Origin: Bacillus sp. BA3
GTDB taxonomy: Bacteria > Bacillota > Bacilli > Bacillales > DSM-1321
NCBI GenBank assembly: GCA_002835675.1
Contig: PIZR01000001.1
Coordinates: 722,075 to 786,074, forward strand
Direction of reading: 5' to 3'
Length of the DNA: 64,000 nt
A model generated the notes under the pieces. That model was not told where the DNA came from, made no database searches, and saw only the letters and a list, made by a program, of their open reading frames with translations. Positions 1 through 64,000 of the stretch are shown here, piece after piece. The position numbers were made by a program, and so were the translations under genes. The stretch's first letter is position 1; each line of letters starts with the position of its first letter.

Positions 1-48
1 ATCCTTTATGGAGGCTTTTTTATTTTGTCTAAAATAAGGAGTGAAAAA

Positions 49-2379
49 ATGACTGACGTAAATGTTAATTTTCCACCTACGGTTTCACCGAATAGATCGG
101 TGACTGCGGGTGATGTGGAATCAATGGTAACACAAGTAAAGGCAGATGTTGAAGGCCAGGTGAGTGTTGTTTCCGCACAGTTGGCGGATACAGTGATGGA
201 TTTAAAAAGCGGTGGGATAAATGTATTATCATCAGGGGCAACTGGTACTGGTAATGTTATAGATTCAAATGCTATCAGTAGTGCTTTGTCATTAACAGCG
301 ATTAGTTCTGTTCAACGTGTTAAAATTCCTGATGGTACGTACCTTGTCAATAAGACAATAGTTATTCCTAGAGGAGTTCACCTAGAATTAGGGCAAAAAG
401 CAATTATTAGACCTACATCTGGTGATTTCAACATATTCCAATTAAAGCCTGAAGCAAGGTTGACAGGTGGAGTAGTTGATTTACAAAATGTAAATTTCAC
501 AAAAGCTGTTTACTACTTAGATGCAGAAGATGTATTTCAATTTTACGGTCAGAGCGCAGTAATTTCAGATATGAACATACTGAACAAAGTCCCAACAGTT
601 AAAGGTGCTTTTACAGGTACAGGCATATTCTGTGAAGCAAAAACGAATATGGGATTTATTGATAATGTTAAGTTTAATAATCTTACTTTCATTAATTTTG
701 ATAAAGTTATACATTTACGGGTTGATCCTATTTTGGATGAAATGTTTAAAACAGACCCTAACGTTATGGCATGGGTAAATGCTAACTACTTCTTTCAAAT
801 AACTGCACAAAACTTTAAGTACGGTATTTATCTAGAAGGAAAAGCTAGTGTGCCGCGAGATGTAGGTGGAAACATGTTCGATCAATGTCAATTTCAAGCT
901 GAAGAGACTACAGAGGCAATCGTATATTGTGAAGGCGCTTATAATACATTCAATATATTCATGTGGGACTTACATAAAATGAACGATGCAAAACCAGCTA
1001 TTCAGTTTGCCAAAAGCTCAAGGTTTAATGAGATTCATACAGCAATGCAGCTAGAAATTACTGAGTCATGGAAAGATGAAGGCTACATGAATAAAATTTG
1101 TAGTCCAGGGAACTACGTGACAGAGACTAGGACTTTAGCTAATCGTATCTCTACACCCTATAAAGGTCAGTTTAATGGCAATCAAGATGACTACCTAATT
1201 AACGGTAACCTTCGTGGATACACAGTGACACAAACAAAAGGTGCTGCGCCTACAGGTACACTGACAGACATATTTCTACCGGATTCTGAACAGGGACCCT
1301 CGTGGAATATGACTGGAACAGACTACATGAATCCCATAGAAATCGTTATTGACTGTTCCATCGATCCAATTGTATACGCTCAGTATATTGGTACCGTACA
1401 TCCTTGGGATGCCGTACCCGAAGGACTTCTTGTGGAAGGATGGACTGGGACAGAATGGATATGGCTGCATGAAGTGAAAGGGAATCAGTCGAATGACTAT
1501 ATTATATCGCCACCATATTCTGCTGTAGATTTCCTACATAAAATTCGTATATCATTCTACGGATCACCAAAAGCTGATAAGAAGGTAACAATTGGTCGAG
1601 TGGTTGCTATTTCTTCTAAAAGTCTAGGAAAAGCATATATCCCTCAGTTTACCGATGCGTTGTCAATGGTTGATGAAAATGGAGTTGTCAGAACTATAAA
1701 GCTTAATGCAGACGGAACATGGAGTAATTCCACTACAAATTCCCCTTCTATCTCACCAGCATTGCCTGGTGAAGCAACTATGGCTGGCGATCAAGACGAT
1801 ATTCTTCTATTGGCAGACAAGCGTTATTCAGTTATTTCAACAGGCGCGGTCAAAACAGCGGGAAATATTGCAGATATGTTCTCTTTAAAACGTGAATCAT
1901 TCTGCCGATGGACAAATCCAACTACTGCAGCTCCGATTGTAATAGAGATAGATTTTGGTACTAAGCCTATTCAGTACATGGAAACTTTAGGTCTGAATTT
2001 CGGATGGGGTGAATCTCCGAAAAATATTAAAGTGGATAGAGTACTAACATCAGGTGGAGCGTATGCACAACTAGCGAACATCACGAATAATACATTAGGT
2101 TCAGTGAAGATTGTTTCAAGAGCAACTAATGTCTACAAGATACGGTTGACCATTTCTGTTCCCAATAATGTTAACGGTCTCATTCGAATTAACAGGATAT
2201 TCGCAACTGCTGCGACCTCACCGCCAGTTACTTTCGTTAATACAGAAACAGATAACCAACTTTATGGTGACTTGGAATTTGGAGATACACTGAAAGGTTT
2301 GGTGATGAAGTCTCCTGATGGAGGTAGATGGAAAGCCTCAATGAGTAATACAGGAGCAATTACTTGGACAAAACTTTAG
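49..2379 (+). CDS. Phage tail spike / receptor-binding protein with beta-helix and tandem jelly-roll-like domains
   Basis: Likely distal tail protein of a siphophage-type prophage that contacts the host surface. The start at 49 is chosen because AAGGAG lies at 36-41; an upstream TTG at 25 has no such site. After a short N-terminal stretch, residues about 60-400 read like a pectate-lyase-type right-handed beta-helix (opening with a GTGNVIDSNAISSAL-like element, then GTYLVNKTIVIPRGVHLELG). Two similar segments follow, about residues 410-530 and 610-735, each with an Ile/Val-Glu-Ile-type strand (IEIVID, IVIEID) and a GW turn, probably carbohydrate-binding jelly rolls. The last 45 residues (LKGLVMKSPDGGRWKASMSN) resemble the C-terminal motif common in phage fibre proteins. 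The family call is inferred from these motifs. Enzymatic activity cannot be judged. Confidence 0.75.
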   Translation: MTDVNVNFPPTVSPNRSVTAGDVESMVTQVKADVEGQVSVVSAQLADTVMDLKSGGINVLSSGATGTGNVIDSNAISSALSLTAISSVQRVKIPDGTYLVNKTIVIPRGVHLELGQKAIIRPTSGDFNIFQLKPEARLTGGVVDLQNVNFTKAVYYLDAEDVFQFYGQSAVISDMNILNKVPTVKGAFTGTGIFCEAKTNMGFIDNVKFNNLTFINFDKVIHLRVDPILDEMFKTDPNVMAWVNANYFFQITAQNFKYGIYLEGKASVPRDVGGNMFDQCQFQAEETTEAIVYCEGAYNTFNIFMWDLHKMNDAKPAIQFAKSSRFNEIHTAMQLEITESWKDEGYMNKICSPGNYVTETRTLANRISTPYKGQFNGNQDDYLINGNLRGYTVTQTKGAAPTGTLTDIFLPDSEQGPSWNMTGTDYMNPIEIVIDCSIDPIVYAQYIGTVHPWDAVPEGLLVEGWTGTEWIWLHEVKGNQSNDYIISPPYSAVDFLHKIRISFYGSPKADKKVTIGRVVAISSKSLGKAYIPQFTDALSMVDENGVVRTIKLNADGTWSNSTTNSPSISPALPGEATMAGDQDDILLLADKRYSVISTGAVKTAGNIADMFSLKRESFCRWTNPTTAAPIVIEIDFGTKPIQYMETLGLNFGWGESPKNIKVDRVLTSGGAYAQLANITNNTLGSVKIVSRATNVYKIRLTISVPNNVNGLIRINRIFATAATSPPVTFVNTETDNQLYGDLEFGDTLKGLVMKSPDGGRWKASMSNTGAITWTKL

Positions 2380-2423
2380 GTTCATGAGCGCAAAGATTAA
2401 AGTCGATTTTCTTGTGTTTCAAC

Positions 2424-2711
2424 TTATAAAAATTGTGATACTTGCCATTGATCAGGTATATCTTTTTCGCGTAGGGGTTTTTTACACAGCTGATTAAAGA
2501 TTGTATTTTCATTACCATCTAGATTGTTAACCACATATTTAGAGATGAAAATCCTACAATCTTTTAAACTGTGGCAGGTTTGTAAATATTCAAGAGGAGC
2601 ATGTGGTGACTTAAAACTAACATAATACGAACCATCAGGTTGAGGACCGTCCGTAACAAAATAGGATTCATGACTTTTAATTTTTTTATGACTTAATGCT
2701 AACAATCTCAT
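2424..2711 (-). CDS. Hypothetical small protein, 95 aa
   Basis: I do not recognise the family. The start is supported by an AAGGAG site about eight bases upstream on the minus strand. The product is soluble, has no signal peptide or membrane segment, and carries a few Cys and His residues (CHSLKDCRIF) without a clear metal-site pattern. It lies between the tail spike and the lysis genes but on the opposite strand, which is the usual arrangement of a prophage cargo gene expressed during lysogeny. Function unknown. Confidence 0.5.
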   Translation of the reverse strand: MRLLALSHKKIKSHESYFVTDGPQPDGSYYVSFKSPHAPLEYLQTCHSLKDCRIFISKYVVNNLDGNENTIFNQLCKKPLREKDIPDQWQVSQFL

Positions 2712-2845
2712 AATAGCGACTCCTTCAAATATAATGAGTTAATTATAATATAACAATTAGCTTATTTTTAGAAAGGTTTACAATATTTTTTTATTGTCCC
2801 TTTCGGAACAAACTGTGCGGTATTCAAAATTGAATAACTCATTTT

Positions 2846-2871
2846 GAGGATTCCCAAGAGAGTCCTCTTTT
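2846..2871 (+). terminator. Stem-loop terminator in the tail-to-lysis gap
   Basis: GAGGATTC pairs with GAGTCCTC (one G-U) and is followed by TTTTG. It lies in the 308-base gap 2712-3019, which otherwise holds AT-rich sequence and the upstream region of the lipoprotein gene. It probably ends readthrough from the tail genes. Confidence 0.45.
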
Positions 2872-3019
2872 GTATGTTTTTAGTTAAATTTAATTTTTGG
2901 GACAAAATGCTCATTCAATATAAAAATATACCAATTAATAACAATAAAGAAATGCTTATTTCCTATAATGCGAAATAATGGTATTATAAACTTCGGAATT
3001 ATGGTTTAGGAGGAATTAG

Positions 3020-3865
3020 ATGTTACACTTGAAAAAAATTATATTAATACCAATAGTTGCATTTGGACTGGTAGGATGTAATTCAGAGGAAGCTTCAGTT
3101 GAGTCTGAAGAAACTAAAGTAGTAGTAAGTGATGAACAAGGTAAGGCAGCCAAAGAGGAAGCATTAGAAAGACTGGAAACTGTGTCAAAAGAACGTAAAG
3201 ACGCTACAGAAGAAGAGGGCTATCTAAAGTCAGAAGAATATCCTTCTGTTAAAAATGGTGTAAATATTTTAGCGAATGCTATTGGTAGCGAGGCATTGAT
3301 TACGATGAATGATGAAGATGATATGGATGAACAATTCAGTATGCTCAAAGAGGACATAGACTCCTTATCTTCAGAAGAATTATATTTAGGAATGGAAAAA
3401 ATAGATACATTTAAAAATGTTTATGAGAGTGCAATTATGGAGACTATTCATACCTCAATGAAATCCCTAGATATAGATGGCTATGATAGCGAAATGCATG
3501 AATTTAATATAGTAATTGACAGCTCTACACCTGTCGAGGAAATAAATGAATCAGCAGATAGTTATATTGATACTTTGAATTGGATAAAAGATGATTTAGA
3601 GTCCTTAAAAACTGAGTCAGAAAAGTATGGTAAAGACTTTTCTGGTGAAGAAGTAGATAAGTTATATGAGATTATTTCAGGTCTAAAAGCTTCTGCAGTA
3701 AACCAAATTGGAGTTCTTTCAAATTTTACTAAAGCAAGAATAGATACAGGCATTACTTTAGAGGAATATCTTGAAGAAGCTAAAGATGAATATGCTGAAG
3801 CTGAACAAGCAGTAACTGAGTTAGAAGAGGAATTGGAAGTAGAATACGTAGAGGATTCCGAATAA
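3020..3865 (+). CDS. Prophage-encoded acidic lipoprotein, 281 aa
   Basis: The N-terminus has a Lys-rich start, a hydrophobic stretch and the lipobox LVGC at residues 17-20, so the mature protein should be a membrane-anchored lipoprotein on the outer face. The mature part is very acidic and predicted helical, with Glu-rich runs near residue 30-70 and again in the last 40 residues. AGGAGG lies just upstream of the ATG. It is placed between the tail and holin genes, with its own terminator at 3874-3898. Surface lipoproteins in this position can act in lysogenic conversion or superinfection exclusion, but nothing here proves that. Family not recognised. Confidence 0.7.
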   Translation: MLHLKKIILIPIVAFGLVGCNSEEASVESEETKVVVSDEQGKAAKEEALERLETVSKERKDATEEEGYLKSEEYPSVKNGVNILANAIGSEALITMNDEDDMDEQFSMLKEDIDSLSSEELYLGMEKIDTFKNVYESAIMETIHTSMKSLDIDGYDSEMHEFNIVIDSSTPVEEINESADSYIDTLNWIKDDLESLKTESEKYGKDFSGEEVDKLYEIISGLKASAVNQIGVLSNFTKARIDTGITLEEYLEEAKDEYAEAEQAVTELEEELEVEYVEDSE

Positions 3866-3873
3866 GTAAGCCA

Positions 3874-3898
3874 AGACCACTTTCATCAGTGGTTTTTA
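3874..3898 (+). terminator. Terminator of the lipoprotein gene
   Basis: ACCACT/AGTGGT stem with a short loop followed by TTTTT, directly after the lipoprotein stop codon. Confidence 0.7.
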
Positions 3899-3969
3899 TT
3901 TTGTGAAAATCTAGAGCGAATGGAGGAGGAACAAATTGTGGTAATGAAAACTAAATAGCAATACAATCC

Positions 3970-3996
3970 AAGTCGTCCCAAAAGGGCGGCTTTTTA
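3970..3996 (+). terminator. Terminator before the holin gene
   Basis: AAGTCGTCCC pairs with GGGCGGCTT and is followed by a T run. Between the previous terminator and this one there is a good ribosome site (GGAGGAGG near 3921) followed by only a six-codon frame. That spot in related phages holds an XkdX-type small gene, so this may be its eroded remnant. Confidence 0.65.
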
Positions 3997-4022
3997 TTAT
4001 GCGATGAAAGGGGTGTATTGGA

Positions 4023-4250
4023 TTGGAAACAGAAATATTTAATTTATTTTTAAAACAGGGTGGATACGCAGTCTTATTCGTATGGTTACTATGGACAACT
4101 ATGAAAACCAATAAAGAAAGGGAAGAGAATTACCAAGCTGTAATTGAAAAGAACCAAGATGTAATTGAAACACAAGCTCAAGCATTCTCAACACTGGCTC
4201 AAGATGTAAATGAAATTAAACAAATCATTGTTCAAGATAATAAGAATTAA
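4023..4250 (+). CDS. BhlA/UviB-type holin-like peptide
   Basis: Small 75-residue protein with one N-terminal membrane segment (about residues 12-27, AVLFVWLLW core) and a charged, helical C-terminus. This layout, the length and the position one gene before the endolysin match the BhlA/UviB bacteriocin-holin family. It would sit in the cytoplasmic membrane and permeabilise it at lysis so that the endolysin reaches the wall. The start is TTG at 4023 preceded by GAAAGGGGTG. It forms a two-gene lysis cassette with the amidase 24 bases downstream. Confidence 0.75.
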   Translation: METEIFNLFLKQGGYAVLFVWLLWTTMKTNKEREENYQAVIEKNQDVIETQAQAFSTLAQDVNEIKQIIVQDNKN

Positions 4251-4274
4251 TAACTAACCAAGGAGGAATTTAAA

Positions 4275-4937
4275 ATGGATGAATTCGTTATTTCAAGCGG
4301 ACACGCTAAAGTAGTACGTGGTGCAAGTGGGTATCTAGATGAGGTTAATGAAGCAAGGAAGGTTGTATCGAAAGTTGCTGAATATCTAAAAGAACAAAAT
4401 TGTAAAGTACATACATTTAATGATGATACGTCAAAAACTCAGCGGGACAATATCAATACAATCGTAAAATATCACAATAGTAAAAGTCGGGATTTAGATG
4501 TATCTATACATTTTAATGCGGGTACAAAGGAAATTGGTGGTACTGAGGTTCTTTATTATGGAGACGGAAATAAGGCTCTGGCTGCAAAAGTATCTAAAGT
4601 TATTTCAGAAGCACTTGGAATTAAGGATCGAGGTGCTAAGAAACGGACTGATCTAGGGTTCCTAAAGGGGACAGCAAAACCAGCTATTCTGATTGAGGTA
4701 TGCTTTGTCGATACTAAAACAAATGCTGATGCTTACAAAAAGAACTTTGATAAATGTTGTAAAGCAATAGCTGAAACGTTATCAGGTAAAAAGTTGAAAG
4801 AACAAGCTAAACCAGTTGAAAAGAAAAGTGTTTTACATAAGGTTCAAGTAGGTGCTTTCTCTGATGAAAAGAATGCAGCTAAATTAGCAGCAGAGTTAAA
4901 GAAAAAAGGATATTCTGTAAGTATTGTAAAAGGATAA
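4275..4937 (+). CDS. N-acetylmuramoyl-L-alanine amidase (Amidase_3) with C-terminal SPOR domain, prophage endolysin
   Basis: Zinc amidase that cleaves the bond between muramic acid and the stem peptide, releasing phage at lysis. Visible Amidase_3 features are H10 in SSGHAKVVRG, E23, H80 in SIHFNA and the catalytic E142 in ILIEVCFVD. After a Lys-rich linker (about 172-186), residues 188-220 (VQVGAFSDEKNAAKLAAELKK) form a short SPOR-type peptidoglycan-binding module, about half the usual 70 residues. AAGGAGG precedes the ATG. A second, broken copy of the last 16 codons lies at 5625-5675. A bidirectional terminator follows the gene. Confidence 0.9.
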   Translation: MDEFVISSGHAKVVRGASGYLDEVNEARKVVSKVAEYLKEQNCKVHTFNDDTSKTQRDNINTIVKYHNSKSRDLDVSIHFNAGTKEIGGTEVLYYGDGNKALAAKVSKVISEALGIKDRGAKKRTDLGFLKGTAKPAILIEVCFVDTKTNADAYKKNFDKCCKAIAETLSGKKLKEQAKPVEKKSVLHKVQVGAFSDEKNAAKLAAELKKKGYSVSIVKG

Positions 4938-4943
4938 AATAAT

Positions 4944-4974
4944 AGCCCTTACTCCTTTTTGAGTATGGGCTTTT
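4944..4974. terminator. Bidirectional terminator between endolysin and Ltp-like gene (repeat type A, copy 1)
   Basis: AGCCCTTACTC pairs with GAGTATGGGCT and is followed by TTTT; the other strand has an A/T tract suited to the convergent Ltp-like gene. It is the first of four terminators of the same AGCCCTT type in this block (also 5682, 6723 and 7419). Confidence 0.8.
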
Positions 4975-4983
4975 CGTTTTGTG

Positions 4984-5514
4984 TTATTTATCTAAGTTGT
5001 CGATTGCGTATTGCGCTTCTTCTGGAGTGAATTGTTCTCCAGCTTCTGAAATTAATTGGTCGTATACAGCATCTTTAGACATCGCCATAGTTTCTGTATA
5101 TTGTTTCGCTTTCTTCAGAGCGTTTTCTTTCCAATCCCATTTGATATTATCAATAGCATATTGCGCTGCATCTTCCGGGAACTGTTCTCCTGCTTCTGAA
5201 GTCAACTGGTCATAAATACCTTGCTTTGACATCGACATCATTTCTGCGTATGATTCCGCTTTTTGTAAAGCTGATTTATATTCTGTAGGTACTTCTGGTT
5301 CTTTTGGTTCTTCCTCTTTTTCTGCTTTTTTAGGCTCTTCTTTAACTTCTGCATTTTCTTTAGTTGTATCGGTTTTTGTTTCTGTTGTCTCTTCTGTATT
5401 AACTTCTGTGCTTGCTGTTTCAGTATCATCGCCACCGGTAGCGATACCGATAATTATACCTAATACAATAAGCCCGATAAATCCTAAACAACCAATCTTA
5501 AAAAACTTTTTCAA
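4984..5514 (-). CDS. Ltp-like membrane protein with two Ltp (host cell surface-exposed lipoprotein) repeats
   Basis: The N-terminus (residues 1-30) is a Lys-rich start plus a hydrophobic segment (GFIGLIVLGIIIGIA), followed by an extracellular Thr/Glu/Lys-rich linker (about 31-78). Two homologous repeats follow, about residues 80-126 and 130-176, each with a KAxxYxExMxMSK..YDQLxSEAGEQF...AQYAIDN pattern. This is the Ltp domain known from Streptococcus phage TP-J34, where a surface lipoprotein blocks DNA injection by related phages. A Cys at residue 9 lies too early for a classic lipobox, so a membrane anchor is more likely. The start is TTG with GGGAGAG upstream. Monocistronic and opposite in strand to the lysis genes. 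The exclusion role is inferred from the family. Confidence 0.75.
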   Translation of the reverse strand: MKKFFKIGCLGFIGLIVLGIIIGIATGGDDTETASTEVNTEETTETKTDTTKENAEVKEEPKKAEKEEEPKEPEVPTEYKSALQKAESYAEMMSMSKQGIYDQLTSEAGEQFPEDAAQYAIDNIKWDWKENALKKAKQYTETMAMSKDAVYDQLISEAGEQFTPEEAQYAIDNLDK

Positions 5515-5566
5515 TACTTTTCTCTCCCTACTAAAATAGGTAAAACAACCTAATCAATGATAATAT

Positions 5567-5595
5567 ACTAACATTTATGGTTTGGTTTTGTAAAT
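5567..5595. repeat. 29-bp imperfect direct repeat, copy 1 (upstream of the Ltp-like gene)
   Basis: Starts ACTAACATTTATGG and matches 8798-8826 at about 24 of 29 positions. It lies in the promoter region of the Ltp-like gene. The other copy lies between the relaxation gene and the 96-residue cargo gene. The shared flank suggests that the two cargo units were acquired or duplicated with common border sequence. Confidence 0.6.
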
Positions 5596-5624
5596 AAGGA
5601 AATTCATCTCCTCTTTTTCATAGA

Positions 5625-5675
5625 TCAGCAGTTAAAGAAAAAAAAGGATACTCAGTGAATATTATAAAAGGATAA
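5625..5675 (+). pseudogene. Remnant 3' end of a second amidase/SPOR gene
   Basis: Sixteen codons plus TAA read SAVKEKKGYSVNIIKG, closely matching the end of the endolysin (AELKKKGYSVSIVKG), and the homology continues into an AGCCCTT terminator. There is no upstream coding sequence. This is a scar: the border of an old recombination at the endolysin 3' end, with the Ltp-like gene now sitting between the intact copy and the remnant. Confidence 0.75.
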
Positions 5676-5681
5676 AATTGT

Positions 5682-5713
5682 AGCCCTTCTCATAATTGGG
5701 GAGGGCTTTTTTA
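5682..5713. terminator. Bidirectional terminator (repeat type A, copy 2)
   Basis: AGCCCTTCTC..GGGAGGGCT stem followed by TTTTTT; on the minus strand it follows the secreted-protein gene ending at 5885. The 170 bases between hold no gene. Confidence 0.75.
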
Positions 5714-5884
5714 TTCAGACTTAAAGAGAGAATTGAAAATTACGTTACTCACCCTTCAATACTCTCCTACCATCTACCATCAAGTTTCTTTATAGCTATG
5801 GTGTTAGTAATTTCATAGCGATATATACTTCAAATAACGTTATAGAATATTTATTATTTACTTACTTTACTATCTGGAAAGGTT

Positions 5885-6532
5885 CTATTCATTCGTATAT
5901 CTGCTACTCAATTTCCATTCTCCATTTTCTTTTACCATCTCATATCTAAATTTATAATCCTTTGTACTATTGAGAGACATGTCAGTTAGGGTTAAATTCC
6001 CCTCTAAAGTAACTCCAGTATCTGTAGCATCCGCAGTAATATCAAGTATTTCATACATTCTTAATAATCTCGTTTCTGAAAATTCATCAACGGTGTATTT
6101 ATCTTTCATTGCCTGTTCCAGAATATAATAAGCACCAACAGTATTTCCAGTATTTATATTTTCAATGTACTCATTAAATACTTCAGTAGCTTCTTTCTCA
6201 TCCTGTTCTTCTTGAGAGTTAATTATCACTTTTTCTTCTTCAAAAATTTCTTCAAGATCATATTCATATCTATCCAATGCTGCCTTATCGTATGAATAAT
6301 TATAGCTAGGAGCCATTTTTGTGCCGACTTCACCAGTGTAAGGATTTATGTTCCCATAAGTTGAAAAATTATTGGAGAATGAACTATCAGGATTACTTCT
6401 AAAATGAGGTGCTACAAACTTTCCATTTCTAAAGTGTCCCTTTACGAAAACATCAGCACTTGCAGATTTTACATTAGTAAATGAAACAATGACTAAGATA
6501 ATTGCAATAGTGAAAAGATAAACCTTTTTCAT
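5885..6532 (-). CDS. Secreted prophage cargo protein with an N-terminal NPYTG motif module
   Basis: Residues 1-26 form a clear signal peptide with a likely cleavage after SASA. Directly after it is a conserved module (KGHFRNGKFVAPHFRS, then GNINPYTGEVGT, about residues 30-71) that I know from many small secreted bacterial proteins of unknown function. A Glu-rich linker follows, then a domain of about 115 residues (100-215) with a DUF4878/NTF2-like feel: helices around FNEYIENINTGN, then strands LEGNLTLTDM and YRFRYEMV-like ending in GEWKLSS. The fold guess is weak. The ATG has AAGGAGAG upstream. Monocistronic, with its own promoter block (6557-6579) and terminator, as in a moron. Confidence 0.65.
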   Translation of the reverse strand: MKKVYLFTIAIILVIVSFTNVKSASADVFVKGHFRNGKFVAPHFRSNPDSSFSNNFSTYGNINPYTGEVGTKMAPSYNYSYDKAALDRYEYDLEEIFEEEKVIINSQEEQDEKEATEVFNEYIENINTGNTVGAYYILEQAMKDKYTVDEFSETRLLRMYEILDITADATDTGVTLEGNLTLTDMSLNSTKDYKFRYEMVKENGEWKLSSRYTNE

Positions 6533-6556
6533 ACCTCACTCTCTCCTTGTAATATA

Positions 6557-6579
6557 TTTCTATATTTATTATAAACTAC
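6557..6579 (-). promoter_or_regulatory. Shared 23-bp promoter block, copy 1 (secreted-protein gene)
   Basis: On the minus strand this reads GTAGTTTATAATAAATATAG and three further bases, with TATAAT as the -10 hexamer. It is identical over 23 bases to 7360-7382 upstream of the SieB-like gene. No good -35 hexamer is visible in either copy. Confidence 0.6.
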
Positions 6580-6613
6580 ATTGTTTCATGTTAGTATCAC
6601 TATAAATATAATT

Positions 6614-6646
6614 TACCCCCCTTCTTCTTAATCGAGAAGGGGGGTA
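6614..6646. terminator. Strong C/G-rich stem-loop upstream of the secreted-protein gene
   Basis: TACCCCCCTTCT pairs perfectly with AGAAGGGGGGTA around a nine-base loop. It lies between the secreted-protein promoter and the end of the SieB-like unit, and would insulate one from the other. Confidence 0.6.
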
Positions 6647-6722
6647 TTGTTATGTAGGTTGAATAATTAGAAAGTGAATGGAGATAATTATTGTTGTACT
6701 TTCCTCAACAGTACGCCATTCA

Positions 6723-6751
6723 GAAAAGCCCTTCTCTTAGTGGAAGGGCCT
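6723..6751 (-). terminator. Terminator of the SieB-like gene (repeat type A, copy 3)
   Basis: AGCCCTTC/GAAGGGCC stem. Read on the minus strand it ends in GGGCTTTTCTG, directly after the SieB-like gene. Confidence 0.65.
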
Positions 6752-6789
6752 AATTATTATAGAGAATATGTTTAAATTTAGAATACCTT

Positions 6790-7335
6790 TTATTTTGAGT
6801 TTTGTCTTTGATAGGCGAACATAAAATTAGATAAGAGATTAGGTTTATTACTTAGCTCATCTGAAACCCAAGGGTGTAAGAGATATGGATATGATGCAGT
6901 ATTCAAGTCAGCAACTAAGTATTGGGTAGTTGCCTTACCAATCATGTGATTTTGCACAAGCTCTGCTACTGCTCCATCATGTAAGGGAAGATTATAGGTA
7001 CGATTATCTTGATTAAATAGTATATAAATTATAGTTTTTTGATAGTCATTAAGTTTTTCTAATCTCTGTTCAGCTTCTGCATAAAACTTCTTTTTTGCTT
7101 TTGCATTTGAAATGGATTTAGTTGTTTGATAAATCAAGTTAATAATCAAAATAGATACGGATACCACAAACACAATTCCGATTATAAAACCATTTTTCTC
7201 TCTGAATTCAAGCATAAATAATAGATCTAAAAACGCTGTTGGAGAAAAAAGGATAATGCCACTTGCTAGAGATAAGGCTGCCATTATTGTAGCCGGCAAA
7301 GTTAAAAGTTCAGTGATATTAAAATCTAACTTCAT
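6790..7335 (-). CDS. SieB-like superinfection exclusion protein
   Basis: 181-residue inner-membrane protein with two N-terminal membrane segments (about residues 11-38 and 48-70) and a cytoplasmic C-terminal part. Length and layout match the superinfection exclusion protein B family, whose lambda and P22 members block development of heterologous phages. The soluble part has the family-like stretch LPLHDGAVAELVQNHMIG and a C-terminal NLLSNFMFAY. AAGGAG lies nine bases before the ATG. The gene has its own promoter (shared block 7360-7382) and terminator, so it should be expressed from the repressed prophage. The family call rests on remembered pattern; the mechanism in a Gram-positive host is unproven. 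Confidence 0.65.
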   Translation of the reverse strand: MKLDFNITELLTLPATIMAALSLASGIILFSPTAFLDLLFMLEFREKNGFIIGIVFVVSVSILIINLIYQTTKSISNAKAKKKFYAEAEQRLEKLNDYQKTIIYILFNQDNRTYNLPLHDGAVAELVQNHMIGKATTQYLVADLNTASYPYLLHPWVSDELSNKPNLLSNFMFAYQRQNSK

Positions 7336-7359
7336 GTAATTCTGCTCCTTATTTTTTAT

Positions 7360-7382
7360 CTTTCTATATTTATTATAAACTA
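7360..7382 (-). promoter_or_regulatory. Shared 23-bp promoter block, copy 2 (SieB-like gene)
   Basis: Identical over 23 bases to 6557-6579, with a TATAAT -10 on the minus strand. The distance to the downstream start codon is also similar (24 bases here). Confidence 0.6.
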
Positions 7383-7418
7383 CCTTTCTTGGATTTAATC
7401 ACCATAAATAAAAAAATG

Positions 7419-7453
7419 TAGCCCTTACTCTTTTTGAGTAGGGGCTTTTTTTT
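7419..7453. terminator. Terminator of the DUF4238 gene (repeat type A, copy 4)
   Basis: AGCCCTTACTC pairs with GAGTAGGGGCT around a TTTTT loop, with a long T run after it. It is almost the same hairpin as the endolysin terminator at 4944, including the upstream A-rich lead-in. Confidence 0.8.
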
Positions 7454-7495
7454 GAATTCGTTGGTCTCCTTTCTTACACAATTTTAATTTCCATT

Positions 7496-8362
7496 TTATT
7501 TTTTTCGATGGACGTCGATAAGACTATCTAAAAGAGTACTATTTCTTGAAAATATAAATCTATCTGCCCAAGAAAAAATCAACCTATTTAAACTTCTTAC
7601 GTCAGATTTATTTACTTTCATGTACTCGAACTTATTACCTGGATCTTTAAGCACTAATAGATATTTGGGAGTCAAAGGGAAAAACTTTGTAGTGTTGATT
7701 ACTCCAAAACCACTCCAATTCTCGCTCCACTTTTCTTTTACCATGCAATATGGATTATCACTTGTGATAAACTCAGCTCTTTTTGAAGCTTCCAATATTA
7801 TAAAGTTATGATTAGATAACATAGTTGTCATTTCTTTTGAAAAATCTAGCATAAAACCCAAACTTCTTTCTTTTGGTACATCAACGTCATATTTTCCATT
7901 GATGAAAGTATCACTTAGTGACTCAATTTCACTGACTGTATAATCTTCTAATTGTCCTTTATTCTTCTTCATGCTAAAGACTAATTTATTAATTTTTTTA
8001 TGTGAGCTTATTACCATATTATTATAATTTTTCCTTTGAGCAGGCGTTCTAAGATGTTGGTAAGCTATAAACGTCGAAAGATCTATTTTGTCATTTTTGG
8101 TAAGTGGCTCCTTTTCTTCAATTTTTTTTATTAATCTACTATAAAGACTGTCTACAGATTCAGCTAAGAGCTTTTCTATAAAAAAATCCTTCTCACCCTC
8201 TATTTCAACAGTATAAAAGTGCGTACTATAGCCAGCATTCGCAGGTGTTTGCCTCCAAATCTTATCTAGACTTTTATCAAAAATATTAAAATACGAAGCT
8301 TCATCTGCAAAATAATTCAAATATACTTGAGGGACAAAATGCTGTTTTTTAGGATTACTCAC
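7496..8362 (-). CDS. DUF4238 domain protein, possible anti-phage cargo
   Basis: Residues 4-20 (PKKQHFVPQVYLNYF) are the hallmark N-terminal motif of DUF4238, and EFITSDNPYCMV at about residue 206-217 matches the conserved TSDNP motif seen later in that family. The 288-residue length fits. No membrane segment. The start is GTG with AAAGGTGA upstream. DUF4238 genes recur in defence islands and on prophages, but no biochemical activity is established to my knowledge. Here it belongs to the minus-strand cargo block, with its own terminator and the 96-residue gene about 40 bases upstream, possibly as a two-gene unit. The defence role is inference. Confidence 0.75.
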   Translation of the reverse strand: MSNPKKQHFVPQVYLNYFADEASYFNIFDKSLDKIWRQTPANAGYSTHFYTVEIEGEKDFFIEKLLAESVDSLYSRLIKKIEEKEPLTKNDKIDLSTFIAYQHLRTPAQRKNYNNMVISSHKKINKLVFSMKKNKGQLEDYTVSEIESLSDTFINGKYDVDVPKERSLGFMLDFSKEMTTMLSNHNFIILEASKRAEFITSDNPYCMVKEKWSENWSGFGVINTTKFFPLTPKYLLVLKDPGNKFEYMKVNKSDVRSLNRLIFSWADRFIFSRNSTLLDSLIDVHRKK

Positions 8363-8402
8363 TGTTATTCACCTTTTTCCAATCTAAATTAAAACAACTT
8401 TT

Positions 8403-8693
8403 TTAATCATCATAAGTATCCATAATCCCATTTTTTAAAATATCTTTTGCCTCTTTGGATATTACAGAACTTCCATATAATTTCACAATGGCTCTCATCA
8501 TGATCAACTCATCAAATGCTGGTGCATTATTAATTGTGTGACCGTTTTTAGTGTATCGCATTAGTAATTGTTCATCACTTTTTAATTGTCCGTCAATTAC
8601 AGGGTTGCATCTATCAAATACGATGTCGTATTCACTGTTTACATTAAAAGAAATTCGATCATTTCTTTTGTATTTAGTATTTGATTTACTCAT
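8403..8693 (-). CDS. Hypothetical protein, 96 aa, upstream of the DUF4238 gene
   Basis: Not recognised. Soluble, no signal or membrane segment, with a run of helical sequence in the second half (APAFDELIMMRAIVKLYG). AAGGAGG lies just upstream of the ATG. Only 40 bases separate its stop from the DUF4238 start with no terminator between, so the two are probably co-transcribed. A small partner of a possible defence effector would be a natural reading, but nothing in the sequence shows it. Confidence 0.55.
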   Translation of the reverse strand: MSKSNTKYKRNDRISFNVNSEYDIVFDRCNPVIDGQLKSDEQLLMRYTKNGHTINNAPAFDELIMMRAIVKLYGSSVISKEAKDILKNGIMDTYDD

Positions 8694-8797
8694 TTATGTT
8701 CCTCCTTATACAATAATTCTTTTTGGCTCATAGCAATCCGCAGAACAATCAACTAATCGGCTAACTGGATGGATAGGTATATCAACCTATTGTAAAT

Positions 8798-8826
8798 ATT
8801 AACAGTTATGGATTTGTTTTGTGAAT
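8798..8826. repeat. 29-bp imperfect direct repeat, copy 2
   Basis: Partner of 5567-5595. It begins ATTAACAGTTATGG and ends just before the stop of the relaxation gene. Confidence 0.6.
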
Positions 8827-8831
8827 TAATT

Positions 8832-9512
8832 TTACCTTTTTAGCTTCAATGATCCACCACTTGATTGAATTACATTTTTAACAGGTAGAGGCTTAATTTG
8901 TAGTGTGGATTCTCCAGACCTGCTTTCTATAAAGTCAGATATTGAAGGGGATTGATAAATTTCAAGCTTTGTACTTTTAACTGCATATCGAGTAGGGGTA
9001 ATAATTAGGATAGATGGGAATACCTTTTTATCTGGTTTTTGCCAGGGTTCATTTTTCCAATCTCCTGTATCATAATAAGTTTCATAAAGATCAATTTTCT
9101 TTTGCATGACTTCTTTGGTGTAAACATTGCGTTGAACCTCGATAAATATGGGATTAAACCAAATAGCAAAAATGTCGGGTTCAATTGTTCCTTTGTCTCC
9201 ATATTTAGGCTCAATCATAAGGTTTTTGGTTTCCCTATATGTTTTCATTTCAATAACAGTATCAACAAGTTCAAGAAAGTGGGGGATTTTAGCTGAGTCT
9301 GGTTTAATATTGCAGTCAGAGTTGAAGTAAACGTATGGAGAGTGAAGTGTACTGCACTTGATAAAGTTATCCCTTGTTAAACGTTTTAAAACACTATTAC
9401 AAGAATTTATAGGGTTCTTAAGATGCTTAAAGTGTAATTCAACTATCTGGTTTCTTGACATCATTCTGAATTGTCTCAAGTCATTAATAATGGCTTTATC
9501 CCTTTGGTTCAC
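8832..9512 (-). CDS. Replication-relaxation family protein
   Basis: The N-terminal third (NQRDKAIINDLRQFRMMSRNQI..) reads as a winged helix. It is followed by a region with the EPDIFAIWFNPIFIEVQRN motif, a D...E-Q strand pattern like a degenerate PD-(D/E)XK fold. This is the layout of the replication-relaxation family (PF13814), seen on Firmicute plasmids and prophages next to FtsK/HerA-type ATPases, as here. GTG at 9512 is preferred over ATG at 9527 because GAGGTG lies properly upstream of it only. The gene overlaps the ATPase gene by 17 bases, so translation is coupled. Its role in DNA transfer or replication control is inferred. Confidence 0.7.
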   Translation of the reverse strand: MNQRDKAIINDLRQFRMMSRNQIVELHFKHLKNPINSCNSVLKRLTRDNFIKCSTLHSPYVYFNSDCNIKPDSAKIPHFLELVDTVIEMKTYRETKNLMIEPKYGDKGTIEPDIFAIWFNPIFIEVQRNVYTKEVMQKKIDLYETYYDTGDWKNEPWQKPDKKVFPSILIITPTRYAVKSTKLEIYQSPSISDFIESRSGESTLQIKPLPVKNVIQSSGGSLKLKR

Positions 9513-10656
9513 TATCGAACACCTCATCTAATGAAAATTCATTTACCTTTCGATCTGCGACATCTTCAAGCTCTGGTTTTTCTTGTGTCACTTTTAATGG
9601 ATCAAGTAACCCTTTAGCTTTTTTCTTATCCATATAAGGTACTTGAATTACTCTTTCTTTACCTTGAGTTAAAAGTATCATCCTACCCGCAGTATCTAAG
9701 TCAACTGATTGCTTCAATCCACTTATTTTTGCATTTGTTTCATCTGACTGTTTACCTGATATTCTAAAGGTGAGGTTATTCTTTAATTGTCCACCTAATG
9801 ATTTCGCATCACCACGTTGCATTGACAACATTAGATAAACACCATTAGAACGACCTATACAGGATATACTTTCAATTATCTTCATTATTTTTGGTTTATC
9901 TTTAAGCAATATAACTTCATCAATACAAACCACAATTGTAGGTAGCTTCACTTCTAATTCATAAATACTTTCAACGTCCATCGCATCAAGTAATTTACCT
10001 CTTCGAACCATTTCTTTTTCAATTATTTGAAGAGGAGGGAGGAGTGACTTAGCATCCATATAAACTCCCATTACATGAGGAAGTCGTTTGTATATGCCGA
10101 ATTCTGAAAACTTCAAATCACCAAGTAAGAACTGTATTTCATCTGGTGACTTATGCAGAATCAATGAGGTCAATATTCCCCTAATTAATGAGCTCTTACC
10201 ACTTCCAGTAGTTCCTGTGAGCAACATATGATGTTCTTCTGCCATATCCTTTATATTCATCTTACCTGACCTATCTACACCGCACATAATAGGAATTATT
10301 TTACCCTTCAAATGAGATTGAATTTTTTTAAACTCGAATGGAATATCTTTTTCAATTTCCTTTGAATAACACCACAAGATAAACTTTTTTACCTTACCAC
10401 CTATTACAATGTTATTTCCAAAGCACTGTTTGAATACCCATTCTTGTTTCAAAACTAAATCAGGATTAGCACCATCGGGTAAAGTAAATGTAAATCGAAC
10501 AGCATCATTTTCCTCATCAATATGGACTTCGTGAATCTTAGGATAGCGTGTATACGTCTTTGATTGCGTTGTTGTTTGTTTGTGAATTCCACCAAGCTTA
10601 AATGCCCTCATTAATGAACCACGCAGCTTCATCTTTGCTCTCCATAGCTTCATCAT
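9496..10656 (-). CDS. FtsK/SpoIIIE-type DNA translocase ATPase of the prophage
   Basis: 386-residue soluble ATPase without the membrane and gamma domains of chromosomal FtsK. Walker A is GTTGSGKSS at residues 148-156 and Walker B is IVVCIDEV at 241-248. A sensor-like motif, SNGVYLMLSMQRGDAKSLGG, follows, and SGKQSDETNAKI resembles the FtsK/Tra ATPase signature. Residues 35-120 would be an N-terminal beta-rich domain. It should pump double-stranded DNA. It is the middle gene of a three-gene minus-strand operon: it overlaps the membrane-protein gene by four bases (ATGA) and the relaxation gene by 17. Such ATPases with a relaxation partner and a membrane protein resemble minimal conjugation or phage-plasmid modules. 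Confidence 0.85.
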   Translation of the reverse strand: MMKLWRAKMKLRGSLMRAFKLGGIHKQTTTQSKTYTRYPKIHEVHIDEENDAVRFTFTLPDGANPDLVLKQEWVFKQCFGNNIVIGGKVKKFILWCYSKEIEKDIPFEFKKIQSHLKGKIIPIMCGVDRSGKMNIKDMAEEHHMLLTGTTGSGKSSLIRGILTSLILHKSPDEIQFLLGDLKFSEFGIYKRLPHVMGVYMDAKSLLPPLQIIEKEMVRRGKLLDAMDVESIYELEVKLPTIVVCIDEVILLKDKPKIMKIIESISCIGRSNGVYLMLSMQRGDAKSLGGQLKNNLTFRISGKQSDETNAKISGLKQSVDLDTAGRMILLTQGKERVIQVPYMDKKKAKGLLDPLKVTQEKPELEDVADRKVNEFSLDEVFDSEPKG

Positions 10657-10964
10657 AGGAACGCACCACTAACAGCGAGCATTAATTTCCATATAAATCC
10701 GAATGCTATACAAGGTATAGCAATATTAACTCCTGTGTGTAGGGCTTCAGCTACATCATAATTTCCTTGATGTTCAAAAAACTTTTCCAATAAAGCAATG
10801 GATACAAGGCCAACACCCATAAGGCAAATTGTAGGATCTAATAAGATAAGTGGACTTACCGAATATAGGTTAATATTCGGACTAGTTTTCCTATTTACCT
10901 TCTTTTTATCCTTAAAACTTCTGTCCATAAATGAATGCAACGCTATAGTATGCTTTCTTCTCAT
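10653..10964 (-). CDS. Small two-helix membrane protein, first gene of the FtsK operon
   Basis: 103 residues with a basic N-terminus (RRKHTIALHSFMDRSFKDKKK) and two membrane segments, about residues 40-57 and 76-96. The start at 10964 is chosen over an upstream in-frame ATG because AAGGAGG lies ten bases before it. The stop overlaps the ATPase start. A membrane partner could tether the soluble ATPase, as TcpC or TraG-like proteins do in conjugation, but no family is recognised. Confidence 0.6.
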   Translation of the reverse strand: MRRKHTIALHSFMDRSFKDKKKVNRKTSPNINLYSVSPLILLDPTICLMGVGLVSIALLEKFFEHQGNYDVAEALHTGVNIAIPCIAFGFIWKLMLAVSGAFL

Positions 10965-11277
10965 AAAAATAATTCCTCCTTTTAAATACTCAGTCAATTA
11001 CGAATTAAATAAATCCCCCTCGAGCTCCCCCTTAATCCCTCACTACGTTCACTCTTAACAAATTCCTTCAATGCAGTGATACCAACGGATTAAACTTGTA
11101 TTTCATTGGTAATGATAATTAGTAAAAACAAAGTATCTGAACAGTCGGTAATTAGTTGATTTTTTTCAAATAATAAGTAGATGATTCATTAAAGGAATCG
11201 TATCGACTTTGGTAAATGATATGTAGAAAGTTCGTAGATGTTGCTTGTACCTACGAGAAAGGGGAAATTTATTTAAA

Positions 11278-11715
11278 ATGGTAGAATATGTGGTGTTCTT
11301 TGGACTTGTCATATCAGGGTTTGTCTTTCTATTCTTGGACATACGAAGAAGCAGAGGATTTACGGTGGATCAATACATTCCCCCATACTTCGTGGAATTA
11401 GACAAATGTGAAAGTCCTATTGAGAAGAAGGTACTGAAAGCATTGTGGATGAGGGATTACAAAGCAACTATTCAGTATCCAATAAGAAGGTATAGAATTG
11501 ATGTAGCACTCCCAGAATATCGCATTGCTATTGAATGTGATGGTAAAGCTTTTCACTCAAGTAAGAGAGCTAAAGCGCACGACAGAAAGCGAGATGCGTA
11601 CCTAAAATCAATAGGATGGAAAACGCTACGATTCAGTGGAAGTACTATCAATAGGAATATGAGCAAGGTAATTACTCGAATTGAATCTGAAATACAGAAG
11701 AAACACTCTGATTAA
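11278..11715 (+). CDS. Membrane-anchored Vsr/DUF559-like PD-(D/E)XK endonuclease
   Basis: 145 residues. One N-terminal membrane segment (about residues 4-20, YVVFFGLVISGFVFLFL), then a compact nuclease domain. E in CESPIEKKVLKAL, D in YRIDVALP, then IAIECDG-K and HSSKRAKAHDRKRDAYLKSIGWKTLRF form the E...D-X(n)-E-x-D pattern of the DUF559/Vsr-like restriction-endonuclease fold. ATG 11278 is preferred (AAAGGGGAA upstream) over a TTG at 11245. It is divergent from the FtsK operon. A nuclease held at the membrane could act on incoming DNA or in DNA transfer. The enzyme class is well supported by motifs; the role is inference. Confidence 0.7.
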   Translation: MVEYVVFFGLVISGFVFLFLDIRRSRGFTVDQYIPPYFVELDKCESPIEKKVLKALWMRDYKATIQYPIRRYRIDVALPEYRIAIECDGKAFHSSKRAKAHDRKRDAYLKSIGWKTLRFSGSTINRNMSKVITRIESEIQKKHSD

Positions 11716-11834
11716 GAAGTGTTTGTTACGTTTTCTGTCACAAATAAAAAATAATTGCTAATCTATTCACAATACTGTCACGAGGACTTTTTACCTATAT
11801 AATGAATATATAGGCTATGAGGGAGGCTGATTTT

Positions 11835-12038
11835 GTGAAATTGAAAGAATTGAGTTTTGAGCGAACCGGTTACATAAAGGCTAAGTTACAGTTATTTGAT
11901 GATCATGTATTCTTAATGGCTGAGGATTGTATGCCTGTGAAGTTGTGCCGTGATAAATATAGTGAAGAAGAAGCAATCCAATTTGCAATAAAGGAATTTG
12001 AAAAACTGAATAATGTAATTTTGACGTCTATCGATTGA
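11835..12038 (+). CDS. Hypothetical small prophage protein, 67 aa
   Basis: GTG at 11835 is preferred to ATG at 11817, because GAGGGAGG (11819-11826) overlaps the latter and sits eight bases before the former. The product is a small alpha/beta protein ending with a helical segment rich in Glu (EEEAIQFAIKEFEKL). It is the first of several short + strand genes, spaced about 17 bases from the next. Not recognised. Confidence 0.55.
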   Translation: MKLKELSFERTGYIKAKLQLFDDHVFLMAEDCMPVKLCRDKYSEEEAIQFAIKEFEKLNNVILTSID

Positions 12039-12055
12039 CATTTGGAGGAATAAAC

Positions 12056-12202
12056 ATGCGCAACCTAGAAGGCTTAAAAATAATTGATACTGAAGAATAC
12101 ACTTATATAGAGGGTATTGGTACAGCTACCGAAGAGGGTACTCTGGACTTAGAGGGGTTAATTAAAACACTTTTACAGGAAAGATATTTCCGTTATCTAT
12201 AG
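12056..12202 (+). CDS. Hypothetical micro-protein, 48 aa
   Basis: ATG at 12056 with TTTGGAGGAA directly upstream, followed by 48 codons and TAG. The product is acidic (MRNLEGLKIIDTEEYTYIEG...) with a helical end LIKTLLQERYFRYL. The strong ribosome site and 17-base spacing from the previous stop suggest co-translation with the 67-residue gene. Not recognised. Confidence 0.5.
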   Translation: MRNLEGLKIIDTEEYTYIEGIGTATEEGTLDLEGLIKTLLQERYFRYL

Positions 12203-12227
12203 AAGGGAAATTTTCCCCTTCATTTTT

Positions 12228-12258
12228 TTGACTAAATTAAGAACAAATGTTCTATAAT
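12228..12258 (+). promoter_or_regulatory. SOS-regulated promoter of yolD: LexA box between -35 and -10
   Basis: GAACAAATGTTC at 12241-12252 is a perfect GAAC-N4-GTTC Bacillus SOS box. It is flanked by TTGACT (12228-12233) and TATAAT (12253-12258, 19-base spacer). LexA bound here would block transcription until DNA damage. Confidence 0.8.
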
Positions 12259-12288
12259 GTATTTATAGAATGAAATGGAGATGTTCTT

Positions 12289-12633
12289 ATGTCTATAAAA
12301 GATCGTGGAAAGCTTAAATGGCAACCAGCTCTGATGCTGCCTGAATACGTTAAGTTACTTAATGAAGTAAATAAGGATTATTACCGTCAAGTAAAGCCGA
12401 TATTAGATGAATACCAGTTGGAGGAGTTTGAAAACAAAATACACACTGCTATGGAGTTTGCTTCACCTGTAAAATTTACTGTTTGGGAGGACGGATTTGA
12501 TTGGGAATATACGGGGATGATACATAGGTTAGATCCTTTGACAAAGTTAATCCATTTAGAGTTGGAGAATGAGAAGGGACATATTATTAGGGTGAAGTTT
12601 GAAGATCTTGTAGCGGTAGAGGTAAGGGAGTGA
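12289..12633 (+). CDS. YolD-like protein under SOS control
   Basis: 114-residue protein with the YolD family pattern: MSIKDRGKLKWQPALMLPEY at the start, then a helical region and a beta-rich end (FTVWEDGFDWEYTGMIHRLD ... IRVKFEDLVAVEV). In Bacillus, YolD-like genes usually sit directly before a Y-family DNA polymerase of the UvrX/YqjW type and are induced by DNA damage. The LexA box just upstream fits, but no polymerase gene follows: only a 45-codon frame and then the XRE regulator. Either the polymerase was lost or this YolD acts alone. AATGGAG precedes the ATG. Confidence 0.8.
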   Translation: MSIKDRGKLKWQPALMLPEYVKLLNEVNKDYYRQVKPILDEYQLEEFENKIHTAMEFASPVKFTVWEDGFDWEYTGMIHRLDPLTKLIHLELENEKGHIIRVKFEDLVAVEVRE

Positions 12634-12637
12634 AAAA

Positions 12638-12775
12638 ATGACTAAAGCAAAACCAAAAAGAAAACTGTGGATTAAAAGCAGAACATTCCTAAATGAATTT
12701 ACAGTAGATGATTATCTGAGAAAAGAAGTGAAGTTAATTGTAGCTAAATATTCAGAGCAAACTCAAAAAAGCTAA
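12638..12775 (+). CDS. Hypothetical basic micro-protein, 45 aa, after yolD
   Basis: ATG at 12638 follows the yolD stop by four bases, with GTAAGGGAGTG upstream, so it is probably translated from the same SOS-induced message. The first 16 residues are strongly basic (MTKAKPKRKLWIKSR); the rest is a short helix. A hairpin (GCTAAGG..CCTTAGC, 12771-12790) overlaps its stop. Not recognised. Confidence 0.5.
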   Translation: MTKAKPKRKLWIKSRTFLNEFTVDDYLRKEVKLIVAKYSEQTQKS

Positions 12776-12867
12776 GGAATTAACCTTAGCTCAGTTAAGG
12801 GGAGAATAATGAAAAAGAAAAGCTAGTGATAATAATATTATTTACAATAAAATTCCATATTATACAA

Positions 12868-12898
12868 AAAACCACCAGTCATTTACGATTGGTGGTTT
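12868..12898 (-). terminator. Terminator overlapping the 3' end of the XRE regulator
   Basis: AAACCACCA pairs with TGGTGGTTT around a 13-base loop; read on the minus strand it is followed by TTTT. It overlaps the last codons of the regulator gene. Confidence 0.6.
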
Positions 12899-13098
12899 TC
12901 TTCTTTTACATGAGCAATTATATCCTCGATTTCACAATGAAGTACATGACAGATTTCATTAAGAACTTTCATTGATACAAATTCATCTTTTCCTATCTTA
13001 GCCAATGTAGATGACGAAATTTTAGTTTGTTTCTGTAAATCAACCTTACTTATTTTACGTTTGTGTAGTGTAGCCATTAAGGGTGCATAGGTGAACAT
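12883..13098 (-). CDS. XRE/Cro-family transcriptional regulator, 71 aa
   Basis: Single helix-turn-helix domain: residues 6-62 read LMATLHKRKISKVDLQKQTKISSSTLAKIGKDEFVSMKVLNEIC, the HTH_26/Cro-C1 type. ATG 13098 is preferred over GTG 13107 because AAAGGAG lies eight bases upstream of the ATG. It is divergent from the 97-residue gene, with a repeated CTTTAGTTT motif (13109-13141) just upstream of its own start. It probably controls itself and the divergent promoter. It may be a lysogeny-module repressor or a stand-alone regulator at the prophage edge. Confidence 0.8.
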   Translation of the reverse strand: MFTYAPLMATLHKRKISKVDLQKQTKISSSTLAKIGKDEFVSMKVLNEICHVLHCEIEDIIAHVKEENHQS

Positions 13099-13108
13099 GG
13101 AACCCACT

Positions 13109-13141
13109 CCTTTAGTTTTATATTGAATATCTTTAGTTTAG
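13109..13141. promoter_or_regulatory. Putative XRE operator: CTTTAGTTT repeated at 21-bp spacing
   Basis: CTTTAGTTTTA (13110-13120) and CTTTAGTTTAG (13131-13141) are spaced two helical turns apart, directly upstream of the regulator start. A related TCTTTAGAAAG lies at 13217-13227 just after the divergent -10. The arrangement fits autoregulation. Confidence 0.4.
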
Positions 13142-13185
13142 TGTACCATAGCTTTAAAAAAATATAAAACTTTTTCGGATTGGTG

Positions 13186-13215
13186 TTGACATCCATATTT
13201 GGTAAATGGTATATT
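13186..13215 (+). promoter_or_regulatory. Sigma-A promoter of the 97-residue gene
   Basis: TTGACA (13186-13191), 18-base spacer, TATATT (13210-13215). Confidence 0.7.
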
Positions 13216-13293
13216 ATCTTTAGAAAGGCGAAGATTTAATTCGAATAAACAGACATAATATTCGATATAACAAAAAAAGGGAGAGGTTAAGGG

Positions 13294-13587
13294 ATGACAA
13301 ATCAAACAGTAGCAGTAGAAGGTAAAGAAATGGTAAGAGAAACTTTCGGAGTATTCACAAACTTGGGAATTGAACTTAACTTTAACCAAAATTCGGACAA
13401 CCAAAAACAAGCACTAATTGAAGCGTTATATAAACTTGAAGGAATTTCTACTATTGAAATGAAAATTACATTAAACGATGGAACAGTCATTGTGCCTAAC
13501 ATAAACAATTGGAATCACAAATGCGAAAATACCTCAGTTTTCGATGAAGCAGATGACTACATGGATTACAGTACAATGTTTTTATAA
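13294..13587 (+). CDS. Hypothetical protein, 97 aa, divergent from the XRE regulator
   Basis: GGGAGAGG precedes the ATG and a good sigma-A promoter lies 80 bases upstream. The product is soluble and acidic, with a central alpha/beta part (KQALIEALYKLEGISTIEMKITLNDGTVIVPNINN) resembling a small ferredoxin-like or OB strand pair and an Asp-rich end (DEADDYMDYSTMFL). Not recognised. The divergent layout with a single-domain repressor suggests that it is the regulated target. Confidence 0.55.
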   Translation: MTNQTVAVEGKEMVRETFGVFTNLGIELNFNQNSDNQKQALIEALYKLEGISTIEMKITLNDGTVIVPNINNWNHKCENTSVFDEADDYMDYSTMFL

Positions 13588-13626
13588 AACCTTGCGATCT
13601 CGTAACATTTAAAAGGAGGCGAAAAG

Positions 13627-13677
13627 ATGAAAAGTTATGACTCCATTCTAAACGAGTGCGGTTTTTATAATTTATAG
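13627..13677 (+). CDS. Possible 16-residue peptide gene
   Basis: AAAAGGAGGCGAAAAG is an excellent ribosome site placed seven bases before ATG 13627, and the frame is only MKSYDSILNECGFYNL. It is either a very small peptide or the truncated 5' end of a gene lost at the prophage border. The rest of the 13678-14002 gap holds no gene. Confidence 0.3.
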   Translation: MKSYDSILNECGFYNL

Positions 13678-13827
13678 AGAGAAAGGTATGGGAGGGATAA
13701 ATTCGGATACTTCTATGGCGTTTTTGTGAAGACATTCGAAGTGAATTATTTAGAGAAGATAACTGTTTGGGGTTTAGCTTGGAGGATTAACATATATAGA
13801 AGAAACTAGGTCAATACTTTATTACAA

Positions 13828-13856
13828 GAAAAAACTACTAACTATAAGTTAGTAGT
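13828..13856 (-). terminator. Terminator for leftward transcription from the DUF3900 gene
   Basis: ACTACTAACT pairs perfectly with AGTTAGTAGT around a three-base loop. Read on the minus strand the stem is followed by TTTTTTCTTG. It lies 150 bases after the DUF3900 stop. Confidence 0.65.
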
Positions 13857-13910
13857 ATGGTCAAATTTAGAGTAAATAATAGAGGTTTGAGAGTTTGAAT
13901 TTTAGTTTGA

Positions 13911-13944
13911 AAATTGGTCACAAAATTGGTCACAGAATTGACTG
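13911..13944. other. Candidate prophage right border / attachment-site region
   Basis: AAATTGGTCAC occurs twice in tandem (13911-13921 and 13923-13933), ending with an in-frame TGA. Read in that frame it gives KIGHKIGHRID-stop, the style of a phage tyrosine-integrase C-terminus. It lies between the last phage-like gene and the first clearly chromosomal gene. No second core copy is visible in the window, because the left border is outside it. Placement is inference. Confidence 0.3.
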
Positions 13945-14002
13945 AAACCCTTGTTATAAAGCAATATTTAGATGATTTATTGGTCATTTACATTACAATT
14001 TA

Positions 14003-15064
14003 TCAACTTTTATTTATGATTTTCTCGATTAGTATTTGCAAATCATCAGGCTTATGAAACTCAATCGGCGAAACGCCTTTATCGAACTCTATTGTATTGG
14101 ATTCTATCATTAATACATACTTCTCATTAATCTTTCCTAAATGGATGCTGTCGCCAAAATCGGCTAGTAGTCCTTTGATAGATGTACTGCCAAGCTTCAT
14201 TCGCAGTTCGGCTTCAGGTGTATGCTCGACAATCTGGGCTGTGGCTTCGACGACTTGGTGCGTTTCAAGCCGTTCCTGAATTTCCCGCTTTTCACTGGTT
14301 TCCCAGATTTCCAGGTCCTGTTCGAATTTGTGCAATTCGTCACTGTTTTCTTCGAATTGAGCGGATACATGTTCATGAACCATGTGGATGACCTGGTTTT
14401 TCATGATTTCAGGCATCGATTCGCCATATTCGACGAATTTCAAAAAGTCTTCGAAGTAGCGGGCATGTGAGGCCTGGTGGATCTTCAGTTCGGCTTCTTC
14501 GACCATACCTTCTTCGGGCATGTAGGGGTATTGAATGGATTTCATATTTTTAGTGGTGATTGCCATTTCAACGTGCCTAATCAAAGTCCGTTCATCCGAT
14601 ATGGAAGCAACTTTCGGCTCGAAATCACATTTTAATAAGAAAACGAATGGTTCATCAAGATATTTCGTTAATTTTGCCGATGCGATTATGAAGACTCCGC
14701 CACGGACGGCACTTGTATCGATATAAGACCGAGTGAATTGTTCATTTTCCTCCTGGAATTCCTGTTTTGTTTTAGCATATCGAACACGGTTAAATACATT
14801 GTAATTAGGGTTGGAATCAAGTGCATGTCCTTCTTCGACAATAAAAGAACCAATTTTCGTCGGTATTTGTTCAGTTTTTGGATGACGGTCGACTTTCCGT
14901 TTGGAAATCTTCATCAATTCCCCATCCAAAAAATCCTTTAGAGGACTTTCTTCGTATTCTTCAGTATCAAGAGTTTGGAAATGTTTAAAACGCTTATCAG
15001 CCTGATCGCCTTTTCCTTCGACTTGGATTAAATAAAAAGACAGATAGGTAATCTCAAAATCCAT
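14003..15064 (-). CDS. DUF3900 domain protein
   Basis: A 353-residue cytoplasmic protein seen in Bacillus relatives and annotated as DUF3900; function unknown. The start at 15064 is chosen because GAAGGTGA lies just upstream; a TTG six codons earlier overlaps that site. It begins MDFEITYLSFYLIQVEG. The central region (about 90-200) is alpha/beta, with GGVFIIASAKLTKYLDEPFVFLLKCDFEP. The part around 240-290 is strongly helical and charged. This is the first chromosomal gene after the prophage and its 3' end faces it, so the phage may have integrated in the intergenic space downstream of it. Confidence 0.7.
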   Translation of the reverse strand: MDFEITYLSFYLIQVEGKGDQADKRFKHFQTLDTEEYEESPLKDFLDGELMKISKRKVDRHPKTEQIPTKIGSFIVEEGHALDSNPNYNVFNRVRYAKTKQEFQEENEQFTRSYIDTSAVRGGVFIIASAKLTKYLDEPFVFLLKCDFEPKVASISDERTLIRHVEMAITTKNMKSIQYPYMPEEGMVEEAELKIHQASHARYFEDFLKFVEYGESMPEIMKNQVIHMVHEHVSAQFEENSDELHKFEQDLEIWETSEKREIQERLETHQVVEATAQIVEHTPEAELRMKLGSTSIKGLLADFGDSIHLGKINEKYVLMIESNTIEFDKGVSPIEFHKPDDLQILIEKIINKS

Positions 15065-15424
15065 GAATGTCACCTTCTTCAAATATTAAGCATAATTCCC
15101 GTACTTTTTTTAAGACTTAATAAGTATAGTGATGTACTTTGATTCCGTCAAACTATTGGTGCATGAATGATCAGAATAATATTGAAGTGTTATTTCATAA
15201 TAATACATAGAGAAAAATAAATAATGATTCTTTATAGGATTAAAAATATTAGAACTCTTGCAAAATTAATTAATGGAATACAGTACATACACCAATAGCT
15301 CACTTTATTAATATTAAAATAATGAATTGTTAATCATTCTTTGTTAATTATGGATAAACCTGTTGAATATTAAAACTTTCCTTCCAAAGGAAATAAAAAA
15401 ACAGAATTTTAAAATAATAAATCA

Positions 15425-15453
15425 TTGACGTTAAAAAGGTTAATACGTATAAT
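15425..15453 (+). promoter_or_regulatory. Sigma-A promoter of the amino acid permease
   Basis: TTGACG (15425-15430), 17-base spacer, TATAAT (15448-15453), giving a 5' leader of about 110 bases. Confidence 0.75.
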
Positions 15454-15481
15454 TTAAAAGTCAGATAATTCAGGAATTGCA

Positions 15482-15499
15482 GAAATTTGTCGAAATTTC
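15482..15499. promoter_or_regulatory. Inverted repeat in the permease leader
   Basis: GAAATTT-GTCG-AAATTTC, a perfect 7-bp inverted repeat about 22-40 bases after the predicted start of transcription. It could be an operator or a leader hairpin. Confidence 0.4.
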
Positions 15500-15572
15500 T
15501 CTGATATAAATGGTAAGTGAAATTATTTGTCTATAGTTTTCAGAATAATTATAAAATTATGGAGGAGAGAAC

Positions 15573-16988
15573 ATGAGTATTTTTAGAAAGAAGTCCATTG
15601 AGGACTTGTTGAAAAACGCAGGTTCCGGCGGTAAGGGATTGAAACGAGAACTGGGAGCTTGGGATTTAACGATGCTAGGAATTGGAGCGATTATTGGGAC
15701 TGGCATTTTCGTTCTAACAGGCACTGGTGCAGTGAATGCTGGTCCTGCACTTTCATTATCGTTCGTCATTGCTGGTCTTGCCTGTTTATTCGCTGCACTT
15801 TCTTATGCAGAATTTGCAGCTTCCGTGCCGGTATCCGGTTCGACTTATACGTATGCTTATGCAACTTTAGGTGAATTCGCCGCTTGGATAATCGGCTGGG
15901 ATTTAATCCTTGAATACTTATTGGCTGTCAGTGCCGTATCGGCGGGGTGGTCGGGCTATTTCCAATCATTTCTAAGTGGATTCGGAATTAACTTTCCGGA
16001 GAAATTGACGGCAGCACCGGGTTCGGTCGAAGGTGTCACGACTTATATGAACTTACCAGCCTTTTTGATAGTCATGGCGATTACCTTTTTGATTTCCATA
16101 GGTACGAAACAAACGACTAGAATCAATAATATAATGGTCGTTATTAAAGTGTTAGTAGTCTTGTTGTTCATCGTTTCTTCTATATATTATGTGAAACCGG
16201 AAAACTGGCAGCCGTTCATGCCATTTGGAATCGATGGGGTATTTTCAACTGCCGCATTAATGTTCTTTGCCTTCATCGGCTTTGATGCAGTTGCATCTGC
16301 GGCTGAAGAAACAAGAAATCCAGGTAGGAATTTACCACGGGGAATTCTCGGTTCATTAGTCATTTGTGTAGTGCTTTATATGGCGGTAAGTTTGATCATG
16401 ACTGGTGTAGTACCGTATGCACAATTCAGCCAGGCTCTTGACCATCCGATCTCTTTGGTATTGCAAAGCGCAGGACAAAATTGGATTGCAGGTATCATCG
16501 ATCTAGGTGCCTTCCTCGGAATGACAACGGTGATCTTGGTTATGTTGTATGGACAAACCCGAATCATGTTTGCGATGTCACGTGATGGTCTGATGCCTAA
16601 ATCCTTATCAAAACTTCATAAAAAATATAAAACACCTTATGCGGCTTCATGGATATTCGGTTTATTAGCGGCCTTATTGGGGGCATTCATACCGCTTGGT
16701 GAATTGGCTGAGCTGGTCAACATTGGAACATTGACTGCGTTTACGATGATTTCCATTGCGGTCATCGTGTTACGGAAAACAAGGCCTGATATGAAACGTG
16801 CTTTTTATTGTCCGGCTGTACCGCTTGTTCCAGGCCTGGCCATCGTTTTTTGCGTATTCTTGATGGTTCAGCTAGGGAGTCATACATGGATGAGATTCTT
16901 GATCTGGATGGCTATCGGAGTAGTCATTTACTTCACTTATTCCCGTAAACACTCGAATCTTAGCCAGCAGCAGGAAAATGAACATTGA
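15573..16988 (+). CDS. Cationic-amino-acid-type APC permease (YfnA-like)
   Basis: 471-residue integral membrane protein with 12 expected helices, moving amino acids across the cytoplasmic membrane. Helix 1 has the APC motif GIGAIIGTGIFVLTG (about residues 36-50), and the loop after helix 2 gives SYAEFAASVPVSGSTYTYAY. FFAFIGFDAVASAAEETRNPGRNLPRGI near residue 230-257 is the signature of the CAT subfamily (YfnA, 461 residues, in B. subtilis). Substrate not determinable. The start has TGGAGGAGAGA upstream. It is monocistronic, with a sigma-A promoter and a leader inverted repeat. Confidence 0.85.
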   Translation: MSIFRKKSIEDLLKNAGSGGKGLKRELGAWDLTMLGIGAIIGTGIFVLTGTGAVNAGPALSLSFVIAGLACLFAALSYAEFAASVPVSGSTYTYAYATLGEFAAWIIGWDLILEYLLAVSAVSAGWSGYFQSFLSGFGINFPEKLTAAPGSVEGVTTYMNLPAFLIVMAITFLISIGTKQTTRINNIMVVIKVLVVLLFIVSSIYYVKPENWQPFMPFGIDGVFSTAALMFFAFIGFDAVASAAEETRNPGRNLPRGILGSLVICVVLYMAVSLIMTGVVPYAQFSQALDHPISLVLQSAGQNWIAGIIDLGAFLGMTTVILVMLYGQTRIMFAMSRDGLMPKSLSKLHKKYKTPYAASWIFGLLAALLGAFIPLGELAELVNIGTLTAFTMISIAVIVLRKTRPDMKRAFYCPAVPLVPGLAIVFCVFLMVQLGSHTWMRFLIWMAIGVVIYFTYSRKHSNLSQQQENEH

Positions 16989-16989
16989 A

Positions 16990-17240
16990 AAAGACACTCT
17001 CTGGAGTGTTTCAGTTTGTAGACAAAAGGAGCTCTATCTAAATTTTTAAACATAGTTGATTGGAGCGGGTGTGCGAGACTCCTGCAGGTATAGCGAGTCC
17101 AAGGGAGACCCCACACAGGCGCAAGTGCGCCGAGGAGGCTCCCGGACCGACCGCGGAAATCGAGTGCCAACGTTCCAATCAACGTCCAAATTTGTACAAG
17201 CAAAAAAAAACTGTAGATGCTCTTTGGAGTGTCTTTTTTT
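16990..17240 (+). terminator. Permease terminator arms split or duplicated around a repeat element
   Basis: AAAGACACTC (16990-16999) is perfectly complementary over ten bases to GAGTGTCTTT (17227-17236), the latter followed by a T run. A local hairpin, GACACTC..GAGTGTTT, also exists at the left end. The 127-bp repeat element at 17055-17183 lies between. Either it inserted next to a duplicated terminator or it separated the arms of one. Confidence 0.45.
17055..17183. repeat. Bacillaceae-type short interspersed repeat with 13-bp terminal inverted repeats, copy 1
   Basis: GC-rich island in AT-rich surroundings. The ends GTTGATTGGAGCG and CGTTCCAATCAAC are inverted repeats with one mismatch. The inside (ACTCCTGCAGG, GGGAGACCCCACACAGG, CGAGGAGGCTCCC) is typical of a short non-coding repeat family that I recognise from many Bacillaceae genomes. 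Short open frames inside are chance. MITE- or REP-like; it carries no gene. Confidence 0.75.
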
Positions 17241-17297
17241 ATTTGGACATAAATAGTTCATAAGTCTTGTGTAAGAAGAAAATTTATCAAAGTGAAT

Positions 17298-17324
17298 TAA
17301 GATTAACAGACTTTATGTCGAAAT
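17298..17324 (+). promoter_or_regulatory. Possible sigma-D (motility) promoter of the HemAT gene
   Basis: TAAG-N15-GTCGAAAT resembles the sigma-D consensus TAAA-N15-GCCGATAT, with one mismatch in the first box and two in the second. It lies 39 bases before the start codon. The B. subtilis hemAT gene is in the sigma-D regulon, which supports this reading. Confidence 0.4.
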
Positions 17325-17362
17325 AGTATATATGGGTAGAAAAAATTGGAGGCAATTTAATC

Positions 17363-18661
17363 ATGAAAAGTATATGGAGAAGTAAACAAAAGATAGATTC
17401 GATGGACTATATGCAATATAAGGAACACGTCGGTATCAATATCAGGGAATATCAGAGCGTATTGAATCAAGTGGAAATGATTCATTTGACGATGGGGGAT
17501 TTGTGCATAATTCGTTCTTTACAGGAAGAAGTGAAGAAACATTTGACCCAAATAGTAGGAAATTTCTATAAAAATCTAGAAAATGAACCTTCATTAATGA
17601 AAATCATATCAGACAATAGTTCTGTTGATAGGTTGAAAAAGACACTTCATCGTCATATGTACGAAATGTTTAGCGGGAACATTGATGATGCGTATATTAA
17701 ACAACGTTATATTATCGCACAAGTACATGTGCGAATTGGATTGCAGCCAAAATGGTATATGAGTGCTTTTCAGGATTTATTGCAGTCATTAATCATTCAT
17801 GTGATTTCCAATATGAAAAATATTGAGCAATATCAAGAAAACATTCTGGCTGTCACTAAAATTTTTAATCTGGAGCAGCAAATAGTTTTAGAGGCATATG
17901 AACTTGAAAATGAGAAGATTCGCCAAAAAAACCAAGCAGAAAAAGAAACGATTAAACTGCAGGTCAATCATAATGCAGAGGAATTGGCAGCAATCAGTGA
18001 AGAGACTAGTTCAGCAACTCAATTAATGGCAAATAAGGTAGTCGAAATTCATGATTTCACTAAAAAGGGCTCAGAGATTGCGATACATGCAGAGGGAAAA
18101 TCAAAAGAGGGAGTCGAACTGTTACAGGGATTAGAGAAAAGATTGGTAAAAACGCAGGAGCAAATGACGATCATCTCAAAAGATATGGAACAGCTATCCA
18201 ATACTTCAAAGGAAATTGAACGAATTGTCACGATCATCACTTCAATTGCAGAGCAAACGAATTTGTTGGCGTTGAACGCAGCGATTGAAGCGGCAAGAGC
18301 TGGTGAAAATGGTAAAGGATTTGCGGTTGTGGCTGGTGAGGTAAGGAAGCTGTCGGAAAATACCAAGGATTCAGTTTCGGAAGTAGTGAAACTGGTTAAT
18401 GGAATTGCTCATTTTACCAATGTCATGAACACATCAATTTCCATGGTTAGCGGGGAAATTACTAAAGGAACGAAACAAGGAAAAGAAACTGGCATATTTT
18501 TTACTGATATAGCAAAGGACATGCTTTCTGTTAAAGAGCAGAATATTAAAATCACCAAGGAAATGACAGAGCTGAATGATATATTCGACGAAATTAATGA
18601 AGCATTCAATCAAGTGGCGTTTTCCTCGGATCAATTGACTCAAATGACGATGAACTTGTAA
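17363..18661 (+). CDS. hemAT: Globin-coupled aerotaxis transducer HemAT
   Basis: Soluble oxygen sensor for aerotaxis. Residues about 10-180 form a protoglobin domain. H122 in [20 protein letters not shown] is the expected proximal haem ligand. The C-terminal half is a methyl-accepting signalling domain with the conserved hairpin around [20 protein letters not shown] and [15 protein letters not shown] (about 290-330), which contacts CheA/CheW. There are no membrane segments. Its length of 432 residues equals that of B. subtilis HemAT. TTGGAGGC precedes the ATG. It is a single gene, possibly sigma-D dependent, so the host is probably motile. Confidence 0.93.
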
Positions 18662-18805
18662 TGAAGTTCAACATTTTTATAAGAACAGCTTAATGGTGCT
18701 CATTCGTATTTTAATAAACAACTCGATAGAATATTTTTGATCAAACCCCAAGCGGTTTATAGCATAGGAATAAGGATGCCGTTAACAAGCTGTTCAATAA
18801 ATCAC

Positions 18806-18834
18806 TTGATATAAAATAAGTTTAATGTTATATT
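18806..18834 (+). promoter_or_regulatory. Promoter of orphan small RNA candidate 1
   Basis: TTGATA (18806-18811), exactly 17 bases, TATATT (18829-18834), with no gene downstream on this strand before the terminator at 18928. Confidence 0.6.
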
Positions 18835-18840
18835 AATAAA

Positions 18841-18957
18841 GCGATGAGCTAATTTGTGTAAGTCGAAGAACATGCTTTTAGCTAAACGTCGGGATGTGGC
18901 CTGACGGTTCTGCGCCACAAACGCATCAAAGACGCCTGCTGCGTGCAGGCGTCTTTT
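18841..18957 (+). ncRNA. Orphan structured RNA candidate, about 117 nt, three hairpins
   Basis: A sigma-A promoter starts transcription near 18841. Three stems follow in order: AGCTAA/TTAGCT (18847-18852 with 18878-18883), TGTGGC/GCCACA (18895-18900 with 18914-18919), and the strong terminator GACGCCTG/CAGGCGTC followed by TTTTT. No ribosome site or open frame is present and the middle part is more GC-rich than its surroundings. It does not match a riboswitch class that I can recall, and the gene on its right (tatA) is on the opposite strand, so it would be a free small RNA. Confidence 0.5.
18928..18957. terminator. Bidirectional terminator shared by the small RNA candidate and tatA
   Basis: AAAGACGCCTG..CAGGCGTCTTT, an 11-bp perfect stem with T runs on both strands. 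Confidence 0.85.
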
Positions 18958-19164
18958 TCATTTTATCGATTCTTTTCTTGCAGCTTGTACGTCATCCTTG
19001 AATTCCTCTTGTATTTCTTCTGTTATTCCCTTGGTTGCATCCTTAAACTCCCTAAGCGAGGTGCCGACTGCCCGTCCGATTTGAGGTAGCTTGTTCGGTC
19101 CAAAAACAATTAAAGCTAAAAGAAGTATTAAAATTAAACCGGGAAAACCAATGTTTGAAAGCAT
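18958..19164 (-). CDS. tatA: Twin-arginine translocase subunit TatA
   Basis: 68-residue TatA/E-type protein: a short N-terminal membrane helix ([16 protein letters not shown], about residues 8-23) with the conserved FGP hinge, an amphipathic helix ([19 protein letters not shown]) and a charged tail. TatA oligomers form the protein-conducting element for folded Tat substrates. GGAGTGA precedes the ATG. No tatC lies beside it, so the partner TatC must be elsewhere; separate tatA genes are normal in Bacillus. Confidence 0.9.
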
Positions 19165-19491
19165 AACTAGTCACTCCAATCAAATCTGTTAGTTAATATT
19201 ATAGACTCCTTCCATGTATTTGCCAATGTTATTTAGGATATATTATAGAGTTCAGCAACCGATGATTCTCACAAGACAACACTTTCAATTCCGTCCAATT
19301 TTATCTTGCACATTCTATCTAAAAATTACTTACCCAAGTATGCTATTACATAATAATTTATCAATGAAAGTGGGGGACGGTAACATAAATCAGAGTGCAG
19401 CCGTTATTTTTTCCGTTTGGGCATGAATAATCTGGCTCCACCTATTTAATGTGTAATATGAAATTTTTTTGTTGTCTGGGAGTGATTTAAC

Positions 19492-19520
19492 TTGCAAGAA
19501 TGAAGATATTTCGGTATTAT
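19492..19520 (+). promoter_or_regulatory. Promoter of the 6S-like RNA candidate
   Basis: TTGCAA (19492-19497), 17-base spacer, TATTAT (19515-19520). The 19165-19491 part of the gap to its left shows nothing supportable. Confidence 0.5.
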
Positions 19521-19526
19521 AACTAT

Positions 19527-19756
19527 ACAAGCTGCGTTGTTCGTAATGATAATTAAGTTTTAACCTTTAAGCTGTAATAGGGAGTTTTATATTGAAACAG
19601 GAATGTTATGCCTCGTCACTGACTTGGACAACAGGATTGCTTCTGCAAACACCCACTTTGAGGAGTGGTGGTTTAAAACTTTCTTACTTGAATACGGCAA
19701 TGGCGGCTTCCTACTTCACTAATTAGAAACCAGTTCCGATAAGGGACTGGTTTTTT
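19527..19756 (+). ncRNA. Structured RNA candidate, about 230 nt, 6S RNA-like
   Basis: A promoter at 19492-19520 and a strong terminator at 19728-19756 bound a stretch without a gene. It folds as one long interrupted hairpin: outer GAAACAGGAA with TTCCTACTTC, then ATTGC with GCAAT, and the apical CCCACT..AGTGG stem. A long hairpin with a central open region is the 6S layout. The 5' part has AAGTTTTAACC about 33 bases from the start, similar to what I recall of the product-RNA template in B. subtilis 6S-1. 6S RNA binds sigma-A RNA polymerase and dampens transcription in stationary phase. The class assignment is tentative; an expressed RNA is more certain than its name. Confidence 0.5.
19728..19756 (+). 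terminator. Terminator of the 6S-like RNA candidate
   Basis: AACCAGTTCC pairs with GGGACTGGTT (one G-U) and runs into TTTTTT. Confidence 0.8.
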
Positions 19757-19940
19757 GTTGTTTTTACGCATGTTCAAAACTTGTAATTAACGATAGCATC
19801 AGAAAACATATTAAGATTTTATGAAAAATATGCGAAAGTTTTTATTGAAATATCAGATAATTAGCATTTATAATAACAATTAGATAACTCGGTTCACTAT
19901 TTGTATAAAATATGTGAGTCGAATATTTTTTTCATGATTA

Positions 19941-19954
19941 CGTAAGCGCTATCA
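19941..19954. promoter_or_regulatory. CcpA-binding cre site upstream of the AAHS transporter
   Basis: CGTAAGCGCTATCA matches the consensus TGWAANCGNTNWCA at all but the first position. It lies 44 bases before the start codon, where CcpA would repress. It predicts lower expression when sugar is present. Confidence 0.7.
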
Positions 19955-19997
19955 TTTGGATGGAATTACTGCAGTCACCTAGAGAGGAGAAAATTTT

Positions 19998-21365
19998 ATG
20001 GCTAAAATTAATACGACCGAGGTAATTAGCAACAGTAAATTTAACCGCTTTCATTTTGGATTGCTGGCATGGTGTTTTATCATTATCCTTTTTGACGGCT
20101 ATGACCTTGTCGTTTACGGTACGGTCGTCCCGTTATTGACGGAGGAATGGAACCTTACTTCCGTGGAAGCGGGGGCTATGGGCAGCTACGGTCTATTTGG
20201 AATGTTGTTTGGGGCGATCTTCTTTGGTACATTAGCAGATCGGATTGGCAGAAAAAACGTAATCGCGATTACACTCATTTTATTTAGTTTATTTACGCTT
20301 TTATGTGGATTTGCGGATACGCCTACGATGTTTTCAACTTTCCGATTTCTAGCGGGATTAGGGCTTGGGGGCATCATGCCGAACGTCATTGCCTTATTGA
20401 CGGATTATGCACCGAAAACGATGCGGAGCATGGTCGTTTCAATCGTATTATGCGGTTACTCATTCGGAGGAATGCTTGCTCCGATACTGGGTATCCTGGT
20501 TATGCCGACACTAGGTTGGGAATCAATATTCTGGTTTGCAGGAATACCATTGTTATTTTTACCCTTCATGATGAAGCGTTTACCAGAGGCTTCGACGCAT
20601 CTGATCAGAATTAATAAAAAGGAAGAACTGATCAGAATACTATCAAAGGTAAGTCCGGAAAGTAAATTCGACATCAATGACGAACTTGTGGAAGTGAAAA
20701 AAACAGAAGCCAATATGCCGATTGTTGGATTGTTTAAGGATTCCCGTGCCCTTAGCACATTGATGTTCTGGATCGCCTTTTTCATGTGCCTATTGATGGT
20801 ATATGGATTGAATACATGGCTTCCAAAGCTAATGATCGAGGCAGGGTATGCGCTGAATTCAAGCTTAGGTTTCTTGATCGTCCTTCAAGGGGGCGCTATC
20901 GTAGGCACGCTTATCATCGCTAAACTTTGTGATCGTTATGGATCCAAGAAAATGCTTGTGCCGATGTATGCGCTTGGAGCTGTCAGTCTGACGCTATTGG
21001 GAATGGGCGGAAGCCCCTTCGTGATTTACACATTGGTAGCGATTGCAGGAGCCTGTACCATTGGTGCCCAAAACCTTGTACAAGCCTATGTCTCCCAGTA
21101 CTATCCACCAAATATAAGATCGACAGCACTAGGGGTGGCATCTGGTATCGGAAGGATTGGCGGTATGCTCGGGCCCATACTCGGCGGATTTTTATTATCC
21201 ATCTCGCTACCCATCCAATTGAATTTCATTGCCTTCGCCATACCTGGTCTAATTGCTGCGGTTGCCTTATCATTCGTTCCAGTGAAAATGGCTTATTATA
21301 AACATGATCATTCGGAACCAACTGAAGAAATGGTCGTAGAATCAAATAAAATGAACGTCTTGTGA
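19998..21365 (+). CDS. MFS aromatic acid:H+ symporter family (AAHS) transporter
   Basis: 455 residues with 12 expected membrane helices. In helix 1 the sequence IIILFDGYDLVVYGTVVP carries the DGYD motif typical of the PcaK/BenK/MhpT aromatic acid carriers. GTLADRIGRKNV is the MFS motif A between helices 2 and 3, and RFLAGLGLGGIMPN follows in helix 4. It would import an aromatic or related carboxylate with protons. The exact substrate cannot be read. AGAGAGGAG precedes the ATG and a cre site lies upstream. A clear paralogue is at 22609, sharing long identical stretches such as TLMFWIAFFMCL. Confidence 0.85.
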   Translation: MAKINTTEVISNSKFNRFHFGLLAWCFIIILFDGYDLVVYGTVVPLLTEEWNLTSVEAGAMGSYGLFGMLFGAIFFGTLADRIGRKNVIAITLILFSLFTLLCGFADTPTMFSTFRFLAGLGLGGIMPNVIALLTDYAPKTMRSMVVSIVLCGYSFGGMLAPILGILVMPTLGWESIFWFAGIPLLFLPFMMKRLPEASTHLIRINKKEELIRILSKVSPESKFDINDELVEVKKTEANMPIVGLFKDSRALSTLMFWIAFFMCLLMVYGLNTWLPKLMIEAGYALNSSLGFLIVLQGGAIVGTLIIAKLCDRYGSKKMLVPMYALGAVSLTLLGMGGSPFVIYTLVAIAGACTIGAQNLVQAYVSQYYPPNIRSTALGVASGIGRIGGMLGPILGGFLLSISLPIQLNFIAFAIPGLIAAVALSFVPVKMAYYKHDHSEPTEEMVVESNKMNVL

Positions 21366-21370
21366 TCTAA

Positions 21371-21417
21371 ATGCATGAAATGCAGTGCTGGGATACCCTC
21401 GCTGTCATTTCATGCAT
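21371..21417 (+). terminator. Long inverted repeat after the AAHS transporter
   Basis: ATGCATGAAATG pairs perfectly with CATTTCATGCAT around a 23-base loop. There is little T run, so it may be a processing or stability hairpin as much as a terminator. Confidence 0.45.
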
Positions 21418-21677
21418 ATTTGTATTAGCTTCCTTTTTTTCCTTAGCAAAGGGTCTATTTAAAAACTGCAAATTCACAAGAATTAGTGTAAAGATTTTCC
21501 GGGAATTGTTTCGCTTGACCTATCCTTGAGAAAAGTTGCTTAAATGTTCATAATTTCGCAATATGAGTCACTCTTAATATAAAGAATAAATGTTAGAATG
21601 ATGATATGGATAATTAATTCCTCCTTGAAGTGGAGCGAACTATAAATTAATCTCATCTTTTGTGAGGAGTCATTACT

Positions 21678-21866
21678 TTGAAGATTTTAAAACATGTAAT
21701 TTTTTGGTTAAGCATTATAGGGACATTATTCTCTATGATTTATTTCTTTGTAGCGGACATTCCGTTATATGTTAAATTGTTAGGCGGAGCCATTATCCTT
21801 TATCTAGGTTATGATCTTATAACAGAATCCAGGAAAAGAAAGCGTAAAGAAGCCTTGGACGCTTAA
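21678..21866 (+). CDS. Small two-helix membrane protein, 62 aa
   Basis: The TTG start has GTGAGGAGT upstream. Two membrane segments, about residues 7-26 and 31-48, are followed by a basic cytoplasmic tail (ESRKRKRKEALDA). A strong terminator follows directly. Not recognised beyond being a small membrane protein; it has no partner gene. Confidence 0.6.
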   Translation: MKILKHVIFWLSIIGTLFSMIYFFVADIPLYVKLLGGAIILYLGYDLITESRKRKRKEALDA

Positions 21867-21882
21867 TCTTATCTTCATTAAA

Positions 21883-21906
21883 AAGCCCTCTTTGATAAGA
21901 GGGCTT
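21883..21906 (+). terminator. Terminator of the small membrane protein gene
   Basis: AAGCCCTC/GAGGGCTT perfect 8-bp stem with an eight-base loop. The A/T tract suits mainly the minus strand, so it may work in both directions. Confidence 0.6.
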
Positions 21907-22230
21907 AGTTTGTGTCCAAAAGGGGTTTCGGAATGGGATAGACAAAGGTAAATTAAACAAGGTAAACTATGGAAGGGCAGAATGACACATCAAGAATAAG
22001 CTCTTTAATGGCCATATAGGGGATAACGCTTTCCTTTGCACTGATAGTCATAAGAGTTATATTCAGTTCGCCCATGATTTTCGTTAGATCATAAGCGTGT
22101 ACAAAGAGGAAACCATGAAGAAGGAATATACTATATTCAACACATAAATTCTGTTCAGCGCTAATTAAGGAAGCGATTGAATAGGTTTATTGGTATGGCG
22201 ATAAATATATCAGTACTATATGTACTGTTC

Positions 22231-22338
22231 TAATGGATGGAACTCCTTGAAATCGCTGTAGCCAGGACCACACAGCCGCTTACGCTGAGGAGGCTTGACA
22301 GACAGCTGGCGGATAGGAAGCGGATTTCTGAAATCAAC
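22231..22338. repeat. Degenerate copy 2 of the Bacillaceae-type short repeat
   Basis: Same order of blocks as 17055-17183: AACTCCTTG, then ATCGCTGTAGCCAGG, CCACACAGCCGC, CTGAGGAGGCTTG, GCGGATTTCTG and the end AAATCAAC. Diverged and without clear terminal repeats. It lies in the 742-base gap 21867-22608, which otherwise holds two terminators and the upstream region of the next transporter. Confidence 0.6.
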
Positions 22339-22400
22339 TGAAATGTTTAAAGAAATATTGTAGGTAAGCTGGAATTTCTTCCAAGTTTGTCTATAGCCTG

Positions 22401-22427
22401 AACCCTCTTCGATAAGAGGGTTTTTTT
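22401..22427 (+). terminator. Terminator without an obvious upstream gene
   Basis: AACCCTCTTC..GAAGAGGGTT-type stem (CCCTCTT with AAGAGGG) followed by TTTTTTT. It may belong to a lost gene or close the repeat-containing spacer. Confidence 0.6.
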
Positions 22428-22608
22428 GTTGATTAATATGGCAAATCAACAATGATTATTGACAATATTCTGAAAACTAAGTTAATATATAGTGAACATA
22501 GTTCTATATACGTATAATTTTTTTATGTAATTAAAATGTTAGCTCGAACCAAAAAAAGAGAAATCTTTAAGACTACGTCAAAAGGAATAGCAGAAAGAGG
22601 GGAAGGAA

Positions 22609-23952
22609 ATGCGCACGATCCAAGTGTCTGAAATGATGGATGAACAAAAATTTAACCGTTTTCATTTACAGATTTTATTATGCTGTATCTTTATCATCAT
22701 CTGTGACGGGTATGATATGTTCATGCTTGGGACGATCCTGCCATCTTTGATGGCGGAGTGGAGGATAACTGCCGTAGAGGCAGGGTTATTCAGCAGCTAT
22801 GCTTTGTTTGGAATGATGATAGGAGCGTTGGTCTTTGGACCGCTGGCCGATAAATCCGGCAGAAAGAAAGTCATATTGATTTGTACGATCATTTTTTCCG
22901 TATTTACATTTACTTCAGGTTTCGCCGATGATCCAATATCTTTTGGAATACAGCGTTTTATTGCAGGACTAGGCTTGGGAGGAGTCATGCCTAATCTAAT
23001 TGCAATCATTACTGAATATGCCCCTAAAAAACTTAGAAGTACCCTGGTAGCGATCATGTTCAGCGGGCACGCTCTAGGGGGAGTTGTAGCATCACTGGGA
23101 GCGATGTACCTGATTCCGAACTTTGGTTGGCGGGCAGTGGTTTGGCTCAGTGCACTTCCATTAATATTCATGCCAATATTATATAAATTGTTGCCAGAGT
23201 CAATAAGTTTTTTCATGAAAAATAATAAAAAAAGCAAATTGGTGGACGTTCTGAATCAAGTGAATGTAAACGGTCAATATACGATGAATGATCATTATGT
23301 TCTTCAGGAGCAACTCAAAAGTGAAATGAAAGGGTTTCCAGTTAAACAGTTATTCAAAAATGGGAGGACTTTAAGCACGCTCATGTTCTGGATTGCATTT
23401 TTCATGTGTTTGTTCGTAATGTATGGCTTGAGTACATGGCTTCCAAAGATCATGGGAGGGGCAGGATATGAATTAGGTTCAAGCCTGACATTCTTAGTCG
23501 TATTGAACCTTGGAGCGGTTTTTGGAGCTATCGTTGGAGGGAAGCTTGCAGATAGATATGGTTCCAAGAGGATTCTTGTTACTTTCTTGGTCATTGGATT
23601 CATTACCCTTACGATGCTGAGCTTCAAGCCAAGCATGATCATGCTTTATATACTGATTGCAATTGCAGGAGGTACGACAACAGGTACACAAATTGTAACG
23701 AATGCATATGTATCTCAGTATTATCCGAATGAAATCCGTTCTACTGGAGTCGGATGGGCATTGGGTATCGGCAGAATTGGCGGAATACTCGCTCCTACTT
23801 TCTGCGGGGTCCTGCTTGATATGAAGTTATCCTTGCAAGTCAATTTTTTAGCTTTTGCCATACCATGCATCATTGCAGCAATGGCGATTTGGTTCATTCA
23901 GGATAACTTCAGTAATATGACCGCCAATAGGCAGGAAAAGAAATTGATATAA
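22609..23952 (+). CDS. MFS AAHS-family transporter, paralogue of the gene at 19998
   Basis: 447 residues, 12 expected helices, with CDGYDMFMLGTILPSL in helix 1 and the motif-A variant PLADKSGRKKV. Similarity to the first transporter runs along the whole length (RFIAGLGLGGVMPN, TLMFWIAFFMCLFVMYGLSTWLPK, AYVSQYYPNEIRST). The pair therefore arose by duplication, with two intervening small features. AGAGGGGAAGGA precedes the ATG. Unlike the first copy no cre site is visible, which suggests different regulation or substrate. Confidence 0.85.
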   Translation: MRTIQVSEMMDEQKFNRFHLQILLCCIFIIICDGYDMFMLGTILPSLMAEWRITAVEAGLFSSYALFGMMIGALVFGPLADKSGRKKVILICTIIFSVFTFTSGFADDPISFGIQRFIAGLGLGGVMPNLIAIITEYAPKKLRSTLVAIMFSGHALGGVVASLGAMYLIPNFGWRAVVWLSALPLIFMPILYKLLPESISFFMKNNKKSKLVDVLNQVNVNGQYTMNDHYVLQEQLKSEMKGFPVKQLFKNGRTLSTLMFWIAFFMCLFVMYGLSTWLPKIMGGAGYELGSSLTFLVVLNLGAVFGAIVGGKLADRYGSKRILVTFLVIGFITLTMLSFKPSMIMLYILIAIAGGTTTGTQIVTNAYVSQYYPNEIRSTGVGWALGIGRIGGILAPTFCGVLLDMKLSLQVNFLAFAIPCIIAAMAIWFIQDNFSNMTANRQEKKLI

Positions 23953-24030
23953 TAAACACCCAGCTTAATCACTTTATGAAAATGTTCAAATGAAGATAGG
24001 CCCAATCAACAAGTGGAGATCTTGGTAAAA

Positions 24031-24066
24031 GAATTAAAGGGCCCTTATGCCCTTTAATTCTTTTAT
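24031..24066. terminator. Bidirectional terminator between the transporter and ynfA
   Basis: GAATTAAAGGGC pairs perfectly with GCCCTTTAATTC around a six-base loop, with T-rich flanks on both strands. Confidence 0.85.
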
Positions 24067-24389
24067 TGTCTGGGGCCCCATATAATGACTGAAACTCCGA
24101 CCAAGCAGATTAAAGCTCCAATCCAATCATATAAATCAGGGGTTTTCTTATCGATGCCCCATCCCCATAAAACCGATAAAACGATGAAAACCCCGCCATA
24201 TGCAGCATAAACACGTCCAAAGGTAGGGAACGTTTGGAAAGTTGCAATGATGCCGTATAACACCAACCCAAAACCTCCGGCTAAACCTAGATAAATGGAT
24301 TTACCTTCTCTTAACCAAAGCCAAATAAGGTAACCGCCGCCAATTTCAGCTAGACCAGCCATAAGGAATATTACGGTAGTAACTAACAT
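24063..24389 (-). CDS. ynfA: YnfA-family (UPF0060) membrane protein
   Basis: 108 residues with four membrane segments, as in the YnfA/UPF0060 family of small drug/metabolite-like transporters. Hallmarks are [21 protein letters not shown] near the start, the [20 protein letters not shown] stretch (about 58-77), and [15 protein letters not shown] at the end. It converges with the transporter to its left through a shared terminator. Substrate unknown; an efflux role has been suggested for family members. Confidence 0.88.
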
Positions 24390-24681
24390 ATATGTATACC
24401 TCTCTTCCTGGTTGAAATTTTATCATATATGAAACTGCAAATGACATACTTTACAGAGTTCTTAATAATTGAAAGTTAACTGGAGCATTTCCATTAAGGC
24501 ATGAAAATGATCTTAATCTTTAAAAAGTTATTTTTTAAAAGGTTGGTTTTGTTGATAGTTGAACAGTTTAGCTTAAAAAAATGCCATATTTATTTTTTGA
24601 CTCTAACTTGGATTGCAATACAGATGCAAAGGGTACTATACCTAAATAGGAATATAGTAATTTAGTTGAGGAGCTGCAGCC

Positions 24682-25629
24682 ATGAAAACCCGAACATTTG
24701 CATACATGTTAGCGCTAATTCATTCAAGTATTGTCGGCCTATCTTTCTTATTTACGAAAATGGCGATTGCAGAATCGAATCCGCTGGATACTTTGGCGTT
24801 CCGGTTCTCCGTTTCTTTCGTCATCATTTTATTCCTGGTCGTCTTTAAAGTCATTAAGGTGAACTATTCCTGGTCGTCGGTTAAAAATCTTGTTCCGTTA
24901 TCTTTGTTATTCCCAACTCTTTTCTTTGCCTTTCAAACTTTCGGACTTAAGTATTCGCAATCCACCGATGCTGGAATTCTGTCTGCGGTCACCCCGATTC
25001 TAACATTGATGATAGCTGGATATTTCCTTAAGGAGAAAACATCTTTATATCAAAAACTTTCGATTGTCTTGTCGGTAGTTGGGGTATTATTCATTTTTGT
25101 GATGAAAGGGAGCACAATCAATTTTTCCGACATGCTAGGGATGGTGTTGATCCTGCTATCCTGTATTGCAACTGCATGTTATACAACGATGACCCGTTCC
25201 CTTGCCAAGGACTATACACCAGGTGAGATGTCCTTTTTCATGATGGGAACAGGCTTTGTCATTTTTAACGTAGCTGCGCTCTTCACCCACTTAAAACAAG
25301 GAACGATGCGGAATTTCTTTACACCATGGTCGAGCATGGAATTCATCAGTTCCATTTTGTATTTGGGAATATTGGCTTCATTGGTCACTTCGTTATTATC
25401 CAATACGATCTTATCAAAAATCAAAGCGTCCCAAATGAGTGTGTTTGCAAATCTTTCCACTGTTGTCACGATTGCAGCAGGGGCTCTCATTTTAAATGAA
25501 AAGATTACAATCTACGATATATTGGGTTCGATACTAATCATTTTAGGTGTAATAGGAACGAATTATTTTGGAGTGAAGAAAGAGCATTCAATAAAAGTGA
25601 ATCTTGAATATAATGAAGGGAAACTGTGA
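24682..25629 (+). CDS. EamA-family (DMT) transporter
   Basis: 315-residue membrane protein with ten expected helices, formed by two EamA repeats (about residues 8-138 and 150-293). Diagnostic stretches are FLFTKMAIAESNPLDTLAFR in repeat 1 and GILASLVTSLLSNTILSKIKASQ followed by SVFANLSTVVTIAAGALILNEK in repeat 2. This is the usual metabolite-exporter (YdcZ/RhaT-like) pattern. The transported metabolite cannot be read. TTGAGGAG precedes the ATG. It converges with the hydrolase gene on its right through a perfect bidirectional terminator. Confidence 0.85.
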   Translation: MKTRTFAYMLALIHSSIVGLSFLFTKMAIAESNPLDTLAFRFSVSFVIILFLVVFKVIKVNYSWSSVKNLVPLSLLFPTLFFAFQTFGLKYSQSTDAGILSAVTPILTLMIAGYFLKEKTSLYQKLSIVLSVVGVLFIFVMKGSTINFSDMLGMVLILLSCIATACYTTMTRSLAKDYTPGEMSFFMMGTGFVIFNVAALFTHLKQGTMRNFFTPWSSMEFISSILYLGILASLVTSLLSNTILSKIKASQMSVFANLSTVVTIAAGALILNEKITIYDILGSILIILGVIGTNYFGVKKEHSIKVNLEYNEGKL

Positions 25630-25635
25630 ATGAAT

Positions 25636-25671
25636 GAAAAAGATCCATCCCATTTGGGATGGATCTTTTTC
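25636..25671. terminator. Perfect bidirectional terminator
   Basis: GAAAAAGATCCATCC pairs with GGATGGATCTTTTTC, 15 bp without mismatch, closing both the EamA gene and the convergent hydrolase gene. Confidence 0.9.
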
Positions 25672-26755
25672 ATTTCCACCATCTTGTTTGAGGGAAATCC
25701 GTTGAACCAATGACCACTGGTTCGCCTATTTGAGGTGTGCAGACCTGGACTCCAAGATCATTGGCCGCTTTTGTTACCCGTTCTATCGGATCTGTCCAGT
25801 CATGAAAAGACAATGTGAAACCAGCCCAATGAATGGGGAGCATCCGTTTTCCTTGTACATCTATATGTGCTTGTACAGTTTCTTCTGGAATCATATGGAT
25901 GGTTGACCAGCGTTCATCATATTGGCCGCATTCCATTAAAGTTATTTCAAAAGGCCCGAATTTTTCGCCTATTTCTTTAAAATGGCTGCCATATCCACTA
26001 TCTCCGCTAAAAAATACCTTTTCTTGTTTTCCATTAATTACCCAAGAGCACCAAAGTGTCTTATTGCCATCGCGTAAACTTCTTCCAGAAAAATGCCTTG
26101 CAGGCGTGCAGACAAATCGCAAACCCTTGAATGAAACCTCATCCCACCAATTATGTTCCTGAATCAGTTCTTGTTTAACTCCCCATCTTTCAAGGTGTCC
26201 GCCGACACCTAGTGGAACAATGAACTGACTGACCTTATCCTTTAGTTTCTTTATTGAGTAATAATCCAAATGATCGTAGTGATCATGTGAGAGCAGGACG
26301 GCGTCGATAGGAGGCAGCATATCCAAATCAATAGGCAGCTCCCCGCTAAAACGCTTGTTCCCGAACCAAGGAAAGGGGGTTGGTGCTTTGCCAAACATGG
26401 GATCCACTAAAATTGTTTTCCCATCTAACTCCAACATGAATGCAGAATGACCAAACCAGGTGATTATATTGGAATTCATAGATACAGGTTCTTTTGTTCC
26501 AAGTACGATTGGCTGGTCGGGCCTCCTTTTTGGATTGGGTTTTATGAAATCACGTAAAATCGAACCAGTATGCTTAAGACTCATCGCTTGACTGGCTGGA
26601 ATTTGATTTTGGAATTTTCCCTTGGAAAAATTCTCTTTTGTAGTGAAACTTCTCACTTTTTCTTTGTTTGTCCGTCTTCCAAGTGGAGGATAGAGGTTTA
26701 AAAAAAGTAATAATATTATAAAAGAAGAAATGAGGATCTTAATAATTTTCATCAT
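25670..26755 (-). CDS. Metallo-beta-lactamase-fold hydrolase (NAPE-PLD/UlaG-like), membrane-anchored
   Basis: 361 residues. The N-terminus (IIKILISSFIILLLFLNLYPP) is a signal anchor, so the catalytic domain should be outside the membrane or held at it. The metal-binding motif is LSHDHYDHLD at about residues 156-165, with further ligands in RHFSGRS and FFSGDSGYG. The opening NIITWFGHSAFMLELDGKTILVDPMFG is typical of the NAPE-PLD/RomA/UlaG-like branch that acts on phosphodiester or lactone bonds. The substrate is unknown. GGGAGGAAAC precedes the ATG. Confidence 0.85.
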   Translation of the reverse strand: MMKIIKILISSFIILLLFLNLYPPLGRRTNKEKVRSFTTKENFSKGKFQNQIPASQAMSLKHTGSILRDFIKPNPKRRPDQPIVLGTKEPVSMNSNIITWFGHSAFMLELDGKTILVDPMFGKAPTPFPWFGNKRFSGELPIDLDMLPPIDAVLLSHDHYDHLDYYSIKKLKDKVSQFIVPLGVGGHLERWGVKQELIQEHNWWDEVSFKGLRFVCTPARHFSGRSLRDGNKTLWCSWVINGKQEKVFFSGDSGYGSHFKEIGEKFGPFEITLMECGQYDERWSTIHMIPEETVQAHIDVQGKRMLPIHWAGFTLSFHDWTDPIERVTKAANDLGVQVCTPQIGEPVVIGSTDFPQTRWWK

Positions 26756-26971
26756 GATAGTTTCCTCCCATATTAATCATGCCTTTTTATTAAAACATAT
26801 CATATCACAGAATATATAGGGTTATTTACTATGATGTCATTCAGTTAGTGAAAACTTCTGGCAAGTGTTTAAGTTTCACCCGTCTTAGGCAGGGAATAGT
26901 GGTATATATAATGAATAATATAGAGAGCGGGATAATGAATGTAGGTGCTGAAGGGTAGGGTGATAAATCGA

Positions 26972-27724
26972 TTGTTAATGTTTTTCAGAGTCTTTGTATG
27001 GGTAGTATTTATTGCTTTATTGGCATATGTCATACTTTCTTGGAAATATAAGGACAAGGTAAGTAAAAGGATTGAAGCGATTCGAAAAACCTGGTATATC
27101 ATTTTTGTACTGGGAGCTTTGATTTATTGGAATTTCTATCCGATGAGCATTTTTAATGAGTGGAAAAATTTCTTGATTATGGCTATCGTATTCATCCTTA
27201 TTGATATGTTTGTATTCTTGAGCATGTATATATCGAAGATTGGCGATAACGAGCTGTCCTATGCAACAAAAGCGGTTGCGGAAAGTGACAAACTTTTAAC
27301 GGATAATAGGGAAAAGGTCAAAAATATGTTTCATCTCCTAAAGAAAGAAGGAATACCTGAGTATTATCAATCGAATAAGGAATACTTGGCATATTTGAGC
27401 ATTCTCCTTCAAGCATATGCAGCTAAGGAAGGCATGAACGTGAAAATTCTTCCTTTCAAAACGGAACAGGACAAGCAATTGGTGATTAATGGGCATCCGA
27501 ACTTGAATGGCAGTAACATCCGTGCTACATTGGAAAGAGAAGATACGTATTATAATGATGAAGAAAAAATGGCTTTGCAGCCAGTAAGCATTTTGATGGA
27601 ACCCTATATCCTTGACGTTAAATCGGAAAGCTTCGTTTCAGAAGTCGATTGTTTATTAATAGCATTACTAATCATGATGTTCGATATGGTCATAAAACAA
27701 AAACCAGGTGGTGAGGATAAATGA
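26972..27724 (+). CDS. spoIISA: SpoIISA-family membrane toxin
   Basis: Toxin of a SpoIIS-type toxin-antitoxin system, about 250 residues (248 in B. subtilis). Three N-terminal membrane segments (about residues 2-22, 40-55 and 63-83), with the conserved IRKTWYIIFVLGALIYWNFYP between. A cytoplasmic domain from about residue 100 onward has the GAF/PAS-like fold known for SpoIISA. TTG 26972 is preferred over upstream GTG 26945 because AAGGGTAGGGTGA lies just before it and the product then aligns with MVLFF of the B. subtilis protein. Overlaps spoIISB by ATGA. Free toxin damages the membrane and kills the cell. Confidence 0.88.
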   Translation: MLMFFRVFVWVVFIALLAYVILSWKYKDKVSKRIEAIRKTWYIIFVLGALIYWNFYPMSIFNEWKNFLIMAIVFILIDMFVFLSMYISKIGDNELSYATKAVAESDKLLTDNREKVKNMFHLLKKEGIPEYYQSNKEYLAYLSILLQAYAAKEGMNVKILPFKTEQDKQLVINGHPNLNGSNIRATLEREDTYYNDEEKMALQPVSILMEPYILDVKSESFVSEVDCLLIALLIMMFDMVIKQKPGGEDK

Positions 27725-27900
27725 GCATTTATGATAAAGCCGGCAATGAAGTGTCAGTTGCCGTAATCAAACCACAGGTGAAAATACCTGATGTAGGTTT
27801 AAGTCCCCACACTAAAAAAGTGATGAAACAGAACGAACGCATTATCCTGAATCAAAAAGAAAAAGCTGCACGCTTCAGCCGGTTAAAAAATGTTTTATAA
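27721..27900 (+). CDS. spoIISB: SpoIISB-like antitoxin
   Basis: 59-residue hydrophilic protein translationally coupled to spoIISA by a four-base overlap. The core SPHTKKVMKQNERIILNQKEKAAR (split here as SPHTKKVMKQ and NERIILNQKE) matches the conserved part of B. subtilis SpoIISB, SPHTARIFKENERLIDEY, as I recall it. SpoIISB is intrinsically disordered and wraps around the cytoplasmic domain of SpoIISA. The N-terminal half is not conserved. A G-rich/C-rich hairpin (AAGGGGAAGG..CCTTTCCTT) follows the stop and may partly end transcription or separate the third gene. Confidence 0.85.
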   Translation: MSIYDKAGNEVSVAVIKPQVKIPDVGLSPHTKKVMKQNERIILNQKEKAARFSRLKNVL

Positions 27901-27924
27901 GGGGAAGGGGTTTTTCCTTTCCTT

Positions 27925-28128
27925 ATGATATTTAATGGAGAACCCGCATATACTATTCAAAATCAAAGAATAGGAAGGGTCTTTCAGAATATGAACAAAA
28001 AACCCGAGAGAGTTAACATCCCGATCCCCTCCGCTTCACCATCCGAAAAACGGATACATAAGGGAAATGCTGATCTGCTCAAGCTTTTGCAAAGGCTGAA
28101 AGCTAAACGTTGGATTTTTTTAAGGTAA
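27925..28128 (+). CDS. Possible third SpoIIS gene: second antitoxin-like protein
   Basis: 67-residue basic protein starting 25 bases after spoIISB. Its second half, SASPSEKRIHKGNADLLKLL, follows the pattern of the SpoIISB core (SP-x2-K-[KR]-[IV]-x-K-x-N). B. subtilis has a third gene, spoIISC, encoding an additional antitoxin, and this position fits. There is no clear ribosome site right before the ATG; AAGGGG lies within a hairpin about 15 bases upstream, so expression may be weak or controlled. A terminator follows. Assignment by pattern only. Confidence 0.5.
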   Translation: MIFNGEPAYTIQNQRIGRVFQNMNKKPERVNIPIPSASPSEKRIHKGNADLLKLLQRLKAKRWIFLR

Positions 28129-28133
28129 AAGAA

Positions 28134-28163
28134 AGCCAGTCTCTAAGGAGAACTGGTTTTTTT
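28134..28163. terminator. Terminator closing the spoIIS locus
   Basis: CCAGTCTC..GAGAACTGG stem followed by TTTTTTT. It also faces the end of the cyclase gene on the minus strand. Confidence 0.7.
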
Positions 28164-28176
28164 ATTTTTAAGATAA

Positions 28177-29136
28177 TCACTGCGGGTGGTAGTATTGAAT
28201 ATTCTTACGGCCGGATTTCTTAGCCATATACATGGAACGGTCCGCTTTTTTCAAAAGTGAGTCCATTTCCGTACCTTGATGAGGGTAAAAGCTTATCCCT
28301 ATGCTAGCTGATACAAATTGATCATTTCCATTAATGGTAATGGGCATGGTGGATAAACGGTTCAATATTAATTCAGCGTTTTGCTGAGTGCTTTTCATTA
28401 AATCCTCACAATGTGCTGGATGTAATAATACAATGAATTCATCACCACCAATTCGAGCCACATGACTGCCTTCGGGAACGGCTTGCAAAAAACATTCGGC
28501 TGCCTTTTTAATAACTTCATCACCAGTATCATGACCATAGGAATCATTGAAAAATTTAAAATGATCAAGATCGATGTAAAGAAGAGCCATTTCATCGTTT
28601 GTTTTATCTTTATGATAATCAAAATAATTATAAATGAAGTTCCGATTATATAGACCTGACAAAGGATCCCTGATAATCCCTTTTTCAAGATTGATGGTAT
28701 GACTAATCAAAGCTGCCATAGACTTAATGAGGATCAGATCATATTCTTTAAAATCATGAGGTTTAATGTCGAATGCACATAATGTTCCAACGATTTCACC
28801 CTCAATAGTAAGGGGAGCTCCCATAATACACCCATTTCCTATAAGCTTCGTTACGGGGTGACAACTAGTCAATTCATGTTCCCCCAAATTCGGGATAACG
28901 AGTGGTTCCAAGCCATTCTCAGCAACTAATTTGCAATAAACCATATTATAAGGAAGGATGTCACCTTCACAAATCAACTTTGCATTTCTATTTAAGGATT
29001 TGATCATGAAACTATGTATCGGATTCAATATAGAAACGAAGAATGTATTGACCTCGATGGTTTGATCTAATAGTGCTAATACTTCTTTAGCGATGGAATC
29101 GAAATTCTTATAATAGTTGATATCTTGCTGAATCAT
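28177..29136 (-). CDS. GAF-GGDEF diguanylate cyclase
   Basis: 319-residue cytoplasmic enzyme expected to make cyclic di-GMP from two GTP. The N-terminal GAF domain (about residues 10-150) has NGCIMGAPLTIEGEIVGTLCAFD. The GGDEF domain follows with RDPLSGLYNR, LLYIDLDHFKFFND and the intact active-site loop RIGGDEF (GGDEF at 230-234). The usual inhibitory RxxD site five residues before GGDEF is absent (PEGS instead), so product inhibition through that site is unlikely. The start at 29136 has GAGGAG seven bases upstream; the ATG five codons earlier does not. The GAF ligand is unknown. Confidence 0.88.
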   Translation of the reverse strand: MIQQDINYYKNFDSIAKEVLALLDQTIEVNTFFVSILNPIHSFMIKSLNRNAKLICEGDILPYNMVYCKLVAENGLEPLVIPNLGEHELTSCHPVTKLIGNGCIMGAPLTIEGEIVGTLCAFDIKPHDFKEYDLILIKSMAALISHTINLEKGIIRDPLSGLYNRNFIYNYFDYHKDKTNDEMALLYIDLDHFKFFNDSYGHDTGDEVIKKAAECFLQAVPEGSHVARIGGDEFIVLLHPAHCEDLMKSTQQNAELILNRLSTMPITINGNDQFVSASIGISFYPHQGTEMDSLLKKADRSMYMAKKSGRKNIQYYHPQ

Positions 29137-29700
29137 TCTCAGGCTCCTCATTTATTTATAGTCTTTTTAGATTTCCGGATGTTAATTCTTATATTGAACG
29201 CCAAGGACACAAAATCGGAATCTCAATACCGTGACAGTTGTCCGAATTTCCACTAAACTCAATTAAGGGGATGGGTTCGTTTTATGGATGAATAATGTTA
29301 TCGAGAAAGTTTAAAAATTGACCTTTACTTTATTTTCGGCTTTTTTTTAATATCATTAAATTTTAATTTACCTGATTACAAAATTACTAAACCTATGTAT
29401 CCATTTCCGGGTTTCCGGGATGGGCATAAACCAAAAATTCCAAATCAATGATCAGTCTATTCTTCATGAATTATACTTTAAATGAATTGGTAAGAGTAAC
29501 TCCGAGGTGCATATTTGGTAGCTTTTGCATATTTACCTTGGAGAGAATAGTATTTGGCATTTCTTAACCTTCTCATGATAACAGAGCACTTGAATTTAAA
29601 TAGATAAAACGAATATACCCACGCTCATTTTAAACAATAATTTGGGGAGGATAAAAGGAAGTATTAAAGTACATATTGGATAATTCAAAAGGGGATCATT
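29137..29700. other. 564-bp intergenic region
   Basis: No supportable gene. There is an imperfect inverted repeat (CCGAGGT at about 29501 with ACCTTGG at about 29533, and a GCATATTT repeated between). The rest is AT-rich sequence upstream of the divergent cyclase and helicase genes. Confidence 0.5.
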
Positions 29701-32271
29701 ATGGGAAAATTAGAAAGTATATATCCTATTGCGATTGAGAATACAAAGGAAAAAATAATCCAGGATATGGATTTTTATTTAGAGAATCAAGAGACAATGC
29801 CTTCTTATTCAGCATATATATCAGACAGGACGACCTTTATAGAGCAAATTTGGATAAATGTTTGGATAAATAAAGCGTCAAATGATGTGCCCAGAAAGGA
29901 AAAAAAGGCATTTTTAAGCGAAAGGGGCTTTGTAACGGAAGGTTCAGATCATAAACTGATCAATAGCATGTTCCGGAACGAATTAAAGAAGTATCGTCCG
30001 TTTGATAGCTTAACATGGATTAAAAAAACCTTTGCTGACAATCAGGAAGATTGGGAAAAGAGATATAAAAATGCAAGGGAAAAATTCTTTAGGCGACAAG
30101 AAGAACAGCGGCTTGCCAAGCAGCGTTGGAAAATACGTGCGAGGCTTCAAGAAGAGGCAAATACATTTTTCGAAAATAACTCCCTTCTATTATATTTACA
30201 TGCCAGGTATTATATTGCCGGTATATTGACAAAAGATCTTAAGAATAAGCCTAAATTCCAATATGTCGATCCATACTTGCTTGAAGAACAGTTGGTGGAA
30301 GAGGGGGACTTTCAAGCTGCCGAATACTTAATGGTCACTGATTTTTTTGAAGAGCTGACAGGCGATATTCACTCGTTAGTCGGTTGGGGAAGGAACCGTT
30401 ATGAATATGAAAATTACTTCTTCAGGTATGAAAGATTAGTTTCGGATTTCATAATGAAATTAGCCCCTGACAAATACTTGAACAATCTATCTGCTGCACT
30501 GCATCATGATTTTTTAGAGTCATATGGGGAAAGGCTGACGGTTGAAGCCCTTCAAGGTATACTAAGCGATGAATTGGCCGATTTGTCTCAGTCCTGTTTT
30601 GATGAACTTCAGGAAGAATACCTTTCTGATTTACTGAAGCTGGAAGGAATTCCTTTTAATGAAACATTGCACGAAGAAATATACGAAAAAGACGTGGAGA
30701 ACAGAGAGAGAAGAAAAGCTGAAGTATTGGCAGAGCAAGCCAGGAAGCTGGCAGAAGAGCAAAGGATGATCGATGACATCATCGGTAAGGCCTATACTCC
30801 ATCATTAGGGAAAAAAGTTCGATATGTTTTGCATATAGGAGAGACAAATACCGGCAAGACGCATAAGGCCCTGGAAAAAATGAAAGAAGCGGAAAGCGGT
30901 TTGTACCTAGCTCCACTTAGACTGCTGGCCCTTGAAGTGTTTGATAAATTAAATGCTGACGGTGTACCTTGCTCATTAAAAACAGGTGAAGAAGAAAAGG
31001 CAGTGGCGGGTGCTAAACATGTCTCCAGCACCGTTGAAATGTTTCATGAAAAGGATTACCACGAAGTAATCGTCATAGATGAAGCCCAAATGATTGCCGA
31101 TAAAGATCGAGGCTTTTCATGGTTTAGGGCAATCACGCAAGCTAATGCGAAAGAAGTACACATTATCGGGAGCAATAATATCAAAAAGATGCTTCTGAAC
31201 CTTCTGAATGAAGCTGATTTGGAACTCCACGAATACAGACGGGAAATACCGCTTGAGGTAGAACAAAGGGAGTTTGGCCTGAAGTATACGAAAAAAGGAG
31301 ATGCGCTTATTTGTTTTTCGAGAAGGCAGGTACTCGAGACCGCGTCCCGGCTAAAAGAGAGTGGACATAATGTGAGCATGATATACGGAAGTATGCCTCC
31401 TGAAAATAGGAAACGGCAAATAGAGCTATTCAATCGCGGTGAAACATCAGTTGTGGTTGCCACCGATGCAATTGGAATGGGATTGAACTTGCCAATACGC
31501 CGTATCGTCTTTCTTGAAAATGAAAAATTCGACGGGACACGAAGAAGAAGGTTGACTTCTCAAGAAATCAAACAAATCGCAGGTCGAGCGGGTAGAAAGG
31601 GGATTTATGACACTGGAAAGGTAGCATTTACAGCAGATATCAAAATCATGAATAAGTTGCTGGAACAAGTTGATGAGCCAGTTCAAACCTTTACAATCGC
31701 CCCAACTTCTGCTGTATTTGAACGTTTTCAAAAATATTACCGGAACCTAGGGACATTTTTCGAAATGTGGGAGAGGTTTGAGCCCCCTAAAGGCACGAAA
31801 AAGGCATCACTATCGGAAGAAAGGGAGCTTTACGAACTAATACGGGATACTGAAATCGAAGCGCGTTTTTCATTAATGGATTTATATGGTTTCCTGCATA
31901 TTCCATTTTCCGCAAAAGAACCAAGTCTTATCAGACAGTGGCTGGAGACAGTCGAAGCGATTGCCGAGAACAGTGACCTTCCTGAACCGGTCATCAAAAC
32001 AAGGAATCTGGAGGAATTGGAGCTATCTTATAAAGCGATAGGTCTTCATCTATTATTTTTATATCGCATGGGTAAGCGGACCGAAGCTGTTTATTGGGAG
32101 CGTATCCGTGAAGAAATCAGTGATGGCGTTCATGATCAGTTAAAAGACGAAATGTTGAATTATCAAAAAAAATGCAAGCGCTGTGGAAAAAGGCTGCCGG
32201 ATGACTCGCGTTTTCAAATATGTGACGCTTGTTATCATAGAGGGCTTAGGAAGACGCACAGATTCAATTAA
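29701..32271 (+). CDS. SUV3-like superfamily 2 RNA helicase with C-terminal zinc finger
   Basis: 856 residues. The N-terminal 370 residues are helical and charged, without a domain I recognise. The helicase core has Walker A GETNTGKT at 380-387, motif Ia YLAPLRLLALEVFDKL, DEAQ at 460-463, motif V VVATDAIGMGLNLPI and motif VI QIAGRAGR. GETNTGKT and DEAQM match the SUV3 family, known from mitochondrial and bacterial RNA turnover. Residues 690-740 fit the SUV3 C-terminal region. The end has a four-Cys zinc motif (C825, C828, C841, C844). AAAGGGGATC precedes the ATG. It likely unwinds structured RNA; a degradosome link is not visible. Confidence 0.85.
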   Translation: MGKLESIYPIAIENTKEKIIQDMDFYLENQETMPSYSAYISDRTTFIEQIWINVWINKASNDVPRKEKKAFLSERGFVTEGSDHKLINSMFRNELKKYRPFDSLTWIKKTFADNQEDWEKRYKNAREKFFRRQEEQRLAKQRWKIRARLQEEANTFFENNSLLLYLHARYYIAGILTKDLKNKPKFQYVDPYLLEEQLVEEGDFQAAEYLMVTDFFEELTGDIHSLVGWGRNRYEYENYFFRYERLVSDFIMKLAPDKYLNNLSAALHHDFLESYGERLTVEALQGILSDELADLSQSCFDELQEEYLSDLLKLEGIPFNETLHEEIYEKDVENRERRKAEVLAEQARKLAEEQRMIDDIIGKAYTPSLGKKVRYVLHIGETNTGKTHKALEKMKEAESGLYLAPLRLLALEVFDKLNADGVPCSLKTGEEEKAVAGAKHVSSTVEMFHEKDYHEVIVIDEAQMIADKDRGFSWFRAITQANAKEVHIIGSNNIKKMLLNLLNEADLELHEYRREIPLEVEQREFGLKYTKKGDALICFSRRQVLETASRLKESGHNVSMIYGSMPPENRKRQIELFNRGETSVVVATDAIGMGLNLPIRRIVFLENEKFDGTRRRRLTSQEIKQIAGRAGRKGIYDTGKVAFTADIKIMNKLLEQVDEPVQTFTIAPTSAVFERFQKYYRNLGTFFEMWERFEPPKGTKKASLSEERELYELIRDTEIEARFSLMDLYGFLHIPFSAKEPSLIRQWLETVEAIAENSDLPEPVIKTRNLEELELSYKAIGLHLLFLYRMGKRTEAVYWERIREEISDGVHDQLKDEMLNYQKKCKRCGKRLPDDSRFQICDACYHRGLRKTHRFN

Positions 32272-32291
32272 ACGAATCTTTCGATAGTAAT

Positions 32292-32328
32292 AACCCGAAT
32301 ATGATGCACCTTGTGCTTCATTCGGGTT
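32292..32328. terminator. Terminator between the helicase and YqaE-like genes
   Basis: AACCCGAAT pairs with ATTCGGGTT around a 19-base loop that itself has pairing (GCACC..). Convergent genes on both sides. Confidence 0.65.
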
Positions 32329-32345
32329 ATTAGTGGTTGTCTAAA

Positions 32346-32564
32346 TCACTTAGTTGTTTGTTTTGATTTAGAAATAATTGCTGCTTGCTGCTTCATTCGT
32401 TTATCAGCTTTCTTATCATGCACCACTAAGATTGCATGAATTAAACCAGGTACATAAAAAAATAGTGTGAGGACCAAATTTAGCACTGCCTGAACGGGTT
32501 TACCAGCTAATAATACGGCTAATGGAGGGAAAATAATCGCAATTAAATAAAGAATCGTGAACAC
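32346..32564 (-). CDS. YqaE/Pmp3-family small membrane protein
   Basis: 72 residues with two membrane helices, LYLIAIIFPPLAVLLAG (about 5-21, with the hallmark FPPLAV) and VLNLVLTLFFYVPGLIHAILVV (about 27-48), then a basic cytoplasmic tail. This matches the YqaE/Pmp3 (UPF0057) family linked to membrane potential and salt stress. The only standard start is GTG at 32564, but GGAGA lies almost against it; the same site would suit an ATT four codons downstream. The exact start is therefore uncertain. Confidence 0.85.
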   Translation of the reverse strand: MFTILYLIAIIFPPLAVLLAGKPVQAVLNLVLTLFFYVPGLIHAILVVHDKKADKRMKQQAAIISKSKQTTK

Positions 32565-32851
32565 TCTCCAATATAAATATTTTTTATCTACTATTACAGT
32601 TTAATTCTCTCTTTTTGATAATTTTTTTATTCCGTTTTCCTGATGATTCCTCTTGTTATCGCCTTGATAAATATATGCTCGAGAGTAGGATTCATACCAA
32701 CTGAGCCTTCTGGCTCAAAGAAGCAGTCTTTTGCCCCCGATAATGACAGGAGAGGGCTATGGCAAATGATCGTTTTTCCCGGAGCGGTCAATGTACCGCC
32801 GCTTTTTGTGTTAGAATAATCAGAATACTAACTGATGAAAGCGGGAGATTT

Positions 32852-33523
32852 ATGAAAAAAAAGATAGGCTGTTTGCATGCACACTATACAAATATAAAAT
32901 ACATCGAAGCCGCATTCTCGAAATTTGATATTGAATGGCTTCATTTTGTTGAACCGGGATTGATGCATCGGGTGTCATCTGATGCAACTTTTAACAATTC
33001 GGATGCTCAAAAAAGGGTAAAAGAACAAGTCGAATGGATTGCCGAATGTAAAGTGGATGCCATTCTGATAACCTGTACAAACTACATCGCCTTTTTAAAC
33101 GAAGAACAACTATCCTTACCCATGCCTATCATTAAAATCGATGAACCATATTTTGAGCAAATTTGCCAATTGCAGCAACCGCAAATGATTTTATTCACGA
33201 ACCCAGCAACTGTTGAAGGAACAATCAAACGTTTAAATGCCCATGCTGAAGAATATGCCGCTGTGGATTTTGAAGTTATCATTATCGACAATGCTTTTGA
33301 ATTGATTATGCAGGGATTGGGAGAGAAATATAACCAGGAAATCATGAACTTCCTTTACAAGTTTAATAACGAAGAAAGACCGATGTCGGTGGCTCAACTG
33401 TCAATGGTCGAAGCAGCTATGAGTTATGAGCTTGAGACAGGAAAGGCAGTTTTAAATCCATTACATGCATTAGTGGATTACATGATCGATCAACTGGAAC
33501 TAAGGTCATTGAGTGTTGAATAA
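32852..33523 (+). CDS. Aspartate/glutamate racemase-superfamily-like protein
   Basis: 223 residues. The ATG at 32852 with GCGGGAG upstream is chosen; a longer frame opens at 32759 but its first 31 codons lack a ribosome site and look non-coding. It begins MKKKIGCLHAHYTNIKYIEAAF. DAILITCTNYIAFLNE (about residues 71-86) places a Cys-Thr-Asn as in Asp/Glu/hydantoin racemases. A second Cys at the matching C-terminal position is missing (the late part has MSVAQLSMVEAAM instead). The racemase reaction is therefore doubtful. Not assigned to a pathway; single gene with a terminator after it. Confidence 0.6.
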   Translation: MKKKIGCLHAHYTNIKYIEAAFSKFDIEWLHFVEPGLMHRVSSDATFNNSDAQKRVKEQVEWIAECKVDAILITCTNYIAFLNEEQLSLPMPIIKIDEPYFEQICQLQQPQMILFTNPATVEGTIKRLNAHAEEYAAVDFEVIIIDNAFELIMQGLGEKYNQEIMNFLYKFNNEERPMSVAQLSMVEAAMSYELETGKAVLNPLHALVDYMIDQLELRSLSVE

Positions 33524-33586
33524 AGGATTTCTGGTGTCGCATGATCGTAAATACAAAAAAATAAGTGTTTATATATAATAGGAAAG

Positions 33587-33635
33587 AAAAATTCCCTGCA
33601 TGATTAGGTTAAATCCCGATCCAGGGAATTTTTTA
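33587..33635. terminator. Bidirectional terminator
   Basis: AAATTCCCTG pairs with CAGGGAATTT around a 24-base loop, with T runs on both strands, between convergent genes. Confidence 0.75.
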
Positions 33636-33947
33636 TTATTCCTTTGTGCGGATTTGTTCACGGATGTTTTCAAGTTCTTCAAGGGATAGGTTCGTTAGGG
33701 AATTTTTTATTTCTTCTTCGACCCGTTTTCGATCAAGCTCCCTATATTCGCTCCACCAATCACGCAGCCCTTCGGTGTTTTCGAGAAGATACTCTATATC
33801 AATTTCTTCTTGCTCATCATCTGATAAATATCGCATGACCGCACCTAGTAACCGATTGAGTTTGGCTGTTTCGCTTTCCTTATCAGGTGAAGCCGTGGTA
33901 TCTTTCACTTCTGCATCATCTTTAGCAGGAACATTCCGAGGTGTCAT
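33636..33947 (-). CDS. Hypothetical acidic helical protein, 103 aa
   Basis: The ATG has AGGAGGATATT upstream. After a disordered N-terminus (about 1-28) the rest is charged helix, with LLGAVMRYLSDDEQEEIDIEYLL and a C-terminal heptad-like stretch (LTNLSLEELENIREQI). No membrane segment. Seen as an uncharacterised protein in Bacillus relatives; function unknown. Confidence 0.6.
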   Translation of the reverse strand: MTPRNVPAKDDAEVKDTTASPDKESETAKLNRLLGAVMRYLSDDEQEEIDIEYLLENTEGLRDWWSEYRELDRKRVEEEIKNSLTNLSLEELENIREQIRTKE

Positions 33948-34160
33948 AATATCCTCCTGTTTTTAATACTAGTGTGCCTAAAAAGGGCGGTTTTCAATAT
34001 ATGTTTTTCGTATTGTTAAAATTTCTTGGTATATAAATTTTAACATATATCTCGCTAGAATATATTAATAATATCATCATCCTTTAATAGTACTAACAAA
34101 ATAATAGGTAGGTAAGGGGGGAGGATAATAAAAGGAATAGCTTAATTGCTATTCCTTACA

Positions 34161-34490
34161 TCAAGCGACTAATTTTCTGCATTCTTCTGCACATCTCAAG
34201 CAGGCCTCAGCACATTTTTGACAATGTTCATGATCGTGTTTTTTACATTCGTTTCCGCAGTTTTCACAAATCTTGGCACACACTTCAGCCAACTCTGAAA
34301 TAAACGGTGTTCCTCTCCCGATCGCCTGTCCTAAATAAGAGCAAATATCCGCACATTCCCGATCCAAGCGAATGCATTCCACCATCATGTTTACATGATC
34401 TTCTTTTAAGCATGCGTCGTAGCAATGATTACACGCGGTCATACAATCATTTAAAGTTTGGATAACAGATGAATGATACTCATGTGACAT
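34161..34490 (-). CDS. Cys-rich four-helix-bundle copper-storage-like protein (YhjQ/Csp-type)
   Basis: 109 residues with CxxxC-type pairs along every predicted helix: CMTACNHCYDAC, CIRLDRECADIC, CAKICENCGNEC and CQKCAEACLRCAEEC. This spacing is that of the copper storage proteins Csp1/Csp3 and of B. subtilis YhjQ (DUF326), which line a four-helix bundle with thiolates and bind many Cu(I) ions. No signal peptide, so it should be cytosolic as Csp3. AGGAGGAG lies eight bases before ATG 34490, which is preferred over an ATG ten codons earlier. Confidence 0.88.
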   Translation of the reverse strand: MSHEYHSSVIQTLNDCMTACNHCYDACLKEDHVNMMVECIRLDRECADICSYLGQAIGRGTPFISELAEVCAKICENCGNECKKHDHEHCQKCAEACLRCAEECRKLVA

Positions 34491-34663
34491 GAACAAATCT
34501 CCTCCTAAATATGGTCTCACCCTTACTATTAACCTTTAAACTACCCTTTAAACTTCTTTTAGGATAAAGGTAAAAGGTTCATTAAAACTGAACGGACAAG
34601 TGATGGACTTTAGGGAATGAATGGAAGGGACAGTGCATAAATTTAAATGAAGGGAGTGGATAT

Positions 34664-35053
34664 ATGAAAATGTTTATTAAATTAAGTGTTGCCAGTGTCT
34701 CCGGAGCCGTCGTGTATTTGATATATAATGTCAACCAGACACTGCGTAAAGGAATGGGAACGCTTGAAGAAACAAATAAGACACTGGAAGAGGTAAGGAA
34801 TGCAGTACATGGATTGACGCAAGAGTCCAAACAATTGATCCACTCTGCCAATCAAATTACAGCGGATGTAAAAGGGAAGATGGAAAATGTCGATCCATTA
34901 CTAGAATCCGCTCAAGATGTTGGGGAAATGATTCATAATGTAACCAATTCCATGAAAGAAGCCAGTTTGGAAGGCCGCCACAAGGAATTATCCGCTCCGA
35001 CAGCTCCTTTGACTCGAACTGAAGCTGAGGGGGTTCAAATCAAAATCAAGTAG
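34664..35053 (+). CDS. DUF948 protein, first of a tandem pair
   Basis: 129 residues: one N-terminal membrane segment (about 2-18), then a long amphipathic coiled helix (NQTLRKGMGTLEETNKTLEEVRNAVHGL..), the DUF948 pattern of the YtxG family of general stress proteins. The helix should face the cytoplasm or the wall side; the topology is unclear. The C-terminal 30 residues differ from its neighbour. GAAGGGAG precedes the ATG. The next gene encodes a paralogue, so this is a tandem duplication. Confidence 0.8.
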   Translation: MKMFIKLSVASVSGAVVYLIYNVNQTLRKGMGTLEETNKTLEEVRNAVHGLTQESKQLIHSANQITADVKGKMENVDPLLESAQDVGEMIHNVTNSMKEASLEGRHKELSAPTAPLTRTEAEGVQIKIK

Positions 35054-35145
35054 TACCATTTAACATAAAAAACAGGCACCCCGGGATACACTAACATATT
35101 TGAAGCAATCGTTTCTATCATTTATTTTAGAGGGGGAGCTTTATC

Positions 35146-35511
35146 ATGATTATTGAATATAGTGTGGCTGCGATAGCCTTAGCCTTCATTTGGTTGGTCG
35201 TATTTTTAATCAGTACCCTTCAAAAGGGAATGGCCACGATAGGAGAAGCCAATCAAACCTTGGCTGAAGTGAGAAATGCCATTCATGATCTATCCGGCGA
35301 ATCGAAACAACTATTGCAAACTGCAAATGAAATCACAGACGATGTAAAAACTAAAATGAAAACGGTTGAACCATTATTGGATTCTGCACAGGATGTTGGT
35401 GAAGCGATACATTCAGTTACAGACTCTGTTAAAAAAGCCACTAATGGTTTCCGTACAGATTTTTCCCCGAAAAAAATCAATGCCATCAAACCCAAAAGCC
35501 AATTTAGATAA
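35146..35511 (+). CDS. DUF948 protein, second of a tandem pair
   Basis: 121 residues with the same layout as its neighbour: an N-terminal membrane segment (about 3-22) and a coiled helix. Shared blocks are KGMxTxxExNxTLxEVRNAxHxL, ESKQL, and VKxKMxxVxPLLxSAQDVGExIHxVTxS. GAGGGGGAGC precedes the ATG. The two genes are 92 bases apart without a terminator between, so they may be one unit; a terminator follows this one at 35533. Function unknown beyond the stress-protein link of the family. Confidence 0.8.
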   Translation: MIIEYSVAAIALAFIWLVVFLISTLQKGMATIGEANQTLAEVRNAIHDLSGESKQLLQTANEITDDVKTKMKTVEPLLDSAQDVGEAIHSVTDSVKKATNGFRTDFSPKKINAIKPKSQFR

Positions 35512-35532
35512 AAAGAAAATATTAAAAAAGTG

Positions 35533-35566
35533 AAAGACACTACCGGGAATTGGAGTGTCTTTTTTG
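35533..35566 (+). terminator. Terminator after the DUF948 pair
   Basis: AAAGACACT pairs with AGTGTCTTT around an 11-base loop, then a T run. Confidence 0.75.
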
Positions 35567-35704
35567 ATGATATGTATAATAGGCGTGATATGGATATCGC
35601 CCGTGGTTTGTTATATATAAGACCCATTTCTCTCATACAGATCACTTAACACCCTGTATGAGAATATGGAACAAACATAAAATTATGGGCTTTAGGACAA
35701 GCAA

Positions 35705-35896
35705 TTATTTATCTGTCTTGTCACCTTCAGCATGACCGGATGCTTTTGAGTCATTGGAATGTTTGACGCCTTTACTTACATATGGTTTGGCGCTTTTTTT
35801 CTTATTGGCACTTGTTTTCCAACGATTCCAGCCCTTCTTGCCCGTTCCTGTGCCGGTACCTTTACCCGTTCCGCTCTTAGCCTTAGCTTTACTCAT
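35705..35896 (-). CDS. DUF3934 basic small protein
   Basis: 63 residues, very basic, low complexity. KGTGTGTGKKGWNRWKTSA (residues 12-30) followed by KKKSAKPYVSKG is the DUF3934 pattern of small Bacillus proteins of unknown function. The GT repeats look disordered. GGAGTGATTTC precedes the ATG. It may bind nucleic acid given its charge, but that is only a guess. Confidence 0.75.
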   Translation of the reverse strand: MSKAKAKSGTGKGTGTGTGKKGWNRWKTSANKKKSAKPYVSKGVKHSNDSKASGHAEGDKTDK

Positions 35897-36068
35897 GAAA
35901 TCACTCCATTACTATTGTATGGTTAGTTTAAACCATTTTACTTGATTATTACCCAAGTATGTTGAAATATACAGTAACGAAGGTGATATGTACAGGGAAA
36001 GGCTCAATTTTTTTAATCTAAATCTTTATATATCAATAACAGCAAGAGATTTTGCTTTGGTTTTTGCC

Positions 36069-37400
36069 TCACTTTATCGATATCGATCTTGATTTCGTCA
36101 GTAAGATGCTTATGCCGATTTTTTTGCAAATGGTCAAGTAGTGCATGAAAGTTAATAATACAGCACCAGTATTCATTCCTAAAATGATTCCTCCCATATT
36201 AAGAGAAGCCTGAGAGCCTAGGATATACATCATTAAAAAGGCAACAATATGGGACCATACGGTATGAATGAATGCATCCTTCACTAAACCAAGGCCGATG
36301 AGATAGGCTTGCATGGGAATGACAAAAAAATGAAAAAGAAAATAAGGACATAATAATTTTAAATAGTATGCGGCAGATGTTGAAGAAAAAAAGAGGGAGG
36401 TCAAAGGTTCCGCAAAGAAATAAATGAAGATCACAGCCGGAACTCCATACAGTACGGTGAAAGACATCGATTTTTGCAATAAAACCCTCAATTTTTCCTT
36501 ATCCTGCCTTTTGTAAGCATTCGAAACATTCGGAATGAGCATGATCATTAAGGAATGTGCGATAAAGGCTGGGAAGAAGCCGATCGTCATCGCTACTCCA
36601 GTAAGCATCCCAAAATGCTCTGTAGCCACTACCGCACCGAATCCTGCCGAGAGAAGGGCAGTGTGGATCAAAAAAGGTTGGATCGCATTTGTTATCGCAT
36701 GAAAGATCCTTAACCCCATGGTGGGCAGCGAAACCGCCAATAACTTTTGCCGGGCATGTTTACCGGTTGTCCGTGAGTTTGTACCGCGCCTCATGATTCG
36801 CATTTGAAGAATCAAAAGGTTGATCAAGTATAGAAAAACGAGGAACTCACTGCCAATCAAAACAAAAAAGGCCATCAATAATGACTTTTCCTGGTTAAAA
36901 TGAAATAAGTTAAAGATAAGGAAAAGCAAGCCGAATTGAATGATATCCTTCAAAAAGTTGGAAAAAGCAATCTTCCCCATTTGCTGGACACCCATGAAAT
37001 AGCCTCTTGCAATCGACGAAAAGGCAACTATTGGGATCACTGTGATGAGCAGCCATTTAATATAGGGATGGTATTTGTCCATTATGGATGAGAAGGAAAG
37101 TATGAAAGGCATGACTACACACATTACCAATACGACGACTGCAGCCATTTTAAGTGCATGAACGATAAGATTATAATGCATTGCCTGTTTATTTTCCGCG
37201 ACGAATTTTGAAATGGAAATATGTAATTCAAGGCTGGCGATCACATATATCAAAAAGAAAATTGGCAATATGGACATATAAAGCCCCATGCCCTCTTCGT
37301 GTAATTCCCTGGCTAGGAGCATGTTCACTAAAAATTCGATACATTCACCAAAAAACGCTGCAACAATCAAAATGAGCGTTCCTTTATAAAAAGACTTCAT
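36069..37400 (-). CDS. SpoVB/YkvU-like MATE-superfamily lipid flippase
   Basis: 443 residues with 12 or more membrane helices. The N-terminus FYKGTLILIVAAFFGECIEFLVNMLLARELHEEGMGLYM is the polysaccharide-biosynthesis/oligosaccharide-flippase signature of the SpoVB family. FSSIARGYFMGVQQMGKIAFSNFLKDIIQF (about 127-156) and LLCPYFLFHFFVIPMQAYLIGLG further support it. Length fits B. subtilis YkvU (445), a SpoVB-like sporulation membrane protein. The likely role is moving a lipid-linked wall or spore precursor across a membrane. TAGGAGTGG precedes the ATG. The 378-base gap to its right (37401-37778) holds no other gene. Confidence 0.82.
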   Translation of the reverse strand: MKSFYKGTLILIVAAFFGECIEFLVNMLLARELHEEGMGLYMSILPIFFLIYVIASLELHISISKFVAENKQAMHYNLIVHALKMAAVVVLVMCVVMPFILSFSSIMDKYHPYIKWLLITVIPIVAFSSIARGYFMGVQQMGKIAFSNFLKDIIQFGLLFLIFNLFHFNQEKSLLMAFFVLIGSEFLVFLYLINLLILQMRIMRRGTNSRTTGKHARQKLLAVSLPTMGLRIFHAITNAIQPFLIHTALLSAGFGAVVATEHFGMLTGVAMTIGFFPAFIAHSLMIMLIPNVSNAYKRQDKEKLRVLLQKSMSFTVLYGVPAVIFIYFFAEPLTSLFFSSTSAAYYLKLLCPYFLFHFFVIPMQAYLIGLGLVKDAFIHTVWSHIVAFLMMYILGSQASLNMGGIILGMNTGAVLLTFMHYLTICKKIGISILLTKSRSISIK

Positions 37401-37778
37401 GTTGGACCACTCCTAACAAGGTGTTTGTATAAAGATATGAGACATGCCATGGAATATTCATGAGGAACTGCATATCCCGGCGATACAAAATGCGGTTATG
37501 CCTATGGCAATCCTTATTAATCGCTTAAAAATTAAATCAGGATAAAGGTGGAAAATTGTATGAAATCGATTGGTTACATTCATTTATAATGGGGAAATCC
37601 TTACCCATACATCTTCATCAAAAGGCTTCATATGGTGAAATTACAAACAAGGGCAAGTTTTTATGTCATTTTCCTTTTCAAAAGTGTCAGATGAATCATG
37701 AATATAAGAATGGGACATGAATTTCGCTTTGAAATTCATGCTTTATTTTGCTATCCTTTAGCAGAGGGGATGATCAAT

Positions 37779-38057
37779 ATGAAATTCACATCTATTAGTC
37801 AATCAAATATAGATGAATTGTGCATTGCGTTTGAAAGTTGTCTTACGAAACATGACATTACATTTAAGTATGTAGATATGACTGAAGAGAACGGAATCAT
37901 ATCGTTCATTTTTTGTGATGACCCGGAAAATGCGAGATCGGTCGACATGGAAAGTGAACGCTTCATTGGATTGGATACCGATTACATAGCCAAGGAAATT
38001 TTAGAGCCAATCCTGCCTAAATTAAAGGAATTTGCACAATATAAAATCATCGATTAA
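37779..38057 (+). CDS. Hypothetical protein, 92 aa
   Basis: ATG 37779 with GAGGGGATGATC upstream is chosen over earlier in-frame starts that lack a ribosome site. The product MKFTSISQSNIDELCIAFESC... is a small soluble alpha/beta protein with an acidic middle (DDPENARSVDMESERF). No recognised family. Monocistronic; a bidirectional terminator lies 190 bases after it. Confidence 0.6.
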   Translation: MKFTSISQSNIDELCIAFESCLTKHDITFKYVDMTEENGIISFIFCDDPENARSVDMESERFIGLDTDYIAKEILEPILPKLKEFAQYKIID

Positions 38058-38244
38058 GATGATTTTTTTTGTTTTGATATTTGTTTTTATTGCCTAGATG
38101 GAGCTGGAAATTTAACTTCCTATTATATGCGCATTATTATAGTCAGGGTATAGTTTGTGGAACTAAAAAAGCTGGAAGGGAAAAGGAAGAGTTCTTACAG
38201 CGGTTTACAATTGGCTAGCTATGCAGGAAATGGTGATTATATAA

Positions 38245-38284
38245 AAGAAATACCCTGGGTGTTATTACATCCAGGGTATTTCTT
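38245..38284. terminator. Bidirectional terminator
   Basis: AAGAAATACCCTGG pairs perfectly with CCAGGGTATTTCTT (14 bp) around a 12-base loop. It closes the permease gene on the minus strand. Confidence 0.85.
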
Positions 38285-38355
38285 CTTTGAAAAGCCATCT
38301 AAATGGATTGTAAAGATCGCTTTTCACCACTAACTATACTCCGCGGTATTCTGGA

Positions 38356-39792
38356 TCAAATGACCATTTTTTTACCGGCATTTAATTCAACTTCCTGCTT
38401 GGGAGTTTCAATTTTCTTGATTTTCTTCACTCTAAAGTGATAAACCGCATAACATCCAATGAAGAATGCTCCCCCGCAATAAAGGGCCATTCGCTGCTCA
38501 GGAACAAATGCTAAACTGATCATTACGATGCAGTTTGTTATTAATGCAAGTATGGGGATGAATGGGTATAGCGGAACTTTAAATTTCAGATCTTCTATCT
38601 TGCCGCCTTGGCGGGTATAGGATCTTCTAAAAGCAAGAAGACTAGCCGAAATGGCAATCCAGCCAATTTGTGCACCTAACCCTGCAAGGGAGAGAAGAAA
38701 GACAAATATTGTGTCCGCAGCTACTACACTTGAAAGTAATGACAAACCGGCAATCGCCAGGGTGATGAGCAGGGCATTGAGCGGAATCCCTCTCTTATTC
38801 ACCAAACCGAGCTTCGGACTTGCCATACCTTCCCTTGAAAGCGAGTAGAGCATACGTGTCGCAGCATAAAGACCGGAGTTCGCCACTGACAATAGTGCTG
38901 TAAGAATGATGAAGTTCATGATGTCAGCTGCATACGGAACTCCGAGACTATCAAGTACAACAACGAATGGACTTTCTGAGATACCGGCTTTTTCCCTTGG
39001 GATCAGCGCCGAAAGTACAGTGACAGAAAGAACAAAGAAGAAAAGGGTTCTCCAAACGGTTTGTTTGATGGATTTTGGTATGACCTTTTCCGGGTTTTCA
39101 CTTTCTCCTGCGGCTATTCCGATTAATTCAGTGCCCTGGAAGGAAAAGTTCACTGTAATCATTGTGATTAGCAGGGCCGATATCCCATTGGGGAAAAGAC
39201 CCTCAGCGAAAAAGTTTGAGAAAAATGGAGCTTCTTGTCCACCTTTCATATCAATCATACCAAACATAGCAGCACCGCCAACGATGATGAAAAGAATGAT
39301 GGCCAATACTTTTATGCTGGAAAAAACAAACTCCGATTCGCCAAATGCCTTTGCTGATAAGGCGTTTAGTGAAAAGATGAGAAAAGCAAAGATTGCACAC
39401 CACATCCATACGGGTGATTCAGGAAACCATCTTTGCATGAGCTGTCCTGCTGCCAGAAACTCTAAGGCGACTGTAACGGCCCAACCTAACCAGTATAGCC
39501 ATCCGATGGCAAACCCGGTTCCAGGACCGATGAACTTAGTCGCATATGTCTGAAACGAACCGGAAACAGGCATGGCAACGGATAGTTCACCTAGGCAAAG
39601 CATCGTTAAATACATGATGAAGCCGCCGACTATGTAAGAGAGGATGGCACCGAAGGCTCCTGCTTCATGAATGGTATAGCCTGAACCGATGAAAAAGCCC
39701 GTACCAATACATCCCCCTATTGAAATCATAAATAAATGTCTTGCTTTCATGCTCCGTTTTAATTCATTTGGTTGATTTTCTGCTGTTTTCAT
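38356..39792 (-). CDS. Amino acid permease, RocE/RocC-like (arginine/ornithine)
   Basis: 478-residue APC-superfamily permease with 12 helices. The first helix ISIGGCIGTGFFIGSGYTIHEAGAFGAILSY (split over residues 23-53) and GELSVAMPVSGSFQTYATKFIGPGTGFAIGW are hallmarks of the AAT branch containing RocE, RocC, LysP and GabP. FSFQGTELIGIAAGESENPEKVIPKSI follows in the middle. With arginase next on the same strand, import of arginine or ornithine is the natural reading. AAAGGAG precedes the ATG and a cre site lies 25 bases further up, so glucose repression through CcpA is expected. Confidence 0.82.
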   Translation of the reverse strand: MKTAENQPNELKRSMKARHLFMISIGGCIGTGFFIGSGYTIHEAGAFGAILSYIVGGFIMYLTMLCLGELSVAMPVSGSFQTYATKFIGPGTGFAIGWLYWLGWAVTVALEFLAAGQLMQRWFPESPVWMWCAIFAFLIFSLNALSAKAFGESEFVFSSIKVLAIILFIIVGGAAMFGMIDMKGGQEAPFFSNFFAEGLFPNGISALLITMITVNFSFQGTELIGIAAGESENPEKVIPKSIKQTVWRTLFFFVLSVTVLSALIPREKAGISESPFVVVLDSLGVPYAADIMNFIILTALLSVANSGLYAATRMLYSLSREGMASPKLGLVNKRGIPLNALLITLAIAGLSLLSSVVAADTIFVFLLSLAGLGAQIGWIAISASLLAFRRSYTRQGGKIEDLKFKVPLYPFIPILALITNCIVMISLAFVPEQRMALYCGGAFFIGCYAVYHFRVKKIKKIETPKQEVELNAGKKMVI

Positions 39793-39816
39793 TGAAAAAC
39801 TCCTTTACCTGATGGG

Positions 39817-39830
39817 TGCAAACGGTTTCA
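39817..39830. promoter_or_regulatory. CcpA-binding cre site before the RocE-like permease
   Basis: TGCAAACGGTTTCA matches TGWAANCGNTNWCA in 13 of 14 positions (C instead of W at position 3). It lies 25-38 bases upstream of the permease start codon. Confidence 0.65.
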
Positions 39831-39899
39831 TTTATGTTGGGACGTTATTAGGGAATTTGTGTTCTTACAAGTCTAATAGCTTTTGATTTTGATTCTTAG

Positions 39900-40049
39900 A
39901 TGATGTCGAATTCCCTCCGAAAAGAGATTACTTCTGCATTAAAGAAGCATGATTCAATGAACATAGGTACCTATGCAGAATTAATTTCGAAAGCGCCGCT
40001 TAATAAAGAAAGAGAAGCCAAGCGTCAGGAAACTAGGGATGTAAATTGA
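39900..40049 (+). CDS. Possible 49-residue protein in the permease-arginase gap
   Basis: ATG 39900 to TGA 40049 encodes a basic, soluble-looking peptide (MMSNSLRKEITSALKKHDSM...). No ribosome site precedes it and it is antisense to the roc transcript. It may be a gene fragment. The 370-base gap 39793-40163 holds otherwise only the cre site. Confidence 0.2.
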   Translation: MMSNSLRKEITSALKKHDSMNIGTYAELISKAPLNKEREAKRQETRDVN

Positions 40050-40163
40050 TTCATGTCGATCATCCGCCAATGGGAAGAAGCTCATAAAAGAAGTATGGGC
40101 TTTTCCCTATGGAGCATCACTTTAACGAACTCTCTATATTTCTATCAAAATCATAGAGTCCGA

Positions 40164-41114
40164 TTATTTAACATGAGCCAATAAATCAGGAGTGATATGA
40201 TCTTCCGCTCCATATAATAATTTTTCCCCAAGCAATGAGCCCATTAATGCGACAGCAACTTCAGCCGTTTTATTATGCTCGTCCAATATTGGGTTTATCT
40301 CAACAAACTCTGCTGATGTAATGATATTAGCTTCAGCTAGCATTTCCATGGCAAGATGGCTTTCGCGGTAACTAATACCTCCCATTACAGGCGTTCCTAC
40401 CCCTGGTGCATCATCTGGATCAAGACCATCAAGATCAAGTGATAAATGGACAAGGTCCGTACGTTCTTTCAGGTAGGCAATCGATTCTTCCATCACTTTT
40501 GTCATACCCATTCTATCAATCTCATGCATAGTATAGACTTTAATTCCTTTTTCCCTGATTAACTCTTTTTCACCTTGGTCTAAAGAACGGGCACCAATGA
40601 TGACAATGTTCTCTGGTTTGACTTTTGGAGAATATCCGCCAATTTTAGTCAGTGCAGGGTGGCCAAGGCCCAAACTTACTGCTAGGGACATACCATGTAT
40701 GTTTCCTGATGGGGATGTTTCGGCAGTATTTAAATCTCCATGTGCATCATACCATATTACCCCTAAGTTTTCAGAATGCTTCGCTAAACCGGCTAATGTC
40801 CCGATAGCAATGCTGTGATCTCCACCTAAAACTAAAGGAAAACGATTCGCTTGGATGACTTCATCCACTTTTTGACTCAATTTTTCATTACCTTCTGCTA
40901 CGTCCTGCAGATTCTTTAAATTTGTGTCACTATCACTTTGTGCTCTTTCCTGTATTTCTACTTTAATATCACCTTCATCACGGACAGTATAGCCAATGTT
41001 TTCAAGTCTTTCACTCAACCCTGCATATCTAATGGCACTAGGCCCCATATCTACTCCTCTTCTAGTTTGACCAAGATCCATCGGCACACCAATAATTGAA
41101 ATTTCCTTCTTCAT
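40164..41114 (-). CDS. rocF: Arginase
   Basis: Binuclear-manganese enzyme converting arginine to ornithine and urea. Visible motifs are LGGDHSIAIG, WYDAHGDLNTAETSPSGNIHG and LDLDGLDPDDAPGVGTPV, which carry the metal ligands, and YRESHLAMEML near the end. ATG 41114 has AAGGAGG upstream and gives 316 residues, about 20 longer than B. subtilis RocF (296); the extra length is mainly a C-terminal tail (LYGAEDHITPDLLAHVK). With the RocE-like permease downstream on the same strand it forms an arginine-use locus. No RocR or sigma-L site could be seen upstream. Confidence 0.93.
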   Translation of the reverse strand: MKKEISIIGVPMDLGQTRRGVDMGPSAIRYAGLSERLENIGYTVRDEGDIKVEIQERAQSDSDTNLKNLQDVAEGNEKLSQKVDEVIQANRFPLVLGGDHSIAIGTLAGLAKHSENLGVIWYDAHGDLNTAETSPSGNIHGMSLAVSLGLGHPALTKIGGYSPKVKPENIVIIGARSLDQGEKELIREKGIKVYTMHEIDRMGMTKVMEESIAYLKERTDLVHLSLDLDGLDPDDAPGVGTPVMGGISYRESHLAMEMLAEANIITSAEFVEINPILDEHNKTAEVAVALMGSLLGEKLLYGAEDHITPDLLAHVK

Positions 41115-41596
41115 ATGTAATTCCTCCTTCGATTTTTCTTCACTAGTATAAGGGTAAAAGGAGTGATGACTCAACTCGACATTTTTTTGAATATTTATAC
41201 GATTGAGAAAAGGGTAAAGGTCCTGGGTTAAAATTCCTATTATTGATTTTTTATGAACATAATATTATACCTTAAGGGGTATTAGTGACAATGGATGATT
41301 CCTTGTAAAAACTGCAATTGTTGAGATTTTTATTCCAGGAATGGAAGTGATAGCGCTGCCAATCAGAATCTTTCGCCAAGGGTGATTCAGAAGATATTGA
41401 ATATAATTTACTAGATACATTTATTCAGGAAATGAGGCCGTTACACCTATAATGTATGGAAGGATTTTTCATTTTTATATGGAATATATAAAAAAAACTA
41501 AAAATATTTTAATTGCAGTTAGAATATCACGACTTTTTTTCATCTAAACACACTGAGTACTTTGTATTTAGACGCAGTTTGAACTAGGAGGTATTC
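41115..41596. other. 482-bp intergenic region upstream of the divergent arginase and Rep-like genes
   Basis: AT-rich, no gene. TGATAGCGCTGCCA at 41348-41361 is a weak (12 of 14) cre look-alike. No sigma-L (-24/-12) element of the kind that drives roc genes in B. subtilis could be found near the arginase start. Confidence 0.4.
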
Positions 41597-43663
41597 ATGT
41601 TGAATAGCAATGATAGACAGAGTGGAAAAATGGAACCGAACCAAAAGAATGAGAGCCTTAAGTATTTATCGAAACGCTGGTCAAGCAAAATTAATAATTT
41701 TTTGGTTCTTTGCATATATGAGCAAAACAATCAATATCATGATTTCAATAATAAATTCAAAACACACAAATTAAAAAATTCGAAGGGGTTTCTAACCTTT
41801 AAAGATGGATTGAACAATAAAAGTTTTGTTATTTGGGAACAAGCATATAAAGAGAATGAAGAGCTATTTGCCAAACTGAGGTTAACGGCGAGAAACGAAA
41901 CATTGTCACATATTGCCCAACATGTCGTATTCTATCTATTAAGTGAATATGAAAGGGTTTCCACAAAAAATCATGCTGTTTTAAAAGAAAAACATTTAAT
42001 GGAAGATTCAATTTACCAAATGGAAAAAAAATTAAAAAATGAAACTTTTTTGGCAGAGAGATCGGTTTGGGAGGAATTTTACGGCTGGTTTAGACTGCTA
42101 GTAAAAGAATGGGTCCTTGAAGAAATAGCCTTATCAATAGGCTTTAATGAAATGGAAAGACTTGATGATCAAGCATTAAATAAGTTATTTTACGAGCATC
42201 TCACAAAACATTTTACTGAAAACACTGGATTTTTATCGAGAGTAACAGATATCGTTAATGAATATATTAAAGAGTGGATCGATAAAATCATGAGTGAATT
42301 TAATATCGAAAACAATACGATCGAAAAGATAGAAAACCTGCTATGTTTTAAGAGGGATTTTCAGACATCAGATTTATTATTATCCACAATGAGGGATTTC
42401 ACTTTCAACTTTACCGTCCAAGATCATTTGCTTGTTATGAATAGTGCTCCATATCAGTCGGTTAGAGATGCAATTTATAAAAAAAATTTCGAAATCATTG
42501 GAAACATTCCTTGGCCTGCAACCCCAATATTAAAGGGTAATACAGAAGGCTTCATACAAATAATCCCTTTTGGGAACGATCATATAACATATGGGCAGAC
42601 GAATGTGAAAGAAGCTTGGAACCGAGTCCACTCTTTATCTGATGTGGATGTAGATGTTTTTGATGCTCTTTGCAGCCTTTTCCTGTCAAAGGCTGCTCAT
42701 AATGAGGAAACAGTGGAAATTTATTTAAATGACCTCCTTTCAATTCGAGGATTAAAGCCAAAACTTGGTGGGTTTGGGCGTCGAGGTGGTTACGAGGCCA
42801 AACAGCGTGCTCAAATTCTGAAATCGCTTACAAATATACAAAGCATATGGATTAACATTAACAAAGCTACCATCTATGAAAAAGGTAAGCCTGTTCAGAC
42901 AAAACTACAAGGGAGGACGTTTATCTTTAAAGATCGTAATGGCGTTGAATATGATATATCAGAAGAAGCAGACAGGAAAAAGATAACGTTCACGATCGAT
43001 AAGGTTTTCGCCAAATATCTTAATGGTTCTGCACGGCAAGTTGCCCTACTTTCAATAAAAGCACTTCAATATAATCCATATAGGCAACTTCGGGAAAAAC
43101 GGCTTACAAGATATCTAAGCTGGCGTTGGAGGACCCAAGCAAGAAAAGGAGACTTTTTACAGCCGAATAAAACCAGTACCCTATTGGAATCGATCGGTGA
43201 AAAATTAAATGACCGAACACCATCTCGAACTAGGGAACGTTTCGAGAAAGCTTTGGATGTTCTACTGGATGATGGCGTTATTGCATCATGGCATTATGAA
43301 AAGTGGGATGAATCCATAGCCGATTATAAAGGATGGGCCAGTATTTGGCTGAATTCGATGATATTAATAGAACCGCCTGATATCATAAAAGAGCAATATC
43401 GCTCCATAGAAAAGAAACAAAAATCACACACTGGCAATCGTCTTGCAAAGCAAGACCAGGCTAACCTGAAGAGCAGCGATCATATTGGTGAGCAAATAAG
43501 AATCACAAGAAAAAAACTCAACCTCTCTTTATATCAATTAGCAGAAGAACTGGAGATATCAGCCCCATATGTCAGTAACATTGAGAGAGGGATGAAAATT
43601 CCATCCTCCAAAATTCAAACGAAAATGAAGAAATGGCTGGAAAAACAGGAACATATTAATTGA
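41597..43663 (+). CDS. Large Rep-like/XRE fusion protein, 688 aa, function unknown
   Basis: Residues 1-360 are not recognised: helical, charged, with many Lys/Glu/Asn. About 350-610 resembles a plasmid-type replication initiator: VEIYLNDLLSIRGLKPK, then GGFGRRGGYEAKQRAQIL, and a winged-helix-like part with ALLSIKALQYNPYRQLREKR followed by SIGEKLNDRTPSRTRERFEK. The last 58 residues (631-688) are a complete XRE helix-turn-helix (GEQIRITRKKLNLSLYQLAEE). AGGAGG precedes the ATG. No plasmid or integrase genes flank it, so it may be a stranded remnant of a mobile element or a chromosomal DNA-binding protein. TACTTTGTATTTAGACG-type AT-rich sequence lies upstream. Confidence 0.6.
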   Translation: MLNSNDRQSGKMEPNQKNESLKYLSKRWSSKINNFLVLCIYEQNNQYHDFNNKFKTHKLKNSKGFLTFKDGLNNKSFVIWEQAYKENEELFAKLRLTARNETLSHIAQHVVFYLLSEYERVSTKNHAVLKEKHLMEDSIYQMEKKLKNETFLAERSVWEEFYGWFRLLVKEWVLEEIALSIGFNEMERLDDQALNKLFYEHLTKHFTENTGFLSRVTDIVNEYIKEWIDKIMSEFNIENNTIEKIENLLCFKRDFQTSDLLLSTMRDFTFNFTVQDHLLVMNSAPYQSVRDAIYKKNFEIIGNIPWPATPILKGNTEGFIQIIPFGNDHITYGQTNVKEAWNRVHSLSDVDVDVFDALCSLFLSKAAHNEETVEIYLNDLLSIRGLKPKLGGFGRRGGYEAKQRAQILKSLTNIQSIWININKATIYEKGKPVQTKLQGRTFIFKDRNGVEYDISEEADRKKITFTIDKVFAKYLNGSARQVALLSIKALQYNPYRQLREKRLTRYLSWRWRTQARKGDFLQPNKTSTLLESIGEKLNDRTPSRTRERFEKALDVLLDDGVIASWHYEKWDESIADYKGWASIWLNSMILIEPPDIIKEQYRSIEKKQKSHTGNRLAKQDQANLKSSDHIGEQIRITRKKLNLSLYQLAEELEISAPYVSNIERGMKIPSSKIQTKMKKWLEKQEHIN

Positions 43664-43971
43664 TCATGAACAAATTAACCCTATTCCTTTATCAGGAGGA
43701 GGGTTGTTTGTGTTGCCATATACATAAAAAGCATTGGCGTTTATCTTGTTCCAATGTCGGGGCTATGAATGTAAGAAGTCGGGGTCATCCAGAACACATA
43801 TTTTTCATTCTATTCTTTTAACCCTGCTGTATATGAGAATTTTCGCCTTTTAAAAATAATTAACTTCCTAATGTTTTAAATGAATTTAACAAACTATCAA
43901 TTTCTAGAATATTAACCCCCTCCATGTAAGATTAGTTCAAAGATATCTTTTTTAAGTAGGGGGGAAGATTC
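43664..43971. other. 308-bp intergenic region upstream of the catabolic operon
   Basis: Holds a good ribosome site (AGGAGGAGGG near 43696) followed by only a short frame, and AT-rich sequence. No clear terminator or cre site seen. It must contain the operon promoter, but no convincing -35/-10 pair could be chosen. Confidence 0.4.
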
Positions 43972-46155
43972 ATGATAGAAAATAAACATTCAAACAATTC
44001 TCATGAAACGCTTGAGCCGTTATTCAATCCAAGATCCATCGCAATCCTAGGTGCCTCCAAGAGTGAATACAAAATCGGGAATTTACAGGTCAAAGCCCTT
44101 TTGGATGGTCAATTTAATGGGGAGATTTACCCAATCAACCGTAAAGCAAAAGAGATTGAAGGGATTAAGTGCTATGAATCTTTGTCCGATGTTCCGAATG
44201 AAATTGATTTAGCCATTTTTTGCCTTGGGGCGAATCAGGTGCAGCAAGGATTAGAGGAATGTGCACGAAAGAAAGTGAAAGCAGCCATCATTTTTGCTGC
44301 TGGTTTTTCTGAAACAGGAAAAGAAGGCATCAAGCAACAGGAATTGTTAACAGATATTGCAAGAAAGAATGGAATACGGATAGTGGGTCCCAACTGTGTT
44401 GGATTAGTGAATTTGTCGAATGGCTTGATTGGCACTTTTTCCCCTGCCATTCAATCAGTGCCAATAAATGACCAAAGAGGGGTAGGATATGTCTCCCAAA
44501 GCGGTGCGTTTGGTGTTTTGACTTATATGGCAGCAGCTCAGAATGGATTGAGTTTCAATTATTTCGTGAGTGTAGGAAATGAAATGGAAACTGAATTCTC
44601 GGATGTCATTGAATATATGATCCATGATTCAAAAACAAGTGTGATAAGCGGCTACTTGGAAGGTGCAAAAAACCCGGAAAAATTACGAAGCCTGGCAAAA
44701 GAGGCATTGGATAGAAATAAACCCATAATTGTCATGAAAACCGGAAGGAGCAAGGCTGGAAGCAGAGCTGCTGCTTCACATACAGGTTCACTTGCGGGAT
44801 CGGATCAAGTATATGATGCCTTTTTTAAGCAGGCTGGCATCGTAAGGGCCGATGATTATGAAGATATCATATCTTTTTCAAAGCTATTCCTATCAAAGAA
44901 GCTTCCAAATGGACGCAATACGGTTATTATCACCAGTTCAGGAGGGAGGGGAATAAATGAAGCGGATCGCTGTGAATCATACGGACTTACCATCAACCCA
45001 CTGAGCTCAAAGACAATAACAGAAATCAAACGTAATATACCCGAATATGCAAGCGCTTCCAACCCTGTGGATTTAACAGCGGCCGCATCTGTTTCCAATC
45101 CTGAGTTATTTCTTGCACCATTGAGGGCACTTGTAGAAGATCCGGATGTCGATAACATCATTTTTACTGAGTTTCCCTTTAATTGGACTGCCGAGCACCC
45201 TTTACTTCAAGAGTTTATTGAAATTTGTACAAGCTCAGATAAATTTGTTTTCATTACCACTTTTCCATTAGACGGCATGACCCTTCCCCTTGGTACCGAT
45301 GAGCTCGTGAAAAATGGCATACCGGTGATCCCTGGGAACCTTAATCCGATAAGAGGGCTGGCGAAACTAGTTGAATACAGTGAATTTTATCGAAAAAATC
45401 TTGAAAATCAAGTTTCCAATAGTACAAAGAAAATAGAGAAACAAAACTTACAGGACATGCTGAAGCCCGGTACTGCTTTAAGTGAATCCGAAGCTAGTAT
45501 GGTTTTGGAAAGATACAGGATTGCTACCACGAAGCGTGTTATAGCTGCAAATGAAAACGATGCAGTACAAATCGCTAACAGTATCGGTTATCCGGTTGTG
45601 TTAAAGGTCGATTCACCGGATATACCACATAAGACGGAAGCTAATGCCATTCGATTGAATGTAAAGACCGATCTTGAGGTCAGGAAAGCTTTTACAGATA
45701 TTAAGCGGAATGCACTAAATTATAAACCTGAAGCTACAATAAACGGCATTTCCGTTCAGGAAATGTTACCTGATGGAGTGGAAATCATTGTTGGTGCAAG
45801 TGATGATCCTGTATTTGGACCGGTTATCATGTTTGGTCTAGGGGGAATATTCGTTGAGATCTACAAAGATATTTCGTTTAGAATTGCTCCACTGTCAAGG
45901 CAAGATGCACTTGAAATGATTGAAGAAATCAAGGGCAAGGACATTTTAATGGGAGCACGCGGGAAAGCACCGGTTGATATTGAAGCCATCATTGATGTGT
46001 TATTAAAGGTTTCCTCTATAGTTACAGATTATAAACATTCCATTGACGAATTGGATATTAATCCATTGCTGGTCTATGAAAATGGAATCAAGGCCGCTGA
46101 TGCCATGATTGTTGTAAAAAATAATGTGGATGATAATACCGTTATTAGGGGGTAG
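43972..46155 (+). CDS. ATP-grasp acyl-CoA synthetase (acetate-CoA ligase, NDP-forming family)
   Basis: 727 residues fusing both subunits of the NDP-forming acyl-CoA synthetases. Order: CoA-binding Rossmann domain (about 10-140, LFNPRSIAILGASKSEYKIG), succinyl-CoA-ligase-like flavodoxin domains (about 150-470) with H270 in ASHTGSLAGSDQVYDAFF, and a C-terminal ATP-grasp domain (about 500-725) with YPVVLKVDSPDIPHKTEANAI and FGLGGIFVEIYKD. It would activate a free carboxylic acid to its CoA thioester at the expense of ATP. First gene of the operon; GGGGGAAG precedes the ATG. Its stop is eight bases before the next start, so translation is coupled. The substrate acid is unknown. Confidence 0.85.
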   Translation: MIENKHSNNSHETLEPLFNPRSIAILGASKSEYKIGNLQVKALLDGQFNGEIYPINRKAKEIEGIKCYESLSDVPNEIDLAIFCLGANQVQQGLEECARKKVKAAIIFAAGFSETGKEGIKQQELLTDIARKNGIRIVGPNCVGLVNLSNGLIGTFSPAIQSVPINDQRGVGYVSQSGAFGVLTYMAAAQNGLSFNYFVSVGNEMETEFSDVIEYMIHDSKTSVISGYLEGAKNPEKLRSLAKEALDRNKPIIVMKTGRSKAGSRAAASHTGSLAGSDQVYDAFFKQAGIVRADDYEDIISFSKLFLSKKLPNGRNTVIITSSGGRGINEADRCESYGLTINPLSSKTITEIKRNIPEYASASNPVDLTAAASVSNPELFLAPLRALVEDPDVDNIIFTEFPFNWTAEHPLLQEFIEICTSSDKFVFITTFPLDGMTLPLGTDELVKNGIPVIPGNLNPIRGLAKLVEYSEFYRKNLENQVSNSTKKIEKQNLQDMLKPGTALSESEASMVLERYRIATTKRVIAANENDAVQIANSIGYPVVLKVDSPDIPHKTEANAIRLNVKTDLEVRKAFTDIKRNALNYKPEATINGISVQEMLPDGVEIIVGASDDPVFGPVIMFGLGGIFVEIYKDISFRIAPLSRQDALEMIEEIKGKDILMGARGKAPVDIEAIIDVLLKVSSIVTDYKHSIDELDINPLLVYENGIKAADAMIVVKNNVDDNTVIRG

Positions 46156-46162
46156 AGAGCAA

Positions 46163-46621
46163 ATGGAACTTGATCATTTGACCGGATTAACAGGAGCTGA
46201 ATTTATATTTGAAGTCGAAAAGAGGCATATCCGCCAATTTGCTGAGGCAATTGGTGATTTTAATCCCTTATATGTGGATGAAGAATATGCTGCGAAAACT
46301 TCATATGGTGGCATTATAGCACCGCCAACCTTCCCGATTGCCATTGGTCAGGATAGCGGCGAAAGCCTTGACTTGGGCCTCGAACAAAAGAGAATGCTGC
46401 ATGGTGAACAGGAGTTTATTTATTCCCGCCCCATTAGGCCAGGTGATAGATTGCATTGTCAGATGAAAGTATCAAATGTATACGAACGGGAAGGAAGAAA
46501 AGGAAAGATGCAGTTCTTGGTACTTGATACAGAAATGAAAGATGAGTCAGGTGAAATGGTGGTCATAAGCCGAACAAATATCATCTATCGGCCCATTAGG
46601 AGTGATCACGCTCCTGTCTGA
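46163..46621 (+). CDS. MaoC-type dehydratase with N-terminal-type hotdog (subunit 1)
   Basis: 152 residues, one hotdog fold. FAEAIGDFNPLYVDEEYAAKTSYGGIIAPPTFP (about 28-60) is the MaoC_dehydrat_N pattern; the catalytic D/H dyad of the hydratase-2 motif is not complete here, since the usual His (IAHGM) is replaced by IIAPPTF. Such a partner subunit normally pairs with a catalytic MaoC protein. ATG 46163 has GGGGGTAGAGAG upstream; a longer frame from 46124 overlaps the synthetase. It probably forms a heteromer with the product of 46698, as ChsH1-ChsH2 do. Confidence 0.8.
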   Translation: MELDHLTGLTGAEFIFEVEKRHIRQFAEAIGDFNPLYVDEEYAAKTSYGGIIAPPTFPIAIGQDSGESLDLGLEQKRMLHGEQEFIYSRPIRPGDRLHCQMKVSNVYEREGRKGKMQFLVLDTEMKDESGEMVVISRTNIIYRPIRSDHAPV

Positions 46622-46697
46622 AAAAACATGATGATAATTAATGGCATTAAAGTATCAATATCAAATTCCAGCAAACTGAAAACAGGAGGAATCAGGG

Positions 46698-47114
46698 ATG
46701 TTGAACTATGAAAGTTTACATGAAGGTCAAAGACTTGAATCTCTCTTCAAGCCACCTGTAACCAAGGTACAACTTGTTAAATATGCCGGAGCTTCAGGGG
46801 ATTTTAATCCATTACATACCGATGATGCATTCGCACAAGAGATTGGCATGCAGGGTGTGATTGCTCATGGAATGCTTGTAATGGGCTTTCTCGGTGAATA
46901 TGTAATGAAACTGGCTGGTGATCAAGCTGTACCGGCAAATTTTAAAATGAGATTTGGTGCTGTAACCGTACCAGGAGATCGGATCACGTGTTCTGCTTTC
47001 GTTAAAAATTTGTATGAAGAAAGAGGTCAACGCTTTGTAAGGCTGGACATTATTGCAGAAAAGGAACCAGAACAAGTTGTCGGTTCAGGTGAAGTGGTTT
47101 TACGGATTAAATAA
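46698..47114 (+). CDS. MaoC-type (R)-specific enoyl-CoA hydratase (subunit 2)
   Basis: 138 residues, one hotdog fold with the full hydratase-2 motif: GASGDFNPLHTDDAFAQEIGMQGVIAHGMLVMGF (split over residues 31-64), where Asp36 and His41 region and IAHGM give the active-site pair. It hydrates trans-2-enoyl-CoA to 3-hydroxyacyl-CoA. It follows the N-type MaoC gene by 76 bases with AGGAGG before its ATG. Together the two resemble the ChsH1-ChsH2 hydratase of the mycobacterial igr operon, except that the DUF35 domain fused to ChsH2 there is a separate protein here (48325). Confidence 0.85.
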   Translation: MLNYESLHEGQRLESLFKPPVTKVQLVKYAGASGDFNPLHTDDAFAQEIGMQGVIAHGMLVMGFLGEYVMKLAGDQAVPANFKMRFGAVTVPGDRITCSAFVKNLYEERGQRFVRLDIIAEKEPEQVVGSGEVVLRIK

Positions 47115-47149
47115 AGGTTACAAGTTATCAAATAGTAGGAGGGTTTATT

Positions 47150-48313
47150 ATGGAAAGCATTAAAAATCGCTATGCCATTGTCGGTGTAGGGGAAAGTGAG
47201 CGTTCTAAGAATTCCGGTACAACCCCGTTACATTTGGCGTTGGACGCTGCTCGAGCTGCATTGAATGATGCTGGGCTTCAAGCGAAAGATATTGATGGGT
47301 TCATGAGCTATTCGGAAAACGATTCTTGTGCATCTCATCAATTAGCAACATATTTAGGGGTCCGTCCCAAATATGTTAAGGATATTTTGGGCGGGGGAAG
47401 CAGTACCGAAATGCTGATAGCTGACGCTGTTGGATTAATCGAATCAGGTCAATTGAATACGGTGTTGATTTATCGTTCCATGAATGGACGCTCAGGCGTG
47501 AGGATGGGCGGAGGCGGATGGGATGTAAATATGCTTCAAACAGCCATAGAAGGCGGAAGCTTCATCATTCCTTACGGTGCTGGCAGTCCGGCTCAGTGGT
47601 TCGGACTTTTTGCGACACGACATATGCATGAAACCGGGCTGACAGAGGAACATCTTGGGCATGTCTGTTTAGCTTTTTACGAACATGCTCAAAGGAATCC
47701 TAAAGCATACTTTTATGGTAAACCATTAACGATGAAGGAATATCTTAAAACGCCCTATTTAAGCTATCCATTTAAAAAACATGATTTCTGCATGGAATCC
47801 GATGAAGCAAATGCAATCATTGTCACTTCAGCAGAACGTGCTGAAGGATGCAAGTCCAGACCGGTATACATCATGGGTTTATCTGCTAGGCAGTGTGTGT
47901 CCCATGCACATTATTGGAATGATTTAACCGAAGTTGCTGCTGACTATGTCGCGCCTGAAGTATATAAAATGGCTGGAGTAAAACCTGAAGATATTGACGT
48001 TGCATCCATATATGACTGTTATAGCTGGGTTGTACTTCGGCAGTTGGAGGCTTATGGATTTGCACCGCGCGGAGAGGTCGGTGACTTTGTAGCCGAAGGA
48101 AACTTGCGGATCGGCGGGAAATTACCTTCGAATACAGCAGGAGGAATGCTATCGGAAGGATATACACATGGAATGAATAACGTATTGGAAATCGTACGTC
48201 AAGTTCGTCACGAATACAAAGGAACCGATCGGCAAGTGGAAAATTGTGAAATCGGAATCTGTACTGGCTGGGCTGGACCGGATATGGCCGGTGCCATGAT
48301 TTTAAGAAATTAG
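47150..48313 (+). CDS. Thiolase-fold lipid-transfer-like protein lacking the thiolase Cys, probable retro-aldolase subunit
   Basis: 387 residues with the thiolase/SCP-x fold: NRYAIVGVGESERSKN, LALDAARAALNDAGLQAKDIDG, and DPAGA-type C-terminal half. At the place of the nucleophilic Cys the sequence is DILGGGSSTEML (81-85), with no Cys. The usual GHPxG near the end is EGYTHGMN, with Tyr338 instead of His. Mycobacterial Ltp2, an aldolase that cleaves steroid 3-hydroxyacyl-CoA, has the same losses and uses a Tyr at about position 344. Partner is the DUF35 protein 12 bases downstream, as in the Ltp2 complex. Cleavage by retro-aldol reaction is inferred. Confidence 0.78.
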   Translation: MESIKNRYAIVGVGESERSKNSGTTPLHLALDAARAALNDAGLQAKDIDGFMSYSENDSCASHQLATYLGVRPKYVKDILGGGSSTEMLIADAVGLIESGQLNTVLIYRSMNGRSGVRMGGGGWDVNMLQTAIEGGSFIIPYGAGSPAQWFGLFATRHMHETGLTEEHLGHVCLAFYEHAQRNPKAYFYGKPLTMKEYLKTPYLSYPFKKHDFCMESDEANAIIVTSAERAEGCKSRPVYIMGLSARQCVSHAHYWNDLTEVAADYVAPEVYKMAGVKPEDIDVASIYDCYSWVVLRQLEAYGFAPRGEVGDFVAEGNLRIGGKLPSNTAGGMLSEGYTHGMNNVLEIVRQVRHEYKGTDRQVENCEIGICTGWAGPDMAGAMILRN

Positions 48314-48324
48314 GAGGGAACAAA

Positions 48325-48741
48325 ATGGAATACCAAAAACCTATTCCGCTAAAAACACAGGATAATAGTCCATATTGGGATGGCGCAGATCGCCATGAAC
48401 TGATTCTTCAAAAATGCAATTGCTGTCATCAATATTCCCATCCTCCCGGTCCGAGCTGTGCAAAATGTGGCAGTTCGGAACTTAGCTGGGAAAGCCAAGG
48501 CAGCGATATTAACGGTAAAGTCTATTCATATATCGTTTCCTATCGGCCCTTCTTACCTGGATTCCAGGATGATTTACCGCTTGTAATTGCCATAGTCGAA
48601 TTAGATACTCTGCCCCAGGTCAAGTTAATCGGAAATATTCTGCATTGTTCACCAGAAGATATTGAAATGGGTATGCCAGTTAAGATGGTTTGGAAGGAAA
48701 TTACGGATGAACGGTCACTGCCGCAATGGATTCAGTCATAG
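48325..48741 (+). CDS. DUF35 zinc-ribbon/OB-fold protein, partner of the thiolase-like protein
   Basis: 138 residues. The zinc ribbon has C31-x2-C34 and C45-x2-C48 (KCNCCHQYSHPPGPSCAKCG). The OB fold follows with GKVYSYIVSYRPFLPGFQDDLPLVIAIVEL. DUF35 proteins bind acyl-CoA and are obligatory partners of thiolase-like or aldolase proteins. Short spacing to 47150 and AGGAGGG before the ATG indicate a stoichiometric complex. In mycobacterial igr the equivalent domain is fused to ChsH2. Confidence 0.9.
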   Translation: MEYQKPIPLKTQDNSPYWDGADRHELILQKCNCCHQYSHPPGPSCAKCGSSELSWESQGSDINGKVYSYIVSYRPFLPGFQDDLPLVIAIVELDTLPQVKLIGNILHCSPEDIEMGMPVKMVWKEITDERSLPQWIQS

Positions 48742-48778
48742 AAGTGTAATTTGCAAGCATTAAAGGAGGAAGATATCT

Positions 48779-49975
48779 ATGGATTTTTCGTTTACAACCA
48801 AGGAAGAAGAATTCCGTCTTGAATTGAGAGCGTGGCTTGAAGGAAATTTACCTGAAGGTTGGCTTGAAGGAACCAGTAATGTTTCAAAAGATGAAAGAGA
48901 GTATGCCGTTTTCCTCAGGAATTGGCAAAGGAAATTATATGAAGGTGGCTGGGCAGCGATTGCCTGGCCAAAAAAATACGGCGGACGAGAAGCGACGTTG
49001 ATGGAGGAATTAGTTTATCAACAGGAAATGGTTAGAGTAAAGGCTCCGGCGCTTGTGAATTATGTAGGCATCCATATGGTGGGACCCACTCTAATGCAGA
49101 TTGGAACGGACGAACAAAAAGCAAAATATATCCAAAAAATTCTCACAGGGGAGGAAGTATGGTGTCAAGGATATTCCGAACCGAATGCTGGATCCGATTT
49201 ATCCGCCATTCAAACAAGCGCCGTAAAGGACGGAGATCGGTGGATCATTAATGGTCAGAAGGTTTGGACAAGCTTTGGCCACTTAGCTGATCGATGCTTT
49301 TTACTGGCTCGGACGAATCGTTTTGATAAAAAGCATAAAGGGATAACGGTTTTCCTATTGGATATGAATCAGCCGGGGGTGGAAACAAGGCCCATCATTC
49401 AAATGGATGGTCAGCATGATTTTAATGAAGTCTATCTGAATGATGCGATTGCATACGATGCTGAAATAGTTGGGGAGGTAGATGAAGGCTGGAAAGTTAC
49501 GATTGCATTGCTTATGCATGAAAGAACGGGAATCGGAGCACAAGTTTTTACATTGGAGCAACAATTTAATGAACTTGTAGGGTTAGCTAAAGAATTGAAG
49601 GAAGATGAAGATCCATTGATGGACAATCCGCTTGTTCGTCATACAATGGTAGATTTATATACTCGCTCACGCGGTTCACTTTTGAACTATTATCGTAATT
49701 TAACTAAGACATTAAAAAATGGTCATCCTGGTGCAGAAGGTTCGATGGATAAATTGATGGTAAGTGAACTTACTAAAGAGCTGTTGTCCCAATCCATTTC
49801 ATTACAAGGACATAAGGGTATTCTGTGGAAAGAAGATGCAATCACCTCCAACTCATATTGGCAGGATAATTATCTTTATTCTTTTGGACAAACAATTGGA
49901 GGTGGAACGAGCGAAATTCAAAAGAACACTATTGGGGAAAGAATTCTAGGTCTACCAAAAGATATGGGACGTTAA
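48779..49975 (+). CDS. Acyl-CoA dehydrogenase, alpha subunit candidate
   Basis: 398 residues, full ACAD fold with FAD site. Motifs: EVWCQGYSEPNAGSDLSAIQTSAV (about 120-143) and the C-terminal FGQTIGGGTSEIQKNTIGERILGLPKD, the FadE signature at which flavin and CoA bind. It introduces the alpha-beta double bond into acyl-CoA. A second, divergent ACAD gene starts 21 bases downstream, which is the pattern of heterotetrameric ACADs (FadE28-FadE29) for bulky substrates. AAGGAGGA precedes the ATG. Cytoplasmic; electrons would go to ETF. Confidence 0.85.
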   Translation: MDFSFTTKEEEFRLELRAWLEGNLPEGWLEGTSNVSKDEREYAVFLRNWQRKLYEGGWAAIAWPKKYGGREATLMEELVYQQEMVRVKAPALVNYVGIHMVGPTLMQIGTDEQKAKYIQKILTGEEVWCQGYSEPNAGSDLSAIQTSAVKDGDRWIINGQKVWTSFGHLADRCFLLARTNRFDKKHKGITVFLLDMNQPGVETRPIIQMDGQHDFNEVYLNDAIAYDAEIVGEVDEGWKVTIALLMHERTGIGAQVFTLEQQFNELVGLAKELKEDEDPLMDNPLVRHTMVDLYTRSRGSLLNYYRNLTKTLKNGHPGAEGSMDKLMVSELTKELLSQSISLQGHKGILWKEDAITSNSYWQDNYLYSFGQTIGGGTSEIQKNTIGERILGLPKDMGR

Positions 49976-49995
49976 GTTGAAAAGGGGGAATGAAG

Positions 49996-51132
49996 GTGGA
50001 TTTTTCTTTAAATCAAGAACAAGAAATGTTCCGCGGATATGTCCGGAAATATTTAGATGGTGCCGGGCAAACAAAAACGGCCCGTGCATACATAGAGGGT
50101 GAAACTGGATCTCTAAGGGCCTTATTTTCGGGGCTTGCCGAATTAGGATGTACAAGCATTAATATATCGGAAGATTACGGGGGAATGGGCTTAGGTCACC
50201 TTGATTTAATACCTGTACTTGAAGAAACCGGCCGTTCTTTATTCCCGGGTTTATACTTAGAAACCAATGCACTAGCTGTGCCATTATTAGAGAAATTCGG
50301 TACTGAAGAACAAAAAGGTAGGTATTTAGCAGAAATTTCGGCTGGTACAAAAACATTCTCGCTAGCTTGGTTAGAACCAGGTGGGAGTTACGGACCTTCT
50401 GGTATCAACCTGGAGGCAAAATCCCTAAACGGTCAGTTGATATTAAGCGGAGTGAAAACAATGGTTCCAGATGCTGAGTTGGCTGATCATTATATAGTGT
50501 TAGTCCGCACAGGCAAAGGTAACCGAAATGAAGGGATTACATTACTTATCGTCGATCGAAATGAAACGAATTTGACGCTTGAAAGCCAGAAAAACATTGA
50601 CGAAACCCGACAATTGGCAGCATTGGCTTTCAATGATGTTGAAATTCCAATGGATCAGGTACTTGGATCGATGCATCAAGGGTGGGATGCCATCCAAGAA
50701 GGATTACTCTCTTTCAATGCGGCTCTCTCGGCAGTAATAGTCGGGTGTATGGAGAAAGTGGTGGAAATGGCAGCAGAGTATGCGAAGATTCGTGAACAGT
50801 TTGGTCAGCCGATAGGGAGATTCCAAGCGATTAAACATAGGATCGTCGATATGAAAATGGATCTCGAAACAGCCAGATCTTTAGCTTATTATGCTAACTG
50901 GGCATTGGAAAGCGGTGCAGAAGATCGAGTTCAAGCCATATCCTGTGCACGAATATTTGCCACGAAAGCATTCATACGTATTTCGTCATACAATATTCAA
51001 ATTCATGGTGGAATCGGGTTTACAGAGGAAATTGATTGTCACCTTTTTGTTAAGCGTGCAAGGTTCTATGAGAATTATTTAGGAAGCACTGAACAATATT
51101 ACAAACAGGCCGCTACGGCATTAGGTTGGTAG
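49996..51132 (+). CDS. Acyl-CoA dehydrogenase, beta subunit candidate
   Basis: 378 residues, shorter and diverged from its neighbour, with the C-terminal IQIHGGIGFTEEIDCHLFVKRA motif of FadE28-like proteins and FGQPIGRFQAIKHRIVDMKMDLE in the helical part. The N-terminal substrate loop is less conserved (SLAWLEPGGSYG instead of the EPxAGSD pattern), which fits a non-catalytic or half-site partner. GTG 49996 is chosen: GGGGG at 49984-49988 is seven bases before it but only one base before ATG 49990. Probably assembles with the 48779 product. Confidence 0.82.
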   Translation: MDFSLNQEQEMFRGYVRKYLDGAGQTKTARAYIEGETGSLRALFSGLAELGCTSINISEDYGGMGLGHLDLIPVLEETGRSLFPGLYLETNALAVPLLEKFGTEEQKGRYLAEISAGTKTFSLAWLEPGGSYGPSGINLEAKSLNGQLILSGVKTMVPDAELADHYIVLVRTGKGNRNEGITLLIVDRNETNLTLESQKNIDETRQLAALAFNDVEIPMDQVLGSMHQGWDAIQEGLLSFNAALSAVIVGCMEKVVEMAAEYAKIREQFGQPIGRFQAIKHRIVDMKMDLETARSLAYYANWALESGAEDRVQAISCARIFATKAFIRISSYNIQIHGGIGFTEEIDCHLFVKRARFYENYLGSTEQYYKQAATALGW

Positions 51133-51187
51133 AAAAGCAGAAGGGGTTACATTCATGTCTTACTAAGCCGAAGGGTGGAGATGAAGG

Positions 51188-52663
51188 TTGGAAATTTCAT
51201 ATAAAGTGAAAGAGTACCAGAATATGATTAATGGCGATCTGGTTCCCGCTTCTTCCGGGAAGCGGATTGAGAGCTACGATCCGTCAACAGGCAGGGTTTG
51301 GGCAACCATTCCTTGCAGTATGGCCCAAGATGCTGAAGCGGCGGTAGAAGCAGCCCGGAGCGCTTTTGCCGATTGGTCTTCGAGACCAGCTATGGACCGG
51401 GGAGCTTACCTGAGGAAAATAGGTGACTTGGTCGTAAAGCATGGTGAAGAGCTAGCTGAGTTGGAATCAAGAGACAATGGTTGGGTGATCAGGGAAACGA
51501 GCCACGGCCTAATTCCTAGTTTAGCAAGCCTTTGGTATGATGCAGCAGGTGCTACAGCTATTGGAAGTAAGGGAGATACCGTCCAATTGGGACCTTCAAG
51601 TGTAGGTTATTCATTGAGGGAACCTCTAGGGGTAGTAGTAGGAATCCTTCCATGGAACTCACCGCTTTTCACTTTTACCATTAAAGCGGCTTATGCGATT
51701 GCGGCAGGAAATGCTGTCATTATCAAACCATCTGAATTGGCTTCTGTCGCTTCATTACGATACGGAGACCTGATTAATGAAATCCTCCCGCCAGGAATCC
51801 TCAATGTCGTATCAGGAACTGGAGCGGAAGTGGGAGATACTCTAGTAAGCCATCCAGATGTGAACAAAATCAGTCTGACAGGTTCTGGAGGAACGGCAAG
51901 GGCGATAGCACAAACGACCGCACGAAATCCTAAGCCCATGATTTTGGAACTTGGCGGAAAATCGCCAAACATAGTCTTTGCGGATGCAAACCTTGAAAAA
52001 GCAGCACAAGGGGTGACAAACTTTGGGATATTTAGCGGCAACGCAGGCCAACTATGTGTAGGAGGATCGAGGATTCTAATTCAAAGGTCCATATTCGATG
52101 AAATGATCATTAGGATGAAAGAAGTGATGGAACAGCAAATTCAACTGGGTGATCCATTGAATCCAGCCATTTCAATGGGACCGATCGCTAACGTTGCTCA
52201 ATATGAAAAAGTCCTCTCATATATAGAATTAGGCCAAAAGGAAGGAGGGGAAATCATCATCGGTGGCCGTCATGGAGGTGTAAGCCTATTACCTGATGAA
52301 CCCAAATTAGCTGACGGCTATTGGGTTGAGCCAACATTGATCAAGGTCAATAGTAATTCTCTCCGTATTTGTCAAGAAGAAATCTTCGGTCCGGTAGCGA
52401 CCGTTATCCCCTTTGATACAGAAGAGGAAGCCATCACCATAGCTAATGACAGTGATTTTGGTTTAGGAGCTGGAGTATGGACCTCGAATTTGGATCGGGC
52501 ACACCGTATGGTCCGCAAACTGGAATCGGGTAATGTGTGGGTGAACTTGTTTCGCAGGGTGGGGCCTGAACTCCCATTTGGAGGCCAAAAAAGCAGTGGA
52601 TTTGGAACGGATACCATTCTTGAATATACCCGTGAAAAGACCGTTTATATGGAAATAGGATGA
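51188..52663 (+). CDS. NAD(P)-dependent aldehyde dehydrogenase
   Basis: 491 residues, ALDH superfamily. LELGGKSPNIVFADANLEKA places the catalytic Glu at 254. GNAGQLCVGGSRI places the nucleophile Cys at 290. FTGSG-type NAD site (ISLTGSGGTARAIAQ) and LPFGGQKSSGFGTD are present. It oxidises an aldehyde to the acid. The start is TTG with GGGTGGAG seven bases upstream. In the operon context the substrate is most simply the aldehyde released by retro-aldol cleavage in the preceding steps. Confidence 0.88.
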   Translation: MEISYKVKEYQNMINGDLVPASSGKRIESYDPSTGRVWATIPCSMAQDAEAAVEAARSAFADWSSRPAMDRGAYLRKIGDLVVKHGEELAELESRDNGWVIRETSHGLIPSLASLWYDAAGATAIGSKGDTVQLGPSSVGYSLREPLGVVVGILPWNSPLFTFTIKAAYAIAAGNAVIIKPSELASVASLRYGDLINEILPPGILNVVSGTGAEVGDTLVSHPDVNKISLTGSGGTARAIAQTTARNPKPMILELGGKSPNIVFADANLEKAAQGVTNFGIFSGNAGQLCVGGSRILIQRSIFDEMIIRMKEVMEQQIQLGDPLNPAISMGPIANVAQYEKVLSYIELGQKEGGEIIIGGRHGGVSLLPDEPKLADGYWVEPTLIKVNSNSLRICQEEIFGPVATVIPFDTEEEAITIANDSDFGLGAGVWTSNLDRAHRMVRKLESGNVWVNLFRRVGPELPFGGQKSSGFGTDTILEYTREKTVYMEIG

Positions 52664-52719
52664 TTTCTTATGAGATTAGCAGGGAATTTGCTGTAAATAG
52701 TGGACTGGGGGTTCTGTAA

Positions 52720-53997
52720 ATGGCACAAGATTCTAAAGGCATTTTTTATGGATGGTATGTAGTGTTGTGTGGCTTTTTCATCATGTTCGCCGGTTTCTCG
52801 ATAATAAATTCCCTGCACAGTTTGTTCATGGTCCCGGTTACAGAGGATTTAGGAATAAGCAGAACCACTTTTTCCATTGCACTTTCCATTGCTGGCCTTG
52901 GAGTGGCCGTTGCTTCTCCGATCATGGGTAAATTACTCACTAAAGGGAATATGAAATTGATCATGTCAATTTGCGTAGTAATGGCCGGAGCAGGATTCAT
53001 GTCATACTCGCTTGCAAACTCAGCTGTATATTTTAGTATCATTGGCTTTGTAATTGGCATCTGTGTTGCAGGCTTTTCCAATATTCCCATATCAATCATG
53101 TTAACCAATTGGTTTTATGAGAAAAAAGGGAAGGCCATGGGTTTGGCATTTGCGGGATCTGGAATTGGGGCAGCGGTACTCAGTCCGATCATTACAAAAT
53201 TAATCTCAAATTATGGTTGGAGAACGGCCTACGTAATAGCAGGGATACTGATAATTGTCTTAACATTACCCTTGGTTCTTCTATTTGCAAAGAAAAGTCC
53301 CGCAGAAAAGGGCCTTGTTCCATTGGGCTCTGACAAAATGGAAATGGCCGAAACTAATGTGGAATCTGAACAGAATGGCTTAACGATGGGGGAAGCAAAG
53401 AAGACAGCAATGTTTTGGATTTTCGTACTTGGAATCGTTTGTTTTGCATTAGTCGCTGGCGGGGTGCAAATGCATATCCCGGCATACTTGATCGATATAG
53501 GGCATCCAGCCATATTTGCTGGCACCATTTTTGGAATACTATCTTTGGCAAATACGGTTGGGAAATTGATTTTAGGAGCTGTTTTGGATAAGTACGGTAC
53601 GGCAGGCGGCGCCATTTATGTAGGCGCCTGCATGACGATTGCTATGGCAGCGCTATTGTTAGCGAAGACACAGGCATTCGCATTCTTATTCGCCATCGCC
53701 TTTGGCTTTAGCATTGTGATATCCACTCTTGGGCCTCCCTTCATGACAAATGATATCTTTGGAAAGAAGGACTTCGGCTCCATCTTTGGCATAGTGCAAG
53801 TTTTTTTTGTGGCGGCAGGCTCATTGGGTGTGATCGTTTCGGGTGTAATCTATGATTTGACAGAAAGTTACCGTGCAGCATGGATCTTCTTTCTTTGTTT
53901 ATTCATCTTCAGTATGGTTTGTGTACTAGCGGCAAATAGCATGAAAAAAAAGACGATCAGAAGAATCAAAAATATTTCCGACCAAAAAATTGGATAA
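52720..53997 (+). CDS. MFS transporter, OFA/monocarboxylate type
   Basis: 425 residues with 12 expected helices. FYGWYVVLCGFFIMFAGFSI at the start, the central EKGLVPLGSD linker and the GWRTAYVIAGILIIVLTLPLVLL stretch match the OFA/MCT branch (monocarboxylate or oxalate-formate carriers) of the MFS. As the last gene of the operon it probably imports the acid that the first enzyme activates. GGGGGT precedes the ATG. A weak hairpin follows at 54055. Confidence 0.82.
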   Translation: MAQDSKGIFYGWYVVLCGFFIMFAGFSIINSLHSLFMVPVTEDLGISRTTFSIALSIAGLGVAVASPIMGKLLTKGNMKLIMSICVVMAGAGFMSYSLANSAVYFSIIGFVIGICVAGFSNIPISIMLTNWFYEKKGKAMGLAFAGSGIGAAVLSPIITKLISNYGWRTAYVIAGILIIVLTLPLVLLFAKKSPAEKGLVPLGSDKMEMAETNVESEQNGLTMGEAKKTAMFWIFVLGIVCFALVAGGVQMHIPAYLIDIGHPAIFAGTIFGILSLANTVGKLILGAVLDKYGTAGGAIYVGACMTIAMAALLLAKTQAFAFLFAIAFGFSIVISTLGPPFMTNDIFGKKDFGSIFGIVQVFFVAAGSLGVIVSGVIYDLTESYRAAWIFFLCLFIFSMVCVLAANSMKKKTIRRIKNISDQKIG

Positions 53998-54054
53998 TTT
54001 GACAGGGCTAAAAGTCATATGGAAGGGTTTGTTTTCCATTAAACAAAACAGGAT

Positions 54055-54084
54055 AAAGAGCGGCAGGCTGGATTGCTGCTCTTT
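54055..54084. terminator. Hairpin after the catabolic operon
   Basis: AAAGAGCGGCAG pairs imperfectly with CTGCTCTTT-type sequence around a short loop. Little T run on the + strand, so termination efficiency is uncertain. Confidence 0.45.
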
Positions 54085-54111
54085 ACCTTACTGTTAAACT
54101 ATATGATTGTT

Positions 54112-54843
54112 TTAAAATTTTTCACTCCATTCCTCATCTTCAAGCGGCACACCATTAGTACTGATATATTCTACAATCATGTTTCCATGTTTAAGGACTC
54201 TATCGTTTTTTAAGGCATTGATGACTGCGGTAAAACGGTCTTCATCTGCGTCCTGTTTCTTACGTGAAAGGGTAATCCGTATGGTTGGGGAAACATCATA
54301 ATCTTTATAGCTGGCCGGTATATTCGGATCAATCTTCAATTCTTTCCCGACACCCTCATCAAACACCAAGAGTAATTGATTATAATCGCCTATTTCTTCT
54401 TGAATCTCCTCCCAATCTTCATTCTCTGTAATATCTCCCAGTTCCTTGGATATCAACACGTCACCTAGTTCTTTTTCAACATAAGGCCGGATTTCTTTTT
54501 CTGCATCATCTTGCCATTTTTCAGATAGGAATGTATCCTCCATTTCCCCTGTTTCATCATTGAAGAAAACTAGAAATTGAGTCCCATATTTTTCATGTTT
54601 CACTTTAGCTGCGTATTCAAAATGGCCCCAGTTTCCCATATTATCGTATAAGACATCATATATTTCGGTTCCTTCATCAAAAGTTTTCTCTAAATATCGT
54701 TCAGCTTGATCCCGGACTTTCTTTTCTTCATCAGGATCTGCTTTCATACTTTGTGTGAATGAAAACATAAGAAGCATCACACCGGACAAGATGATTAAAA
54801 AAACACCTAGTAAAGCCAGTAAAATCTTTTTTGTTTTACTCAA
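54112..54843 (-). CDS. Membrane-anchored protein of unknown function, 243 aa
   Basis: TTG start with AGGAGGGTG upstream. The N-terminal membrane segment (ILLALLGVFLIILSGVMLLMFSF, about 7-29) anchors an acidic extracellular domain rich in Asp/Glu (about 35-243). Patterns such as VFFNDETGEMEDTFLSEKW suggest a PepSY-like alpha/beta element. No catalytic motif. It converges with the catabolic operon. Function unknown. Confidence 0.6.
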   Translation of the reverse strand: MSKTKKILLALLGVFLIILSGVMLLMFSFTQSMKADPDEEKKVRDQAERYLEKTFDEGTEIYDVLYDNMGNWGHFEYAAKVKHEKYGTQFLVFFNDETGEMEDTFLSEKWQDDAEKEIRPYVEKELGDVLISKELGDITENEDWEEIQEEIGDYNQLLLVFDEGVGKELKIDPNIPASYKDYDVSPTIRITLSRKKQDADEDRFTAVINALKNDRVLKHGNMIVEYISTNGVPLEDEEWSEKF

Positions 54844-55007
54844 GGAACACCCTCCTGTTATCTCTGCTATTTCTCAATAATTCCCATATTATTCTAACAT
54901 TTTTACCGCTTATTTTACTATGCGAAATCTAAATTACCTTACCTCCAAAATATCGGGATACTTTGTTACAATATTTAAATGGTTAATACCCAAAGGGGGA
55001 GATCAAC

Positions 55008-55892
55008 TTGGAAACCTATCAAAGAAAAATGAATCATAATCGGGATGAATACAGAAAGTTGCGTTGGAAACAGCATCGTCTACAAGTTACAGGTTTATTC
55101 GATGCCGTATTTTCGAAAAAAGCGTTCGTTGATAAAGTGGCTATCGTTGGTGCAGGCAATTGCGATGATTTGGATTTAGAATATCTGGCAACTAAGTGCA
55201 ACTCCATATATCTATTTGATATTGATATGGAAAGTATGGAAAAGGGTACGGCGAATTTGCCTGAACGTACCCGTGAGAAAATTCAACTTGTTGCAATCGA
55301 TGTAACAGGCCTCGATAAAGTGGATTTTGATCGCCACCTATCTTCCATGCTGAATCGTGGTGAAACGGCAAAGGGAATTATTCAATATTTAAAGGATACC
55401 GAGAATCGGTTAGGTCAGCTTTCTGAAAGGGTTTTTGCTAATTATTATAATGATTTTGATATCGTGGCAACTTCCGCCATTTATACCCAACTATTTTATA
55501 ATTGGGCCAAGGAACTGCTTTCTGATCATGCAAACCACTATCAGAATAAAGACGCAGAAGAGCTGAAAAATGGAATTTTAGATTTAAGGGATGAAATCGT
55601 TCGTACAATGAATCACTCTATATCTAAATGTGCCAAGCAAAAAGGATTCTGTATTACATGGTCTGATATCTTAAAAATCGAACCTGAGTATATGGATACC
55701 ATTAATGAAGGGCTGAATGCCATCTTTGCATTGGCCTCGAACGTGGGATACGGGGCAGCATTGATAGGGGTAAAAACGTTTATTGAAAAAGTGGAAAAAA
55801 GTGAATTAAGCCTTCGATACTGGACATGGGATTTTAATGCTAACAAACAGTATTTGACCATTGGCATTATCGGGAGATTGAATGGGTTGTAA
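55008..55892 (+). CDS. SAM-methyltransferase-like Rossmann protein
   Basis: 294 residues. KVAIVGAGNCDDLDLEYLATKCNSIYLFDID (about residues 44-74) is a Rossmann motif I with a GxGxCxD loop and an acidic residue at the end of strand 2, as in class I methyltransferases. No conserved catalytic NPPY-type motif follows. The rest is mainly helical. TTG start with GGGGGAGATC upstream. It could be a methyltransferase or a nicotianamine-synthase-like protein. The substrate is unknown. Confidence 0.55.
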   Translation: METYQRKMNHNRDEYRKLRWKQHRLQVTGLFDAVFSKKAFVDKVAIVGAGNCDDLDLEYLATKCNSIYLFDIDMESMEKGTANLPERTREKIQLVAIDVTGLDKVDFDRHLSSMLNRGETAKGIIQYLKDTENRLGQLSERVFANYYNDFDIVATSAIYTQLFYNWAKELLSDHANHYQNKDAEELKNGILDLRDEIVRTMNHSISKCAKQKGFCITWSDILKIEPEYMDTINEGLNAIFALASNVGYGAALIGVKTFIEKVEKSELSLRYWTWDFNANKQYLTIGIIGRLNGL

Positions 55893-55906
55893 ATTGAAAA
55901 ATGGAG

Positions 55907-55945
55907 GGATAGATAGGCATATCAGCAGCTATTTATCCTTTTTTT
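55907..55945 (+). terminator. Terminator after the methyltransferase-like gene
   Basis: GGATAGATAG pairs with CTATTTATCC (one mismatch) and is followed by seven T. Confidence 0.75.
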
Positions 55946-56168
55946 GTCCTTTAAGCGACTGGGCCAGCAAACCATTGGAAATAAGACATAATTATATAAA
56001 AGGTATAAAAAAACAATGGAATTTTTGACTATTTGTCTAATGATTTCACTAACTGGTGTGGATATAATGAATCTATTAAAAACAGAATATTCCGATATGT
56101 GAAAGTGGAAGGCAGTAAATGATGATGAAGTGGTAATGAGTATGACCAATAAGGAAGGGGTGTGTTGT

Positions 56169-57788
56169 TTGAAAGCAGATATTGTGTTCATAAATGGCGA
56201 GGTCATAACCGTAAATCAAAAAAATGAAGTAGCAGAAGCCCTTGCTATTAAAGGTGATCGTATCTTGGCAGTCGGAACGAATCAGGAAATCAAGGTATTT
56301 ATCGGTGATGAAACAAATGTGATTGATTTGCAGGGAAAGTCATTACTACCTGGATTTATAGATTCTCATATTCATCTTATATTGTACGGTGTCAATCAAT
56401 TGGCAGTAAGTTGTAAAGCTGAACATATCAAATCGGTAGAAGATCTGTTAGTCGATCTGAAGAAGCAAGCTTCGACAATCCCTAAAGGTGAATGGATTCG
56501 TGCCTGGGGCTTCAATGAGACTGCTGTGAAAGAAAAACGTTATCCTACAATAGCGGAATTGGATGCTATTTCAACGGACCATCCCATTATTGTAACCCGT
56601 ACATGCAGCCATATTAGTGTGGTGAATAGCAGGGCGTTAGAGATTGCCGGAATAGATGAGAACTCAGAGAATCCAACTGGAGGGATCATTGAAAAGGATA
56701 GGAAGGGAAGAATTACAGGCAAACTCATTGAAACAGCAAATATGATAATGGCCGACAGAGCAAGTTATTCTGAGAGTGAACTGTTGAAAGCAGTGAAAAT
56801 AGCATCTGAGCATTTCATAGCAGCAGGCATAACAAGCATTCATGAAGCAGGTGCCCATGGTCCTGAAAGTTTCCGTTTAATGCAGCAGGCCATAAAAAAT
56901 AAGGATATTCGTGTCCGAATCTATGCGATGGTCGGTTCATTGAATAATTCCCATGAATTTGTAAATAAAATGGTGGATTCGGGAGTCATAACCGGAACTG
57001 GGGACGAAAGATTCAAAATCGGACCAGCTAAATTGTTTACGGATGGCAGCAGTACCGGACCGACAATTGCTACCCGTAAGCCCTATTCGAGTGATCCAGG
57101 TTATTCCGGAATTCTTTATTATAAAGAAGAGGAAATCTATCAAGTATTGGGTCAAGCACATAAAAAAGGCTATCAGATCACAGTCCATGCCCAAGGGGAC
57201 AAAGCGATAGAGATGTATTTAAATTGCGTGGAAAAGGCTTTGAATGAATCGCCAAGAAAAGATCATAGACATAGGATCGAGCATGCCGGAATATCTTCTC
57301 CAGATTTACAAATGAGGATGAAAGAACTTGAAATCATCCCAATCCCCAACCCCCCATTTCCTTATGAATTCGGTGATATATATATTGAACATTACGGTAA
57401 TAGGGTCAACCACATGTACGCCGCCCGTGATTTTATTGATAATGGAATCTTGGCCGCAGGCGGTTCCGATGCTCCGGTTACTGATCACGACCCTTTATTA
57501 GGCATACACGTTGCAGTTAATAGAACAAGCAGGTCAGGTACGAAAATAGGTACGGTTCAATCGATTAGCGTATTGGAAGCCATTAAACTATACACTTGGA
57601 ATGGCGCGTTTGCGAGTTTCGATGAAGATGTCAAAGGCAGCCTGGAGGCAGGTAAGCTGGCCGATCTAGTAGTATTGAATGATAGTATATTGAAAGTGGA
57701 TTCCCAAAATATCAAGGATTTGAAAGTTGAATCAACGATTCTGAATGGGGAGATTCTTTATCATAGGGAAACATTGGTAGAAATATAA
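56169..57788 (+). CDS. YtcJ-type amidohydrolase
   Basis: 539 residues, metal-dependent amidohydrolase of the YtcJ (PF07969) group. LLPGFIDSHIHLILYG gives the HxH metal ligands (about residue 60-67). Further ligands are in HRIEHAG and the late GGSDAPVTDHDPLLGIH. TTG 56169 is preferred, since AAGGAAGGGG lies eight bases upstream, over ATG 56130. It hydrolyses a C-N bond of a cyclic or linear amide; the substrate is unknown. It is the first of a co-directional set with carbamoylase-like, symporter and nitrilase genes. Confidence 0.82.
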   Translation: MKADIVFINGEVITVNQKNEVAEALAIKGDRILAVGTNQEIKVFIGDETNVIDLQGKSLLPGFIDSHIHLILYGVNQLAVSCKAEHIKSVEDLLVDLKKQASTIPKGEWIRAWGFNETAVKEKRYPTIAELDAISTDHPIIVTRTCSHISVVNSRALEIAGIDENSENPTGGIIEKDRKGRITGKLIETANMIMADRASYSESELLKAVKIASEHFIAAGITSIHEAGAHGPESFRLMQQAIKNKDIRVRIYAMVGSLNNSHEFVNKMVDSGVITGTGDERFKIGPAKLFTDGSSTGPTIATRKPYSSDPGYSGILYYKEEEIYQVLGQAHKKGYQITVHAQGDKAIEMYLNCVEKALNESPRKDHRHRIEHAGISSPDLQMRMKELEIIPIPNPPFPYEFGDIYIEHYGNRVNHMYAARDFIDNGILAAGGSDAPVTDHDPLLGIHVAVNRTSRSGTKIGTVQSISVLEAIKLYTWNGAFASFDEDVKGSLEAGKLADLVVLNDSILKVDSQNIKDLKVESTILNGEILYHRETLVEI

Positions 57789-57893
57789 TCTAGCGTAACT
57801 ACTCTAAAACAACAAGAACTTCACTTTCATTTTTTTGGCTTAAGCGAACGTAAGTGGGATTTAGCAAGTTATTAAAAAAGGGGGATATACGCT

Positions 57894-59126
57894 ATGAAAA
57901 AGCAAAAATCATTAATTAATGGTGAGAGGCTGAGTCGAACGCTTGAGAAATTTGCTGATTTTGGACGAACAGAAAACAACGGAGTCACAAGGCTATCCCT
58001 TTCCGAAGAAGATCGATTAGTCCGTGATTACTTTTGCGCTTGCTGTAAAGAATTGGGTATGACAATTAAGGTTGATGATATGGGGAATATTTACGCTACT
58101 TTGGCGGGACTTGAAAATAAACCTCCTATTGTAATGGGATCACATATGGATACAGTAAAAAAAGGCGGTCGGTTTGATGGTATCTTGGGTGTAGCTGCTG
58201 GCTTGGAAGTCGTTCGGACTCTGGTCGAAAATAATATCCAACCTAAAATTCCGGTAATGATCGTCAATTTTACGAACGAAGAGGGAGCCAGATTCGAGCC
58301 TTCCATGATGTCGTCGGGAGTTCTTTCAGGTAAATTCGAAAAATCCATCATGCTGCAAAAGAAGGATAGTGAAGGAACCACTTTCAAGAGTGCTTTGAAT
58401 GCCATTGGATATGCAGGGGAAATAGAGTCTCGTTTAAAAGAAGCGACTGCATTTCTAGAGTTGCATATTGAACAAGGGCCCATTCTTGAACGTGAATCTC
58501 TCACGATCGGTGTCGTTGAATGTGTCCTTGGTATGGTGTGCTATGAGATAGAAGTTACAGGCGAATCCGATCATGCAGGAACCACCCCAATGAATATGAG
58601 AAAAGATGCTTTCTTCACTGCGAATAGCTTGATTATGGAGGCTCGTCAGAAGCTAGGCATGCTTGATGACGATTTGGTTTTCACGATGGGCAGGGTGAAT
58701 GTGTTTCCCAATATCCATACGGTGATCCCTAATAAAGTGGTTTTTTCGCTAGAGGCAAGACATAAGGATTCCAAAGTCATCGAAAAGGTGGAGGAAGTCA
58801 TTAAAAGCCTTATAACTACAGGTTCAGAAGACGGCTGCGACATCCAAGCGAAAAAATTGTGGGACAGGGATACCGTTTGGTTCGACAAATCCATTTGCAA
58901 TTTGCTTGAGCAATCGACCAATTATCTAGACCTCCCCTATAAAAGAATGGTAAGCGGTGCAGGACATGATGCACAGTTTATAGCTAGTTATATACCTACT
59001 GCCATGGTTTTCGTTCCAAGCATCAACGGTAAAAGTCATTGTGAAGAGGAACTTACTAGTTGGGAAGATTGTGAAAAAGGCGTCAATGTAATACTGGAAA
59101 CGGTCCTGGCCATCCAGTCATCTTAA
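57894..59126 (+). CDS. Zn-dependent hydrolase of the hydantoinase/carbamoylase (M20) family
   Basis: 410 residues. SHMDTVKKGGRFDGILGV gives the metal ligands H84 and D95, and NFTNEEGARF gives E129/E130; HIEQGPILE (about 186-194) and CVLGMVCYEIEVTGESDHAG complete the pattern of N-carbamoyl-L-amino acid hydrolases and allantoate amidohydrolases. It would release ammonia and carbon dioxide from an N-carbamoyl or ureido substrate. GGGGGATATACGCT precedes the ATG. It follows the YtcJ-type enzyme, so the two may act in sequence on a ring-opened amide. Confidence 0.87.
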   Translation: MKKQKSLINGERLSRTLEKFADFGRTENNGVTRLSLSEEDRLVRDYFCACCKELGMTIKVDDMGNIYATLAGLENKPPIVMGSHMDTVKKGGRFDGILGVAAGLEVVRTLVENNIQPKIPVMIVNFTNEEGARFEPSMMSSGVLSGKFEKSIMLQKKDSEGTTFKSALNAIGYAGEIESRLKEATAFLELHIEQGPILERESLTIGVVECVLGMVCYEIEVTGESDHAGTTPMNMRKDAFFTANSLIMEARQKLGMLDDDLVFTMGRVNVFPNIHTVIPNKVVFSLEARHKDSKVIEKVEEVIKSLITTGSEDGCDIQAKKLWDRDTVWFDKSICNLLEQSTNYLDLPYKRMVSGAGHDAQFIASYIPTAMVFVPSINGKSHCEEELTSWEDCEKGVNVILETVLAIQSS

Positions 59127-59182
59127 GACGAAAATATGGTCGGTTGTAAGCAGGTAATGAAAGTAAACAAAGGGTGCTTCAA

Positions 59183-59220
59183 ACCATCAGTTCAGTATGA
59201 AAGTCAGCTTGACTGATGGT
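59183..59220. promoter_or_regulatory. Perfect inverted repeat upstream of the symporter genes
   Basis: ACCATCAGT pairs with ACTGATGGT (9 bp) around a 20-base loop and has no T run. It could be an mRNA processing hairpin between carbamoylase and symporter, or an operator. Confidence 0.4.
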
Positions 59221-59261
59221 GATGCATCCGTGTAAGGAACCTAAATGGGGGAGGGTATAAT

Positions 59262-59462
59262 TTGGATGCTATTAAGCTATTGCTTTTTGTTCCGTTTATA
59301 GGGTTTTTAGGTTTATTGCCCTACGCAAATAAAATAGAACCGTACATATTGGGGATGCCTTTTTTGTTATTTTGGGTTGCATTTTGGATGGTGATGGCAT
59401 CGATTATCTTAATGATTGTCTATAAGTTCGATCCTGATAATAAAGGGAGTGATTCTGAATGA
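59262..59462 (+). CDS. DUF3311 small membrane subunit
   Basis: 66 residues with two membrane helices (about 5-21 and 30-53). TTG start with GGGGGAGGG upstream. Stop overlaps the symporter start by four bases (ATGA). DUF3311 proteins are constant partners of SSS symporters in Firmicutes, so this is an accessory subunit. Confidence 0.85.
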   Translation: MDAIKLLLFVPFIGFLGLLPYANKIEPYILGMPFLLFWVAFWMVMASIILMIVYKFDPDNKGSDSE

Positions 59463-60943
59463 ATATCTCATTACTCATCATTTCCATCTTCTTGGTTCTG
59501 GCACTTTATTTAGGGATAAAAGCAAGAAAAGGAAAGGATATGGACATGGAGCAATTTGCCGTAGGAGGCAGGGGCTTCGGTACATTCTTCATTTTTCTGC
59601 TGATAGCAGGTGAAATTTATACAACTTTTACATTCCTGGGCGGAAGTGGGTGGGCTTACTCGAAAGGTGCCGCTGCTTATTATGTTCCCGCCTATATATT
59701 CTTAGCCTACGTCCTATCATATTGGCTCGTTCCTAAAATATGGAGATATTCAAAACGTCATTCCATTATCTCTCAGCCAGAGTATTTTGCGGCTAAATAT
59801 AAAAGCAGGTCAATGGGAATGATCGTTGCTGTGTTGGGAAGCTTAGCCCTCGTGCCGTACATAGTCATACAGCTCAAAGGATTAGGTATCATTGTTTCCG
59901 AAGCGTCTTACGGAGCAATTTCACCAGTTGCTGCAAGTGTCATCGGTGCTGTAGTTGTAACTACCTATGTGATGATCTCAGGCATTCATGGTTCAGCATG
60001 GACAGCCATACTGAAAGATTTCATGATTTTGGTTGTCGTTATCTTTTTAGGGATTTACATTCCATTTCATTATTTCGGAGGCATACAGCCAATGTTCGAG
60101 ACCGTGCAGGCTGCTAAACCGGAAATGTTGGTTTTGGCAGATCAGGGATTGAGTCAGTCCTGGTTTGTGTCCACCGTTTTGCTGAATGCACTAGGATTTT
60201 ATTTGCTGCCACAAACATTCATGGTCGTTTTATCGTCTAATGGGGAAAGAACCCTTCGCAAAAATGCGATTGCTTTACCGTTATACACATTGTTATTGCT
60301 TTTCGTTTTTTTCATTGGGTTTACAGCCATCATGGAAATCCCGGGTTTGCAAGGAGCTGATGGGGATCTCTCACTTTTAAGGCTGGCGATCCAAACATTC
60401 GATCCATGGGTGATTGGGGTTATCGGAGCTGCAGGTTTATTGACGGCACTTGTACCGGCTTCAGTCATGCTAATGGCTGCATCGGTAGGTCTGACAAATA
60501 GCTTTTATAAAGTTCTGGTTCCCGCTGCAACTGAAACACATCAATTGATTGTCTCAAGAATCATTATTATTGGTATCTCAATCATTGCTTTAATTGTAAC
60601 GGTAACGGGCGGCGAGGCTTTGGCCATCTTGAATATCATGTCATACAGTTTAATTACCCAACTGGCACCTTCCTTGTTTTGCAGCTTGCCAAAAACAAAT
60701 ATTATCAATAAGTATGGTGCAATGGCAGGAATATTGGCAGGCGTCCTGATTGTTTTATATGCGACAATTGCAGATGTGAAGGTTGCTACATTCCTGCCGG
60801 ATACCCCACATGTAATTAATGATATCAGTACAGGCGTCATAGCTTTATTGATTAATATACTAGTAACATTCATTGTAAGTGCACTGACTAAACATATCTC
60901 TATGCAACAGACCGAAATGAATGATTTGGATAAGATATCCTGA
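59459..60943 (+). CDS. Sodium:solute symporter (SSS family)
   Basis: 494 residues with 13 expected helices. FAVGGRGFGTFFIFLLIAGEIYTTFTFLGGSGWAYSKGAAAYYV (split over residues 31-74) is the SSS signature seen in PanF/PutP relatives. It imports a solute with sodium; given the flanking amide hydrolases, an amide or carbamoyl compound is likely. The coupled DUF3311 gene precedes it. Substrate not readable. Confidence 0.88.
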   Translation: MNISLLIISIFLVLALYLGIKARKGKDMDMEQFAVGGRGFGTFFIFLLIAGEIYTTFTFLGGSGWAYSKGAAAYYVPAYIFLAYVLSYWLVPKIWRYSKRHSIISQPEYFAAKYKSRSMGMIVAVLGSLALVPYIVIQLKGLGIIVSEASYGAISPVAASVIGAVVVTTYVMISGIHGSAWTAILKDFMILVVVIFLGIYIPFHYFGGIQPMFETVQAAKPEMLVLADQGLSQSWFVSTVLLNALGFYLLPQTFMVVLSSNGERTLRKNAIALPLYTLLLLFVFFIGFTAIMEIPGLQGADGDLSLLRLAIQTFDPWVIGVIGAAGLLTALVPASVMLMAASVGLTNSFYKVLVPAATETHQLIVSRIIIIGISIIALIVTVTGGEALAILNIMSYSLITQLAPSLFCSLPKTNIINKYGAMAGILAGVLIVLYATIADVKVATFLPDTPHVINDISTGVIALLINILVTFIVSALTKHISMQQTEMNDLDKIS

Positions 60944-61001
60944 TTTCTTTTAAACAAGACTAATCGAAGTACGGATAAAAGCATGATTTGGGAGGGCTTT
61001 T

Positions 61002-61868
61002 GTGAAAATTAAAATAACGGCTTGTCAATTTCGTGTAGAGAAGGTGTCAGCCTTCAATGAATTTCAGGAACAAGTAGAAGAGTTGATTACCCAAGTTCCC
61101 AAAAACTCGGATTATATCATTTTTCCTGAACTGTTAACCATAGGGTTATCAGCGGCCTTTGGAGAACAGGATGCTTCGTCCCTTACCAGGATTGATGAAT
61201 ATACCAATCAATACAAAGATCTTTTCAGGTCACTCTCAAGAAAAAGAAAACAGGTCATCATTGCCGGCACGCATCTGGAACGACGCGAAAAGGAATACTT
61301 CAATATTGCATACATTTTTGATAAAGACGGATCAGTCGTTGAGCATAAAAAAACTCATATCTTTCCCGCTGAAGCAAATTGGCATACTTCTGAAGGTGAT
61401 GATTTGGAAGTTTATTCCGTGGGTCCGGTTAAGATAGGGATTGCGGTATGTTATGAAGCGGAGATACCTGAAATTTCAAGGATTTTATCAGTGAATGGGG
61501 CCGACATCATTTTTTGCCCATCATACACATTTACAGAGGCTGGTTTTTGGCGAGTTCGCCATTGCGCTCATGCGCGTGCAATCGAGAATCAGGTATATTT
61601 TGTTCATTGCCCCACTGTTGGAGAACCAGGGGCACCCCTGCCGAACGGGTATGGCAGCGCCAGTATTCTTAGCCCCTGTGACAGCGCTTGGCCAGCAAAT
61701 GGAATAGTAGCCGAGGCGGTAATGAATGAACATACGATCATAACCGGTACAGTCGATATGGACGAGCTTTATGAGAATCGAAAAAGTGGTGCAGCAACCA
61801 CTTTCGAGGATCGCAATCGCCGAAAAGAGTTGTATGCGAAATATAAGCCGTATGAAGGGCTGAAATGA
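61002..61868 (+). CDS. Carbon-nitrogen hydrolase (nitrilase superfamily amidase)
   Basis: 288 residues with the Glu-Lys-Cys triad: E43 in IIFPELLTIG, K117 in HKKTHIFPAE and C150 in IGIAVCYEAEIPE. Probably an aliphatic amidase or N-carbamoyl-type amidase. GTG start with GGGAGGGC upstream. Fourth enzyme in the amide-use set after the symporter. The reaction (amide to acid plus ammonia) follows from the family; the substrate is unknown. Confidence 0.88.
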   Translation: MKIKITACQFRVEKVSAFNEFQEQVEELITQVPKNSDYIIFPELLTIGLSAAFGEQDASSLTRIDEYTNQYKDLFRSLSRKRKQVIIAGTHLERREKEYFNIAYIFDKDGSVVEHKKTHIFPAEANWHTSEGDDLEVYSVGPVKIGIAVCYEAEIPEISRILSVNGADIIFCPSYTFTEAGFWRVRHCAHARAIENQVYFVHCPTVGEPGAPLPNGYGSASILSPCDSAWPANGIVAEAVMNEHTIITGTVDMDELYENRKSGAATTFEDRNRRKELYAKYKPYEGLK

Positions 61869-62127
61869 TCTGTTGGATCCCGAACCATAGCCCGAATAAT
61901 GATTGTGAAGGCCGAATTAATCCATGAACGGCCGAATAAAGTGCGGGGGAAGTCGAAACATGACCCTATTGCGCAGGAATCGGTAATTGACTTAATATAC
62001 AAAATATATTGTCAAATGCTGGCTATATATATTAGAATATATGTAACCATTTCATATTGTAATAATATAGATAGTCACCCTATTTATACCTGTTATGATG
62101 TCTGTAATGGCAGGAGGCACAATAAGT

Positions 62128-62445
62128 ATGTTTCAGCAGAATACAGTATATATAGTCGGCGAATCGAAGGCGGCGTCCAATAATCCAATTACACAGCAAT
62201 TCAACTGCTTTTTTATCGGGTTCGTCATTGATCGAGAAACGCATGAAATAGTGGATGCGGAATGCTCGACCACGATATCGATTACATCACGCTTCATTCA
62301 TTCCATGTTAGTTGGTAAATCCATTCTTAGGCCCGATGAATTGGAGAAAGAAATTGAGCAACGGTACTTTGGTTCATCTCAGAAAGCACTGACCGTCGCC
62401 CTAAGAAATGCCAGCATTAAATATCAGCAACTTTATAAGTTATAG
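62128..62445 (+). CDS. DUF3870 protein
   Basis: 105 residues. MFQQNTVYIVGESKAASNNPITQQF is the DUF3870 opening, and CFFIGFVIDRETHEIVDAECSTTISIT follows. The family is small, soluble, of unknown function and often next to DUF819 and dipeptide epimerase genes, as here. ATG 62128 is chosen with AGGAGG ten bases upstream over an in-frame ATG at 62095. A strong terminator follows. Confidence 0.8.
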   Translation: MFQQNTVYIVGESKAASNNPITQQFNCFFIGFVIDRETHEIVDAECSTTISITSRFIHSMLVGKSILRPDELEKEIEQRYFGSSQKALTVALRNASIKYQQLYKL

Positions 62446-62471
62446 CTGCTTCTTTTGTCAATCGCAATTGA

Positions 62472-62522
62472 AATCCAGCTGTTAAAGAGTGTGTAGGCGC
62501 TCTTTGGCAGCTGGATTTTTTT
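62472..62522 (+). terminator. Strong terminator after DUF3870
   Basis: AATCCAGCTG pairs with CAGCTGGATT, extended inward by AAAGAG/CTCTTT, followed by seven T. Confidence 0.9.
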
Positions 62523-62613
62523 ATGTAGGGCCATGAAGACTTCATTGGCGGGTTTGAATAGATTTTATTATCATGAAATCCCCTAAATCCCTAAATATAA
62601 GGAGGTATGGAAT

Positions 62614-63774
62614 ATGATTCAAGATGGTGTGATGTTTGTCTGTTTTTTATTGGCATTTACTGCCGTGATTGCCGTAGCGGAAAAAAAGATTGGAGGAAAG
62701 TTCTTCAAGTATGTTCCTGGGATTGTCCTTATTTATATTGGAGCGGCTCTGATGAAAACATTTGGGGTCTTTTCAGATAGTGAGTCAGTCGAAAGTGCAT
62801 ATAGCACCATAAGAGGACTCCTGCTGCCTGCCATGTTGATGCTGATGCTTTTGCAATGCGATATGCGGAAAATAATCAGACTTGGTCCAAAGATGCTGTT
62901 AACTTTTTTTGCAGCTTCATTCAGCATTATTGTAGGGTTCACACTTACTTACGTTTTAATGAATGGCTTTTATGCGGAAGGAACTTGGAAGGCATTCTCG
63001 GCTTTGAGCGCAAGCTGGACAGGGGGATCTGCCAATATGGTGATCTTGCAAGGCATACTCGATGTGCCTGAAAATATTTTTGGCTATGCGTTGATCATGG
63101 ATACAGTCAATTATTCCATTTGGGTCATGTTCTTGTTTTGGCTGGTGCCTCTTGCTGGAAAATTCAACATTTGGACTAAAGCGGATACATCTTTCATTGA
63201 TCAAATGACTTCCGAGCTTGAAGCCGGTGAAACCGCCAAGGCGGAATTTGGATTCGTGGAATTGATCGGTTTCTTGGCGCTGGCATTAATTGTTTCAGCA
63301 GGGGCAACAAAAATTGGGGAGAGACTGCCGGTACTCGGTGCCGCTGTGAATGGAACCACTTGGACGATCATCATCGCTTCTACCTTAGGTTTGATTCTGG
63401 CTGTCACAAAGGTTGGACGTATTGCCGGTTCTATGGAAATTTCCAAAGTCATGCTTTATATAGTCATTGGTTTAATTGCTTCACATGCCGATTTTTCACA
63501 GCTGTTTCAAGCACCTGTATATATTTTATCCGGATTTATGATTCTATTCTTTCATGGATTGATCATGGTCATTTTGGCCAAGATCTTTAAATTGGATCTA
63601 TTTACAATGGGAGTTGCCTCATTGGCCAATATAGGGGGTGTGGCATCAGCTCCTATATTGGCAGGTTCTTTCAACCGGGCGCTAATACCGGTCGGGATAT
63701 TGATGGCTGTACTGGGCAGTCTTCTGGGCACCTATTTTGGAATTCTTACATCATATATACTCTCAAGCTTTTAA
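62614..63774 (+). CDS. DUF819 family membrane protein (YjcL-like)
   Basis: 386 residues with about ten membrane helices. LSASWTGGSANMVILQGILDVP and ASLANIGGVASAPILAGSFN are the two conserved re-entrant-like repeats of DUF819. AAGGAGG lies eight bases before ATG. The family is a putative transporter and often accompanies dipeptide epimerase or LD-carboxypeptidase genes; here the epimerase follows directly. Murein-peptide import is a plausible role. Confidence 0.85.
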   Translation: MIQDGVMFVCFLLAFTAVIAVAEKKIGGKFFKYVPGIVLIYIGAALMKTFGVFSDSESVESAYSTIRGLLLPAMLMLMLLQCDMRKIIRLGPKMLLTFFAASFSIIVGFTLTYVLMNGFYAEGTWKAFSALSASWTGGSANMVILQGILDVPENIFGYALIMDTVNYSIWVMFLFWLVPLAGKFNIWTKADTSFIDQMTSELEAGETAKAEFGFVELIGFLALALIVSAGATKIGERLPVLGAAVNGTTWTIIIASTLGLILAVTKVGRIAGSMEISKVMLYIVIGLIASHADFSQLFQAPVYILSGFMILFFHGLIMVILAKIFKLDLFTMGVASLANIGGVASAPILAGSFNRALIPVGILMAVLGSLLGTYFGILTSYILSSF

Positions 63775-63789
63775 GGAAGGGTTGTTAAT

Positions 63790-64000
63790 ATGAAGATAGA
63801 AAGATTACAAGTATCAGTAGAAACCTTGCCGCTTGTCAAGCCATTCAAGACTGCATTACGTACAGCAATGGAAATTGAAAATATCATGGTTTCCGTAAAG
63901 TTGGAGGATGGGACGGAAGGTTTGGGGGCTGCAGCCCCTACGGTTGCCATCACAGGTGACTCTACAAAAGGAATCATGACGGTCATTGAAGAAGTGATCA
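63790..64000 (+). CDS. Dipeptide epimerase, enolase superfamily (partial at window end)
   Basis: The first 70 residues are MKIERLQVSVETLPLVKPF.. with KTALRTAMEIENIMVSVKLEDGTEGLGAAAPTV, the N-terminal domain of the L-Ala-D/L-Glu epimerase (YkfB) group. AAGGAAGGG precedes ATG 63790. The gene runs off the window; the catalytic lysine and metal sites are outside. Co-directional with DUF819, 15 bases apart. Confidence 0.8.
   Translation, partial: MKIERLQVSVETLPLVKPFKTALRTAMEIENIMVSVKLEDGTEGLGAAAPTVAITGDSTKGIMTVIEEVI

Follow-up and report, generated by a model that had tools for sequence, protein, structure and literature searches.

A conserved Bacillales operon for putative aldolytic shortening of acid side chains, and its candidate upstream regulator

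What does a compact operon of acyl-CoA enzymes do in a Bacillaceae chromosome, and what controls it? Thiolase-fold aldolytic side-chain cleavage has been characterised in steroid-degrading Actinobacteria and Proteobacteria. An earlier note on the window (the whole 64,000-nucleotide stretch of Bacillus sp. BA3 DNA analysed here) had claimed such an operon without known description in Bacillaceae, and our search of the open-access literature (PMC) found none either. The nine ORFs of positions 43972-53997 were all verified; they lie on one strand with short gaps, and the ORFs and their Pfam families match the gene order that had been read from the sequence (ligase, paired acyl-CoA dehydrogenases, paired MaoC proteins, aldolase, DUF35, aldehyde dehydrogenase, carrier). 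We consider it likely that the operon performs one turn of aldolytic acid side-chain shortening and that, in most lineages, it is under a 688-aa protein encoded upstream. The features of the operon are as follows.

43972..46155, plus strand: NDP-forming acyl-CoA ligase, 727 aa, acid activation; Pfam ATP-grasp_5/Succ_CoA_lig
46124..46621, plus strand: MaoC-like hydratase subunit A, HadA-type, inert partner; Pfam FAS1_DH_region/MaoC; Tyr50 replaces the catalytic His
46698..47114, plus strand: MaoC-like hydratase subunit B, HadB-type; Pfam MaoC_dehydratas; catalytic Asp35/His40 present
47150..48313, plus strand: Ltp2/Sal-type thiolase-fold aldolase, 387 aa; Pfam Thiolase_C_1; Tyr288, Cys290, Tyr338, Gly83
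48325..48741, plus strand: stand-alone DUF35, predicted aldolase partner; Pfam zf-ChsH2 and OB_ChsH2_C; four-Cys zinc ribbon C31/C34/C45/C48
48779..49975, plus strand: acyl-CoA dehydrogenase (ACAD) alpha-type subunit; Pfam Acyl-CoA_dh; Glu248; without the usual FAD-binding GGxG motif
49990..51132, plus strand: acyl-CoA dehydrogenase beta-type subunit; Pfam Acyl-CoA_dh; FAD-binding R268/F271, Q337, GGxG; without catalytic Glu
51188..52663, plus strand: NAD(P)-dependent aldehyde dehydrogenase (ALDH); Pfam Aldedh; Cys290 and Glu254 conserved
52720..53997, plus strand: MFS carrier, OFA-like; Pfam MFS_1
54054..54085, plus strand: terminator-like hairpin 3' of the carrier; 13 pairs, weak T tail

The ligase ORF and the first MaoC ORF overlap on paper, and the true start of MaoC subunit A is probably the second ATG, at about 46163. 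Seven terminator-like hairpins were found in the region versus 9.0 expected by chance, so the one behind the carrier is not evidence by itself. Sigma-70-like promoters (17 found, 25.2 expected) were uninformative, and one sigma-54 consensus gave no match before the ligase (positions 43001-44000).

The operon was compared with the 44 Bacillales loci contained in the 79 best of 278 matches (one per species, some of them MAGs), and genes were counted as present or absent by tblastn with identity thresholds. A six-gene core was found in 44/44 loci, on one strand and in one order in 43; the MaoC pair is displaced downstream in one. Such conservation of gene set, strand and order across loci excludes chance; the Sporosarcina and Neobacillus loci are closely related, so that the loci are not independent. 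Among the same 44 loci, an NDP-forming ligase was present in 29 and AMP-forming ligase families instead in 13, ALDH at 50% identity or more in 33, and etfBA inside the cluster in nine. The MFS type of the window occurs in 1/44 loci, and two other MFS families in 25/44. Separate locus surveys, including a 52-region repeat scan, called genes with a simple ORF caller. The AAHS carriers at 20-24 kb of the window lie beyond the 10-kb flanks used in the locus comparison.

The thiolase fold of the aldolase is supported by structure comparison, and its nucleophilic Cys is missing. In MAFFT alignments that include, as references, three thiolases of solved structure and one Cys thiolase from a genome, and on which two modes agree, the nucleophile column holds Gly83 and the column of the GHP His holds Tyr338. 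Both are invariant in 80/80 sequences (the window and the best 79 of 278 matches), so the earlier note was right about the missing Cys and exact in placing Tyr338 where GHP has His. An SCP2 thiolase, which needs a nucleophilic Cys, HDCF and GHP, was rejected on finding Gly83, YDCY and Tyr338. We likewise rejected a true thiolase whose Cys has moved elsewhere, as the nucleophile column is Gly throughout these 80 sequences. In some distant YDAF relatives a Cys stands four residues upstream of this column. Genome G139 carries another LTP-like gene, 10 kb upstream of its operon; this encodes a normal Cys thiolase within a cluster for a TRAP transporter and was discarded.

In our alignment, Tyr288 and Tyr338 correspond to Tyr294 and Tyr344 of TcLtp2, which are the catalytic pair according to PMC12329534. 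The Tyr pair occurs in the same 80/80 sequences, with EGYTHGMN among the patterns used to find them. Cys290, absent from the earlier note, aligns with Cys304 of CtSal, the essential catalytic Cys in the same paper. CtSal has Gln352 at the TcLtp2 Tyr344 position; this assignment is taken from PMC12329534, and CtSal shows Thr, beside a gap, in our Tyr338 column. The YDHF motif with the oxyanion-hole His296 of the Ltp2 type was not found in the aldolase; its clade carries YDC[YF] instead, in 46/46 of the members compared. The aldolase scored 333.4 bits against NCBIfam PRK07855, whose cut-off is 469. In the tree, whose thiolase row is 7yvy of Pyrococcus furiosus, the aldolase falls on the TcLtp2 side and not with Sal (support 96/83 and 92/86), a placement of moderate weight in view of its long branches. 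The aldolase is a lineage of its own, with combined Sal and Ltp2 residues.

The partner enzymes divide their active sites in a similar manner to known pairs. Judged by residues, the dehydrogenase is of the ChsE heteromeric type: one subunit supplies the catalytic Glu (Glu248, which corresponds to E247 in chain 4x28_A) and the other the FAD motifs. The MaoC pair is nearer to HadA/HadB than to ChsH1/H2, and HadA/HadB is the best family for both proteins, yet they score far below the curated cut-offs. No fusion of a ChsH2 hydratase to DUF35 was found here; the genes are separate, and DUF35 is a stand-alone ORF, as had been noted. The aldolytic, not thiolytic, chemistry proposed in the earlier note is supported, as are its DUF35 partner, its ALDH for the released aldehyde, and its dehydrogenase and hydratase pairs, in which the active sites are complementary.

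From the computed gene set, residues, tree and fold we infer the following reactions. The MFS carrier would import a carboxylic acid, which the ligase would convert to its CoA thioester. The heteromeric dehydrogenase would then form the 2-enoyl-CoA, with electrons passing to ETF, and the MaoC heterodimer would hydrate it. The aldolase, presumably held with DUF35, would split the 3-hydroxyacyl-CoA in a retro-aldol step, releasing an aldehyde and acetyl-CoA (or propionyl-CoA); Tyr288 is the putative base and Tyr338 or Cys290 the candidate proton donor. ALDH would turn the aldehyde into the shortened acid. PhlABC, MucABC and benzoylsuccinyl-CoA thiolase are related at lower similarity, which would fit an acyltransferase made of the thiolase-fold protein and DUF35, or a pair working in the synthetic (aldol) direction. 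This is very improbable, as the nucleophilic Cys is missing, the tree puts the aldolase with Ltp2, and the ligase, dehydrogenases, hydratases, ETF and ALDH together make up a degradative series.

If the operon shortens acid side chains, the question becomes which acid it receives. The sterol-type or arylpropionate substrate proposed in the earlier note found no support from co-occurring ring-degradation genes: none of the ring-cleavage markers tested co-travels with the operon (8 operon genomes versus 10 same-genus genomes without it). An arylpropionate or a related compound is possible, if doubtful. It would pass through a cinnamoyl-CoA, hydration and retro-aldol cleavage to an aryl aldehyde, which ALDH would convert to the aryl acid. 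The chemistry is compatible, the NDP-forming ligases include a feruloyl-CoA synthetase (PMC6388921), and the relatives of the ALDH include aromatic and phenylacetaldehyde types; the ALDH family matches are too general to indicate a substrate. Against it stand the counts in operon genomes versus same-genus genomes without the operon, namely 1/8 versus 3/10 for intradiol dioxygenase, 2/8 versus 5/10 for gentisate dioxygenase, 1/8 (at 19 bits only) versus 1/10 for BoxB, and 3/8 versus 5/10 for ring hydroxylase. We also rejected benzoate and gentisate as linked products, since the markers are not enriched in the operon genomes (8 versus 10).

A steroid or bile-acid side chain, which would make the operon a form of the bile-acid C5 module in Bacillales, is unlikely. 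In its favour, the gene set equals StdA1-Scd1AB-Shy1-Sal1-Sad, the proteobacterial C5 side-chain module described in PMC8399759 and PMC12329534, and steroid enzymes are the best structural relatives of the aldolase, of DUF35 and of ACAD1. The operon MFS is also the top MFS against a conjugated-bile-salt MFS model (bile_salt_MFS) in 4/4 genomes carrying it (213-190 bits, next MFS 147.5), but this is far under the cut-off of 400, and most lineages have other MFS types. The bile salt hydrolase family occurs in 4/8 operon genomes versus 0/10 without the operon, a comparison confounded because all ten operon-less genomes belong to a single genus and the four hydrolase genomes to others; of these four matches one alone is strong, and the three operon genomes from that single genus lack the family. 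The 3-ketosteroid 9-hydroxylase KshA was found in 0/8 operon genomes and 0/18 overall, on which aerobic 9,10-seco steroid degradation and steroid mineralisation were rejected.

The upstream protein and a repeat before the ligase lie just outside positions 43972-53997, the coordinates given in the earlier note.

41597..43663, plus strand: regulator, 688 aa; predicted core (about 270-600) of initiator fold; C-terminal XRE-type HTH (about 620-685)
43756..43784, plus strand: putative operator, direct repeat of 22-bp period; GTCGGGG-N15-GTCGGGG, copies at 43756 and 43778

The regulator gene accompanies the operon in 31 of the 44 Bacillales loci compared above; 11 of the 13 loci without it have a PucR-type gene and one a sigma-54-type gene. 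Its core is predicted to fold like RctB and R6K pi, replication initiators that bind iterons. No initiator family is among the 21 Pfam families that 30 members match (E up to 0.1), and the VIA rows give little test of the regulator beyond the HTH and residues 273-599. Distant relatives are carried by plasmids, and several of them sit in replication regions adjoining repeat arrays.

A degenerate third copy of the repeat lies one period upstream of the GTCGGGG pair (about 43734-43746). The repeat was found in 21/32 loci with the regulator versus 0/13 without it, and nowhere else in these 45 loci (the 44 Bacillales loci of the comparison plus the window). In 24/50 regions repeats stand 116-212 bp before the first operon gene, even where the regulator gene is downstream. 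The 50- and 52-region scans cover loci and further genomes, some possibly of the same species; the latter scored L006 and L092 at the wrong gene start, and L006 has the exact GTCGGGG pair. Four of six plasmid relatives have upstream arrays; the L135 and L136 plasmid regions show no convincing one (4 and 6 scattered copies versus 4 and 3 in one shuffle each). Upstream of 19 non-operon homologues the picture is mixed: a few have clear repeats (for example L122, L126, L127, L133), many have none better than shuffled sequence, and TRF found none in L116. The direct repeats of 22-bp period ahead of the first operon gene are the probable binding site of the regulator; from the computed fold and repeat we infer this binding, as well as the sign of regulation.

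The regulator gene and repeats might instead be left over from an integrated plasmid origin carrying the operon by chance, with no regulatory role. The plasmid-borne proteins in replication regions and the iteron-like repeats would suit this, as would a replication-relaxation gene and an FtsK-like gene 31 kb upstream within the window. We regard it as quite unlikely, because the repeats hold their place before the first operon gene and are absent from all 13 loci without the regulator gene, and because 13 operon-linked regulators (of 32; those taken into the tree) form one clade separate from 24 others (100/100). By Pfam, the flanks of this window (32.7-41.2 kb and 54.1-63.8 kb) have no replication or partition gene; they encode a permease, arginase, flippase, hydrolases and transporters. 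In genome G340 the regulator gene is chromosomal (single 5.49 Mb contig). We read the protein as a putative plasmid initiator turned transcription regulator, which would control transcription of the operon through the repeats in most lineages. Taken as a whole, we lean somewhat towards a plasmid replication initiator domesticated as a single-target operon regulator, its iterons having become an operator of 22-bp period, together with a third retro-aldolase lineage of combined Sal/Ltp2 site. We found no earlier description of a replication initiator as such an operon regulator in the open-access literature.

The presence of the operon in at least 44 Bacillales genomes without a tested steroid ring-cleavage marker suggests a wider aldolytic substrate range, and a third active-site arrangement (Tyr, Cys, Tyr) could help to sort out the proton-donating residue. 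If our reading of the regulator is true, the path from replication initiator to transcription factor would be traceable, with iterons that can still be made out. The plasmid relatives would then define a so far unrecognised family of initiators on large plasmids of Bacillaceae, whose members currently carry the annotation of HTH regulator or hypothetical protein.

Compared with R6K pi, F RepE and Vibrio RctB, the regulator shares the fold at 270-600, a presumed direct-repeat target of about two-turn spacing, and distant relatives on plasmids. It differs in being chromosomal beside a catabolic operon, with repeats upstream of metabolic genes, and in its extra N-terminal helical region, C-terminal XRE HTH and lack of a Pfam initiator match. 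HadAB, the mycobacterial (3R)-hydroxyacyl-ACP dehydratase, has one active and one inert subunit; the MaoC pair follows this pattern and matches this family best, but it stays far below the curated cut-offs and in a different operon context.

The likeness to igr that had been claimed holds in part. TcLtp2 is the nearest characterised aldolase in tree and fold and shares the Tyr pair, and as in igr (ChsE1-E2, ChsH1-H2) the dehydrogenase and hydratase pairs have one active site each and a DUF35 partner is present. Unlike igr, the operon has YDC[YF] and not YDHF, a MaoC pair of the HadA/HadB type, an unfused DUF35, and a ligase, ALDH and carrier of its own. The ALDH had been taken for an addition that handles the aldehyde; that role is supported, but it is not without precedent, since the bile-acid C5 module already combines ligase, aldolase and ALDH (PMC8399759). 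The operon departs from that module in its two MaoC proteins and separate DUF35 where the module has the Shy fusion, in Tyr338 where CtSal has Gln352 (PMC12329534), in a four-Cys and not Cys3His zinc ribbon, and in being compact, with no ring-degradation marker found, in a Bacillota host. It shares with it the ligase, heteromeric dehydrogenase, MaoC hydratase, DUF35, Cys-less YDCY aldolase and ALDH; as a set, the operon is more like StdA1-Scd1AB-Shy1-Sal1-Sad than like igr.

The ORFs found between 43972 and 53997 agree with their description in the earlier note, which had rightly observed an operon there. Its products, as assigned with Pfam and NCBIfam, and the adjoining features are as follows.

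41597-43663: putative regulator of 688 aa, with a core (270-600) of predicted initiator-like fold and a C-terminal XRE-type HTH
43756 and 43778: GTCGGGG direct repeat with a 22-bp period, putative operator
43972-46155, plus strand: NDP-forming acyl-CoA ligase
46124-46621, plus strand: single-domain MaoC protein (MaoA)
46698-47114, plus strand: single-domain MaoC protein (MaoB)
47150-48313, plus strand: thiolase-fold protein (LTP, the putative aldolase)
48325-48741, plus strand: DUF35 protein (zf-ChsH2 and OB_ChsH2_C)
48779-49975, plus strand: acyl-CoA dehydrogenase (ACAD1)
49990-51132, plus strand: acyl-CoA dehydrogenase (ACAD2)
within 43972-53997, plus strand: aldehyde dehydrogenase and MFS carrier
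54112-54843 and 55008-55892: two ORFs directly 3′ of the operon, without Pfam match

With the thiolase-fold protein as query, 84,980 species genomes yielded 278 relatives. The best 80 of these 278 represented 79 loci, on which the locus counts of this paragraph rest, and 44 of the 79 belonged to Bacillales. The core MaoA-MaoB-LTP-DUF35-ACAD1-ACAD2 lay on one strand in all 44 Bacillales loci, and its order was kept in 43, the MaoC pair being downstream in one. The neighbouring genes differ between these loci. The ligase was NDP-forming in 29 and of AMP-forming families in 13, an aldehyde dehydrogenase with at least 50% identity was found in 33, and ETF alpha and beta genes in nine; the MFS carrier was of the window's type in one and of two other families in 25. 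Within the order the operon is patchily distributed (8 of 397 genomes, including the window's own). The operon is a discrete accessory catabolic unit, and a chance row of genes is ruled out. As the earlier note had supposed for Bacillaceae, no previous description of the operon was found in the open-access literature searched, nor one of the proposed regulator-operator pair.

This pair is the more surprising part. In four close genomes, a search for repeats in the 308 bp that separate the regulator gene from the ligase gene (43664-43971 in the window) revealed GTCGGGG twice, 22 bp apart. When up to one mismatch was allowed in each half-site, 50 upstream regions contained the pair at spacing 22 in 24 cases and at spacing 21 in two, and at none of the remaining spacings from 14 to 33; no pair arose in 200 mononucleotide shuffles of these regions. 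A score of at least 12 of 14 at spacing 22 was reached in 24 of the 38 regions that have the regulator and in none of the 14 that lack it, and by no region at 12 control spacings. Both strands of 45 loci (the window and the 44 Bacillales loci from the best 80 of 278) were searched, and the pair was present in 21, always on the operon strand ahead of the first operon gene, with no further occurrence in these loci. All 21 were among the 32 loci with the regulator gene, against 0 of 13 without it (Fisher p 3.7e-5, kinship ignored). Eight Sporosarcina loci bearing the pair have the regulator gene 3′ of the operon, and two loci (L009 and L010) have three copies in 22-bp steps. A whole-genome search of 18 genomes gave three exact pairs, one at the operon of each of the three operon genomes of the window's genus. 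Allowing one mismatch added one at the operon of G067 and one each in two operon-free genomes; these matches are at noise level, since a reversed control pattern gave five.

We infer that the regulator may read the 22-bp repeats much as initiators read iterons, and that it controls mainly this operon. The main rival explanation is that regulator and repeats are the remnant of a plasmid origin. However, the repeats hold a fixed place ahead of the first operon gene and are lost where another regulator is present, and replication or partition genes were not found among the scanned ORFs flanking the operon in the window. Elsewhere in the window (8832-10656, minus strand), a replication-relaxation protein adjoins an FtsK/SpoIIIE-like ATPase, possibly a remnant of an integrated element.

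The regulator's plasmid relatives (L135-L140 and 27 records) are annotated merely as HTH regulators or hypothetical proteins, and probably make up a family of initiators, as yet without a name, on large plasmids of Bacillaceae. Several of the six regions inspected (L135-L140) are replication regions, and four have repeat arrays. On a 68-kb Peribacillus psychrosaccharolyticus plasmid (L140), 18 copies of TGGTGCACTTTT (at most two mismatches), mostly in steps of about 39 bp, precede the relative, upstream of 3617. Although the family belongs mainly to Bacillaceae, a relative also occurs on CP079755.1, a 361-kb plasmid entered as Klebsiella grimontii, a possible mislabelling or contamination.

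The aldolytic chemistry proposed earlier is probably right. The nearest solved proteins of the aldolase were TcLtp2 (6ok1_A, E 1.3e-74), a Sphaerobacter protein (4u4e) and CtSal (9myr), and the DUF35 protein matched TcChsH2-DUF35, the partner chain in the TcLtp2 entry. An AF2 model of the aldolase (pLDDT 85.8, pTM 0.88) ranked 6ok1, 4u4e and 9myr ahead of every thiolase. Three solved thiolases and a Cys thiolase encoded in G139, 10 kb 5′ of the operon there, served as alignment references: the nucleophile column was Gly (Gly83), and the GHP His column Tyr338, in all 80 aldolase sequences (the window and 79 loci from the best 80 of 278). The second result bears out the reported Tyr at the GHP His position. 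Tyr288 and Tyr338 were both invariant in the same 80, though EGYTHGMN was among the six search patterns and the constancy of Tyr338 among distant relatives is thus partly selected. Residue 290 was Cys in all 46 members of the window's clade (the window, 44 Bacillales and one betaproteobacterial MAG, L041) and Ala in all 34 more distant relatives. According to PMC12329534, TcLtp2 has base Tyr294, acid Tyr344 and oxyanion-hole His296, and CtSal uses Tyr302 and Cys304, with Gln352 replacing Tyr344; by that account Tyr288, Cys290 and Tyr338 combine residues of both.

A tree of 17 of 45 Bacillales sequences, 10 of 34 from the YDAF sister clade and references, several on long branches, split off the thiolases (100/99), placed CtSal with 4u4e (96/87), and joined the Bacillales clade to the YDAF clade (96/96) and then to TcLtp2 (92/86). 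The YDAF clade (L045-L078, 34 loci; YDC(Y/F) in the window's clade) is hosted by Chloroflexota, Rokubacteria, Alphaproteobacteria, Actinomadura and others, many with a DUF35 match 3′. The closest non-Bacillales aldolase among the best 80 of 278 (59%) is that of L041, whose contig also shows DUF35, a match to an NDP-forming ligase and, by reading, a TctC-like receptor, while the dehydrogenase pair was unmatched; L041 is possibly a donor or recipient lineage. The window's genome has a second, distant LTP-like gene (G000:C1:279884-280867); genes for an acyl-CoA dehydrogenase and a further MaoC pair lie near it.

MaoB retains Asp35/His40, and MaoA has Tyr50 at the His position. ACAD1 lacks FAD motifs and retains Glu248, which aligns with Glu247, the catalytic residue of chain 4x28_A; ACAD2 has R268, F271, Q337 and GGxG and lacks the catalytic Glu. 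The DUF35 protein has four Cys. The retained residues of the MaoC, ACAD and DUF35 proteins were at least 97% conserved (40-44 aligned sequences each). Because residues are split between subunits, each pair looks, from sequence, like a heteromer with a single active site, the arrangement known from the degradation of steroid side chains. HadA/HadB are nearer to the MaoC pair than ChsH1/ChsH2 are, and the top NCBIfam matches of the dehydrogenases were PimC/PimD, under cut-off; heteromery alone is therefore no proof of a steroid substrate.

The substrate proposed earlier, a sterol-type side chain or an arylpropionate, was too firm. Markers were compared between eight operon genomes and ten operon-free genomes of the window's genus. 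KshA was found in none of either set. Ring-hydroxylating dioxygenase was found in 3/8 versus 5/10, intradiol dioxygenase in 1/8 versus 3/10, the gentisate dioxygenase family in 2/8 versus 5/10 (all under the curated cut-off), and BoxB as one weak match in each set. No tested ring-cleavage route thus travels with the operon. The bile salt hydrolase family was found in 4/8 (one strong, 373.5 bits) versus 0/10, a contrast in which the ten are a single genus whose three operon genomes also lack the hydrolase. In all four genomes carrying it, the operon MFS was the top match to a conjugated-bile-salt model (213, 211, 197 and 190 bits; next MFS 147.5; cut-off 400), a hint towards a bulky acid. A feruloyl-CoA synthetase within the NDP-forming superfamily, described in PMC6388921, hints by analogy at aryl acids.

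The igr label given earlier was too firm. The closest aldolase does come from igr, which is not known to include a ligase or an aldehyde dehydrogenase. Membership tests placed the operon in neither igr nor the Sal module. As outlined in PMC8399759, the proteobacterial bile-acid C5 cycle is StdA1-Scd1AB-Shy1-Sal1-Sad, which has ligase, heteromeric dehydrogenase, hydratase, aldolase and aldehyde dehydrogenase steps in common with the operon. The aldehyde dehydrogenase, earlier considered an addition, is on that outline expected, because Sad oxidises the aldehyde. By this analogy the operon would work like a Sal module carrying an Ltp2-lineage aldolase.
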